Origin: a virus
IMG/VR virus record: IMGVR_UViG_3300007276_000130
Span: 1 to 35,776 of that record
Strand: one strand, 5' to 3'
Length of the DNA stretch: 35,776 nucleotides
The notes under the pieces were generated by a model. It was not told where the DNA came from. It searched no databases and worked only from the letters and a program-made list of their open reading frames with translations. This document shows, in pieces, positions 1 to 35,776 of the stretch. Both the position numbers and the translations under genes were made by a program. Numbering within the stretch: the stretch's first letter is position 1; each line of letters begins with the position of its first letter.

Positions 1-33
1 CTTCTGGCGGCATTCAGAGCCAGCCTGTCCTAA
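1..33 (+). CDS. C-terminal end of an upstream gene (partial)
   Basis: Reading from base 1 gives LLAAFRASLS followed by TAA at 31-33, ten bases before a terminator hairpin. The position makes it likely that a + strand gene ends here, but ten residues cannot identify a product. The other two forward frames stay open through the terminator, which is why this frame was preferred. The call is inference from position only. Confidence 0.3.
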   Translation, partial: LLAAFRASLS

Positions 34-43
34 CCAACCAACG

Positions 44-68
44 GCCCCTCCTCGGAGGGGCTTTTTTT
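44..68 (+). terminator. Rho-independent terminator
   Basis: A perfect 8-bp GC-rich stem, GCCCCTCC (44-51) with GGAGGGGC (54-61), has a 2-nt apex and is followed directly by seven T residues (62-68). It would stop + strand transcription entering from the left and insulate the control region that follows. There is no matching A-run on the other side, so it looks unidirectional. Confidence 0.85.
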
Positions 69-168
69 CGCCCCAAATTTTTGAAGCCAGTTCCTGCCGT
101 TGCGTTGCGTCCGTCGCACGTCGCCCTTGATACCAGTTCCAGACGTAGCGTTGCGCGTCACGCATAAC

Positions 169-190
169 AAGTTATAGGCTCCTATAACTT
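169..190. promoter_or_regulatory. Palindromic site copy 1 (operator-like)
   Basis: A 22-bp near-perfect palindrome: AAGTTATAGG, centre CT, CCTATAACTT. It is the first of four copies of the core GTTATAGG-NN-CCTATAAC in the left 2.9 kb. This copy has no gene start close by and lies just before the iteron cluster. Two-fold symmetry with a 2-bp centre suits a dimeric DNA-binding protein. Its centre is the complement of the centre at copy 2. Confidence 0.7.
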
Positions 191-200
191 TCCCATTCTG

Positions 201-366
201 TAATGTTACGTTTGTTACGTAATGTTCCCCTAATGTTACGTTTTTGAGAGGCAAAACGTAACATTATCCTCGTTGTATCTAATGGTATCTGAGACTAGCT
301 AGGATTACTGCACTATAGAAAAAAGACTATATTTATATATTTATCTATAATGTTACGTTTTTGAGA
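201..366. repeat. Iteron-like repeats with a 14-bp inverted repeat, left cluster
   Basis: The 10-mer TAATGTTACG occurs at 201-210, 231-240 and 348-357, and its complement at 257-266. The copies at 231 and 348 extend to an identical 19-mer, TAATGTTACGTTTTTGAGA. Copies 231-244 and 253-266 form a perfect 14-bp inverted repeat around an 8-base centre. A degenerate copy lies at 427-436. An AT-rich stretch (328-352) sits inside the cluster. Repeated 10-mers beside AT-rich DNA are typical of iteron origins or multi-site operators; which applies here is not proven. Confidence 0.7.
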
Positions 367-530
367 AAATGTGTATACGGGGTAGATCGAGAGGGTCTAC
401 TTGTAGAAAATCTCGTTACACAGAACTAATGTTACCTTTCCCACACACTCGCACGCTGACCCTCTCAATTCCCCCAAAAACGCAATAATGCAACATTGCT
501 TATTTATCAAACACTTACCGGCCCATAGGA

Positions 531-560
531 CGTAACATTGCGTAACATTACGTAACATTA
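531..560. repeat. Three tandem 10-bp iterons, right cluster
   Basis: Three back-to-back copies of CGTAACATTR at 531-540, 541-550 and 551-560, in the opposite orientation to most copies of the left cluster. One helical-turn spacing would place bound protein monomers on the same face of the DNA. The cluster ends 36 bases before the -35 box of the promoter at 597, so a bound protein could also affect transcription. Confidence 0.75.
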
Positions 561-596
561 CACTTCCTACCACTTGACACCACCAAACCACATTCC

Positions 597-625
597 TTGA
601 CATAACACGTTATATAGGCGATAAT
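597..625 (+). promoter_or_regulatory. Sigma70-type promoter
   Basis: TTGACA at 597-602, a 17-base spacer and GATAAT at 620-625. This is a perfect -35 box, optimal spacing and a -10 box with one mismatch. Transcription would start near 632 and give a leader of about 115 nt that carries palindrome copy 2 before the first gene at 748. It implies that host RNA polymerase reads the early genes. Confidence 0.75.
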
Positions 626-699
626 ATGTCTTGTTGGTCAGGGAAGGAGAATTTTGTGTTACACAGAACTCTCTACACACACCGGGCCGGCGACCACGT

Positions 700-721
700 A
701 AGTTATAGGAGCCTATAACTT
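700..721. promoter_or_regulatory. Palindromic site copy 2 (operator-like)
   Basis: AAGTTATAGG, centre AG, CCTATAACTT. It lies in the leader downstream of the promoter at 597-625 and ends 26 bases before the ATG at 748. It could be a roadblock operator on DNA, or in RNA a hairpin of 7 bp with a 4-nt loop close to the ribosome binding site. Confidence 0.75.
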
Positions 722-747
722 TCACAGCAACGAAACGGAGAACAACA

Positions 748-1131
748 ATGCGTAAGGTAGGAAAAGAAATAGTCGGTGCGTTCATCAAGGGCGAGACCAA
801 ATCAATGGCTAACACCGAGTCCGTGTTCAACCACGCCACCCGCAACCTTGACCTGTTACTGCACGGCAACCGCATTGCCACCATGTCGAATCAAGATGGG
901 GTAAAGAAGTTATGGGTGTCCTGTGGCGGATACGAGAAGGATGTGAACGGGCGTAAGGTACTAGCACCGTCGCGCACCACGCAGTCCCGACTCAATGCGC
1001 TGTTCCGTCTGCTCGACATGCCCGAGCGTGTGTACATCAAGGGCGGCGTTCAGTATCTCGACTGCCGACGCCACGGCACCGTCAACCTCATGGCACTACG
1101 CAAGAGCGCGGTGCTCGTATCAGTTCACTAA
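748..1131 (+). CDS. Hypothetical early phage protein (127 aa)
   Basis: First gene after the control region. ATG at 748 has a CGGAG ribosome binding site seven bases upstream. The product is small and basic; residues about 68-115 (RKVLAPSRTTQSRLNALFRL and the following YIKGGVQYLDC stretch) look like a compact alpha/beta fold. No family was recognised. Its place directly behind the promoter and an operator-like palindrome suggests immediate-early expression and a regulatory or host-takeover role, which is inference from position only. Confidence 0.75.
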   Translation: MRKVGKEIVGAFIKGETKSMANTESVFNHATRNLDLLLHGNRIATMSNQDGVKKLWVSCGGYEKDVNGRKVLAPSRTTQSRLNALFRLLDMPERVYIKGGVQYLDCRRHGTVNLMALRKSAVLVSVH

Positions 1132-1137
1132 CCCAAA

Positions 1138-1155
1138 GTTATAGGAACCTATAAC
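1138..1155. promoter_or_regulatory. Palindromic site copy 3 (operator-like)
   Basis: GTTATAGG, centre AA, CCTATAAC, placed between the stop at 1131 and the ATG at 1178 and ending 22 bases before that start. The surrounding 26 bases are identical to those around copy 4, so the conserved element reaches beyond the palindrome on both sides (CAA before, AAAC after). No separate promoter with good boxes is visible here, which leaves an RNA-level role open. Confidence 0.75.
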
Positions 1156-1177
1156 AAACCAACAAAGAGAACTTCAC

Positions 1178-1792
1178 ATGAAAATGAAAGATCTTATTGA
1201 TTCTGTACAACAGGTCGATCCAAACATCTGGGGCAACCCAGAGAAGCCGCAGCTAGAGAACATGCCGACTATCATCTTTGACATCGACGGCACACTGGCT
1301 GACATCGAACATCGGCGGCACTTTGTCACCGGCAAGAAAAAGGACTTTGATGCCTTCAATGCAGCGATGGTCAACGACACGCCCAACCAGCCGATAGTAA
1401 GCCTACTGTGGATGAGTCTGAGTCGTTTCGATCCGACCCAAGTTATCTTTTGCACCGGACGCATGGAACAGTTCCGCGAGGTTACCCGTAACTTCTTATT
1501 AGATGGCTGTGAGGTGGAAGAATTCCTGAGTCTGGTGATGGATGACAAGCTCCGCAGCGAACCCAAGTACCGTCGAATGGTCGAGGATCATCTGGATACC
1601 TACCTGATGATGCGTCCTGACAACCGTAGGCATGACCCTGACAAAGACATCAAACAGGACATGCTCAACGAGATACTGAAAACCGTGGACAAGAGCAACA
1701 TCTTGTTTGCAGTAGATGACCGCCAGCGTGTGGTCGATATGTGGCGATCCAACGGCATAACCTGTTTGCAGGTAGCCGAAGGCAACTTTTAA
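1178..1792 (+). CDS. Polynucleotide kinase 3'-phosphatase-type HAD phosphatase
   Basis: 204 aa. Residues 31-200 match the phosphatase half of T4-type polynucleotide kinase: the catalytic motif FDIDGTLAD with D35 and D37, FCTGR with T93 and R95, the MMRPDNRRHD stretch followed by K159, and a DDRQRVVDMWR motif with D180 and D181. In the family this domain removes 3'-phosphates from nucleic acid ends so that they can be ligated or extended. There is no P-loop kinase domain, so this is a stand-alone 3'-phosphatase, and no ligase lies in the window. Start at 1178 follows an AAGAGA box; a second ATG two codons on (1184) is possible. The substrate (DNA or RNA) cannot be told from sequence. Confidence 0.85.
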   Translation: MKMKDLIDSVQQVDPNIWGNPEKPQLENMPTIIFDIDGTLADIEHRRHFVTGKKKDFDAFNAAMVNDTPNQPIVSLLWMSLSRFDPTQVIFCTGRMEQFREVTRNFLLDGCEVEEFLSLVMDDKLRSEPKYRRMVEDHLDTYLMMRPDNRRHDPDKDIKQDMLNEILKTVDKSNILFAVDDRQRVVDMWRSNGITCLQVAEGNF

Positions 1793-1818
1793 CCAAAACC
1801 AACGATAAGGAGTTCCAC

Positions 1819-2751
1819 ATGGAACAAGCAAACAACATCCACCAACTGGCCCAAGGCCCAACCGTAAACGCACCCAGCATCAGTTCATCTTCTGTGCTGG
1901 TCGAGCTAAGGATCTCAACGTGGACTGCGCGTAAGCTCGACAAGTCAGCATCGCGTAAGGTCGCAGCGGATAACGGCGCGTCAGCCAAGGCCGGTAACTA
2001 CAACAAGAACCTGCTCGCCGGTTGTACTGAACTGGAAGACCTAAAGAAGTTTGTAGGTAACGCACGCAACACCCACTACGCAATGACCCTGCCGTGGTCT
2101 GACATGGGGCTACGTCTGGTGCCGACATCTCAATACTTCGACTACCAGAACACCATGACAGATCTGGAGCAAGAGTTCCGCCGGTTGTACCAACTGTTCG
2201 AGGATGCGTACCAGTGGCGTACATCCACCGCGATGGCAGAACTAGGTAACATGTTTAGTCACGATGACTACCCGCCGGTTGACGAGCTGCGTAGAAAGTT
2301 CGGATGGAATCTGGCTGTTCAACCACTGCCCGAGGCCGGTGACTTCCGACTCGACATACCCAACGAACAGCAAGAAGTTCTCAAGCAACAGTATGACTCG
2401 TTCTACCGTGGGGCTATCGAGTCTGCGATGGATGACATCTGGGCGCGGTTACACAAGAACCTAGAGACTGTGCTGCGTCAGCTATCCCCGAAAGATGAGC
2501 TAGATGCCAAGGGTAATCAGAAATATAACAAGTTATACGATAGCGTCTTCGACACGTCGCTGGAGCTGATACGTATGATGCGTGACTTCAACCTGACTGG
2601 TGACACCCAGATGACTGCGATTGCAGACCAGCTAGAGGATGCGCTGTACGGCGTGAACACCGATGCGCTCAAGAACAGCGAGACGCTACGTCTGGACAAA
2701 CAGCAGCAGGTCAAAGACATCATCAGCAAACTACCGTCCTTGGATCTGTAA
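1819..2751 (+). CDS. Helical protein, DUF3150-like, partner of the AAA/VWA pair
   Basis: ATG at 1819 was chosen because AAGGAG lies six bases upstream; the open frame begins earlier but would overlap the previous gene. The 310-aa product is mostly helical, with a central stretch about residues 90-230 (MTLPWSDMGLRLVP, then helices with EFRRLYQLFEDAYQW, then FGWNL). This arrangement recalls DUF3150 proteins, which on plasmids and integrative elements sit next to MoxR-type ATPases and CobT/VWA proteins. The same order is seen here. The family call rests on remembered pattern and context and is moderate. Function is unknown; it may be a substrate or adaptor of the ATPase. Confidence 0.65.
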   Translation: MEQANNIHQLAQGPTVNAPSISSSSVLVELRISTWTARKLDKSASRKVAADNGASAKAGNYNKNLLAGCTELEDLKKFVGNARNTHYAMTLPWSDMGLRLVPTSQYFDYQNTMTDLEQEFRRLYQLFEDAYQWRTSTAMAELGNMFSHDDYPPVDELRRKFGWNLAVQPLPEAGDFRLDIPNEQQEVLKQQYDSFYRGAIESAMDDIWARLHKNLETVLRQLSPKDELDAKGNQKYNKLYDSVFDTSLELIRMMRDFNLTGDTQMTAIADQLEDALYGVNTDALKNSETLRLDKQQQVKDIISKLPSLDL

Positions 2752-2772
2752 TCAGATCTCTAGGTTTAACGT

Positions 2773-2813
2773 GGTACGCCCTGTATAATAGTAGGACACA
2801 ACAGGGCGATACC
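2773..2813. promoter_or_regulatory. Inverted repeat enclosing a TATAAT box
   Basis: CGCCCTGT (2777-2784) and ACAGGGCG (2801-2808) form an 8-bp inverted repeat that extends, with one extra base, to GGTA and ATACC on the outside. TATAAT lies at 2784-2789 inside it, but no good -35 box was found at the right distance. It may be a second promoter with an overlapping operator, or only a hairpin between the genes ending at 2751 and starting at 2887. Confidence 0.4.
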
Positions 2814-2845
2814 GCCTACCATCAACCAACGCTAACAACCACAAA

Positions 2846-2863
2846 GTTATAGGAACCTATAAC
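2846..2863. promoter_or_regulatory. Palindromic site copy 4 (operator-like)
   Basis: GTTATAGG, centre AA, CCTATAAC, ending 23 bases before the ATG at 2887 and followed by an AAAGGAG ribosome binding site. With the copies at 700, 1138 and 169 it defines a phage-specific element placed at nearly constant distance from three early gene starts. Confidence 0.75.
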
Positions 2864-2886
2864 AAACACAACGAAAGGAGATAGCC

Positions 2887-3990
2887 ATGAGCTATGCACA
2901 ACAAACTTACGCACTGAACCTCGACCAAGCCGAATCGCTGATCCTAGCAGTCGGTGACAATCGGACGGTTCTACTTCAAGGCCACATGGGTACAGGTAAG
3001 TCATCACTACTTACCACACTTGCAGCAGCAAGACCGGATCATGTGCCATGCTACTTCGACTGCACGACCAAGGACTTGGGTGACATCACGATACCCAACA
3101 TCGCCAAGCTGGATGACGGCACTGGCTATGTGACGTACCTGACCAACGAGGAATTGGGTGCCCACAACAACAAGCCGATTATCCTGATGATTGACGAGTT
3201 CGGTAAGGCCAACCCCGCAGTCAAGAATGCCCTGTTACGTCTGATCCTCGAACGCAAGATCGGCAGCTACACGCTGCACCCCGACTCTATCGTGTTCGCC
3301 ACGACTAACCTTGGCAGCGAGGGTGTGGGTGATCTGTTACCTGCACATGCCCGCAACCGTATCACCGTGGTCGAGACTAAGAAGCCCACCGCTATGGAGT
3401 GGGTCGAGTGGGGCATCAGCAACGGTGTCGATCACACAATACTGGGCTGGGCCAAAGAAACTCCCGAGGTCATGCAAGACTTCCGCGATGTACCGAATCC
3501 AGATGACAACCAGTACATCTTTCATCCCAAAGCTGTGGATCGGGCTGCGTTCTGCACGCCACGTTCACTACACGCAGCGAGTGACATCTTGCAACGCCGT
3601 GAGGGGCTAGATGATGACACGTTACAGGCAGCACTCATTGGTACCATCGGTACCCGAGCCGCCGCAGACTTCATGTCATTCCTCAAGCTGGCTGACCAGC
3701 TACCGTCATTGGAGTCAATCAAGAACGATCCTGACAATGCCACGGTGCCAACATCCCAAGCTGCTGTCTGCATGGTGGTGTTCAAAGCACTGTCAGCATT
3801 GGAGCGTGACTGGGCCGATGCGTGGATGACATACATCAACCGGCTGGACAAGGAAGCCCAAGGTCTGTTCGCCAACGGCGTTCGATCCAGCAAATACAAC
3901 AAGACCAAGCAGTCCATGATTATGCAGAACAAGCTGTTTACTCAATGGGCTATGGACAACAACTACATGTTCGCAGCGGACAAGGTATAA
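2887..3990 (+). CDS. MoxR/CobS-like AAA+ ATPase
   Basis: 367 aa. Walker A is GHMGTGKSS (G32 to S39), Walker B is LMIDE (100-104) and the sensor-1 Asn is N141 in FATTN; an arginine-rich HARNR follows as a candidate Arg finger. MoxR-type ATPases act as ring-shaped chaperones that remodel or insert cofactors into a partner, usually a VWA-domain protein. The very next gene encodes a VWA protein nine bases away, so they probably work together. The region after residue 190 is helical lid plus a C-terminal extension of unknown role. Start at 2887 has AAAGGAG upstream. Similar CobS-like genes are known in other phages, where their function is unsettled. Confidence 0.9.
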   Translation: MSYAQQTYALNLDQAESLILAVGDNRTVLLQGHMGTGKSSLLTTLAAARPDHVPCYFDCTTKDLGDITIPNIAKLDDGTGYVTYLTNEELGAHNNKPIILMIDEFGKANPAVKNALLRLILERKIGSYTLHPDSIVFATTNLGSEGVGDLLPAHARNRITVVETKKPTAMEWVEWGISNGVDHTILGWAKETPEVMQDFRDVPNPDDNQYIFHPKAVDRAAFCTPRSLHAASDILQRREGLDDDTLQAALIGTIGTRAAADFMSFLKLADQLPSLESIKNDPDNATVPTSQAAVCMVVFKALSALERDWADAWMTYINRLDKEAQGLFANGVRSSKYNKTKQSMIMQNKLFTQWAMDNNYMFAADKV

Positions 3991-3999
3991 GGAGATAAC

Positions 4000-5259
4000 A
4001 TGTTAGCACTAAACCAACAACTGACCGCCGAGCAGCGGATCACCAAAGCAGTGATAGATATTACTGCTCACCCACGGTACATGGCCTTGGCTGGTGTACT
4101 CATGGTGGGCAACAAGACTGTCAGCGATGACGTACCGACTGCATGTACCAACGGACGTGACGAGATATATGGCCGAGCGTTCGTTGATTCCCTGACCGAT
4201 GCCGAGCTTCGCTTCTTGATACTGCATGAGTGCTATCACAAGATGTACCGGCACCTGATAACGTGGAAACACTTGCACGACAAGAACCACAACCTCGCTA
4301 ATGCGTCATGCGACTACAACATCAATGGCAAGCTGGTCGATGAGAACCGAGAGGACGGCTTCGCCGCTATGCCACGCGATGCGGACGGCAACCAGATCGG
4401 GCTATACGATGAGCAGTTCCGCAAGCCCGATGGGTCATGGTCTGATACTGCCGTGATCTTCAAGGCATTGGATGATGGTACGCAGGAACCACCCAAAGGT
4501 GGTGGCGGCAACCCAGCCCCACCTAACGGCAAGGGCGATAGTGACGAGCCACGGGGTTTCGATGACCATGACTGGGAGGGCGCAGATAACCTGTCAGACG
4601 ATGAGGTCAAAGATCTTGAGAAAGAGATCGACGTAGCGATACGTCAGGGCAGCATGATAGCCAGTAAGTCAGGTGTTACGGGCAACCGTCTACTCGATGA
4701 GCTTATGCAATTGCAGGTCGATTGGCGTGAGGTACTGCGCGAGTTCATCCAGACAACCTGTACTGGCAACGACTACTCCACATGGAAACGTCCCAACCGT
4801 CGATACATTGGTGCCGGTGTCTATCTGCCCAGCGGTATCAGCGAGAAGGTCGATGAGCTTGTGATTGCTATTGATACGTCAGGGTCTATCCCCGACTCCG
4901 ATCTGGCTGTGTTCCTGTCAGAAGTTCAGTCGATCTGCACTACGGTCAAGCCCGACAAGGTTCGCTTACTGTACTGGGGTCACGAGGTTGTGGGTGACGA
5001 GTCATACGCTACGCACGAGCTAGACACGCTGGCCCAATCTACCAGACCTAAAGGTGGCGGCGGTACCGATGTTGAGTGCGTGGTCGAGTACATGCAGCGA
5101 CATCAGATCAAGCCACAAGCAACGATCATCTTCACCGATGGCTACCTGTTCGGTGACTGGGGTACATGGGACTGCCCAACTCTGTGGTGTGTGATCGACA
5201 ACCAACACGCGACTCCCAACAACGGCAAGGTCGTGCACATTCAGTCGAGCGACATGTGA
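4000..5259 (+). CDS. Metallopeptidase-like / VWA-domain protein (CobT-like partner)
   Basis: 419 aa. The N-terminal part carries HECYH (76-80) in ILHECYHKMYRH, a zinc-metallopeptidase-type motif. Residues about 150-225 are a Gly/Pro/acidic linker. The C-terminal VWA-like domain has a complete MIDAS set: D292-T-S294-G-S296, T356-D357 in GGGGTD, and D380 in FTDG. This two-domain build matches the DUF2201/VWA-like predicted metallopeptidases that pair with MoxR ATPases. It probably binds a divalent metal through MIDAS and docks on the ATPase of the preceding gene; whether HECYH is catalytic is not known. AAGGAG precedes the ATG. Confidence 0.9.
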   Translation: MLALNQQLTAEQRITKAVIDITAHPRYMALAGVLMVGNKTVSDDVPTACTNGRDEIYGRAFVDSLTDAELRFLILHECYHKMYRHLITWKHLHDKNHNLANASCDYNINGKLVDENREDGFAAMPRDADGNQIGLYDEQFRKPDGSWSDTAVIFKALDDGTQEPPKGGGGNPAPPNGKGDSDEPRGFDDHDWEGADNLSDDEVKDLEKEIDVAIRQGSMIASKSGVTGNRLLDELMQLQVDWREVLREFIQTTCTGNDYSTWKRPNRRYIGAGVYLPSGISEKVDELVIAIDTSGSIPDSDLAVFLSEVQSICTTVKPDKVRLLYWGHEVVGDESYATHELDTLAQSTRPKGGGGTDVECVVEYMQRHQIKPQATIIFTDGYLFGDWGTWDCPTLWCVIDNQHATPNNGKVVHIQSSDM

Positions 5260-5636
5260 AGACCGCCGTAGACAAAGAACGCAAGAAGGAGCTAAAGCCT
5301 TACCTTGATGCGTTCTGGGAGTGGGGGTGTGTGATGGCACAACTGCTACCCGTAACAGACTGGGAGTATGTCAGCGCAGTCAAGCACCTACTGCGGGATG
5401 AAAAGGTGCTGATGAGTGGGCCGTGGTCTGGCGTGAACAAGTATGACGGTGACAAGGTACAACGTATTATTATGGAAGATGGTCATACACTACGTGTACC
5501 ACTGTTAGCTTTGTTTACACTACGATCTGATATAAGATACATTACTACGCAAGGAGATAAGAGAAAAGTGCGTAGACAATTCAATCAATGGGTCAACGTG
5601 GCCTGTGGTTTGATTACAACAACGAAAGAGGAATGA
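5256..5636 (+). CDS. Hypothetical protein, coupled to the VWA gene (126 aa)
   Basis: GTG at 5256 overlaps the stop of the VWA gene (ATGTGA), which suggests translational coupling; there is no strong ribosome binding site of its own. An ATG at 5334 is an alternative start, but the residues before it (KERKKELKPYLDAFWEWG) look like real protein. The product is basic, with an N-terminal helix and a central WSGVNKYDGDKVQRIIMEDG stretch likely to be beta. No family was recognised. Its place at the end of the ATPase/VWA run makes a role with that system possible. Confidence 0.6.
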   Translation: MKTAVDKERKKELKPYLDAFWEWGCVMAQLLPVTDWEYVSAVKHLLRDEKVLMSGPWSGVNKYDGDKVQRIIMEDGHTLRVPLLALFTLRSDIRYITTQGDKRKVRRQFNQWVNVACGLITTTKEE

Positions 5637-5640
5637 TGTT

Positions 5641-6507
5641 ATGAGTTACATAAGAAAGATGCACAATAAGTTCATAATGCGGGTGCAAGAAATCGTGCAC
5701 TCCGATGGTAAGAATTTACCACGCCAACCATCGCCAAATCTAAAGAAGTTTCAGGATGCGCTGCGTAAGAAGATGCGCGGTGTGCAGTTCAGTACAAGCA
5801 TTACGGATTCTTGCTGGGTGTACTACCCTCACGAGACGTTTGCGCGAGGTAGGCTCATTGATCGTTTGGAGCCTAATGTGCGGCGCACGTTCGCGGTTAG
5901 CAGCCGCACGATCACTAACGAAAGGTACGCAGACCACAGCGCAGAACATCGTATGCAGTGGAGTAAGAACTTAAACACGGCGGTGAAGAAAGCTGCGGCA
6001 GCACTGGTCGAGTGGTCAGCACTTGAAATGTCAACAATACATGCTCGTGTTTACGATAAAAATCGTAGCGATTTGATATACGCCTCGTCACAGAAACGAA
6101 CCGAGGCACTAGCTGACTTGGGCGTTACAGGGCACAGCCCCGCGTTTGCCACGCTTCAGAGTATGATCCACCAGATAACAGATTTGGACGTAAAGTCTAA
6201 GGTCGAAGAGGTACTGCGCCACGAGAAAGAGAACGCTGAATTAGAATCCGTCGGGGCGACTCCCACGTTTGTGCACGTATGTCAGGACTACAGGGGCCGT
6301 CAGATCTTAGAGGCTCAGAAGATAGACCGAATATACTACAGTGCGGTAGACGCAACCCAAGTACCCAAACGCTACGTCGAGGGTACCCAAGACGATGAGC
6401 ACGGGGAGTTGATCGGCAAGATCAGCGTCCTGAATATGGCTACCGTAGGTGACTACGTGACTGGCGTTGGTATGAAAGCTGACGAGGACATGTTCTATGT
6501 CTGCTAA
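5641..6507 (+). CDS. Hypothetical protein with VLNM-GVG C-terminal motif (288 aa)
   Basis: ATG at 5641, preceded by AAAGAGGA. The product is basic and mixed helical in its first 220 residues and was not recognised. Its last 29 residues (KISVLNMATV, then VTGVGMKADEDMFYVC) closely resemble the end of the next protein, which ends KLVVLNML, then VAGVGLRTGQDSFWVYG. The two genes overlap by 11 bases. This suggests that a small C-terminal beta domain was duplicated and that the longer protein added an N-terminal module. No catalytic motif is visible. Confidence 0.7.
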   Translation: MSYIRKMHNKFIMRVQEIVHSDGKNLPRQPSPNLKKFQDALRKKMRGVQFSTSITDSCWVYYPHETFARGRLIDRLEPNVRRTFAVSSRTITNERYADHSAEHRMQWSKNLNTAVKKAAAALVEWSALEMSTIHARVYDKNRSDLIYASSQKRTEALADLGVTGHSPAFATLQSMIHQITDLDVKSKVEEVLRHEKENAELESVGATPTFVHVCQDYRGRQILEAQKIDRIYYSAVDATQVPKRYVEGTQDDEHGELIGKISVLNMATVGDYVTGVGMKADEDMFYVC

Positions 6508-6811
6508 GTATTTCGAGACGCTACGCATGATCGAGGACATAGCCACCACGCTAGGTAACCAAAACAAGTTAACACATAAGGGGCCGATCTACCACATCAA
6601 GGTAGACCCTAATACAGATGTGTGGAAATTAACCTGTTTAGGTACGGAATGTGTTGACTCGCCCTACGAACCTATTTATCGTGGTATGGAAACCCTACCG
6701 GCAGACCTACGGAAAAAGCTGGTGGTTCTGAATATGTTAGAGCCACAACAGTCTGAAGTAGCCGGAGTGGGGTTGCGGACGGGACAGGATAGCTTTTGGG
6801 TTTACGGATAA
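6497..6811 (+). CDS. Hypothetical protein, same C-terminal motif as its neighbour (104 aa)
   Basis: ATG at 6497 lies inside the end of the preceding gene, with a GAGGA box upstream. The product is a small alpha/beta protein that carries the VLNM, then VxGVG, then DxFxV pattern in its last 30 residues, as the preceding 288-aa protein does. That makes the pair partial paralogs. Function was not recognised. After its stop a small hairpin, CACTG-ATAC-CAGTG (6817-6830), separates it from the next gene. Confidence 0.7.
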   Translation: MSAKYFETLRMIEDIATTLGNQNKLTHKGPIYHIKVDPNTDVWKLTCLGTECVDSPYEPIYRGMETLPADLRKKLVVLNMLEPQQSEVAGVGLRTGQDSFWVYG

Positions 6812-6846
6812 CGAGACACTGATACCAGTGCCCACGGAGAAACAGG

Positions 6847-7080
6847 ATGGCAAAAATAAGCGTAGAGCTTGAGGTTGATGAGCAGACGCTGGAGGAAGTT
6901 CTTACGGGCCTACGGGCGGTGGAGAATCTTGCTAAAACAACAATGGAGATGCTGGACGATTTGCAGTTCCTATCCAAAGCTATTTCAGCTAACCAACGTG
7001 AGATGAAAAAACTCACGCTGAGTGTAACTAATTTACTGAAGGAGGTACGCGATGGCGATGACGCCAGAGGCGAAGGTTAA
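6847..7080 (+). CDS. Small coiled-coil protein (77 aa)
   Basis: ATG at 6847 in a short gap after the 104-aa gene. The N-terminal 12 residues (MAKISVELEVDE) look like a beta strand; residues 14-70 are one long amphipathic helix, probably a coiled coil, ending in an acidic DGDDARGEG tail. It overlaps the nuclease gene that follows by 29 bases, and that gene's ribosome binding site (AAGGAGG, 7039-7045) lies inside it. It could be a scaffold or nuclease cofactor. No family was recognised. Confidence 0.65.
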   Translation: MAKISVELEVDEQTLEEVLTGLRAVENLAKTTMEMLDDLQFLSKAISANQREMKKLTLSVTNLLKEVRDGDDARGEG

Positions 7081-7375
7081 GAAGAAGGTAGCGGAGACAC
7101 TAAAGAAGTTAGGTGTTTATTACTTTTACCCCGTGACCGGAGGCTACGGTAGGAGTGGTGTGCCGGACATAGTGGGGTGCTACAACGGTAAGTTTTTTGG
7201 GATTGAGTGCAAGGCGGGGAAGGGTAAGACAACGCCACTGCAAGACATGAACATAAACCAGATTAGGGCGGCGGGTGGAATCGCTGCCGTAGTGAACGAG
7301 GAGAACCTGCACACAGTGGCAGACATCCTCAACGAAAGAGAGGTAGATGAGCGCCAGTTGGCGTTTGATTTTTAA
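7052..7375 (+). CDS. VRR-NUC-type nuclease
   Basis: 107 aa, a complete VRR-NUC domain of the PD-(D/E)XK superfamily: an N-terminal acidic residue E6, GVPDIVG with D39, ECK with E52 and K54, and the downstream LQDMNINQIRAAGG helix. Stand-alone VRR-NUC proteins of phages are taken to be structure-selective endonucleases, such as Holliday junction or branch nucleases for replication and packaging. ATG at 7052 is six bases after AAGGAGG; a second ATG at 7058 is possible. It precedes the DNA polymerase by a few small genes, which fits a replication or recombination role. Confidence 0.88.
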   Translation: MAMTPEAKVKKKVAETLKKLGVYYFYPVTGGYGRSGVPDIVGCYNGKFFGIECKAGKGKTTPLQDMNINQIRAAGGIAAVVNEENLHTVADILNEREVDERQLAFDF

Positions 7376-7388
7376 CTAGGAGACCGAG

Positions 7389-7880
7389 ATGACGAAACGG
7401 AAGTACAACCGCAAAGCGGTAAAGGGGGCGATGGTGACTGAATACTTGAACAAGAACGGGTACGCCACGCCTGAAGTTCTGGCTGCTGAAGTAGGCGTAA
7501 GCGAGAGCTATGCTGGTAAGTGGCTACGCAAATGGAAGTTGGCTAAGAGGAACTGGGAAACAAGTTCAAGGGAACAAGCTACACCCAAATATGCAAACGA
7601 TAGCAGGCAGGATCTTATAAACGAGTTACCACAAACACTGGTACAGGACGACAAACACGAATCTGTAACTAGCGACGGAAGCACTGCATCCTATTACGAG
7701 TTACCTGCTGGGGCTGCGGAGTTACAGGATCTAATCTCATACAAGAACATGAACGCGCAAATCGGTGAGATATTCCGTGCGTGTTATCGCATGGGTGAGG
7801 CATCTCACAGCGACGAGCTACGCGATGCAAAGAAGATCCGGTTCTACATCGACGCTGAGATCAAACGGTTGGGGGGTTAA
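7389..7880 (+). CDS. HTH protein with C-terminal DUF3310-like domain
   Basis: 163 aa. Residues about 12-50 look like a winged or helix-turn-helix domain (GYATPEVLAAEVGVSESYAGKW read in two helices). Residues 60-100 are a polar linker. Residues 102-162 (YYELPAGAAELQDLISYKNM, then IFRACYRMGE and KKIRFYIDAEIKRL) resemble the DUF3310 family, to which, from memory, the T7 gp1.7 nucleotide-metabolism protein belongs. So this is either a regulator with a ligand-binding tail or a fusion of a DNA-binding and a nucleotide-related domain. The family call is by eye. Confidence 0.65.
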   Translation: MTKRKYNRKAVKGAMVTEYLNKNGYATPEVLAAEVGVSESYAGKWLRKWKLAKRNWETSSREQATPKYANDSRQDLINELPQTLVQDDKHESVTSDGSTASYYELPAGAAELQDLISYKNMNAQIGEIFRACYRMGEASHSDELRDAKKIRFYIDAEIKRLGG

Positions 7881-7881
7881 G

Positions 7882-8160
7882 GTGGAGCCGAAGATAGAGA
7901 AAAATTTACCGATGCCGCCGAAGGGTAAGTCTGGTGGCCGAAACACTAAATACCTGTACCTCGAAAAAATTATTAGATCGTGGCAGGTGGGCGACAGTGT
8001 GGCATTTGGATTTTCCGAAAAAACCACGGGGAAGGATAAACGACCCTCCTATTCACTCGAAGCAAACGCTTTTACGAAAAGAGCACAAAAAGCTGGGCAA
8101 GAAATATCGTCCCGCATTTTAGTTGACGAGGGCGTCATTCGGGTGTGGAGGATAGAATGA
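7882..8160 (+). CDS. GDS/RVWR-family small protein, copy 1 (92 aa)
   Basis: GTG at 7882, two bases after the previous stop, with a G-rich box upstream. The product shares a layout with three other proteins of this window: a VGDS turn (36-39), a helix with Ala and aromatic residues, and a terminal IRVWRIE (86-92). Its first 20 residues (IEKNLPMPPKGKSGGR) resemble the start of copy 2. The family is unknown to me. Strand-helix-strand build and basic charge would suit nucleic-acid binding, but that is a guess. Confidence 0.75.
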   Translation: MEPKIEKNLPMPPKGKSGGRNTKYLYLEKIIRSWQVGDSVAFGFSEKTTGKDKRPSYSLEANAFTKRAQKAGQEISSRILVDEGVIRVWRIE

Positions 8161-8339
8161 AAAAGTTTATCGTAACTTTCTCTGAGACTGTGGAACGTCA
8201 AGTGGTCGTGGAAGCCAAAGACGAAGAGATGGCGCAGTACAGGATCATAGATGACCGTGGTACTTGGGGTGATTGGATACGCAAGCCCGTCACTACTGAC
8301 GTAATCGTCACCCGCGTTGTAGAAAAGGAGGAGGCATGA
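8157..8339 (+). CDS. Small hypothetical protein (60 aa)
   Basis: ATG at 8157 overlaps the previous stop as ATGA and follows GGAGGA, so it is translationally coupled. The sequence (MKKFIVTFSETVERQVVVEA and on) reads as beta strands followed by a helix and a strand, with a conserved-looking acidic end. It sits between two members of the GDS/RVWR family but lacks their motifs. No function was recognised. Confidence 0.65.
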   Translation: MKKFIVTFSETVERQVVVEAKDEEMAQYRIIDDRGTWGDWIRKPVTTDVIVTRVVEKEEA

Positions 8340-8614
8340 TGCTGAAGTTAGATAAGCATGTGCCAATACCCAAGAAGGCCAGCGGCAAAAGGCGCAACGA
8401 AGAATTCTATAACTTGTTAAAGGTTATGGAGGTTGGTGACAGCATTGCGTTTCCTGTTGACTCGACAAGACGTGGGCCTAGAAACCGTAGGGACATCTTA
8501 GTGTCTAAACAGGCTGAAAACTTTAGGAGTGCGGCTAGAACGCAATTCGGCTACAAAATGACGATGCGAGGGTCAGCCGATAGAAGCGAAATTCGTATCT
8601 GGAGGGTTGAGTGA
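8336..8614 (+). CDS. GDS/RVWR-family small protein, copy 2 (92 aa)
   Basis: ATG at 8336 (a second ATG at 8339) follows AAGGAGGAGG and overlaps the previous stop. It has VGDS at 33-36, the helix QAENFRSAART, and the ending IRIWRVE (86-92), with exactly the length of copy 1. The N-terminal region (HVPIPKKASGKRRN) matches copy 1 (NLPMPPKGKSGGRN) in pattern, so the two are direct duplicates that have diverged. Confidence 0.75.
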   Translation: MMLKLDKHVPIPKKASGKRRNEEFYNLLKVMEVGDSIAFPVDSTRRGPRNRRDILVSKQAENFRSAARTQFGYKMTMRGSADRSEIRIWRVE

Positions 8615-8877
8615 GCGATGACTTAGAAGAAATCGTGATCGAAAAAGGGGTGCTGCTGTTTGATAAGCAATACAAGCATCAGCGCCTTTATGAAGACACG
8701 TTAGAGCGTATGTCTCTGGGGGACTCATTTGTAGTAGACGATCCCTACGGGCACAAGGTACGTGCGTTTCGTATATCTGCCAGACGTAGGGGTTGGAACA
8801 TCACAAGCCGTAAGATCAGTAACGACGGCGAACACCGCATCTGGCTAACAGAAAAGGACGGTAAAACATGGACTTAA
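8611..8877 (+). CDS. GDS/RVWR-family small protein, copy 3 (88 aa)
   Basis: GTG at 8611 overlaps the previous stop (GTGA) and follows GGAGGG. It has LGDS at 36-39, a helix (VRAFRISARRRGWNITSRK) and HRIWLTE at 75-81, then a seven-residue extension. It is the most diverged of the three adjacent copies and overlaps the DNA polymerase start by ten bases, so it is probably co-expressed with it. Confidence 0.75.
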   Translation: MSDDLEEIVIEKGVLLFDKQYKHQRLYEDTLERMSLGDSFVVDDPYGHKVRAFRISARRRGWNITSRKISNDGEHRIWLTEKDGKTWT

Positions 8878-10700
8878 TAACGCTCGACTTCGAGACGTAT
8901 TATAGTAAAGACTTCTCTCTGACCAAGATGACAACTGAAGAATACATCCGCGACCCTCGCTTCGAGATCGTGGGTGTGGGGGTGAAGGTAAACAATGGCT
9001 ACACCGAATGGGCTTCTGGGACGCACGAAGAGCTTAAAGAATACTTTGACGAGTTTGACTGGGCTAACAGTATGGTGCTGGCTCACAACACTATGTTCGA
9101 TGGCGCTATATTATCTTGGCTATTTGATATTCGCCCTCGGGTTTGGGTTGATACTCTTTGTATTGCCCGTGCTGTACATGGGGTGGAAGTTGGTGGAAGT
9201 CTCAAGGCGCTTGCGGAACGATACAACGTAGGTGCCAAGGGTACTGAGATACTCAACGCGCTGGACAAACGCCGCCTAGACTTTACTGATGATGAGTTAG
9301 ATCGTTACGGCGACTACTGCATCAACGACGTAGAGCTTACCTATAAGCTGTTCAGCATCTTTATGAAGCAGGGGTTCCCCAAGAAAGAACTCAGGATCAT
9401 TGACTGTACGCTGCGTATGTTCATACATCCTATGCTGGAGCTAGATCAAGACTTACTGGGCCAACATCTTGAGAAGATCAAAGAACATAAAGATAAGTTG
9501 TTATGTGATGCTAGCGTGACCGACAAGAAAGAGCTGATGAGTAACGACAAGTTTGCTGATCTGCTGCGCTCCAAAGGTGTTGAACCACCTACCAAGGTCA
9601 GCCCCACCACGGAAAAAGAAACCTACGCATTCGCCAAGACTGATGAAGGGTTCAAAGCTCTTGCCGAACACGAGAACCCAGAAGTGCAGGCGCTAGTCGC
9701 TGCTAGGTTGGGCAACAAAAGTACGTTGGAAGAGACCCGTACTCAGCGGTTCCTTGACATATCCAATCGCGGAACTCTGCCGGTTCCTGTGCGATACTAT
9801 GCGGCACACACTGGCAGGTGGGGTGGGGATGACAAGATCAATCTGCAAAACCTACCGAGCCGTGGGCCAAACGGTAAGATGTTAAAGAGAAGTATCATCG
9901 CTCCCGAGGACTACATACTCATAGACTGTGACTCGTCGCAGATTGAAGCGCGAGTGTTGGCGTGGTTCGCTGGGCAGGATGACCTGACCGATGCGTTCCG
10001 TAAAAAGGAAGACGTGTACATCAAGATGGCGGCACGGATTTACGAAGTACCTGAAGATCAGATAACGAAGGATCAGCGGTTTGTAGGTAAGACTACGATA
10101 CTGGGTGCCGGTTATGGCATGGGCGCTGTTAAGTTTCAGGCGCAGTTGAAGTCCTTTGGTACGGACATATCACTTGATGAAGCGCGACGGATTATCAACA
10201 TATACCGTGATACAAACTGGAAGATCAGTCATGTGTGGCGAGAAGCCCATAACATGATCTCGCACATGGCGAACGGTGCTACTTACCAGTTTGGTAAGGA
10301 TGATGTGGTTGAAGTTATAGGAGACCGGGGATCTATACGTCTACCGTCTAAGCTCCTGATGCGTTATGAGGATCTCAGGGGAGAGTATAACTCACAGGGG
10401 ACAGAGTATAGTTACAAGACACGCCGAGGCCGAACGCGGATCTACGGTGGCAAGGTGATAGAGAACGTCTGCCAAGCCTTAGCACGTTGTGTGATAGGCG
10501 ATCAGATGTTACTAATAAATAATAAGTACCGAGCGGTACTGACAGTTCACGACTCAGTTATCGCATGTGTACCTGAGTCTGAAGCGATACAAGCCCAGCA
10601 GTACGTCGAGAAGTGCATGAGGTACGTCCCGACATGGGCTAAGGGGTTACCACTTGAATGTGAGAGTGGTATGGCATACACATATGGAGACTGTGAGTAA
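8868..10700 (+). CDS. polA: Family A DNA polymerase with 3'-5' exonuclease
   Basis: 610 aa. The N-terminal DEDDy exonuclease has D7 and E9 (LDFET), N74 and D78 (AHNTMFD) and Y150xxxD154. The polymerase domain has motif A DSSQIEARVLAW (D355, E360), motif B RFVGKTTILGAGYG (R404, K408, L412, Y416) and motif C VHDS (H561, D562). It replicates the phage genome and proofreads. L412 stands where E. coli Pol I has F762 and T7 has Tyr. Motif A has Ser in place of the usual Tyr before SQIE, and motif C has Ser in place of Glu. There is no 5' nuclease domain. ATG at 8868 overlaps the previous gene; the stop overlaps the next ATG (TAATG). Confidence 0.97.
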   Translation: MDLITLDFETYYSKDFSLTKMTTEEYIRDPRFEIVGVGVKVNNGYTEWASGTHEELKEYFDEFDWANSMVLAHNTMFDGAILSWLFDIRPRVWVDTLCIARAVHGVEVGGSLKALAERYNVGAKGTEILNALDKRRLDFTDDELDRYGDYCINDVELTYKLFSIFMKQGFPKKELRIIDCTLRMFIHPMLELDQDLLGQHLEKIKEHKDKLLCDASVTDKKELMSNDKFADLLRSKGVEPPTKVSPTTEKETYAFAKTDEGFKALAEHENPEVQALVAARLGNKSTLEETRTQRFLDISNRGTLPVPVRYYAAHTGRWGGDDKINLQNLPSRGPNGKMLKRSIIAPEDYILIDCDSSQIEARVLAWFAGQDDLTDAFRKKEDVYIKMAARIYEVPEDQITKDQRFVGKTTILGAGYGMGAVKFQAQLKSFGTDISLDEARRIINIYRDTNWKISHVWREAHNMISHMANGATYQFGKDDVVEVIGDRGSIRLPSKLLMRYEDLRGEYNSQGTEYSYKTRRGRTRIYGGKVIENVCQALARCVIGDQMLLINNKYRAVLTVHDSVIACVPESEAIQAQQYVEKCMRYVPTWAKGLPLECESGMAYTYGDCE

Positions 10701-10885
10701 TGGACTTTACATCGCGGGAAGAGCAGCAAAAGCTAGTGCGGCGTGACAACGCTGATGCCGTCATAGACGATGCGACATATTTACAAGAAGTCATGAACAA
10801 TAGAGATATAACATTTGACCACGCTCTTATGGCACTACTTATAGCTGAGTTACGTGACTTAAATCTGATACTTGATTCTCCATGA
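10700..10885 (+). CDS. Small acidic hypothetical protein (61 aa)
   Basis: ATG at 10700 uses the last base of the polymerase stop and its end overlaps the nuclease start by four bases, so it is part of the replication operon. The product looks all-helical and acidic (DNADAVIDDATYLQEVMNN, then ALMALLIAELRDLNLIL). It could be a small polymerase or nuclease partner; no family was recognised. Confidence 0.65.
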   Translation: MDFTSREEQQKLVRRDNADAVIDDATYLQEVMNNRDITFDHALMALLIAELRDLNLILDSP

Positions 10886-11553
10886 GCATAGCGCCGTGGT
10901 CGTTCAGTAAGATCAAGGCATTCCAGCAATGCCCTAAGCAGTTCTACCATGAGAAGGTGCTCAAGCAGTACCCGTTCAAGGAGTCTGAGGCTACGTTGTA
11001 TGGAACAGCTTTTCACGAAGCTGCGGAAGAATATATCCGTGACGGCGGTGAACTCGACCCACGGTTTAGCTACGCTCAAGGTATGCTCGATGCGCTGAAC
11101 GCCAAGAAAGGTGAGAAGCTATGCGAGATTAAGATGGGGCTAACCAAAGACTTAGAGGCGTGTAGCTTCTTTGCTGACGATGTTTGGTTCCGAGGTATTG
11201 CCGATCTTGTGATCTTGAACCGCGAGGACAACCTTGCATGGGTGATTGACTACAAGACCGGCAAGTCGGCAAGATATGCTGACAAAGGGCAGCTAGAGCT
11301 TATGGCTTTGGCTACCTTCAAGCACTACCCCGAGGTGGAGACCGTTCGGGCTGGGCTGTTGTTTGTGGTAAGTAACGACCTGATAAGGGATCGCTACACC
11401 ATAGAGGAAGAGGAGAAGATGTGGACTAAGTGGCTGAGTAAATACAGCGACATGGAAACAGCTTTTGAGAACGATACGTGGAACCCCAACCCCAGCGGAC
11501 TATGTAAAGCATGGTGTCCAGTGTTGGAATGTCCACACAACGGAAAGAACTGA
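10882..11553 (+). CDS. PD-(D/E)XK nuclease, Cas4/RecB-like, with four cysteines
   Basis: 223 aa. The RecB/Cas4-type core is visible: SFSKIKAFQQCPKQFYH at the start, H45 in GTAFHEAAEE, D108 in GIADLV, D123 and K125 in VIDYKTGK, and Q137 in QLELMAL. Four cysteines, C17 near the N terminus and C208, C212 and C217 at the C terminus, are placed like the iron-sulfur ligands of Cas4 and AddB. It is probably an exonuclease or end-processing enzyme for recombination. No cas1 or cas2 lies nearby, so a CRISPR role is unlikely. It sits between the polymerase and the helicase. Confidence 0.88.
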   Translation: MSIAPWSFSKIKAFQQCPKQFYHEKVLKQYPFKESEATLYGTAFHEAAEEYIRDGGELDPRFSYAQGMLDALNAKKGEKLCEIKMGLTKDLEACSFFADDVWFRGIADLVILNREDNLAWVIDYKTGKSARYADKGQLELMALATFKHYPEVETVRAGLLFVVSNDLIRDRYTIEEEEKMWTKWLSKYSDMETAFENDTWNPNPSGLCKAWCPVLECPHNGKN

Positions 11554-11852
11554 TGCCGTACAAAAACAAAGCAGACCGCAAGAAGCAGAAGAACCCGCCA
11601 GTGGGCAGTAAAGCACACGAAGCGCGGATGGAGAGGCAGCGTGCGCGTCGAGCTATGGACAGAACGAGTCGTGATGCCAACAAAGATGGCAGAGCGGATA
11701 AGAGGGAAGGTAGAGACGTAAGCCACAATAAGATGTTAAGTCGTGGTGGTAGTAATGCGGACGGCGTGCGGATAGAAAGCAAGAGTGCTAATCGCAGCCG
11801 TAACGGGCAGAAGCCCAAGAAGGCGGGGCATAGACCTCGACGTAGGCAGTGA
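11553..11852 (+). CDS. Very basic small protein with degenerate HNH-like motif (99 aa)
   Basis: ATG at 11553 overlaps the previous stop (TGATG). The product is strongly basic and rich in Arg and Lys. Residues 54-84 (RDVSHNKMLSRGGSN, then ESKSANRSRNG) follow the pattern of HNH nucleases, DxxH, then GGSN, then NRxK, with H58 and N80. The usual zinc-knuckle cysteines and the last His are missing. It may be a nucleic-acid-binding relic of an HNH enzyme or a minimal nuclease. Confidence 0.7.
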   Translation: MPYKNKADRKKQKNPPVGSKAHEARMERQRARRAMDRTSRDANKDGRADKREGRDVSHNKMLSRGGSNADGVRIESKSANRSRNGQKPKKAGHRPRRRQ

Positions 11853-11950
11853 ATAAGGACGACGTAAAGACGGGCATATTGGTCGGCGTAGGTATTGTCG
11901 TGGCGATCAACGTACTGTCTTTTCTTCTTACTGTGTTAATAACAGTTTAG
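11849..11950 (+). CDS. Single-pass membrane miniprotein (33 aa)
   Basis: GTG at 11849 overlaps the previous stop (GTGA). The frame reads MNKDDVKTG, then a strongly hydrophobic run of about 23 residues (ILVGVGIVVAINVLSFLLTV) and stops at 11948-11950. A charged head and one membrane helix is what a small phage membrane protein looks like, for example a holin-like or superinfection factor. No own ribosome binding site is strong; coupling to the upstream gene is likely. The role is inference. Confidence 0.55.
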   Translation: MNKDDVKTGILVGVGIVVAINVLSFLLTVLITV

Positions 11951-11983
11951 ACCAAGGCGGACTTCCTGCCTGTTGGCACCGTT

Positions 11984-12051
11984 CCCGTCCGGTGTGGTCG
12001 CATGGCGGGCTTTTTAACCGCGTGTAGTGGACACCCACTTCGCGCTTTTTT
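11984..12051 (+). terminator. Two possible terminator hairpins before the helicase gene
   Basis: First: CCCGTC (11984-11989) with GGCGGG (12004-12009), one G-T wobble, followed by C and five T. Second: CGCG and AGTGG (12019-12030) with CCACT and CGCG (12035-12044) around an ACAC loop, with a small bulge, followed by C and six T. Neither is a perfect stem, but both end in T runs. They may end the upstream operon or attenuate the helicase gene that starts at 12065. Confidence 0.45.
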
Positions 12052-12064
12052 GCATGAAGGGTAT

Positions 12065-13600
12065 ATGAAAGTAATAGACAACAAGGCGCTGCTGTTGCGG
12101 CTACGTGATCCACGGAAAGTTACCGAGGTCATACCAAAGAGTAAGGAGTTATCAGGTAACCGTGTGGTGGTTAACTGGGGCGTAGACGAGACCCACGTAC
12201 TCAAGAATCTAAACATAAAAGCGCCATCGCCCATCGAAGGCAAGTATAAGTGGACGGGTAAGTACAAACCGTTCGAGCACCAGAAGACCACGGCTGGGTT
12301 CCTGACACTCAACAAACGTGCGTTCTGTTTCAACGAGCAGGGTACAGGCAAGACCGCCAGTGCTATCTGGGCAGCAGACTTCCTGATGAAACAAGGCCGC
12401 ATCAAACGTGCTCTGGTCATCTGCCCTCTATCTATTATGGATTCGGCGTGGCGAGAAGACCTGTTTAGTTTTGCTATGCACCGCAAGGTAGATATAGCGC
12501 ACGGTTCAGCGAAGAAAAGAACCGCTGTGATCGAAAGCGATGCGGAGTTCGTAGTAATAAATTATGACGGGGTGGCAATCGTAGCGGACGCCATATCCAA
12601 CGGTGGGTTTGACCTAGTGATTGTGGACGAGGCCACGCACTACAAGAATGCCCAGACTGACAGGTGGAAGACACTCAACAGGCTACTCAGCCCTGATACG
12701 TGGCTGTGGATGATGACGGGTACACCCGCTGCACAGAGTCCGCTGGATGCGTACGGTCTGGCTAAACTTGTTAACCCGAAAGCTGTACCACGCTTCTTTG
12801 GCTCGTTCCGCGATCAAGTCATGTACAAAGTGACTAACTTCAAGTGGGTGCCTAAGCCCGATGCCACCGAGACAGTATTCAGTGCACTGCAACCAGCGAT
12901 ACGGTTTACCAAGGAAGAGTGTCTTGACCTACCTGACATCGTGTACACAACTCGTGAGGTACCGCTGACCCGTCAGCAAGAGAAGTATTACAAAGAACTG
13001 AAGAACCGCATGGTCATGGAAGCTGCGGAAGAGACAGTCACGGCAGCTACAGCAGCGGTCAACATGAACAAGCTGCTACAAATCAGTTCTGGTGCGGTGT
13101 ACACCGATGACAATGAGGTGGTGGAGTTCGACATCAAGCACCGATACAAGGTGCTACGTGAGGTAATTGACGAGTCCAGTAAGAAGGTACTCGTGTTCGT
13201 ACCGTTCAAGCATACGATCCAGCTACTTACTGACAAGCTACGCAAGGACAAGATACCTACCGAGGTCATTAGTGGGGCTGTCAGTGCCACCGAGCGCACG
13301 CGCATATTCAAAGAGTTCCAAGAGACAGATACCCCACGAGTGCTAGTCATCCAGCCGCAAGCTGCGGCACACGGCGTTACGTTGACCGCTGCTAATACAA
13401 TTGTGTGGTGGGGGCCAACCAGTTCGGTAGAAACATACGCACAGGCTAACGCCCGCATCCACAGAGCGGGGCAAGACCATAAGTGCACAGTGGTACAGTT
13501 ACAAGGATCTCACATAGAAAAGCGTGTGTACGCATTACTAGATAACAAAATAGACACACATACAAAAATTATTGATCTTTACAAAGAAATACTTGATTAA
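12065..13600 (+). CDS. SNF2-type superfamily 2 helicase/translocase
   Basis: 511 aa from the ATG at 12065, chosen because a GAAGG box lies just upstream and the earlier in-frame ATG falls in the terminator-like region. Motifs: Q-like FEHQK (70-74), Walker A EQGTGKTA (K96), DEATHYKN (188-195), TGTP (218-221), then the second RecA domain with VISGAVS and the motif VI QANARIHRAGQ. These are SNF2/RapA-like features. Such phage enzymes are thought to move along duplex DNA in replication, recombination or repair. No accessory nuclease domain is present. Confidence 0.93.
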   Translation: MKVIDNKALLLRLRDPRKVTEVIPKSKELSGNRVVVNWGVDETHVLKNLNIKAPSPIEGKYKWTGKYKPFEHQKTTAGFLTLNKRAFCFNEQGTGKTASAIWAADFLMKQGRIKRALVICPLSIMDSAWREDLFSFAMHRKVDIAHGSAKKRTAVIESDAEFVVINYDGVAIVADAISNGGFDLVIVDEATHYKNAQTDRWKTLNRLLSPDTWLWMMTGTPAAQSPLDAYGLAKLVNPKAVPRFFGSFRDQVMYKVTNFKWVPKPDATETVFSALQPAIRFTKEECLDLPDIVYTTREVPLTRQQEKYYKELKNRMVMEAAEETVTAATAAVNMNKLLQISSGAVYTDDNEVVEFDIKHRYKVLREVIDESSKKVLVFVPFKHTIQLLTDKLRKDKIPTEVISGAVSATERTRIFKEFQETDTPRVLVIQPQAAAHGVTLTAANTIVWWGPTSSVETYAQANARIHRAGQDHKCTVVQLQGSHIEKRVYALLDNKIDTHTKIIDLYKEILD

Positions 13601-13651
13601 GCCATTACCTACCACTATATTACCTTTCTCGGCAATGGAAGGACGAAGATC

Positions 13652-14062
13652 ATGGCTGATGCAAAAGACGTAGACGGTGTGCCACTAGGCAAGATGACTG
13701 GGGTTTACCTCAAGATTAAGGCTGAACGGGAACGCCTATCTGCGGAATTTAAGGAGGCTGATGACAAGCTAGTCAATCAGCAAAATAAAATAAAGAGTGC
13801 GCTACTGAGTTACTTGAAAGAGAACGACATCAAAAGCGTCAAGACCGATGCTGGTACGTTTTACCGTACGGTTAAGCAGAAGTATTGGACTAGCGATTGG
13901 GAGCACATGCACGAGTTCATTCTTGAGCATGGTGTACCTGAGTTCTTAGATAAGCGCCTGAATCAGAAGAACGTACGGGAGTTCTTGGAAGAGAACCCAG
14001 ACCTTCTGCCAAAGGGCTTGAACGTAGACGCAGAGTTTGCACTCACAATAAGGAAAGCGTGA
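13652..14062 (+). CDS. Coiled-coil plus beta-domain phage protein (136 aa)
   Basis: ATG at 13652 with a GGAAGGA box upstream. Residues 20-60 are a charged coiled coil (KAERERLSAEFKEADDKLVN and on); residues 60-80 (IKSVKTDAGTFYRTVKQKYW) a beta hairpin; the rest ends NPDLLPKGLNVDAEFALTIRKA. The build resembles Gp157/Gam-like phage proteins, which protect DNA ends or resist host nucleases, but the match is by architecture only. It starts a run with the HTH, zinc and SSB genes. Confidence 0.75.
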   Translation: MADAKDVDGVPLGKMTGVYLKIKAERERLSAEFKEADDKLVNQQNKIKSALLSYLKENDIKSVKTDAGTFYRTVKQKYWTSDWEHMHEFILEHGVPEFLDKRLNQKNVREFLEENPDLLPKGLNVDAEFALTIRKA

Positions 14063-14313
14063 TGGAGCAATTAGTTCCGATTGAGGATGTCGCAAAGCAC
14101 TTTGGTGTGTCATTATCCACGACCCGTAAATGGGTGAGGGATGGCGTAATTCCAGAGAATACGTACATCAAGGTAGGTAAAACGCAGCGATTCGCCTTGG
14201 CGAGTATCGCAGAAGCTCTGTTAAAGGGTGGTGCATCTAAGGAAGAAGCAACGGAAGAAGCTGTTGTGGATGACTTTGACCCCACAGCGTTTGATCCTGA
14301 TGCGGACGTATAG
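14062..14313 (+). CDS. Small HTH (excisionase/MerR-like) protein (83 aa)
   Basis: ATG at 14062 overlaps the previous stop (TGATG); an in-frame GTG one codon earlier is also possible. Residues 4-50 form a MerR/excisionase-type winged helix: VPIEDVAKHFGVSLSTTRKW, then RDGVIP and a wing with GKTQRFAL. The tail is very acidic (VVDDFDPTAFDPDADV). A DNA-binding head with an acidic tail suits a small regulator or DNA mimic. No integrase is in the window, so an excisionase role is not supported. It is a candidate to bind the palindromes at the left, though nothing proves it. Confidence 0.75.
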   Translation: MEQLVPIEDVAKHFGVSLSTTRKWVRDGVIPENTYIKVGKTQRFALASIAEALLKGGASKEEATEEAVVDDFDPTAFDPDADV

Positions 14314-14969
14314 TGCGCCGAATCAGCATACAGGGTAATAGGTTTACTGGGTTAGACCAGCAAGCGGACAGTACGGCGATAGACGTAGTTATCGTAAACG
14401 CAGCGACAGTAGCTCGCTCGTATTACAAAGATGCCTACGACCCTAGCGCCAAACGTCTGCCGACATGCTGGTCGAACGATACCCAGAGACCCGCACCTGA
14501 AGTGCCGCCAGACCAGAGACAGAGTACGCGGTGTATTGATTGCACCAATAACGTCCGAGGTTCTGGCACTGGAGGGGGTAGGGCTTGTAGGTTTAGTCAG
14601 AGACTAGCGATTGTTGAAGAGCAAGCACTAGACACTGTGTACCAACTACAGGTACCTGCCTCATCCATATTTGGTAAGGCCCAAGGTAGAAGCTCTATGC
14701 CTCTACAGGCTTACGCCAAATTTTTGAGTGGGCATGGAACGCCCAGTGCAGCAGTGGTGACAAAGATAAGTTTCGATGCGGGTAGCCCTGTACCAAAGCT
14801 GTTCTTTTACCCACAAAGACCGTTGGAAGAAGAGGAACTACAGAAAGTTAGATTGATGGTGGATGACGATGACACGTTAGCAGCGATTGCTTTCGACATC
14901 GTGCCCCACAACCGCGAGGGTTCGCCCTTCGCTGCGACTGAAGGGTTCACAATAAATAGCCTAAGTTAA
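14313..14969 (+). CDS. Four-cysteine zinc-motif protein upstream of SSB (218 aa)
   Basis: GTG at 14313 overlaps the previous stop by one base. C52, C74, C77 and C92 (in LPTCWSND, RCIDCTNN and ACRFSQRL) form a likely zinc site. After it comes a predicted beta-rich domain (YQLQVPASSIFG and on). The gene lies directly before the ssDNA-binding protein, so a role in replication or recombination, perhaps as a second DNA-binding protein, is likely. I do not recognise a named family. Confidence 0.7.
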   Translation: MRRISIQGNRFTGLDQQADSTAIDVVIVNAATVARSYYKDAYDPSAKRLPTCWSNDTQRPAPEVPPDQRQSTRCIDCTNNVRGSGTGGGRACRFSQRLAIVEEQALDTVYQLQVPASSIFGKAQGRSSMPLQAYAKFLSGHGTPSAAVVTKISFDAGSPVPKLFFYPQRPLEEEELQKVRLMVDDDDTLAAIAFDIVPHNREGSPFAATEGFTINSLS

Positions 14970-14980
14970 GGAGACCAACA

Positions 14981-15730
14981 ATGGCTGAAGCAAATATGTA
15001 CTACACAATCGAGGGTGTGAAAGCCCTTTACCCAAGACTCGACGCTACCTACAAGTTCGATAACAAAGCGAATGGTGGTAAGGGTGGGTCTGTTAAGTGT
15101 GACCCGCTGGACGACGGCGCGGAATACTCTATGTCTTTCGTGATGTCTGAAAGCGAAGCCAAAGCCTTGTACAAGGCAATGGCAGTGGGCTACAAAGCTA
15201 AGAAAGAAAAGAGCTGGCCTGATAAGTTTGCCCTACCGTTCAAGAAGGACGATGACGGTAACTACATCGGCAAGTGCAAGTTGAAAGGTGCTTACGGTAC
15301 CGACAAGACCACGCCACCACTACAAGTGGACGCGCAGAACAACAAACTGCCAGCGGACTTTCAGTTGACCAGCGGTAGCACCGTGAACCTTGCCTTCACT
15401 TTCGTACCGTACTCTATGCGTGACAACGGCGTTAGCCTACGTCTGAGCGGTGTACAGGTGATCGAATACGTGCCGATGGTGTCACGTTCGCCCTTCGGTG
15501 TTGTGGAAGGCGGCTTCGTAGCACAACCTGATAACCCGTTTAGTGATACTACTAGCAGTGTCAAGAGCACCGATGTCGCGTTAGACGACGATGACTCTGA
15601 CGATATATTTGGCGATGAGCCAGATACCTCCGAAGTGGAGGAACCCAAGAAGGTCGTAAAGAAATCTGCCCCCGCACCCAAGGAAGATGACGACGATCTG
15701 AGTGCCATTGTTGACGGTTGGGATGACTAA
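14981..15730 (+). CDS. ssDNA-binding protein, T7 gp2.5-like
   Basis: 249 aa. The first 170 residues fit the OB-fold of gp2.5/DUF2815-type SSBs: YPRLDATYKF, a lysine-rich stretch KAMAVGYKAKKEKSWP, and a late strand LRLSGVQVIEYV. The last 60 residues are highly acidic and end DGWDD; in this family such tails bind polymerase and helicase partners. It would coat ssDNA at the phage fork. ATG at 14981 follows AAGGAG. Its gene lies between the zinc protein and the primase-helicase. Confidence 0.85.
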   Translation: MAEANMYYTIEGVKALYPRLDATYKFDNKANGGKGGSVKCDPLDDGAEYSMSFVMSESEAKALYKAMAVGYKAKKEKSWPDKFALPFKKDDDGNYIGKCKLKGAYGTDKTTPPLQVDAQNNKLPADFQLTSGSTVNLAFTFVPYSMRDNGVSLRLSGVQVIEYVPMVSRSPFGVVEGGFVAQPDNPFSDTTSSVKSTDVALDDDDSDDIFGDEPDTSEVEEPKKVVKKSAPAPKEDDDDLSAIVDGWDD

Positions 15731-15746
15731 CCACTAACAATCACTC

Positions 15747-15798
15747 CACTATGGCTAGGTTTTGCCGAAAAGGATGCGCCGACATCCCTGCCATAGTG
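15747..15798 (+). ncRNA. Candidate structured leader RNA of the primase-helicase gene
   Basis: A perfect 9-bp stem, CACTATGGC (15747-15755) with GCCATAGTG (15790-15798), encloses two smaller hairpins: TTTT-GCCG-AAAA (15760-15771) and GGATG-CGCCGA-CATCC (15772-15787). The result is a three-way-junction shape in the 90-nt gap before the ATG at 15821. The GCCG loop could also pair with CGGC at 15804-15807 next to the start. It may control translation of the primase. This is a fold by eye, without energy values. Confidence 0.45.
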
Positions 15799-15820
15799 TC
15801 TCTCGGCATTGGGTGCAACC

Positions 15821-18745
15821 ATGAATACAAGAGAATTTTTACGGTGGGTACTACCCACAGAAGGTGTGTACGTCGCTCTACAATACGGCCTAGCGTCGAA
15901 CGGGGTACGGCAGACATACTTTCACTCAACAGATGAATTAGCAGAAGCCGCCGAATATCACGACAGTGAAGGGTGGGACATGTACTTTGCGATGAGTAAC
16001 TTCAAAGAAGAAGGTACCCGCAAAGGTGATGACGCTAAACAGATTAAGTCATTCTTCTTAGACTTAGACGTTGGCGAAGACAAAGTAGCTAAGAACGAGG
16101 GGTTCGCTACACAGGGGGAGGCGCTACGTAGGCTACAAGAATTTATCGTAGCCCTAGAACTACCAAAACCTCTTATCGTTAATTCTGGTCGTGGCATACA
16201 CGTTTACTGGGTGCTATCTGAACCCGTTGCTGTAGAGCAGTGGAAGGTAGTGGCTGACCAGTTCAAGGCTAAGTGCAAAGAGTTCGGGCTTGAGATAGAC
16301 CCCGCAGTACCTGCTGATATAGCGCGGGTTCTTCGCATAGTGGGTACGCATAACCACAAACCTGATACCCCTGCGCCAGTAGAAGTCATAGGTAAGACTC
16401 CTGATACGGTTAACTTTGACTTCTTCGCCAGTAAGCTGGGGATGGACACGATACCAGTTCCCAAGAAGTACGTACCTGCGGAGGGGCCAGCGAGCTTACG
16501 CGATGCGATCATTCAGAACTATAAGCACGAGTTCAGAACCATACTGCTCAAGGCACAGAACGGTAACGGGTGTGAGCAACTACGCCGCATAATAAAAGGC
16601 CAAGCCGAAACGAGTGAACCTATGTGGAGGGCAGGTCTGTCCATCGCTAAGTTCTGCGAAGACGGTGAGAAAGCCGCGCACAAGATCTCAAACCAACACC
16701 CCGAATACACGCCAGAGCTAACGCTAAAGAAGCTGGATCTAATTAAGGGGCCGTACCGCTGCACAACATTTGACGAGAATGAAGGCGGTATCTGCACGGA
16801 ATGCCCTCACTGGGGTAAGATCAGTTCACCGATTGTGCTAGGGCGCAAGGTGGCTGAAGCAGAAGCCAATGAAGACGGTACGTATGTAAATGATCTTCAA
16901 GATCAGCAACTACAAACAGTTGAAGGTACGCTACTTGAAAAGTTGGAAAACCAAGATCTTTCTACACAACACGTTATACCAGTCTACCCGCGCCCATACT
17001 TCCGTGGTCAGAACGGCGGTGTCTATGTCAGGAACATAAGCCAAGACGGGGAAGTTGATGAGCACGTCATCTACCATAACGACATTTACATTACGCAGCG
17101 TTTGTTAGATATAGAGGACGGGGAGTCTGTAGTTTGTAGGATACACCTGCCACAAGACGGTGTACGTGAGTTTACGATGCCTCTTACGGCGGTCACTTCA
17201 CGAGAAGAATTTAGAAAAAACATGGCGATGCAAGGTGTTGCCATCCCTCAACTAAACGATTTGATGCAATATATGATTACTTGGGTAAACGAATTACAAG
17301 CAACCTCTACAGCAGCCACGGCACGTCGCCAGTTCGGTTGGGTAGACGAGAACATGGACGCTTTTGTTGTAGGAAACAAAGAAATACGCGCAGACCGTAT
17401 TGACCACAACCCACCGTCCACACCGACAGCCGCACTAATCCCATACCTCAAACCGAAAGGTACGCTGGAGGCGTGGAAAAAGATGGCTAATTTCTACAAC
17501 ACGCGGCCCGAACTTGTGATGCACCAGTACGTTGTAAGCACAGCGTTTGGCTCTCCGTTAATGGCCTTCTTGCCTCAGAAGGCTTGTGCGTTACACATAC
17601 ACAGCCCACTTAGTGGGTGCGGCAAAACAGCAGCTATACGGGTAGCGGGTTCGGTGTGGGGTGCTGAGAAAGGCATGATGATAACCGCAAAGGATACCGA
17701 CGCGATAAAGTTTAATCGTTCGGAGGTGCTGCACAACCTACCGTTTTACATAGACGAATTGACCAATGAGAAAAGTGAGCAGCTAAGTGACTTAGCGTAT
17801 CAAATATCCTCTGGGGAACAGCGTGGGCGTATGGCTGGTGGGGCTAACCTTGAACGTGCTCGTGGCGAGCCGTGGCACCTCTCATGTGTAACTACAGGCA
17901 ACGCCAGTGTCATTGAACGTATTGCAGCGGAAAAGCAAGCGCCGAAAGCAGAGGCGCAGAGGATAATGGAATGGAGGGCGCAGCGGGTATTCTCCAGCAC
18001 GGAGGAGAAGAAAGGTACGGATGCGTTCGATAGGTCTATCGAAGAAAACTATGGGCACGCTGGGGTTATTTATATCCAGTGGGTCATGCAGAACCTAGAA
18101 GACGTTAAGAAGCTCGTACTTGGGTTTCAGCGTAAGATTGACGAGGCGGCAGGGCTTACATCAGAAAACCGTTTCTGGTCTGCCGGAGCTGCTACCACAC
18201 TAGCTGGGGCGTACATCGCTAACAAGCTGGAGCTAATCGACTACGACATGAAGGGCTTATTTAAGTGGACTGTTAACCTACTTAAACTAAACCTGCAATC
18301 GGTTAACGATATGGGGTCATCAGTAGAACAAACACTTAACGACTACCTGACTGAAAACTATAACAACATACTGGTAATCAAGAGCACGGACGATCTGCGT
18401 AGTGGTTCCGGTAATGGGTTGGACAGCATCGTCATACCCGATGCACTACCGAAGGGTAGGCTAGTAGCGCGGTTCGAGACGGACACGAAGAAGGCGTACT
18501 TAGTCCCGAGGTTCTTGAAGGCTTGGTGCGCCACACATCAGATTAACTACGGCGCATTCACGAGCGACCTGATTAACAAGTTAGGTGGTAAGCGTGGATC
18601 TATGCGGTTAGGTAAAGGCACGCACATAGGGTCGGCCATGCCTGCATATAGAGTGCTGATAGTTGACTGCAAGGTGTTTAATGCAACTAACGAAGATGGA
18701 GAAAGTTTAGATGATGACCCTCAAGACGCACGACTTGAACCCTGA
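15821..18745 (+). CDS. AEP primase-polymerase / helicase fusion
   Basis: 974 aa from the ATG at 15821 (upstream in-frame start would be TTG). N-terminal archaeo-eukaryotic primase domain: FFLDLDVG with D81 and D83, SGRGIHVYW with S122, R124 and H127, then DIARVLRIVGTHNHK. A Cys cluster C314, C325, C328 with H330 (YRCTTF, ICTECPHWG) lies between the domains. The C-terminal ATPase has SGCGKT (K602, T603), with Pro where the first Walker Gly is usual, and Walker B FYIDE (642-646), as in DUF927-like helicases. It would prime and unwind at the fork with PolA and SSB. No DnaB-type helicase is in the window. Confidence 0.85.
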   Translation: MNTREFLRWVLPTEGVYVALQYGLASNGVRQTYFHSTDELAEAAEYHDSEGWDMYFAMSNFKEEGTRKGDDAKQIKSFFLDLDVGEDKVAKNEGFATQGEALRRLQEFIVALELPKPLIVNSGRGIHVYWVLSEPVAVEQWKVVADQFKAKCKEFGLEIDPAVPADIARVLRIVGTHNHKPDTPAPVEVIGKTPDTVNFDFFASKLGMDTIPVPKKYVPAEGPASLRDAIIQNYKHEFRTILLKAQNGNGCEQLRRIIKGQAETSEPMWRAGLSIAKFCEDGEKAAHKISNQHPEYTPELTLKKLDLIKGPYRCTTFDENEGGICTECPHWGKISSPIVLGRKVAEAEANEDGTYVNDLQDQQLQTVEGTLLEKLENQDLSTQHVIPVYPRPYFRGQNGGVYVRNISQDGEVDEHVIYHNDIYITQRLLDIEDGESVVCRIHLPQDGVREFTMPLTAVTSREEFRKNMAMQGVAIPQLNDLMQYMITWVNELQATSTAATARRQFGWVDENMDAFVVGNKEIRADRIDHNPPSTPTAALIPYLKPKGTLEAWKKMANFYNTRPELVMHQYVVSTAFGSPLMAFLPQKACALHIHSPLSGCGKTAAIRVAGSVWGAEKGMMITAKDTDAIKFNRSEVLHNLPFYIDELTNEKSEQLSDLAYQISSGEQRGRMAGGANLERARGEPWHLSCVTTGNASVIERIAAEKQAPKAEAQRIMEWRAQRVFSSTEEKKGTDAFDRSIEENYGHAGVIYIQWVMQNLEDVKKLVLGFQRKIDEAAGLTSENRFWSAGAATTLAGAYIANKLELIDYDMKGLFKWTVNLLKLNLQSVNDMGSSVEQTLNDYLTENYNNILVIKSTDDLRSGSGNGLDSIVIPDALPKGRLVARFETDTKKAYLVPRFLKAWCATHQINYGAFTSDLINKLGGKRGSMRLGKGTHIGSAMPAYRVLIVDCKVFNATNEDGESLDDDPQDARLEP

Positions 18746-18935
18746 CGGGGTACGTATCGTGGTGGACTGGGGTGCTATGGTGGTAGGGAGTTCGATATTT
18801 GTGCCGTGCATCGACACGGACAAGGCACTACAGCAGATTAAACGCATCTGCGTGGACGAGATGGAGTGGGATATACGAGCCAAGGGCGTCCTAGAAGGTC
18901 GTTTTTTAGGGGTTCGCGTCTGGAGATTGGTGTGA
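18711..18935 (+). CDS. GDS/RVWR-family small protein, distant copy 4 (74 aa)
   Basis: ATG at 18711 (a second at 18714) overlaps the end of the primase-helicase gene by 35 bases. It has VGSS at 25-28 where the others have VGDS, a helix (KALQQIKRICVDEMEWDIRAK) and the ending VRVWRLV (68-74). It lies 10 kb from copies 1-3 but shares spacing and ending with them. It is the last gene before the terminator at 18995. Confidence 0.72.
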   Translation: MMTLKTHDLNPDGVRIVVDWGAMVVGSSIFVPCIDTDKALQQIKRICVDEMEWDIRAKGVLEGRFLGVRVWRLV

Positions 18936-18994
18936 TACGATCCGCCCTGATAAGGTCGTCCGGTCTCCTGCTGAAAGGTCTTATCGCCTTCCTA

Positions 18995-19038
18995 CCCCCT
19001 TACCGTAACCACCCCTTCTTGCGGTAAGGGGGTTTTTT
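18995..19038 (+). terminator. Strong Rho-independent terminator at the convergent junction
   Basis: A perfect 11-bp stem, CCCCCTTACCG (18995-19005) with CGGTAAGGGGG (19022-19032), has a 16-nt loop and is followed by six T (19033-19038). It ends the + strand replication operon. The stop of the converging - strand gene is at 19037-19039, so that gene ends at the foot of the hairpin. There is no T-run on the - strand side. Confidence 0.9.
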
Positions 19039-22000
19039 ACAAGAACCCTTCACCCGAATCCACCGTACGCTTCATGTATGGCGATAGCGTTGTACCGTTG
19101 TGCATCTCCGCAGAACGAGTCTCGTGCCCACGTATTGACCTATCAATAGTGTCACCTGTTATACGTTTCTGGCGATCTCGGCGCACGGCACTGGACTTGT
19201 TGAACTCTCGCATAGATCGCCGTGCATCACGCATACCTTCTCTGTCACCGAATCTCTTGGCAACGTAGTAACGTCTCAGCAGGTCACGGCGTTTAGCACT
19301 CGCAGCTATGTCTAGGCGTTTAGCTGTAGATGTCTCGTCCGCTTGTCTGGTGTAATCGACGGGCGGAAACCCTAGTAGCTGCGTAGCCAAATCACCGGCT
19401 GTGAGATCATCGTAGATAGGATCACCGCGCCGAGTCAGAATGCCCTCATCCCTCGGGTACCTGATAACAGCTTTATAAGCATTACGTACAGCGCCCGGCA
19501 TTAGGTCTTCTATACCACGCTCTATCTCGCCTTCACGTAGTTTGTCTATGCCATCTCTACCTCGTGAGTAGATGCTCCATGCAGGGCCACCAAACAGGTG
19601 AGCAATCTCTTCTTCTGGCGATGGATCACTGTTGAATCTGTCGGCTTCAAATAGCAGGTCGGTCAGCTTAACGCGCTGCGATACATCAACCCCAGTTATT
19701 TCAGACAGAGCGCCCTTGAATAGCACTTCACTGTCTAGGTACTGCCGTAGCATGGTGTCGGTGTCTTCTTCGTAGTCTTCTCTAAACATGTCAATAAGCA
19801 TGGAGACTGCACCGTACAACGGTAGACCCTGTACCCCAGCGAAGAACAGAGCAGATAAATGTACACCGGCAAGCTGTTTCAGAGCCTCATTACGTAGCTC
19901 TCTGCTCTTAGCGTCATTGCCCGGAAAAAAGTTCTCTATAGCTTGTCTACCAGACTTAAACATCGTGTAGTACATCTGTATGCCGTACGCTTTATACATC
20001 AGCGCAATACGACCTAAACTCTCACGGGCGTACCGTGGGCCAGTTTCTAGTGTGGCACCACCGTTGATTAGCTGCGTCTCACGTACAGCTTCTTCTGCGG
20101 CTTTCTTCTTGTCACCATCAAACTTCTTTAGTGCGAGTTTATACGCTGCCACCATCGTAACTTGACGATTCATTACTTCTGCTTCATGGAACATAAGAGC
20201 CGAAGCGTTTGTCACCGCGTCCATCTTAGACATCTTACGCCCCGCCTGACTCGTGCTGAGTGTGTCGGCAATGAACGACGAGTTAAGCTGCCCCCGCCTA
20301 GAAGCAAGCTCCATCAACGGTAGAAGGTCTTTCAATTCCTTTGTTTGCGCTGCATCGAGGTCTAGGTCTTTACGTACTTCGTAAGTGACTCGGCCATCTT
20401 TGTCGCGGGAGAACGTATAGTAGTTATCCAGCGATGGTAATGCCTTGTCTTTGAGGGCTTCTCTCGCTGCGTTGAGGTCACCTTTACGTAGCGCTTCTCT
20501 TACAGACCGTGGCGTTCTTGCGTCCCCGACTAAAGTAGCTATGTCCTTGTTCATTGGAGAACCCATAAACAACTTAGTAGCACCGCTTAGAGCGGTTCGT
20601 GTGGCTCCGAACCCATACTTACCTGCCAGCATCGGGTATGCGAACAACGGTATCTGCGACAAGTTTACCAGCGCAGACGAGGCGTTGAAGCCGATAGTCC
20701 ACATGAATGCCATACGGTTTGCGTTCTTAGCGAAACTGTCCAGTGGCGGATTGACGGCAAATCTAGCGCGGTCTTTTACCTCTTCGATTTCTGGGCTGTT
20801 CGCATCTGCCATTTTAGGGTTGGCTTCAAGCATCTCTTGTACGGCGTTGTCGATTAGCCGTGAGTTCTTAATGCGCTCTACCTGCCGTGCCAGATCAAAA
20901 GCCTTCGTACGTGCCGCTTCCACAGCATCTACATCATAACCTTCAGTGCCCTTACGTCGAAGCAGTGACTTAGCGAAAGAAGACTCTGGCAGGTACTCAA
21001 TAAACAAACGTGTTATCTGTTCCTGAACCTCTGGGTCTACTTTGTTCACCTTCATAATGCCCAGTATGCTGGAGACAAAAGAACCAGAGGGCGCGTCCTC
21101 GTAGGAGGCTTTGTCACTAGGGCTGAACGTCGATACTCCGTAACCTTCTGCTTCGTAGGCTTCCGCTGCCCTGAACCGTTCCGCAGCGTTCTCGTATGCA
21201 AACACGGCAGAGTCCGCGCCTTCCTTGGGGTTCTTCACAGACAGGAAGTACGTGCCGGTACGAGTCAGCGGGAAGTATGGCTCCAGCTTAGTCGCCTCTA
21301 ACATCTTAGCGTATAGACCGTTCTTGAGGTTGGTCTTCGCTTGTTCTGCTATGGGCAGTCCGTCAATACGATTTTGCAGCGTGTCATTAAGTTGGTCGTA
21401 CTGATCTTTATATAGCTTACGCAAAGCGGCGTAGTTCTTCCTACCCTCGGCACCAACCATCTTGCTGTTGTAGACCGCCCGTAGTTCTTTGTAGCGGTCT
21501 ATTTTTAGCTGCTTAGTGCCGTCTACGGGCTGGTTGCCGTACCGTTTTTGTGCTTGCTGTGGCGTTAGCTCTGGATCTACTTGGTCAACGGTACTGTCGT
21601 AGATCAAGTTATTCCACGCCTTAATCGTTTCTCCAGACTGTTTAGCAGCCCACTCTCGTATAGGTTGTAGGTTGTTTCTGACCGCTTGCTCTGCGGTAGT
21701 TAGGCCACCACGTTGGTTTTCTATAGCAGCGAAAACCTTATTAACACCGACTACACCTGCCCTTTCAAGCTCTACTTCGACGGCGTTGTTAGGTAAGAGA
21801 CCAAGTATTTTGCGTTTTAGTCCGGTGTTTTTCTGCCCTGCTGTGAGTGCACCGTACTCGCCAACTATTCTTTCTTTTGCACGCTCTATCGGCCCTTTAG
21901 GTAGGGCGTCCTTGAGTCCTTCCTCTACTCTACGTACGCCAGCAGGGTCGGTCATAGATGCTAAGAGAGGAGCACCACGGTGCTTGGCGGCAGGTGCCAG

Positions 22001-24826
22001 TATGTCTTCAATTAACTGTTGGGCTTCACGCTGTGCAGTACCACGTTCTTTGCCCAGCCCGAGGAAGTTAGATACCACGCGGATAAATTCTTGCCAGACA
22101 CTAAGCGGCCTACCGTCTGGGTTGATTCGAGCTAGCTCACCTTGGAAGGTGGGGTTAGTAAAGGCTTCAGCGACAAACTCTGCTACGTTCTTAGACCCAT
22201 AAGAGTTACGTAGGTACTCTTTGCTAGCCTCATGCAGCTTTATCAGCTTCTTAGTAGTCGGGTGTGACGGGTTCTTCAGAGTGCTAATCGTTGCAGCGTG
22301 CGCCATCTCGTGCAGTAGGACATACACATCTGTGTAGTCTTTATTCAGTACGATTGTGTTGTCTGCGGTTATGAACCGTCCGTCAACCTGTTTACCGTCT
22401 ACTGTACCCAACTGGCTTGGGGGCACGGTCATTATCTTGGTGTCACCAGTGAGTTTAGCCAGACGGCCAGCTACTCGCTTGATGAACTTATCGTCTGACT
22501 TGTTAGATAGCTCTAGTAAGGCTCGACGTAGTTCGTTGTTACGTACCGCACGTTTTACAGTGTCAGGCAGTGAAGCATCCAACACCTCGGTGTAGTCTCT
22601 TGGAGGTGCGTTGAGGACTTGTTCGGATGCGACACGCATAGCGTCTGCTTTACTGAGACCTTCTTCTTTTACGAGCCTGTCTCTTTCTGCACGACGTTCA
22701 GCTAAAAGACTTTGCTTGTCGGCAGTTTTTTCCTCTGGGGCACGTAGATCTACGTCCGCCGTAGGCTCTTCTACAGTAGGTTCTGCCGGGGCGGGTGTAG
22801 GTTCCTTCGTCAAAACCTCTTTTACGGTAGCTGGTGTGGCTGCGGCAGTGGCGGACATAGCCCGCTCTGCACGGCGTTGGGCGTCCACAGTCTCTTGAGG
22901 TATGACTTGCGTATCTACATCGGCAAGCTGTTCGTTGGCTTTTATACCTTCTTCAGTAACTTTCTGTAGCTTCTTCTCAGCACGAGCCAACTTACGTTGG
23001 TTAGCCTGCGTTGGTTTTACTGTTGCAGCTTCTTCGGCTTTAGCTACTTCAGTTCGGGCTGCGTTAGCCTTGGCTACTGCCGAAGTAACCTTTCGGGCTA
23101 GTGCACCACGCTGTTTTCTCGTTCCAGAAACAGGTCGTCCAACGCCTCTTCCAGCATCTCCCACTGGTTCTCCGACAAGTGCAGCAGGTTCCACGGTATC
23201 CGCACGTCTTGTAGGGACTCCCACGCCTCGTAGATCAGCTTCATCGCCTGTTCTACTTCTTGCTGCGACAGGTTCTCTTTTGCGCGGGGTAGGTAGATCA
23301 CGTTGCTCACTAGGTACTCCTTCTAGCAATCGGGTAACGCCACGTCGAACCTTTTGAGATTTTAGACGGTTAGCTTCGTTAGTTAGCTCAACCCGGACTT
23401 CTGGGTCATCTAAGTCTTTACCTATAACACGTCTGCGTATAGCAGCATTCGGCGCAAACCCAGCGGTAGTGAGGTCTTCTTCTGTGACAGGACGCGATTC
23501 GGGTGTTGGTTCTGCTTCTGGCGCTACTGCGGCTCCTTCTGCTACAGCAAGTTCAGTCGGAAATAGGTCAGGCTGTTCTCGTTGAGCAATCTCAGCACGT
23601 TCTCTACCTGTCCGCGCTTCGTCAGATACTGGCTCTTCAGTGATCTGTTGTTCTCTATCACGTAAGTTGGTTCGGTCTAAGGCTTCTTGTCTACCTAACA
23701 CATCGCCTTCAGGCGTTACAGCTAACGTCTCACCAGCAATAGTTTCACCTTCTGGTGCAGGTAGACCTCGCAACTGTGGCCCAACACGTTCTGGCTCTAG
23801 CCCCGGCAGTGATATTTGGTCAGGGCTTACTTCGGCTGTACGTTCTTCCTCAAACAGCCTGTCTCGTTCTTCCTGATCTATGTCGTCTATGACTTCATCT
23901 ATCTCAGGAGTACGCTCCTCTGCGTCGTCAAACAGTTCAAGTTGCCCTTCGGCTTCAGCTTCTTCAACAGCATCACCAATGGTCTTACCGGCTCTGCGTG
24001 GGGCGAACAGGTCAACAAGACCCTGTAAAATAGCACCGGCTCCAGCGCCTAATGCAGCTTCTTCTGCGGTACCGCCAAACGTCTCAGCAGCAGCGTTGTA
24101 TTCTTGCTCGTTAAGATTTTGCAGTATGTTGGATGCAGCTTCCTGTGCACCCTCAAACCCACCTGTCACACCCGCGCTGTAGATACGTTCGCCAATGGTT
24201 TCGACCTTCTCAGGCGGTATCTTGTCAACTAGCTTGTTTAGCGTAGGTAGATCAGCGAACTTAACTACTTTTGCAACGGGGAGTATGTCTAGCAAACCGA
24301 TTACTGTGCCCCGTACGGTGGCTTCACCACGTTTTTGCTCTGTAGTATCAGCGGCACGAGCACGCTCACTCGCCTCACCAGCACCGGCAGCACCGGCAGC
24401 TAACGCACCAAGACCCAAAGCCGCAGCACCGGGGGCACCAGCTATACCAGCGGCAACAGGTATAGAAGCAAGGCCAGCAACGGAACCAAGCGCGGAGCTT
24501 AGTTTGTAGGTAATAGATTCTGAGTCACCGCCTTCGGGACGGAAAGACTCCGCAATAGACTGAATACGCTCGCGTGCAGCTAGTTCGCTTTCTTCTTCCA
24601 GTGGCGCAGCGAGACCGAGTGCAGCCATCTCACCTACACCGACAACACCCGCACCGAATCCAGAGGTAATGTCCTCGAATATGCCGGTTTCTCGTGGTGC
24701 GCTGGTAGGGAGAGGGGTAGTACGCCCTACTAAAACACCCCTTAGCGCGTCTACAGCTTCTGTATCCCCAGCAGCTAGAGCGTTGCGGTACGCCCGATAA
24801 ACTTTCTCTCTTGGTACTACTGGCAT
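19037..24826 (-). CDS. Giant polyvalent-type virion protein with HEMAH metallopeptidase motif (1929 aa)
   Basis: Order of parts: helical start (YRAYRNALAAGDTEAVDALRG); Ala/Gly-rich, membrane-like segments about residues 100-155; an acidic, Pro-rich linker to about 780; a gluzincin-type motif HEMAH (839-843) with E883/E887 in EFVAEAF as third-ligand candidates; a long helical region; hydrophobic segments (FMWTIGFNASSALVNLSQIP and on; HLSALFFAGVQGLPLYGAVS); and a basic C terminus. This resembles phage large polyvalent or internal virion proteins that are packed in the head and injected with the DNA. The peptidase could act on head proteins or the host envelope. ATG at 24826 has only a weak ribosome binding site. 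Another gene is nested at 23098-23310. Confidence 0.88.
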   Translation of the reverse strand: MPVVPREKVYRAYRNALAAGDTEAVDALRGVLVGRTTPLPTSAPRETGIFEDITSGFGAGVVGVGEMAALGLAAPLEEESELAARERIQSIAESFRPEGGDSESITYKLSSALGSVAGLASIPVAAGIAGAPGAAALGLGALAAGAAGAGEASERARAADTTEQKRGEATVRGTVIGLLDILPVAKVVKFADLPTLNKLVDKIPPEKVETIGERIYSAGVTGGFEGAQEAASNILQNLNEQEYNAAAETFGGTAEEAALGAGAGAILQGLVDLFAPRRAGKTIGDAVEEAEAEGQLELFDDAEERTPEIDEVIDDIDQEERDRLFEEERTAEVSPDQISLPGLEPERVGPQLRGLPAPEGETIAGETLAVTPEGDVLGRQEALDRTNLRDREQQITEEPVSDEARTGRERAEIAQREQPDLFPTELAVAEGAAVAPEAEPTPESRPVTEEDLTTAGFAPNAAIRRRVIGKDLDDPEVRVELTNEANRLKSQKVRRGVTRLLEGVPSEQRDLPTPRKREPVAARSRTGDEADLRGVGVPTRRADTVEPAALVGEPVGDAGRGVGRPVSGTRKQRGALARKVTSAVAKANAARTEVAKAEEAATVKPTQANQRKLARAEKKLQKVTEEGIKANEQLADVDTQVIPQETVDAQRRAERAMSATAAATPATVKEVLTKEPTPAPAEPTVEEPTADVDLRAPEEKTADKQSLLAERRAERDRLVKEEGLSKADAMRVASEQVLNAPPRDYTEVLDASLPDTVKRAVRNNELRRALLELSNKSDDKFIKRVAGRLAKLTGDTKIMTVPPSQLGTVDGKQVDGRFITADNTIVLNKDYTDVYVLLHEMAHAATISTLKNPSHPTTKKLIKLHEASKEYLRNSYGSKNVAEFVAEAFTNPTFQGELARINPDGRPLSVWQEFIRVVSNFLGLGKERGTAQREAQQLIEDILAPAAKHRGAPLLASMTDPAGVRRVEEGLKDALPKGPIERAKERIVGEYGALTAGQKNTGLKRKILGLLPNNAVEVELERAGVVGVNKVFAAIENQRGGLTTAEQAVRNNLQPIREWAAKQSGETIKAWNNLIYDSTVDQVDPELTPQQAQKRYGNQPVDGTKQLKIDRYKELRAVYNSKMVGAEGRKNYAALRKLYKDQYDQLNDTLQNRIDGLPIAEQAKTNLKNGLYAKMLEATKLEPYFPLTRTGTYFLSVKNPKEGADSAVFAYENAAERFRAAEAYEAEGYGVSTFSPSDKASYEDAPSGSFVSSILGIMKVNKVDPEVQEQITRLFIEYLPESSFAKSLLRRKGTEGYDVDAVEAARTKAFDLARQVERIKNSRLIDNAVQEMLEANPKMADANSPEIEEVKDRARFAVNPPLDSFAKNANRMAFMWTIGFNASSALVNLSQIPLFAYPMLAGKYGFGATRTALSGATKLFMGSPMNKDIATLVGDARTPRSVREALRKGDLNAAREALKDKALPSLDNYYTFSRDKDGRVTYEVRKDLDLDAAQTKELKDLLPLMELASRRGQLNSSFIADTLSTSQAGRKMSKMDAVTNASALMFHEAEVMNRQVTMVAAYKLALKKFDGDKKKAAEEAVRETQLINGGATLETGPRYARESLGRIALMYKAYGIQMYYTMFKSGRQAIENFFPGNDAKSRELRNEALKQLAGVHLSALFFAGVQGLPLYGAVSMLIDMFREDYEEDTDTMLRQYLDSEVLFKGALSEITGVDVSQRVKLTDLLFEADRFNSDPSPEEEIAHLFGGPAWSIYSRGRDGIDKLREGEIERGIEDLMPGAVRNAYKAVIRYPRDEGILTRRGDPIYDDLTAGDLATQLLGFPPVDYTRQADETSTAKRLDIAASAKRRDLLRRYYVAKRFGDREGMRDARRSMREFNKSSAVRRDRQKRITGDTIDRSIRGHETRSAEMHNGTTLSPYMKRTVDSGEGFL
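23098..23310 (-). CDS. Nested gene in an alternative frame of the giant virion gene (70 aa)
   Basis: GTG at 23310 is preceded on the - strand by AGAAGGAG, six bases before the start, which is the best ribosome binding site in the - strand half. The product begins MSNVIYLPRAKENLSQQ, is acidic and amphipathic-helical (LSENQWEMLEEALDDLFLER) and reads as real protein. Over the same bases the host gene encodes a low-complexity linker (about residues 506-577, RKREPVAARSRTGDEADLRG and on). The codon phase differs by one. So this looks like overprinting, or a small gene kept inside a lengthened one. No family name is known to me. Confidence 0.78.
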   Translation of the reverse strand: MSNVIYLPRAKENLSQQEVEQAMKLIYEAWESLQDVRIPWNLLHLSENQWEMLEEALDDLFLERENSVVH

Positions 24827-24832
24827 ACGGAC

Positions 24833-26608
24833 TTACTGTGCATACCTATCTACAAGGGCTGTTAAATCAGGATTCACGTCTATGCCGCTTGGAGTTTCGT
24901 TACCACTACCACTTATTGCACCTATACGCCTCTGAAGGAACTCTTCAAAGTCGTTTATGTTCCCTTTTTCTAGCATTTGATGGAATTGAACAGTCATGGT
25001 TTCAAGCCTTTTTATAGCAGCAGTAACCTCCTCCGGACTATCGGCCATATCAAACCCAGCATCGCCCATAATCTCTTTCTCCATTTCCCTCTTCCCCTGC
25101 AAGAACTCAACCGCTAGCTGCGTGTAAGCCAGTTCTTTATCCTCTGCTCGTTCCGCTGCGGCACGGCGGTCTTCCATCTGGCTCAAGAACAGTTCGAGCT
25201 TAGTCTTAGCTCCCTGTATGTCGGCATCAAACTTACGATCACCTTCAGCAATAGCCATCTTCACGTCATCCGCTGCGGCACTTTGAACTGCGGCAACAGC
25301 GGCTCGCTGGTCTTTACCCAGAAGCTCAACGGCATCCTGACCCGATTGGATCTGAGAACCTGCTATATCCAGATCAAGCTGAATTTTCTCATTTTCAATA
25401 CCAAACTGATCCGTCAAGTTTTTACGTGCAGCGGCTTCTTGCTGGGTACGCTGATTAAATACGCCTGCGCCGAATCCAGCTAGGGTAGTGCTACCTCGAC
25501 CCGCAGCACCCAGAAGACCCGCTGTAAGGCGCTCTCTACGTAACTTATCAGGGTCTGTTTGTTGCGCTTGTAGGTCTTGCATACGCTGTAGTTGAGACTC
25601 TTTCGGCCCTAACTTACCTTCTTCTCTACCGATAGCGGCTTCAAGAATACCCTTGGTACGGGCTTCAGCGGCTTCTCTAGCTTCTTCACGAGTCCCTTCG
25701 GGTTTGACGCCCATCTCACTCATAAGAGTTCGCGCTATATCCTGACGCTCCGTGCCTACAACAGTAGGTGGAGGTGTAGGTGGAGCTAACCCTAGAGCTT
25801 CAAGACCTTGCCCTTTCGTAGCATCGGGTTCAACTTTGGGGAGTTGGGGAGCTAGTACACCCATACCGCCCATATCAGGTATTGTGCGTTCAGTAGGTGC
25901 CGCAGATGGCTCTGTTTTTGGGGGGCCACCTAACGCTGCTGTAGGGTCGTACTCTTTTGCAAACTGACGTTGCGCTCGACGCGATTCGGCTCCGGGCGCT
26001 TTACCCGCTAACGCTTGTGTTCTAGCAGCAGATTTGGCTTCTTGCGCTCTGACTTTGAGGATGTCTTCTTTAGCCATCTCCCTGTTTCTGGGGTTATCTA
26101 ATTGGTTGAACCGAGCAAGATACTCCCTAATCTCTTCCTCAGATACCGCAGATATTGGCCCTTTACTGCCTTCTTGGAATGCAACAATACCGCCACCAGC
26201 CATCATAGCGGGCTTTTGTGGGGCGTTTGCGGGGGGTCTTTGTGGGCCACCTATAGAGGGTAAACCTTGCTTGGCAGTGCGCTGTACGTTCTGCTGCGCT
26301 CTTTTGTTGATCTGCCCTAGCGTACCGGCAGTGCGCTGTGCAACGTCGCCTAGCTTTCGGCCTTGCTCTTGCTTAATCATGCCAAGCACTTCTTGCTCAC
26401 GCTGCTGTGCAATCGTGGCAGGGTTCTGCTGCATCTGCATCTGCATGTTACGGGCAGCGGCTTCTTTCTCTGTTTTAAGCTGCTGTAGCGCAAGAAGGTC
26501 AACTAATTGCTGACTCTTTTGGTACTGCTGCTGTAGTGCCTGTGGGTTGCCTTGGTACGCTTCTTTCTTACGCTGTACCTGCTCGCCCAAACCTCGTGAA
26601 TTAAGCAT
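24833..26608 (-). CDS. Gln-rich coiled-coil virion-type protein (591 aa)
   Basis: ATG at 26608 overlaps the previous stop by one base, and the stop is six bases before the start of the 1929-aa gene. Residues 1-110 are Gln-rich helix (QALQQQYQKSQQLVDLLALQ and on). A GGGIVAFQEG motif (138-147), often seen in marine phage virion proteins, follows. Residues about 150-320 are Pro-rich and acidic. The rest is a long charged helix with Ala-rich segments. It has no enzyme motif and probably is an internal or tail-associated structural protein. Confidence 0.75.
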   Translation of the reverse strand: MLNSRGLGEQVQRKKEAYQGNPQALQQQYQKSQQLVDLLALQQLKTEKEAAARNMQMQMQQNPATIAQQREQEVLGMIKQEQGRKLGDVAQRTAGTLGQINKRAQQNVQRTAKQGLPSIGGPQRPPANAPQKPAMMAGGGIVAFQEGSKGPISAVSEEEIREYLARFNQLDNPRNREMAKEDILKVRAQEAKSAARTQALAGKAPGAESRRAQRQFAKEYDPTAALGGPPKTEPSAAPTERTIPDMGGMGVLAPQLPKVEPDATKGQGLEALGLAPPTPPPTVVGTERQDIARTLMSEMGVKPEGTREEAREAAEARTKGILEAAIGREEGKLGPKESQLQRMQDLQAQQTDPDKLRRERLTAGLLGAAGRGSTTLAGFGAGVFNQRTQQEAAARKNLTDQFGIENEKIQLDLDIAGSQIQSGQDAVELLGKDQRAAVAAVQSAAADDVKMAIAEGDRKFDADIQGAKTKLELFLSQMEDRRAAAERAEDKELAYTQLAVEFLQGKREMEKEIMGDAGFDMADSPEEVTAAIKRLETMTVQFHQMLEKGNINDFEEFLQRRIGAISGSGNETPSGIDVNPDLTALVDRYAQ

Positions 26609-27516
26609 TAAGAGACTCCTGTACCTTGTAGTACACCGTCTACGTACGTGTTTCCTTGAGCATCTGTGAATGCTCCTGTGTTGGGTATTATGGGTGGAGT
26701 TCCACCACCGCCGCCACCGCCGCCACCGCCACCACCAAACAGATTAAGAAGTTCACTGACACCCCCCGCACTGCCCAGCATGGTAGATAGTGTACTGGGC
26801 TGAGAGTAACTGTAGGTTTGCGCTGCAATCGGCAATCCTTGTAGCAGCGACTGCTGGAACTGAACCTGCTTATAAGGGTAATCACGTTCTTCACGGAACT
26901 GCGCGTAGTCTTGCGCTATGCCTTCTTGTTCAATAGCACGTTGTTCAGCCCCGCCAACACGTTGAGCACCTAGCGCCTCTAATCCATACCCTCTATCACG
27001 AGCGAACTGCTCCCGACCTTGTTGATACGCTTGCGAGTAACCTGTTCCACGGATATTTGCTAAGTTCTCTAGTAGCGCACGGTTACCCTCTGCTTCTACT
27101 AAACCTAAACGAGATCCGCCGAAAGCTCCGGCCTGCTGCATCCTAGCAGCGTTAGCCAACCGCACACGATCCGCTTCACGCTGTGCCGCCTGTAGCTGAG
27201 GCTGAAGAGCTGCTTCTGTATAAGGGTTCATATACTGTTGAGCAGTAGCAGCATCAAATGTAGCGGGGGTGGTGGGTACAGCTAGGCTAGCTAGTCCTGT
27301 AAACGCCTGTTGCTGTACGTCAGATGCTCCAGCAGACAACGGCCCCATGTAGGACTGGTAAGGTTGTTCCGAAAGAGCTTGCCCTCTACCCAGCATTTCT
27401 GTGACATAGGGGCCAGCAAACTCCGCAAGTGCACCTGATCTACCTACTTCTTGACCTACATTCGGATCTGCGGGAACAGTTACATCACCACCAGTGTTAT
27501 ATTTATACATAGTCAT
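26608..27516 (-). CDS. Virion-type protein with AGAFGGSR motif and poly-Gly run (302 aa)
   Basis: ATG at 27516 follows an AAAGG box. The central region has YMNPYTE (95-101) and AGAFGGSRLGLVEAEGNRAL (from 129), a combination found in virion proteins of environmental phages. Long helices surround it. Near the C terminus twelve Gly codons in a row (26701-26736) join a last strand-rich piece, NTGAFTDAQGNTYVDGVLQG. Probably a neck, tail or internal structural protein; the exact position in the particle is unknown. Confidence 0.75.
   Translation of the reverse strand: MTMYKYNTGGDVTVPADPNVGQEVGRSGALAEFAGPYVTEMLGRGQALSEQPYQSYMGPLSAGASDVQQQAFTGLASLAVPTTPATFDAATAQQYMNPYTEAALQPQLQAAQREADRVRLANAARMQQAGAFGGSRLGLVEAEGNRALLENLANIRGTGYSQAYQQGREQFARDRGYGLEALGAQRVGGAEQRAIEQEGIAQDYAQFREERDYPYKQVQFQQSLLQGLPIAAQTYSYSQPSTLSTMLGSAGGVSELLNLFGGGGGGGGGGGGTPPIIPNTGAFTDAQGNTYVDGVLQGTGVS
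26701..26736 (-). repeat. Poly-glycine codon run
   Basis: Twelve consecutive Gly codons, using GGT, GGC and GGA in a mixed order. The run acts as a flexible linker in the 302-aa protein. Mixed codons argue against very recent single-codon slippage. Confidence 0.8.
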
Positions 27517-27521
27517 TACCT

Positions 27522-28190
27522 TTATGCAGGTAGCATCTTCTGAGGTTTGATTTGCCTACCCTGTTTCGGGTTACCCGTGCGTTCTTTACGTACTCTGGTC
27601 ATCATTTGGTGTAGCTGATTTGCACCGGCATCGGAGTTACCGTTACCTAGATGGCTCACCACATCCGCAGGTATGACAAACTCCCCATCGCTAAGGCGTG
27701 CTTCTTGTCTACCATCAATAGTAGCTGGAATCTTATCAGCCATACCATCCGTAATACCACCTAAGTAGTACCCTTTGTTCATGCCAATAGCACCGCCAGC
27801 AGCCATTCCAGCTAGCCCTTGCGCTTGTGTTTGGGCTTTTTGCCGTGCTTGCTCTACTGTCATAGACTGACGTTCAGGACGGTCAGCGTACTGAACATCA
27901 CTGAAGTATCTTCTACCAGCAGATCCGGGCCTACGGTTAGGGTCTGCCTGCATAGGTACGCGCTCTCGCACGGCCTCATACTCTGGAATGCTTCCTTGGT
28001 AGCCAACTACAGGCGTTTTAGTGTCCATGATTCCAGTCTTAGTGGCTAAAGCTCCAAGCCCTGCGGTTCCAATAAGACTACCAACATCAGAACGAAAAAA
28101 ATCACCAACGCCCCCTAAAAACGTGTTTTCATTTCCAGTATCGGTAAAAGCACCGGACACGCCAGATGTAAGATCAGTCCACCAGCTCAT
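27522..28190 (-). CDS. Virion-type protein with SDGEFVIPADVV motif (222 aa)
   Basis: ATG at 28190 shares a base with the stop of the giant protein (TAATG). The N-terminal 50 residues are Gly-rich and weakly hydrophobic. The conserved core is YYLGGITDGMADKIPATIDG, then ARLSDGEFVIPADVVSHLG (about 141-182), and the end KQGRQIKPQKMLPA. This core is widespread in virion gene clusters of environmental phages, where its role is not defined. The context among structural genes supports a particle component. Confidence 0.78.
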   Translation of the reverse strand: MSWWTDLTSGVSGAFTDTGNENTFLGGVGDFFRSDVGSLIGTAGLGALATKTGIMDTKTPVVGYQGSIPEYEAVRERVPMQADPNRRPGSAGRRYFSDVQYADRPERQSMTVEQARQKAQTQAQGLAGMAAGGAIGMNKGYYLGGITDGMADKIPATIDGRQEARLSDGEFVIPADVVSHLGNGNSDAGANQLHQMMTRVRKERTGNPKQGRQIKPQKMLPA

Positions 28191-31100
28191 TAGCTTTCTC
28201 CAATAATCCGTAATAGTTCGTCGTTTGCATCAATTATACCTCCACGTTTACGTCCAAACGGCAGTCTAGGCCGTGTAGTCGGTTGAACTGGCCCTCGTTC
28301 GATTGTGCCGTACGGTGTAGGGAACATAGACGCTCTTTGTTGCGGCCCGAATATACTACCAAAATCATACAGATAGTCGATCTGTGCCAAGGGAGATTGA
28401 TCTACTGTAACTTGTTGTCCTGTTATGTCTGCGGCACCCATGATCTGGCCTAACAGATCCCTACGGCGAGCCTGCTCCCCTTCTTGTGCGATTTGAGTCT
28501 GTATTGCCTGCTGCGACTGCATTTGCTGCTGCATCTGCTGCTGTTGCTGTAGCTCTTGCTGCTGTTGCAGTTCCTGTTGCGTCTGAATCTGTTGCTGTTG
28601 TTGCTGCTCCATCTGACGCTGTAGCGCTTGTTGCGTCTGCTGCTGTGCGGCGTATAGGCCCGTAGGAGCGAACATACTGTCAAGGTCAAACAGTACATCT
28701 TGCCCTGTTCTAGCTTGTTGCAGGAGGTCTAGGTCAGCTTGGTCTACTACACCGTCACCTGTTACGTCATAGGCTAGCTGTTCTTGTGTGTACGTAGCAG
28801 GGTCGTTGATCGCTTCTTGCTGTGCGATAAGGTCAGCAACAAAGTCAATATCCGCATCAGTCACCTCAGAAGCAGGCTTACCTACAAGCTCCGCTACCGC
28901 TTCAATTTCGGCAGTCAGTGCACCCTCAGCGCCGCTAATTGCACGCAACAAATCAGCTTCAGTTTCACCGATTGCAGCGCGTAGGGACTCTTCAGACTCT
29001 CCGATACGTGTAAGTAAAGTTTCTTCGGTAACGCCAAGCTCGCTAGCAAGGTCGGATATAGAGGTACGCAGTGCCGTATCTCTGTCGGCACCTGCTTGTT
29101 CAGCTTCGTCAATCTTCGTCAGAAGGGTACGTGTTGTGGCGTCAACATCCCCAGACACATCTTCGATAGCTTTAGCTAATGCTTCATCCCGAGAAAGCCC
29201 TGCTGCCTCGTACTCAGCCATCTTGTCGAGGACGTTTGTTTCAAGGCCAGCTACTTCTCCAGATAGGCTTGTCTGTAAATCAGCTAACTCGCCCTTGAAG
29301 TCTTCTCGTACAGAAAGCTCAGAGTCCGCTATGGCATCTAGTAAGGTTTCTTTTGTTGTACCTAGATCACTAGCAAGCTCGTCAACAGTCTTGGCTAGTG
29401 CTTCATCACGGGACATCCCCGCTGCTTCGTATTCTGCTACTTTATTAAGTAGGGTCGTCTCAAGGTTAGCTACATCCCCAGACACGTCTTCGATAGCTTT
29501 AGTTAGTGCTTCATCACGAGACAACCCTGCTGCTTCGTATTCCGCTATCTTATCAAGGAGGTTTGTTTCAAGGCTGGCTACGTCACCAGATACATCCGCA
29601 ACAGCTCTGGATAGTGCTTCATCACGCGACAACCCTGCTGCTTCGTATTCAGCTACTTTGTTAAGTAGATTTGTCTCAAGGCCAGCTACGTCTCCAGATA
29701 CATCTTCGATAGCTAAAGCTAATGCCTCATCACGGGAAAGCCCCGCTGCTTCGTATTCGGCTATCTTCTCAAGAAGGTTTGTTTCGAGGTTAGCTACATC
29801 CCCAGATAAGCTCGCCTGTAAGTTAGCTAACTCGGTTCCAAAATCTTCTCGTATGGCAAGTTCAGAACCCGCTATCCTGTCTAACAGGCTCTGCTCTGTT
29901 GTACCTAACTCTGCGGATACATCTGCAACGGACTGCGATAGTGCCTCATCCCGAGAAAGTCCCGCCGCCTCGTACCCCGCTATCTTCTCAAGAAGGTTTG
30001 CTTCAAGGTTAGCTACGTCTCCAGCTAGACTTGCCTGTAAATTGTCTATCTCATCCTTGAACTCTTCCCGTATGGCAGTGTCGGAATTCGCTATTCTGTC
30101 TAACAGGTTCTGCTCTGTTGTACCTAGTTCTCCAGATACATCTGCAATAGACCGCGCTAACGCTTCATCGCGGGAAAGTCCTGCACCCTCATACTCGGCC
30201 ATCTTCTCAAGGAGGCTTGTCTCAAGGTTAGATACATCTTCAGATAGAGTTGTTCGTAAGGCAGATAACTCGTTTGTGAAGTCTTCCCGTATGGCGAGAT
30301 CAGAGTCCGTTATCCTATCTAGCAGGTTCTGTTCTGTTGTACCTAACTCTCCAGATACATCTTCGATGGCCTTAGCTAGTGCTTCATCACGAGAGAGTCC
30401 TGCGTTCTCATACTCAGCCATCTTTCCAAGGAGGTTCGCCTCGATGTTGGACATACCTTCGGATAGGTCTGCCTGCAAACTTTCTAGTTCACCCTTGAAG
30501 TCTTCTCGTATGGCAAGATCGGAGTCCGTTATTCTGTCTAACAGGTTTTGCTCTGTTGTACCTAGTTCTCCAGATACGTCCTCAATAGCTTTGGCTAACG
30601 CTTCATCACGAGACAGCCCTGCGTTCTCGTACTCGGCCATTTTCCCAAGGAGGTTCGCCTCAAGGTTGGACATTTCCTCAGATAGATTTGTCTTTAGGGT
30701 AGTCAACTCATTTCTGAAGTCTTCCCGTACGGCAAGTGCAGAGTCCTCTACAACGTCTAACAGGTTTTGCTCTGTTGTGCCTAGCTCTCCCGACACAGCT
30801 TCGATAGCTTGGGCCAGTGCTTCGTCCCGAGAGAGTCCTGCTGCTTCGTATTCAGCTACTCTATCAAGGATGCTTGCCTCAAGATTCGACATATCTCCGA
30901 GTAAACTTGCCTTTAGGCCCGTCAGCTCACCCTTGAAGTCTTCTCGTATAGCAAGTTCGGAATTTGCTATGGTGATTAACAGGTTTTCTTTTGTTGTACC
31001 GAGATCACCGGCAAGGTCGTCAATAGCCTGCGATAATGCCTCATCCCGAGAAAGCCCTGCATTTTCATACTCATTTACTTTATCGAGTATGTTTGCCTCA

Positions 31101-34100
31101 AGATTCGACATGTCCTCGGACAAACTTGTCTCTAGGGTAGTTAGCTCATCCCTGAAGTCTTCTCGTATGGCAAGCTCAGAGTCCGCTATAGTGTCCAGCA
31201 GGTTTTCTTCTGTTGTACCTAGCTCTGCGGATACATCTGCAATGGACTGTGCTAACGCTTCATCACGAGAAAGCCCTGTTGCCTCATACTCTGCTATCTT
31301 CTCAAGAAGGTTTGTCTCAAGGCTGGACATATCCCCAACCAAACTTGCCTTCAGATCGACTAACTCGTTCCTGAAATCCTCTCGTATGGTAAGTTCAGAG
31401 TTCGCTATAACGTCTATTAGGGATTCTTTTGTCGTACCTAGATCACCAGCAAGCTCATCAATAGCCTGCGCTAACGCTTCATCACGAGAAAGCCCTGCTG
31501 CTTCGTATTCAGCCACTTTAGCGAGAATGCTTGTCTCAAGGTTCGACATATCCCCAAGCAAACTTGTCTTCAGATTAGCTAATTCGTCTTTGAAGTCTTC
31601 TCGTATGGTGAGGTTAGAGTTTGTTATAACGTCTAACAGCTCTGCCTTTGTTGTACCTAGCTCTGTGGACACCTCTTCGATGGCCCTAGCCAGTGCTTCA
31701 TCCCGAGAAAGCCCTTCTGCTTGGTACTGATCCATCTTGCCAAGGAAACTTGTTTCGAGGGTAAGCATGTCTTGAGACACATCTTCAATAGCTTTGGCTA
31801 GTGCTTCATCCCGAGAAAGCCCTTCCGCTTGGTACTGAGCCATCTTGCCAAGGATACTTGTCTCAAGATTAGCCATATCCTCAGATACAATCGTCTCTAG
31901 GACAGCTAGTTCGTCCCTAAAGTCTGTTCGTAAGGAAGACTCAGAGTCCCCTATGATGTCTAGCAGAGTTTGTGTTGTTGTGCCCAATTGACCTGCAAGC
32001 TCGCTAATAGCCTGCGCCAATGCTTCATCACGAGTCTTACCCTCTCCTTGTAGCTGATCTATACGGTCATTAAGCTGCTGCTCAGACTCTGTTAGCTGGT
32101 CGGACAACGCAGCTATTTGATCGTCTACAGGATCGACTACAGGATCGACTACAGGATCGACTACAGGATCGACTACAGGATCGACTACAGGATCGACTAC
32201 AGGATCGACTACAGGATCGACTACAGGATCAACTACAGGATCGACTACAGGATCGACTACAGGATCGTCTACAGGATCTGGCGTTGGGTTAAGTAAGCTA
32301 CCGTCATCGTCAATGCCAGAATCCGTACGGGCAGTAGAGTCTGGGTTGATTGATTCAATCTGGTCTAGCAGACTGTCTAATTGCAAAGGCGTTGTGTTTG
32401 GATTACCAAGCAGCCCGTCTAGCTGAAGCATTAACATGTTTTCAGAGTATTCAGTCACATTGTCTGAAGCGTACTTTTCTGACTTACCTACAAACTCAGC
32501 CAAGTCTTCTTGTGTAGGTGTATACCCAATGTCAGTAAAGTAATCCCTAGCTTCTCGGTTAGTGACATACATCGGGTCGAAAACATCAGAACGTAAGCTG
32601 TTAAGCGCAGCCTCGGCTTGCCCAGACTCGGTTTGGCGTACGTACTGAGCGACCTGCTCGTTAGTTAATGTCAGACCTTCAAGCGCTGCGGCATCTATGG
32701 CTTCTTGTGCGTCGATATAGCTGCGGTCTACTAAGTCTGCAACGCTAGCAGCTAACCTATCTTCAGCGATGTCGCCGGTAAAACCAAGTATGTCCGCTTC
32801 AGTGGGGGCGTAATCAGGGTTTTCAATTTGGAACGTATCTTTGGATTCGGTATATGTGGTGTAATCCGCGTCAAACGCATCATTTAATAGGGTGGTTTGT
32901 AGACCGCCGTATTCATCACTGGCTATACCAAATTCTGCTAAGGCCGCTTTAGCCTGTGCATCATTAATCAGCCCCCTCTTAGCGCCTTCTATTGTGGCAT
33001 TTATACCTGCATGAGTAGAGCGTACAGCCCCAGCCAAAGCATCTCGTGCGCCATCAACACCTAACAAAGCCGATGTAACTGCGGTGCCGCTAATAAGACC
33101 TCCCGCACCGGCAGAAGCTATTGCAGCGCCCCAGTCGCGGTTTGGATCTGTAGAAGTTAGAGTAGCCTCTAACGCTGTCCCAGTTAGTGCTTCTTCTCCG
33201 TATTCAAAAATCCCTTCTTTACCCGCAGTTTTTGCAGCCCGCAGCCCTGTAACGAGAGCGTCTCCAGCATTGACACGATCACCTAGCTCTTTAGCCAAAG
33301 CCTCCATTTTTGGGTTTAAGGTGGTTTTTTTACCCCCGAGTAAGAGTTTGTCTAGTGCCTCGCCACCCAAACCAAAAGATGCAAGCGACAGCACCGTAGC
33401 GGTACCACCGCTAATCATTGCAGCATCATGGGCAAACTTGTGGATCTCATCCATTTGCCCCGGAAATAGACCATTCTGGTCAACTAAATTGCCGATAGGT
33501 ATACCGGCGGATTGCATAAGAGCTACTGTGGCTTCGTTGTTTTCTCGTAACTGCTTTAGTTTCGCATCAAACGCCTCGTCATAAGCCCCGTCAGCGCTAC
33601 CCCCAAAAGCCTCGCTAGCGTCGGTAGCAGCGGCGGTAGTCAAACCAGCCCTCGTACCAATCTGAGTTGCTGCAACTTTAGCAGAAGCGGATACCGCGCC
33701 TTTCCCTGCAATTTTTGCTGCGGATAACGCAGCGCCCTTCGCTATTACTCCTGCACCACCACCAACAAGTAAAGGGCCGATTTCTTGGAAAAGCTCTACC
33801 CCTGCAAGTTCAGCCAGCATGATAGTTGGGTCGTCAGCAAGTGCGTCTGTCCATGCTTGAGTAGTGCCCCAGAACCCTTCTGCTTCTTGTATTGTCCCCC
33901 ACATGTCTTTAACGCGGGCTTGGTATCCTTCGGTATTCGCAGAATCGCCAAGTTCAAGAAGTTTATTTACGTATTGACCAAGTTCTAAGTCATCTGGGCG
34001 TGCCCCAAATAGGTAAGTAAGCCCCAACATGGCTTTGGTAAAACCCGCACCCGCACGGATCATGTTTGCAGTGGTGTTAATTGCACCCGCTTCCAAATTA

Positions 34101-35776
34101 GCGGCTAGCTCACGGGCTTTTGTCTCGTCCATGCCAGAAGCAAGCATCGCGGGTAAGATGTTTTCAGCCACATTATTAGCGGCTTCTACAGCGTCTTCAG
34201 CTATTTCGTAAACGCTAATGCCGTCAGTCGCGCTTTCTACGCCGTTCTCTTTGACGTATTCAGCGCTTTCTTTATTGCCTGTAGCAGAGTCGGCACGACC
34301 TAACTTGTTTGTGTACGCTTCTGGGTCACTGTTACGTAACTTTGCAAGTTCATCGAGATCCAACGCAGATACAGCATCTACAAGTCTGCCAGTAAGCTCC
34401 ACACCAGACTCTTCTAGCAACCTTAAATGGCTATAACCTTCACCACGCAGCTCTACATAGGCGTTTATAGCATCTAAGCGGAAATCTGCGGGAGAGGCGT
34501 TACCGCCAGCTCTGCGAGCCATAGACTCAGCTATTTGATCTATTGCTAACCCAATAGACGCTGCTCTAGCTTCTGGAGTCACTCCGGGCAAAAATTGTTC
34601 CGTGGTGTATTTCGTACCTTCAATATCTAATTCAATTACGCCATCAGCAACAAAAGTATCTGCTACAGAGACATTGGGGTCTGCAATTCGAGAATCTGCT
34701 TCAAAATTAAGCGGTGTAGTGGGGGCTTCTTCTCCAAAAGACTGTCCAAGTAAAGTGTTAAGTGTGCTTCGTGGGTCTAACCTGTCCGCTAAAGAAACCC
34801 CCGCCGCGTCAAGATATTTTTGGAACTGCGGGGCATCTATAATTTCATTAGCAAGATCAAGTTTTTGTTCTTGCGGTATGTCTCTAGTGGTACGAAAAAT
34901 ATTAGCCCACAAAGAAGGTTTTTCCTTAAACTTAAGTAACAACCCATTGACATCTTCAAATATAGGAAGTCCATCTTCATCGACCAACCCACGGGGTTTG
35001 TAGCCTCCTAATACTTCAGACATTTCTGCGGCTCTTGCCGCTTCCCTATTAAAGGCAGCAATACCGTACTTACGTATATATTCATCTTCGCCTAGAAGAT
35101 CAGAAAACTCCTCACGTTCTAAGTCTTGTTGTGCTCTAGTTAGCCCTGCTATACCTTCAGAACCTTCAAACTGATAATCAATACCCCCCGCTGCGGCAGT
35201 TATATCCGCTTGACTTGGTGAGAACAGACCACCTATAGCTTCACCAGTGCCGCGTAACACCTCGCCCATTTTCTCGAAGAAGGTGTCTTTGTTTATGCCT
35301 GCTATACCGCCACCAGACAGGACGTACTGCCCTAAGCCTATAGATAAAGCATCTTCAAGCTCGATACCTTGCGTTAAGGCTACTTGGGTTCTGACCAAAC
35401 CATTCACTAACAAGTCTTGGTTTACACCTGCTCTGTCAAGCAGTTCGGGGGTAAGTCCTACCTTGTTGAGAGCAGTGGTGGTTAGATCAGGGCCAAAAGC
35501 TGCAAGCACCCCCGCACCAAGATTACCGCTTACAGCACCAGAACCTACTTGGGCTGCTGCGTATAAAAGTTTTGCCGTGTTGTATTCTGTTAGCGCTTGT
35601 GCGGCTAAGGATGCTGCGCCGGGGCCAGCAGCGGCAAGAGTTTCATAAGCTGCTTTAGCATTACCCAGCTTTTGTGCGGCGGTTGATCCGACAAACGACA
35701 GCCCTGCACTTTTGAGTACGTCTTCAAAATCTCCACCAGATATAACGGTTTGCCCTGCGGATACTGCTGCGGTAGC
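28190..35776 (-). CDS. Giant repeat virion protein (at least 2528 aa, 5' end outside the window)
   Basis: The frame is open to the right edge; an internal GTG at 35509 is not needed as a start because 89 further codons before it read as protein. Order: Ala/Gly-rich, partly hydrophobic N-terminal 1.1 kaa with glycine-zipper segments; a 13-unit DPVV linker (32125-32280); 17 coiled-coil repeats with the [LM]SRDEAL anchor (29073-32040); an EF-hand/dockerin-like loop DVTGDGVVDQAD (about 28751-28771); a Gln-rich helix; and a C-terminal YDFGSIFGPQQRASMFPTPYG. It has no known enzyme motif. It is probably a fibre-like or internal virion protein whose length is set by the repeat number. Confidence 0.85.
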   Translation of the reverse strand, partial: ATAAVSAGQTVISGGDFEDVLKSAGLSFVGSTAAQKLGNAKAAYETLAAAGPGAASLAAQALTEYNTAKLLYAAAQVGSGAVSGNLGAGVLAAFGPDLTTTALNKVGLTPELLDRAGVNQDLLVNGLVRTQVALTQGIELEDALSIGLGQYVLSGGGIAGINKDTFFEKMGEVLRGTGEAIGGLFSPSQADITAAAGGIDYQFEGSEGIAGLTRAQQDLEREEFSDLLGEDEYIRKYGIAAFNREAARAAEMSEVLGGYKPRGLVDEDGLPIFEDVNGLLLKFKEKPSLWANIFRTTRDIPQEQKLDLANEIIDAPQFQKYLDAAGVSLADRLDPRSTLNTLLGQSFGEEAPTTPLNFEADSRIADPNVSVADTFVADGVIELDIEGTKYTTEQFLPGVTPEARAASIGLAIDQIAESMARRAGGNASPADFRLDAINAYVELRGEGYSHLRLLEESGVELTGRLVDAVSALDLDELAKLRNSDPEAYTNKLGRADSATGNKESAEYVKENGVESATDGISVYEIAEDAVEAANNVAENILPAMLASGMDETKARELAANLEAGAINTTANMIRAGAGFTKAMLGLTYLFGARPDDLELGQYVNKLLELGDSANTEGYQARVKDMWGTIQEAEGFWGTTQAWTDALADDPTIMLAELAGVELFQEIGPLLVGGGAGVIAKGAALSAAKIAGKGAVSASAKVAATQIGTRAGLTTAAATDASEAFGGSADGAYDEAFDAKLKQLRENNEATVALMQSAGIPIGNLVDQNGLFPGQMDEIHKFAHDAAMISGGTATVLSLASFGLGGEALDKLLLGGKKTTLNPKMEALAKELGDRVNAGDALVTGLRAAKTAGKEGIFEYGEEALTGTALEATLTSTDPNRDWGAAIASAGAGGLISGTAVTSALLGVDGARDALAGAVRSTHAGINATIEGAKRGLINDAQAKAALAEFGIASDEYGGLQTTLLNDAFDADYTTYTESKDTFQIENPDYAPTEADILGFTGDIAEDRLAASVADLVDRSYIDAQEAIDAAALEGLTLTNEQVAQYVRQTESGQAEAALNSLRSDVFDPMYVTNREARDYFTDIGYTPTQEDLAEFVGKSEKYASDNVTEYSENMLMLQLDGLLGNPNTTPLQLDSLLDQIESINPDSTARTDSGIDDDGSLLNPTPDPVDDPVVDPVVDPVVDPVVDPVVDPVVDPVVDPVVDPVVDPVVDPVVDPVDDQIAALSDQLTESEQQLNDRIDQLQGEGKTRDEALAQAISELAGQLGTTTQTLLDIIGDSESSLRTDFRDELAVLETIVSEDMANLETSILGKMAQYQAEGLSRDEALAKAIEDVSQDMLTLETSFLGKMDQYQAEGLSRDEALARAIEEVSTELGTTKAELLDVITNSNLTIREDFKDELANLKTSLLGDMSNLETSILAKVAEYEAAGLSRDEALAQAIDELAGDLGTTKESLIDVIANSELTIREDFRNELVDLKASLVGDMSSLETNLLEKIAEYEATGLSRDEALAQSIADVSAELGTTEENLLDTIADSELAIREDFRDELTTLETSLSEDMSNLEANILDKVNEYENAGLSRDEALSQAIDDLAGDLGTTKENLLITIANSELAIREDFKGELTGLKASLLGDMSNLEASILDRVAEYEAAGLSRDEALAQAIEAVSGELGTTEQNLLDVVEDSALAVREDFRNELTTLKTNLSEEMSNLEANLLGKMAEYENAGLSRDEALAKAIEDVSGELGTTEQNLLDRITDSDLAIREDFKGELESLQADLSEGMSNIEANLLGKMAEYENAGLSRDEALAKAIEDVSGELGTTEQNLLDRITDSDLAIREDFTNELSALRTTLSEDVSNLETSLLEKMAEYEGAGLSRDEALARSIADVSGELGTTEQNLLDRIANSDTAIREEFKDEIDNLQASLAGDVANLEANLLEKIAGYEAAGLSRDEALSQSVADVSAELGTTEQSLLDRIAGSELAIREDFGTELANLQASLSGDVANLETNLLEKIAEYEAAGLSRDEALALAIEDVSGDVAGLETNLLNKVAEYEAAGLSRDEALSRAVADVSGDVASLETNLLDKIAEYEAAGLSRDEALTKAIEDVSGDVANLETTLLNKVAEYEAAGMSRDEALAKTVDELASDLGTTKETLLDAIADSELSVREDFKGELADLQTSLSGEVAGLETNVLDKMAEYEAAGLSRDEALAKAIEDVSGDVDATTRTLLTKIDEAEQAGADRDTALRTSISDLASELGVTEETLLTRIGESEESLRAAIGETEADLLRAISGAEGALTAEIEAVAELVGKPASEVTDADIDFVADLIAQQEAINDPATYTQEQLAYDVTGDGVVDQADLDLLQQARTGQDVLFDLDSMFAPTGLYAAQQQTQQALQRQMEQQQQQQIQTQQELQQQQELQQQQQMQQQMQSQQAIQTQIAQEGEQARRRDLLGQIMGAADITGQQVTVDQSPLAQIDYLYDFGSIFGPQQRASMFPTPYGTIERGPVQPTTRPRLPFGRKRGGIIDANDELLRIIGES
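28485..28646 (-). repeat. Poly-glutamine-rich codon tract
   Basis: About 50 codons, mostly CAG and CAA, coding for Gln with scattered Met, Leu and Glu, between the EF-hand-like loop and the C-terminal domain of the giant protein. It is predicted as a helix or coiled coil. Such tracts can change length by slippage. Confidence 0.8.
29073..32040 (-). repeat. Coiled-coil repeat array with two unit lengths (219 and 108 bp)
   Basis: The codons of the [LM]SRDEAL anchor recur 17 times, at 29073, 29181, 29400, 29508, 29616, 29724, then every 219 bp to 31695, then 31803 and 32022. Of 16 intervals, eleven are exactly 219 bp (73 aa) and five exactly 108 bp (36 aa). The short unit lacks a 37-aa block (ELGTTEQNLLDRI to about LSG). 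Both lengths keep the frame. The first (29073) and last (32022) anchors are diverged, as usual at array ends. Confidence 0.9.
32125..32280 (-). repeat. Thirteen-copy 12-bp tandem repeat (DPVV linker)
   Basis: CTACAGGATCGA repeats at 32125, 32137 and every 12 bp to 32269, thirteen copies, almost all identical; one copy has A instead of G (32231) and the outer ones end in T. It encodes DPVV units. Near identity at silent positions means recent expansion, so copy number may vary between related viruses. It probably is a stiff, extended linker. Confidence 0.92.

Follow-up and report, generated by a model that had tools for sequence, protein, structure and literature searches.

A genome-specific palindrome along the early genes of uncultured tailed phages that changes together with the first early gene

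Repeated palindromes without an identified reader are already known from the Cluster O mycobacteriophages (Corndog), which carry many copies per genome of the 17-bp palindromic repeat TGTTCGG-NNN-CCGAACA with invariant arms and a variable 3-nt centre, mostly in intergenic positions or near gene starts among the non-structural genes of phages that are not obviously temperate (PMC4351075). Function and binder are not known there, and one arm sequence serves the whole cluster (PMC4351075). The stoperators of Cluster A phages (L5, TipsytheTRex) are repressor sites found genome-wide in promoters and short intergenic spaces; asymmetric and oriented, they each bind a repressor monomer, and the repressor diversity of these temperate phages is tied to superinfection specificity (PMC9283540). 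Cluster K phages have asymmetric SAS elements 3 to 7 bp before start codons as well as ESAS, imperfect inverted repeats of 17 bp each whose consensus differs between subclusters; these elements accompany gene starts in the half of the genome that holds the non-structural genes, and the accessible part of that paper reports no co-varying gene (PMC3203893).

Here, we describe a family of uncultured tailed phages with 4 to 10 copies of a genome-specific palindrome along the early genes, the sequence of which, as judged from genome comparisons, is replaced completely from one close relative to another, in step with the first early gene. These sites resemble the Cluster O repeats in their copy number, invariant arms, variable centre and location, the Cluster A stoperators in being repeated in promoters or short intergenic spaces, and the Cluster K elements in being inverted repeats linked to gene starts among non-structural genes. 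Unlike in Cluster O, the arms differ among close relatives and track a candidate gene; unlike stoperators, the sites are perfect palindromes, and they share neither the position and asymmetry of SAS nor the imperfection of ESAS. Otherwise near-identical phages carry about a dozen types of site, with a particular version of one gene going with each, and this natural variation opens the reader, its recognition code and its role to direct tests.

Palindromes in the window and its relatives

A pattern scan of the window (the whole 35,776-nt stretch of DNA analysed) found four exact copies of GTTATAGG-NN-CCTATAAC at 171-188, 702-719, 1138-1155 and 2846-2863, of which the first two form the core of longer perfect palindromes of 22 nt (169-190 and 700-721) and the last two have the 26-mer CAAAGTTATAGGAACCTATAACAAAC in common. 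Copies 2 to 4 lie 26, 22 and 23 nt before the start codons at 748, 1178 and 2887, while copy 1 has no gene behind it. The initial annotation had reported this four-copy palindrome 22 to 26 nt before three early genes, with 26 bases shared by the last two copies, and is borne out on each of these points. It had also proposed counting the motif throughout, and allowing up to 3 mismatches across the whole window added a single match (33156-33173), a weak one within a late gene of 2439 aa; the resulting 5 matches compare with 0.16 expected and were never reached in 100 shuffles. We number the site positions from P0, which precedes the first early gene and falls to the left of the window, through P1 (171), P2 (702) and P3 (1138) to P4 (2846). 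Of this first early gene (the P0 gene), the window contains the last ten codons, whose translation matches the end of P0 proteins from GTTATAGG-type relatives (e.g., ...MDLLAAFRASLS in L036:2497-2988). The remainder of the window's own candidate regulator thus lies just beyond its left edge. Features are listed in Table 1; the palindrome in the spacer of the promoter before P2 is constant across site types.

Table 1. Features of the window from left to right
Position	Strand	Feature	Remark
1-33	+	3' end of the P0 gene, candidate palindrome-binding regulator	codes LLAAFRASLS and stop; remainder left of the window
43-62	+	intrinsic terminator-like hairpin and T run behind the P0 gene	33 of 50 relatives have one between the end of the P0 gene and the following site
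169-190	.	site P1, AAGTTATAGGCTCCTATAACTT	no gene directly behind; same place in relatives
201-560	.	AT-rich non-coding stretch between P1 and P2 in which TAATGTTACGT recurs in direct and inverted orientation	possible origin or control region
597-625	+	sigma70-like promoter TTGACA-17-GATAAT	palindrome ATAACACGTTAT in spacer
700-721	.	site P2, AAGTTATAGGAGCCTATAACTT	26 nt before ATG 748
748-1131	+	early gene behind P2, 127 aa	Kyano_Gp96-like (PF23790), function not assigned
1138-1155	.	site P3, GTTATAGGAACCTATAAC	22 nt before ATG 1178
1178-1792	+	early gene behind P3	polynucleotide kinase/phosphatase-like
1819-2751	+	conserved early gene, 310 aa	
2784-2789	+	-10-like TATAAT upstream of P4	complete TTGACA-17-TATAAT here in relatives
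2846-2863	.	site P4, GTTATAGGAACCTATAAC	23 nt before ATG 2887
2887-3990	+	AAA+ (MoxR-like) ATPase	anchor used for finding relatives
14059-14313	+	HTH_17 protein	binder proposed initially, rejected as specificity factor
19037-24826	-	large polyvalent protein (LPD39), late strand	co-varies with site type in the window's clade but not among GTTAGTG phages

An exact-pattern scan of IMG/VR found about 10 contigs with the same palindrome in 2 to 5 copies each at matching positions. Further relatives were collected via the ATPase (the best 80 of 223 matches). Of the 78 upstream regions that could be read, about 73 have a palindrome before the ATPase gene, mostly with arms different from those of the window. 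The arm types at this position include TTTGTGTAT-N5, TTACCGGTCA-N, TGTTATAAC-NN, CATCTCA-N, TGTTAGTG-N3, TTTACGG, TTTAGGG-N4, GTTAGGG, TGTTATGG, GTTAGTC and others, and the GTTAGTG type is also found among the relatives. In each genome, its own arms recur 4 to 10 times at matching early positions around a varying centre, i.e., as two-fold symmetric repeated sites with constant arms like those of repressor operators. Even phages with 98% to 100% identical ATPases can differ in palindrome, and at P4, P1 and P2 the site is swapped with the flanks conserved. Mosaics occur as well: the TTTGTGTAT phage G002 retains one un-switched GTTATAGG site at P3, and two TTTACGG sites occur in a phage of the GTTAGTG type. 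No near-identical phages were found in the annotated collection, and there was no comparable palindrome family in HTVC023P, HTVC027P, DSL-LC04 and CRP-902 (first 50 kb each) or CRP-7 (first 15 kb).

The sites are scattered among early genes over a distance of up to about 15 kb and, in four contigs of 57 to 62 kb, are confined to the early/replication operon with none among the structural genes. Of 159 sites in relatives, 79 are followed by a start codon within 70 nt (mostly at 14 to 33 nt), 65 are intergenic with no start close by and 15 fall within coding sequence, most of them 18 to 35 nt after the start; in GTTAGTG-type relatives, for instance, a site sits inside the first codons of the counterpart of the 310-aa gene (MTQQSNVSAALTN). 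The near-constant distance to start codons that had been noticed at the outset thus holds in the window (22 to 26 nt), whereas among relatives it is merely a tendency.

The first early gene and other candidate readers

In a gene-by-gene comparison of G002 with GTTATAGG phages, most early and core genes were 80% to 100% identical. The exception in the early region is the first gene behind P0, which is 81% to 87% identical in most TTTGTGTAT phages (56% in one) and has no match in GTTATAGG phages. Searches with three families of P0 proteins (A1, A2 and A3) were made blind to the palindrome: all 10 A2-family loci lie in GTTATAGG contigs, 73 of 76 scored A1-family loci have a GTTAGTG or GTTAGGG palindrome 65 to 196 nt upstream of the gene, and the 15 A3-family loci all have the expected type at P0. 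One contig of the latter (L300) is mixed, with a TTACCGG site at P0 and TGTATGA sites elsewhere, which counts against a regulator encoded at P0. In four pairs of phages with 98% to 100% identical ATPases and different palindrome types, the P0 proteins share only background identity (20% to 22%). Quick trees were then compared using arm types taken from distal sites only, leaving out P0 itself. On the P0 tree, which has long branches, GTTATAGG and TTTGTGTAT each form one clade (support 99 and 97), and GTTAGTG needs 2 changes; on the ATPase tree, the same types need 3, 2 and 6 changes, respectively. The first early gene is therefore a phage-encoded candidate regulator that co-varies with the site, as a correlation, and probably encodes the protein that reads the palindrome.

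P0 proteins have 163 to 260 aa and are basic (pI 9.1 to 10 for those measured) and mostly helical. Homology links the A1 family to the A2 family (hhalign probability 98), and a motif like RYWQQQIGARRNDFK is common to both. The A3 family has no detectable homology to either, nor have the TTTGTGTAT-type proteins to the others, which counts against a single family of readers. In the alignment, this motif reads IGARRNDF in GTTAGTG phages vs. I-G/S-S-K/R-L/M-KDL in GTTAGGG phages, a difference seen in few lineages that could belong to the recognition code. The C-terminal part of the protein is exchanged independently of palindrome type. AlphaFold gave helical models with pLDDT 84 (A2) and 76 (A3). 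Neither Pfam, PHROG, PDB nor BFVD contained a significant relative, DNA-binding family or fold, a point to be set against the P0 protein as reader, with the structural second look covering chiefly the C-terminal helices. Likewise, no relatives were found in 50,697 phage records or in bacterial genomes beyond three chance-level matches (E 0.9) to T4-type internal proteins.

The small HTH_17 protein that the initial annotation had put forward as binder does not qualify as specificity factor: it hardly varies from type to type, and its counterpart in a phage with another palindrome has 92% identity and an unchanged recognition helix. The gene that does fit is the first early gene. Another candidate is the large polyvalent protein (1929 aa). 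If this virion-delivered protein acted on the sites, or if a host transcription factor did so, palindrome type would reflect the ejection module or the host. In the window's clade, the polyvalent protein does split by type, with 79% to 97% identity within GTTATAGG phages and 29% to 32% to TTTGTGTAT phages where most core genes are at about 80% to 95%, and P0 is therefore not the sole correlate there. Among GTTAGTG phages, however, it does not follow type, being 34% identical between G003 and G005 (same type) and 51% between G003 and G007 (different type). This rules it out as the sole specificity factor and makes P0, which follows type in both clades, the better candidate, though the two are not separated in the window's clade. 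A host factor would leave the linkage to the P0 gene unexplained, and we regard any such other trans-acting factor as improbable.

DNA operators or RNA hairpins

The initial annotation had left open whether the palindromes constitute a dimeric-repressor regulon or an RNA hairpin. As a hairpin in early mRNA leaders just upstream of the Shine-Dalgarno sequence, the palindrome would be recognised by a sequence-specific RNA-binding protein or nuclease controlling translation, processing or stability. The clustering of sites around gene starts would suit such an element, with half of them at most 70 nt ahead of a start codon and most of those inside genes shortly behind one, and the window sites can form hairpins of 7 to 9 bp (z -1.7 to -3.7). 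The length of the centre is also flexible, and the 3 to 5 nt found in the GTTAGTG type are unusual for a rigid dimer site and count against a dimer. Furthermore, GTTAGTG centres are biased in orientation, but this may merely reflect A/C-rich leaders and is not decisive. Pairing itself does not seem to be conserved: in a set with 438 perfect sites, the 40 mismatched pairs from singly mutated sites comprise, within a type, 8 G-U, 3 A-C and 29 non-pairing combinations, a near-random distribution (some contexts being related) that disfavours a strict RNA hairpin, and within a genome there are no compensatory changes in the arms. It is moreover the arms that are fixed and the would-be loops that vary, and the palindrome has no match in Rfam. 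Two site positions fall outside the predicted transcripts, since in most relatives P0 precedes a promoter-like sequence by about 25 to 50 nt, and P1 is often beyond a terminator (found between the P0 gene and P1 in 33 of 50). Together with the missing G-U bias, these positions favour DNA operators of a dimeric regulator. We consider an RNA element unlikely and DNA the considerably more probable target; of the two initial readings, it is the regulon that gains from the constant arms within each genome, their joint change between genomes and the one protein that tracks type.

We thus favour, with some confidence, that the palindromes are DNA operators of a phage-encoded, probably dimeric regulator for which the P0 protein is the best candidate. 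What the sequences show is that the sites exist, where they lie, that their arms stay the same inside a genome but differ from one genome to another, and that they co-vary with the P0 gene; from these features we infer binding, dimerisation, DNA as the target and repression rather than activation. The variable N-terminal part of the P0 protein would read the arms, and the protein would bind both the site adjoining its own gene (P0) and those elsewhere in the early/replication operon, in its leaders and gaps. Once bound, it would limit early transcription by blocking initiation or elongation, as stoperator-binding repressors do. The location of the sites in leaders behind early promoters, between early genes and just inside genes, with one beside the regulator gene, is reminiscent of stoperator-type silencing or of the Cluster O palindromes. 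Protein and sites would switch specificity jointly, partly through recombination, giving phages that are near-identical elsewhere different regulons. Repression of early transcription is our preferred mode of action, but it does not by itself explain the preference for positions right before start codons, and the protein may instead activate transcription or act in replication.

The sites might also be N4-like hairpin promoters of a phage RNA polymerase, or they might serve replication, partition or packaging instead of the control of genes. The spacing of about 20 nt to start codons would be compatible with the former and the AT-rich repeat region flanked by P1 and P2, a potential origin, with the latter. 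Yet several sites have sigma70-like promoters ahead of them, no RNA polymerase was named among the scanned window proteins (the giant ones being poorly annotated), and sites scattered over so many early genes, some within coding sequence, fit poorly with either role, so that we consider these functions very unlikely compared to operators.

Phage type and possible significance

The structural genes of these phages are podovirus-like (terminase, portal and major head protein). No match to integrase or resolvase families (PF00589, PF00239) was found in 13 contigs of 33 to 66 kb that are possibly incomplete, so this sign of the temperate lifestyle of Cluster A was not seen in them. Rapid switching of a regulator and all its sites in phages with no detectable integration genes raises the question of the selecting force. 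Tentatively, it may amount to an immunity-like typing in apparently non-temperate phages: a new family of DNA-binding regulators without known fold and its 4 to 10 operators could switch specificity together by recombination, perhaps since superinfecting phages of the same type are silenced, and the virion-ejected polyvalent protein may be co-selected. Such a role would parallel the link between repressor diversity and superinfection specificity in Cluster A (PMC9283540).

The same palindrome arrangement is found in a cultured relative by capsid protein (70% identical), Planktothrix phage Pag-Yong1 (OL906435.1). Its first-gene protein (UMO76074.1) has no detectable homology to the P0 profiles, and we found no description of its repeat in the literature. 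The genome contains 18 copies of GGTTCA-NNN-TGAACC, many of them 18 to 28 nt before leftward early genes, with single copies also 82 nt before the ATPase gene and 59 nt before the gene that opens this operon. Should its first-gene protein turn out to read the palindrome, Pag-Yong1 would allow work in the laboratory.

Second palindrome and main palindrome types

Promoter spacers of relatives also hold the second palindrome, ATAACACGTTAT, within sigma70-like promoters at sites P0 (before the first early gene), P2 and P4, and it stays constant while the type of the main early-gene palindrome varies across the window and these relatives. Main palindromes of the TGTTATAAC type include ATAACACGTTAT, which suggests a possible route by which new types could originate.

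Features of the window by position
Feature	Position	Strand	Character
TAATGTTACGT copies, direct and inverted	201-560		AT-rich, non-coding
Sigma70-like early promoter	597-625		second palindrome ATAACACGTTAT in its spacer
Giant polyvalent/ejection genes	19037-35509	-	1929 and 2439 aa

Mixed sites and other repeats

The mixed contig L300 combines a TTACCGG-type site at P0 with TGTATGA-N-TCATACA at three sites elsewhere, possibly caught in transition. In the relative L043/G002, one GTTATAGG site remains unswitched at P3 among TTTGTGTAT sites, with flanks resembling those in GTTATAGG phages.

Planktothrix phage Pag-Yong1 (L302, OL906435.1) carries 18 copies of GGTTCA-NNN-TGAACC, around 10 of them 11-28 nt upstream of leftward early genes; we found no earlier description of this repeat.

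Putative origin and giant genes

Sites P1 and P2 flank the TAATGTTACGT repeat stretch on either side, and this stretch is a possible replication origin. The giant genes, a module exchanged separately, fall to ~30% identity between phages whose core genes are 80-95% identical.

Follow-up and report, generated by a model that had tools for sequence, protein, structure and literature searches.

A DUF3150-like gene, a MoxR-like ATPase gene and a metallopeptidase/VWA gene form a conserved unit in a large group of uncultured phages

Genes and motifs at the locus

We analyzed a stretch of viral DNA of 35,776 nucleotides (IMG/VR record IMGVR_UViG_3300007276_000130, positions 1 to 35,776; "the window"), in which three adjacent open reading frames, all on one strand and each with a ribosome-binding site, encode a DUF3150-like protein of 310 aa (D; 1819..2751, +), a MoxR-like AAA+ ATPase (MoxR/AAA_5) of 367 aa (M; 2887..3990, +), and a DUF2201 protein of 419 aa with an N-terminal metallopeptidase-like domain and a C-terminal VWA domain (V; 4000..5259, +). 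The start of the record cuts an upstream gene, our candidate for the palindrome-type regulator, of which the last 10 codons (LLAAFRASLS) and the stop remain (1..33, +). Four copies of a palindrome, GTTATAGGnnCCTATAAC, which has no strand of its own, follow at 171, 702, 1138 and 2846. Copy 1 (GTTATAGGCTCCTATAAC, 171..188) lies 3' of a terminator-like hairpin (43-62); copy 2 (702..719) lies 28 nt 5' of an early gene of 127 aa (748..1131, +; PF23790 Kyano_Gp96 / phrog_554 match); copy 3 (1138..1155) lies 22 nt 5' of a gene encoding a HAD phosphatase of the polynucleotide kinase-phosphatase type (1178..1792, +; PF25109, phrog_415), which stands directly 5' of D and is missing from some relatives; and copy 4 (2846..2863) lies between D and M, 23 nt 5' of the M start codon. 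The original prediction had placed two operator-like sites around the three genes; the palindromes are real, but there are four copies, not two. Its placement of the triad in an early region agrees with our map, where "early" is judged by gene position. The opposite strand of the window encodes very large proteins, of 1929 aa and more than 2528 aa.

Both M and V scored above the curated cut-offs of their Pfam models, as had been expected for AAA_5 and PF13203. M matches AAA_5 with 29.5 bits (cut-off 22) and phrog_1297 "ATPase" with E=4e-50, and it has the complete motif set foreseen for it: Walker A (GHMGTGKS, about 2980-3003, +; G35/G37/K38), Walker B (LMIDEF, about 3178-3201, +; D103/E104), and the invariant residues N141, R158 and R226, with sensor and arginine residues included. 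V matches PF13203 with 79.2 bits (cut-off 23.2), PF09967 with 67.5 bits (cut-off 26.4) and phrog_1314 with E=1.4e-80. The HECYH sequence and the full MIDAS attributed to V are both present and are conserved in its relatives: the HExxHxxxxH motif HECYHKMYRH (H76-H85; 4225..4254, +) has H76/E77/H80/H85 intact, and the MIDAS (4873..5139, +) has D292/S294/S296 in DTSGS (4873-4887), T356 (5065-5067) and D380 (5137-5139). Across N4, phage G, plasmids and the window group, the Walker, HExxHxxxxH and MIDAS residues are invariant or near-invariant, and N101 and D105, downstream of HExxHxxxxH, are near-invariant too. We rejected "HNH endonuclease" as a family name for V, since its Pfam domains are those of a metallopeptidase and a VWA protein.

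The identity of D required profile comparison. The window protein gives no match to the Pfam DUF3150 model (PF11348), and we therefore name it DUF3150-like and not a member of DUF3150; it had no usable direct match in Pfam, NCBIfam, PHROG or PADLOC. PF11348 is matched by 6 of 12 D family members (best 1.6e-6), and true DUF3150 proteins can be aligned with D profiles over ~150 residues (HHalign probability 91.6-95.9%, E 8e-7 to 6e-9). Proteins of Burkholderiales plasmids, some of them annotated as DUF3150, are also related to D (tblastn, 1e-23 to 1e-30), and DUF3150 (PF11348) genes stand beside genes for a MoxR-like ATPase and an HExxH/VWA protein. The 310-aa protein is thus related to DUF3150, as the original prediction had it. 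A search by sequence for PDB relatives gave none that were credible, and our literature search found no paper on DUF3150 or on the combination of DUF3150, DUF2201 and MoxR.

Linkage and distribution of the triad

Our survey confirmed that D, M and V are kept together as a unit throughout a large set of uncultured phages. Of the related viral loci, all 47 that extend far enough upstream contain all three genes, and all 59 with room for it contain M; homologs of the three genes do occur together, as the original prediction required. D also accompanies M-V in the cultured cyanophage MinM2, and contigs of cellular genome bins (L125, L126 and L130) contain D with M and/or V. The order of the genes had been described as one known from plasmids: the same three gene kinds do occur in MoxR-DUF3150-metallopeptidase/VWA cassettes of Burkholderiales plasmids, but in the order M-D-V, compared with D-M-V in the window, and another phage clade has M-V-D. 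Pseudomonadota PF11348 loci hold the same three gene kinds, but their HExxH protein is more distantly related (HHalign 54%).

What is new is the constant third gene, D, as the M-V pair itself is already known from phages. The original prediction regarded the triad as unexplained in a lytic-type phage. The assignment to a lytic type is consistent with our data, since 14 related contigs (36-69 kb), which are possibly incomplete, gave no match to integrase (PF00589); the presence of the genes in such a phage is not odd, because M-V corresponds to gp24-gp25 of N4, two genes that belong to the core set of N4-like phages and have no function assigned (PMC4193335, PMC7650795). The N4 pair (phrog_1297/phrog_1314, Schitoviridae) is like M-V in families, adjacency, motifs and its place in a middle/replication region. 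For example, in Presley, SBP1, KPP21 and EcP1, M-V lies 1-3 genes before a helicase (unannotated in KPP21, where we assign it by position), with the DNA polymerase close behind. Unlike the window group, N4-like phages have no detectable DUF3150-like partner (five genomes), and the N4-like loci checked have no palindrome family. No virion RNA polymerase family was matched by the 1929-aa and 2528-aa proteins of the window, the record being a fragment. Whole-genome searches for a D homolog found none in N4-like phages or phage G, and D is absent from SCTP-2 and phiFa as well, so that it is no general requirement for M-V function. Group 2.2 jumbo phages are reported to encode a MoxR ATPase and a vWA protein with an N-terminal metallopeptidase domain (PMC7824862); there the genes are described as a pair, proposed to act in virion assembly, whereas the window has a trio in a replication-side block.

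Private palindromes and the first early gene

At least three copies of one palindrome are present in 39 of 65 related loci, while shuffled loci never contained more than one, and the palindromes are therefore not due to chance. Each phage type has its own palindrome (GTTATAGG in type A, L022, and TTTGTGTAT in type B, L008, for example), in several copies directly 5' of early genes, D, M and V among them, and the same phage-private palindrome precedes D and M in most relatives and V in some; the original prediction noted the sites but not their meaning. In four long contigs, palindromes occur nowhere but in the early block, where they stand before D, M and V as well as before a VRR-NUC-like gene and a SNF2-type helicase gene. 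At copy 4 of the window a TATAAT hexamer lies ~55 nt upstream, with no good -35 box in the window, and some relatives have consensus sigma-70 promoters at this position in the D/M gap. Three classes of site were considered and rejected: -10 boxes, because only types such as that of the window resemble a -10; terminators, because the copies inspected have no T-run after them; and hairpin promoters of the N4 type, used by a virion RNA polymerase, because all arms in a phage have one and the same sequence and a polymerase of this kind was not detected.

The translation of bases 1-33 of the window is identical to the C-terminus of a gene product whose gene, in L022 and L014, lies between the first two same-type palindromes. 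The protein encoded by this first early gene matches no family searched. Among loci with D identity of at least 70%, first-gene proteins are 40-94% identical where the palindromes match and 2-34% identical where they differ. The pairs L022/L008 and L019/L020 are ~94-98% identical in most aligned blocks, and it is the first gene and all the palindromes that differ. The first early gene and the palindrome therefore seem, from these comparisons, to switch together, a rule that the window itself obeys. D was rejected as the specificity factor, since the D protein of L008 is 97% identical to that of the window and its palindrome is completely different.

We favor, as somewhat better than an even bet, an undescribed, fast-switching early control in these integrase-negative phages, in which a first-gene protein of a new DNA-binding family would read a type-private palindrome before early genes including D-M-V, and protein and sites would be swapped together between near-identical phages, giving type-specific control and possibly same-type exclusion. 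Such a protein, probably a dimer, would bind the palindrome and set the timing and amount of the early block, the triad included. On the other side stand the possibility that the palindromes act as RNA hairpins and the finding that one locus, L018, carries one palindrome of the other type. Hairpins in 5' leaders, serving translation control or mRNA processing, would suit palindromes that could fold and that directly precede the Shine-Dalgarno sequence, in many cases in promoterless gaps between tightly spaced cistrons; we judge this improbable, however, since the arms are near-identical among the copies of one phage while the center varies, spacers of 0-2 nt in several types are too short for an RNA loop unless inner pairs open, some copies have no gene after them, and the arm sequence switches with one protein gene.

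The stoperators of cluster A mycobacteriophages are likewise many copies of one short site, there genome-wide, and are read by a phage-encoded protein of diverging specificity, the immunity repressor (PMC6550527, PMC9283540). In the window group, by comparison, the sites are perfect palindromes restricted to the early block, no integrase was detected, and the candidate protein matches no family searched. The likeness to a stoperator or immunity system does not seem to extend to a temperate lifestyle, as judged by PF00589, which gave no match in the 14 possibly incomplete contigs; lysogeny by other routes is conceivable. If confirmed, private palindromes of this kind would give a lytic-type phage a new means of timing its early genes, and would raise the question of why such phages need type-specific control. 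MinM2 is cultured and carries eleven copies of its own palindrome, so the idea is testable in a real phage.

Possible role of the D-M-V complex

Pairs of a MoxR ring and a VWA co-factor include RavA-ViaA, CbbQ-CbbO, NorQ-NorD and CobS-CobT. In MoxR-vWA ternary systems a third component is added, as in the window, but it is a different one, these being VMAP, iSTAND, FtsH or beta-propeller systems (PMC7159879). Against the bpMoxR model, a marker of one of the four ternary systems, M scored 13.2 bits, far below the cut-off of 27, and the Pfam and PHROG matches of the neighboring genes included none pointing to VMAP, iSTAND, an FtsH component or variable effectors. By analogy with these families, M would form an AAA+ ring driven by ATP, V would bind M and grip a target through its MIDAS, and D, as accessory subunit or adaptor, may fix either the target or the assembly. 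We give an even chance to the reading that D-M-V is an early-made MoxR-VWA remodeling complex of the replication or establishment phase, which would act on the phage replication complex or an obstructing host protein rather than on the virion. This reading is suggested by the invariable linkage of the triad and its conserved active-site motifs, by the presence of the triad on plasmids, elements that do not form virions, by the helicase and DNA polymerase genes near M-V in the four N4-like phages named above, by palindromes common to the triad and replication genes such as the SNF2-type helicase, and by the joining of D with M and/or V in cellular genome bins.

The plasmid occurrence also argues against a purely structural role, and bears on the proposal made for group 2.2 jumbo phages on the model of the MoxR-VWA system of Acidianus two-tailed virus (PMC7824862), namely, that M and V are a chaperone-protease of virion assembly or maturation that refolds and cuts structural proteins. 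Four virion proteins are encoded near the gp24/gp25 homologs of roseophage RPP1 (PMC4193335), the very large opposite-strand proteins may need processing, and on several Burkholderiales plasmids the triad lies directly 5' of type IV secretion genes, a position that would suit a function in assembly and counts against our preferred explanation. We nevertheless find a virion role unlikely, as 20 of the 44 plasmids with the triad are predicted to be non-mobilizable, the triad lies in a replication-side block and has its palindromes in common with replication genes and not with the large opposite-strand genes, and gp24/gp25 of N4 are middle genes (PMC4193335).

A host target such as polymerase, a defense complex or an envelope protein, as originally suggested, is not directly supported by our analysis. 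A complex that pulls apart or cleaves host RNA polymerase, a nuclease or a defense complex would be in keeping with the early position, the conserved zincin motif, and a spread over unrelated phages and conjugative plasmids, all of which face host entry. We regard such takeover or counter-defense as doubtful: D and V had no match in the defense library PADLOC and M only a trivial P-loop match, the motifs are conserved across very different hosts and not fast-evolving, and M-V pairs also occur in ordinary-looking cellular contigs, such as those of Marinobacter. While gp24-gp25 have stood on the N4-like core list for years without a function, the constant third subunit D now offers a handle, and could be used as bait for finding the role of M-V.

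Under the favored remodeling role, the zincin-like domain of V would be able to cut the target in most members. Two plasmid V lineages have lost HExxH and kept the MIDAS and the gene trio, which suggests that cutting is not essential everywhere, and V could be a MIDAS scaffold whose metallopeptidase domain is structural; this we think has a low probability, as H, E, H, H and D are retained in all other V members checked, those of N4, phage G and the Synechocystis plasmid pSYSA among them.

The three genes and their families

Our analysis of the complete IMG/VR virus record (35,776 bases) confirms that the three claimed open reading frames are real, well spaced and on one strand. The second gene (M, 2887-3990) encodes an AAA_5/MoxR-like ATPase, and the third (V, 4000-5259) a protein that joins a DUF2201_N metallopeptidase domain to a VWA-like DUF2201 domain, each scoring far over its Pfam cut-off. 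The original prediction also described the 310-aa product of the first gene (D, 1819-2751) as DUF3150-like, an identity upheld by tblastn and profile comparison but not by a Pfam match of the window's protein itself: family searches gave no direct match for D, and because it falls under the DUF3150 cut-off it is not filed as a member. By tblastn, D was related to proteins encoded on Burkholderiales plasmids, some of these proteins being annotated as DUF3150; PF11348 was matched by 6 of 12 D family members, and comparison of the D profile with genuine DUF3150 proteins of Pseudomonadota genomes gave 92-96% probability. We class D, on sequence grounds, as DUF3150-like. Where the fetched stretch reveals their neighbours, genuine DUF3150 genes adjoin one for an HExxH protein, one for a MoxR-like ATPase, or both, so that DUF3150 looks like a habitual partner of such pairs.

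The core M-V pair was already known, since the core gene set of N4-like phages includes N4 gp24, which encodes an AAA+ ATPase, and gp25, which encodes a vWFA protein, both without known function (PMC7650795, PMC4193335, PMC2784036). A MoxR-metallopeptidase-vWA pair is also published from jumbo phages, where it was suggested to act in virion assembly (PMC7824862). What varies from this pair is the constant D partner in the window's phage group. In phrog_1314 and many N4-like RefSeq records, the gp25 family goes under the name 'HNH endonuclease', despite its metallopeptidase-like and VWA Pfam domains.

Linkage, gene order and active sites in relatives

Viral contigs were searched with D and V, and every locus was then scanned with profiles of the three proteins. 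D and M were present in all 47 V-anchored loci having more than 3.6 kb upstream, and M in all 59 having more than 1.4 kb, counts in which a few contigs enter as more than one closely related copy; the contigs compared are mostly fragments, and plasmids and cellular genomes were surveyed by sampling. The order is M-V-D in another clade (loci L026, L028-L030, L032 and L034) and M-D-V on plasmids (L004-L006, L168-L170) and, with small genes in between, in the cultured cyanophage MinM2. D was undetectable beside M and V in N4-like phages, phage G, SCTP-2, phiFa, a Vequintavirus and the Synechocystis plasmid pSYSA, with whole genomes checked in eight phages. On a Burkholderia cenocepacia plasmid (L171, 814-2933), the place between M and V where D is expected is taken by IS21 transposase genes. 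Escherichia phage APECc02 (L118) has its V homolog, annotated 'putative anti-sigma factor', on the strand opposite the MoxR gene, ~3.7 kb away.

Among 108 V sequences, the metallopeptidase residues (H76, E77, H80, H85, N101, D105) and the MIDAS residues (D292, S294, S296, T356, D380) are invariant or nearly so, and are maintained from N4 to phage G and plasmids, the end of the Vequintavirus sequence being poorly aligned. In two plasmid V proteins (P. dioscoreae, Variovorax WDL1) the MIDAS persists but HExxH has been lost, by which gripping seems more basic to V than cutting.

Leader palindromes and a candidate regulator

The window contains four copies of the palindrome GTTATAGGnnCCTATAAC. With arms of 7 or more required, at least three copies of one palindrome occur in 39 of 65 non-redundant related loci, with shuffles giving at most one. 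The palindrome's sequence varies by phage type (21 most-frequent half-sites, some close variants of one another), and its location is constant across types, typically 10-35 nt 5' of the start codon and adjoining the Shine-Dalgarno sequence. In four long contigs (62-69 kb), copies lie only in the early/replication block, where they lead D, M, V, a VRR-NUC-like gene and an SNF2-type helicase; in MinM2, the 27 kb examined carry GGTTCAGnCTGAACC eleven times, ten within the early block. Several relatives have a consensus sigma-70 promoter 5' of M, and where the palindrome falls between this promoter and M, as in L017, it is 3' of the expected transcription start. At window 96-155, a GCCGTTGCGTTGCG / GACGTAGCGTTGCG element occurs twice near a GATACCAGTTCC-like sequence, and similar elements stand beside palindromes without a following gene in many relatives.

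Among the relatives compared, one gene tracks palindrome type, the first of the early block, between the first two copies. When the comparison is restricted to pairs sharing 70% or more identity in D, the product of this gene shows 40-94% identity where palindromes match (19 pairs) and 2-34% where they differ (29 pairs), with zero overlap between the ranges, the pairs being non-independent in that members are common to many. The related contigs L022 (type A, as the window) and L008 (type B), and likewise L019 and L020, are ~94-98% identical in most aligned blocks, with the first gene and every palindrome replaced. As predicted from the window's palindrome, its first 33 bases encode LLAAFRASLS*, the exact C-terminus of the type-A protein. 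An exception to this pairing is contig L018, with a single type-A palindrome at position 7960 in a genome otherwise of type B in both its palindromes and its first-gene protein. The simple rule used did not find the gene in some loci. For many first-gene proteins, relatedness can still be recognised between types. Pfam and PHROG gave nothing credible for the members tested, and for two of the proteins neither did a comparison with 50,697 phage records. We infer that each such protein binds the palindrome of its own type.

Possible role and other window features

D, M and V are co-inherited, their motifs are conserved and they share leader palindromes, and by analogy with known MoxR-VWA systems M would be an ATP-driven ring, V a co-factor gripping the target and D an adaptor. 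The triad would most likely act in replication or establishment, because helicase and polymerase genes adjoin M-V in several N4-like phages, because palindromes are common to the triad and the helicase gene, and because the triad also occurs on plasmids; it might instead serve the virion or be directed at the host.

At window 201-445, in a long non-coding stretch 5' of the first complete early gene, repeated TAATGTTACGTTT direct repeats are iteron-like and possibly mark a replication origin; relatives have similar repeats in other spellings, such as TAATGTTCC. On the minus strand, 19037-24826 encodes a 1929-aa protein that is similar, in its C-terminal part, to giant phage proteins, among them a DarB-like antirestriction family (phrog_10089).

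Follow-up and report, generated by a model that had tools for sequence, protein, structure and literature searches.

The 35,776-nt stretch of viral DNA that we analysed (IMG/VR record IMGVR_UViG_3300007276_000130, positions 1 to 35,776; hereafter "the window") almost certainly contains, wholly within a giant gene, a second, genuine protein-coding gene of 70 codons, as judged from the sequence, from homologous contigs, from a reversal in the codon positions at which substitutions fall, and from AlphaFold2 models. The nested gene occupies positions 23098-23310 of the minus strand, starts with GTG and ends with a TAG stop codon. Taken as a whole, the data are very probably best explained by a genuine out-of-frame gene that lies in a linker of the giant protein, is maintained by selection, has been exchanged between host genes, and has been lost at least once.

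The giant host gene and its nested frame

The host gene (19037-24826, minus strand) encodes a 1929-aa giant protein of the PLxRFG, or "DarB-like", phage family. Its match to the family profiles of these giants is significant (phrog_11358, E=2e-53; phrog_10089, DarB-like, E=3e-53), the Pfam domain LPD39 scores above the cut-off, and tblastn of the protein returns PLxRFG/DarB-like phage proteins. From these relatives, the host product is presumed to be an internal virion protein. Its HExxH metallopeptidase-type motif, HEMAH, is located at 22298-22312 (minus strand), approximately 263 codons downstream of the nested gene, which itself sits in the linker separating the N-terminal module from the HExxH region. 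The host linker also contains QLELF, QISLPGL, and QPDLF (residues ~296, 338, and 419; window positions ~23941, 23815, and 23572, minus strand), which we take to resemble sliding-clamp-binding pentapeptides; QPDLF is also found in contigs L045, L134, and L141. Elsewhere in the window, a 2439-aa ORF (28190-35509, minus strand) consists largely of ~36-aa repeats (108-nt period, 29383-31910) and includes a 12-nt repeat in 13 copies (32119-32278) that encodes VVDP. The 980-aa ORF that runs antisense to it (28788-31730, plus strand) is probably a by-product of the repeats.

The nested ORF is on the same strand as the host ORF, in a different frame, and entirely internal to it. A preliminary description of the window had reported a GTG start, one frame off inside the giant gene, with AGAAGGAG six bases upstream, and the coordinates and sequence confirm this arrangement: the Shine-Dalgarno-like AGAAGGAG (23317-23324, minus strand) is followed by the 6-nt spacer TACCTA and then by GTG. 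A search for an internal promoter and an internal terminator found neither. The product had been described as acidic, and the host as encoding only a linker over the same bases. Both statements hold, as the nested product has a pI of 4.4, and the host peptide across the overlap, which begins SEQRDLPTPRKREPVAARSRTGDEADLRGVGV, is a basic linker with a pI of 11.0.

In a single genome such a frame is weak evidence for a gene, and the bare ORF is unremarkable, since the window has 112 ORFs of at least 60 aa and the nested frame stays open in ~1.75% of host-synonymous codon shuffles. In the reciprocal, nested-synonymous shuffles, the host frame is open in a median of 47% when codons follow family usage and of 4% when they are drawn uniformly. 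It is the conservation of the ORF, rather than its mere presence, that exceeds chance on the comparisons below.

Conservation, translation start and selection

Homologues of the nested protein, with 31-100% identity, occur in 84 uncultivated virus contigs. This number is our own tally from the search tables; the 70-aa protein as query retrieved 26 virus contigs, and profile searches widened the set, taking identity down to 31%. In all 84 contigs, the small ORF is nested in the identical relative frame inside a homologous giant ORF (complete or truncated at the end of the contig), and it lies upstream of the host HExxH motif wherever the contig covers that motif. The nested frame is open in 56 of the 56 distinct variants tested, with the host ORF spanning the overlap in every one of them; in L193 a break downstream of the nested gene divides the host reading frame into two ORFs. 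Three contigs have the nested frame open for 115-130 codons (L066, 7487-7855; L075, 6765-7109; L038, 989-1378) and share additional sequence ahead of the usual start, MLLVQNKIRFLPR.MFQKWK.KYPKNAQ, which may represent a longer form of the protein or a by-product of constraint on the host.

The preliminary description had also raised the prospect of stand-alone homologues, and none came to light. There is no stand-alone copy among the 84 contigs, nor a copy elsewhere in records lacking the nested gene (the rest of 40 records; part of this search had no positive control). Likewise, no nested homologue was found in 50,697 phage records by DNA and tblastn searches that included distant members and a consensus, or in GTDB genomes with two profiles at the sensitivity used, and all of the evidence therefore comes from metagenomic contigs. 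Full-length hosts without the nested family do exist (L059, L060, L061, L064, L065, L067, L073, and L078). Four further host loci (L055, L058, L062, and L068) were left out of this group, as they are possibly cut before the nested site.

The proteins of the family are 59-77 aa long. Eight residues do not vary across 44 members (L14, E20, A22, P39, L42, L45, W50, and L60), and Q16, E18, L57, and the C-terminal H70 are nearly invariant. AlphaFold2 predicts a helix-loop-helix for the window's nested protein (pLDDT 73) and the same fold for a divergent member (pLDDT 79), for which BFVD and PDB gave no fold match. There was likewise no significant PHROG, Pfam, or PDB family. The best scores of single members (PHROG, 9e-4; Pfam, 8e-5) were below the curated cut-off and not family-wide, and were taken as noise.

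A ribosome-binding site had been expected to be conserved across relatives, and it is: a Shine-Dalgarno match (4 nt or longer) precedes the nested start in 55 of the 56 variants, compared to 24% of random same-frame control positions, although the former figure is inflated by our having chosen the best start for each member. The start contexts themselves vary, with GTG after AGAAGGAG in the window and ATG after GAGGT, AAGGAG, or GGAGG in other members. Several members have a stop codon directly before the nested start (e.g., TAG-ATG in L022 and L095), a junction that argues for independent initiation. Many have a stop in the nested frame 0-5 codons upstream of the start, which argues against entry into the frame by frameshifting.

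Strong evidence also comes from the codon positions at which substitutions fall. Host positions 1, 2, and 3 correspond to nested positions 3, 1, and 2, respectively, and under normal selection on the host, changes are expected mostly in host position 3. In 23 independent, non-overlapping pairs, the substitutions at host positions 1/2/3 number 6314/4666/11547 elsewhere in the host genes and 361/206/77 inside the overlap, so that the position-3 share falls from ~0.5 outside to ~0.1 exactly from the nested start to the nested stop. In ten-codon bins (19 of the 23 pairs), this share is 0.04-0.18 between start and stop, 0.35-0.36 just past the nested stop, and 0.38-0.67 over most of the flanks (400 codons upstream and 250 downstream). 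Because the drop coincides exactly with the borders of the ORF, it is the nested frame that carries the constraint. This had been surmised beforehand, with a comparison of substitutions in both frames named as the check, and the outcome is strongly in favour of the nested gene. As read from these substitutions, purifying selection is shown to act mainly on the nested frame, and the pattern supports the view that the host frame mostly needs only to stay open and to serve as a flexible linker.

Loss of the nested gene and its exchange between host genes

A broken frame in relatives, which the preliminary description held to speak against the gene, was encountered in a single lineage. In L045 (~5280-5535), the nested copy has decayed and the host frame is open: the ribosome-binding region and first codons are still recognisable, the start codon has been lost, stops have appeared, and GATACA-type short repeats replace the remainder. 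Sister lineages retain the gene intact, and the C-terminal region of L045 groups with nested-bearing hosts. These remnants show, for the lineage represented by this contig, that the nested gene was lost at least once without the host frame being broken, and hence that there are lineages in which the giant gene can do without the nested protein.

Among close pairs, nested and host proteins have diverged to a similar extent (median identity 91% versus 88.5%, p=0.24). A very different relationship is seen in more distant comparisons. Nested proteins of the L105 type share 74% identity with the window's and 84% with that of L093, whereas the corresponding host C-terminal parts are 28-31% identical (~30% for the window's host) and, between the L105-type and window hosts, no similarity was detected in the N-terminal module. 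By blastn, similarity between the L105-type genes and those of the window and L093 runs from 3-6 nt past the nested start to near the stop. AU tests on the 70 nested protein columns were of low power and not significant (p ~0.16-0.17), and were replaced by tests on the DNA of the last 60 nested codons; these rejected trees that keep the window's host clade together, or two other host groups together (p=0.0016 and 0.0021). The tree tests and the discordance in identity thus show, for the sequences compared, that recombination has transferred the nested gene among divergent versions of its host, a feature that the preliminary description did not mention.

The hosts, too, appear to be composite. 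Those of L101, L103, and L104 have an N-terminal module that is 75-80% identical to the window's and a C-terminal part that is 30-31% identical, and from this disagreement we conclude that the giant proteins are mosaic, the joints lying in the linker. At shorter distance, the hosts of the window and L086/L088 are 92-94% identical overall but 63% in the overlap, where the nested proteins are 77% identical; this local peak of divergence is consistent with allele replacement. A further, tentative idea, which we consider more doubtful than probable, is that the nested gene constitutes a self-standing module, one that moves among unrelated linkers of giant virion proteins and always lands in the same frame, and that its conserved DNA acts as a homology island for the reshuffling of N- and C-terminal modules. 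If true, overprinting would not only hide a gene but also drive the recombination of its host.

Alternative explanations and known overprinted genes

Three alternatives would dispense with a second, separately translated protein. The abundance of ORFs of similar length in the window might suggest a chance open frame, but all of the comparative evidence is contrary and the substitution pattern refutes it, which leaves the idea with a negligible probability. Ribosomal frameshifting, common in phages, could join the nested frame to the host frame upstream of it, on the same strand, to give a hybrid protein. Yet in many members the frame is closed shortly before the start, conservation and the depletion of position-3 changes begin at the start codon, and the Shine-Dalgarno match is conserved, all of which makes frameshifting very improbable. 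Alternatively, the constraint might act on a DNA or RNA signal (packaging, recombination, or regulatory), and the sharp limitation of DNA identity to the nested stretch between otherwise divergent hosts is what such a signal would produce; however, changes accumulate at the nested wobble position, as in DNA coding for amino acids, and over the 84 contigs the protein can still be recognised at 31-40% identity, with start and stop conserved. We consider such a signal exceedingly unlikely.

As for a genuine nested gene, translation would most likely begin within the host mRNA, at the gene's own Shine-Dalgarno and GTG, and the protein would be expressed late, together with the virion genes, and may bind a bacterial or phage protein through its helical hairpin. 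We give an even chance to the product being an autonomous small late protein, encoded within a disordered host linker, and not an obligate partner of the giant, the autonomous role being favoured by the fact that a near-identical nested protein works in very different giants. A role as dedicated partner to the giant virion protein (as a chaperone, a packaging adaptor, or an inhibitor of the HExxH domain) seems to us possible but rather unlikely. Strict confinement to one gene family, with no stand-alone copy in the 84 contigs, is some argument for a functional link with the host protein, as is the invariable location upstream of the HExxH region where covered, and co-translation off a single mRNA would match the timing of the two products. 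Against this, the nested protein retains 74-84% identity in hosts that are ~30% identical C-terminally, L105-type hosts have no detected similarity to the window's N-terminal module, and L045 dropped the nested gene and kept its host. Moreover, full-length hosts without the gene still have the HExxH motif, so that the notion of a nested gene tracking the HExxH domain fails. The remaining alternative, a hidden selfish homing element, has its model in ShiLan, where an out-of-frame HNH endonuclease has been inserted into a phage methylase gene (PMC11855218). The resemblance lies in a protein coded out of frame in a phage gene (from a GTG in the window), a host frame that remains open, and signs of horizontal movement across divergent host genes, and ShiLan is, by analogy, the closest precedent for a mobile gene carried out of frame within another phage gene. 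However, the nested proteins are much smaller (59-77 aa), have a single near-invariant C-terminal histidine and no His-Asn-His pattern, and match no endonuclease, Pfam family, or fold. In addition, the authors reported no Shine-Dalgarno for the ShiLan endonuclease (PMC11855218), whereas the nested gene has a clear one. Lacking the HNH motif and having a Shine-Dalgarno, the nested gene falls outside the ShiLan class. It is also found in nearly all members of a host clade, in contrast to the sporadic ShiLan insertion. The closest host without the gene (L045) has a decayed copy and not an empty site, and the linkers are too divergent for collinear comparison. In our estimation, a homing element is very improbable.

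Nested out-of-frame genes are present in phiX174 and T7. As in those phages, a small gene lies inside a larger one in another frame, with its own start and with both frames open. Here, in contrast, the hosts of the family are very divergent and have exchanged the nested gene, the overlapped part of the host is a linker, and the phages are uncultivated. Overprinted virus genes have been reviewed (PMC8227390, PMC7017920). By its open frame, selection, initiation signal, and open host frame, the nested gene would fit the definition of an overprinted virus gene. What is new relative to known overprinting is, on the present comparisons, the horizontal exchange of a nested gene among divergent host genes. 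Other PLxRFG or "DarB-like antirestriction" giants (e.g., those of Klebsiella phages ZX1 and SopranoGao, Vibrio phage douglas 12A4, and Pseudomonas phage F116) have a C-terminal part homologous to the host (PHROG 11358/10089), but they differ in that, within the sensitivity of our profile, the nested family was found in none of nine phages of this type.

Annotation pipelines usually suppress ORFs that lie wholly within another gene, which is why a family present in dozens of virus contigs, on several deep branches of the giant-protein family, has no significant PHROG, Pfam, or structure entry. The nested gene is one of the clearer cases of overprinting in phages in which selection can be read directly from codon positions, and its exchange among divergent hosts indicates that a nested gene can act as an independent module. 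The linkers of giant virion proteins may conceal more such genes.
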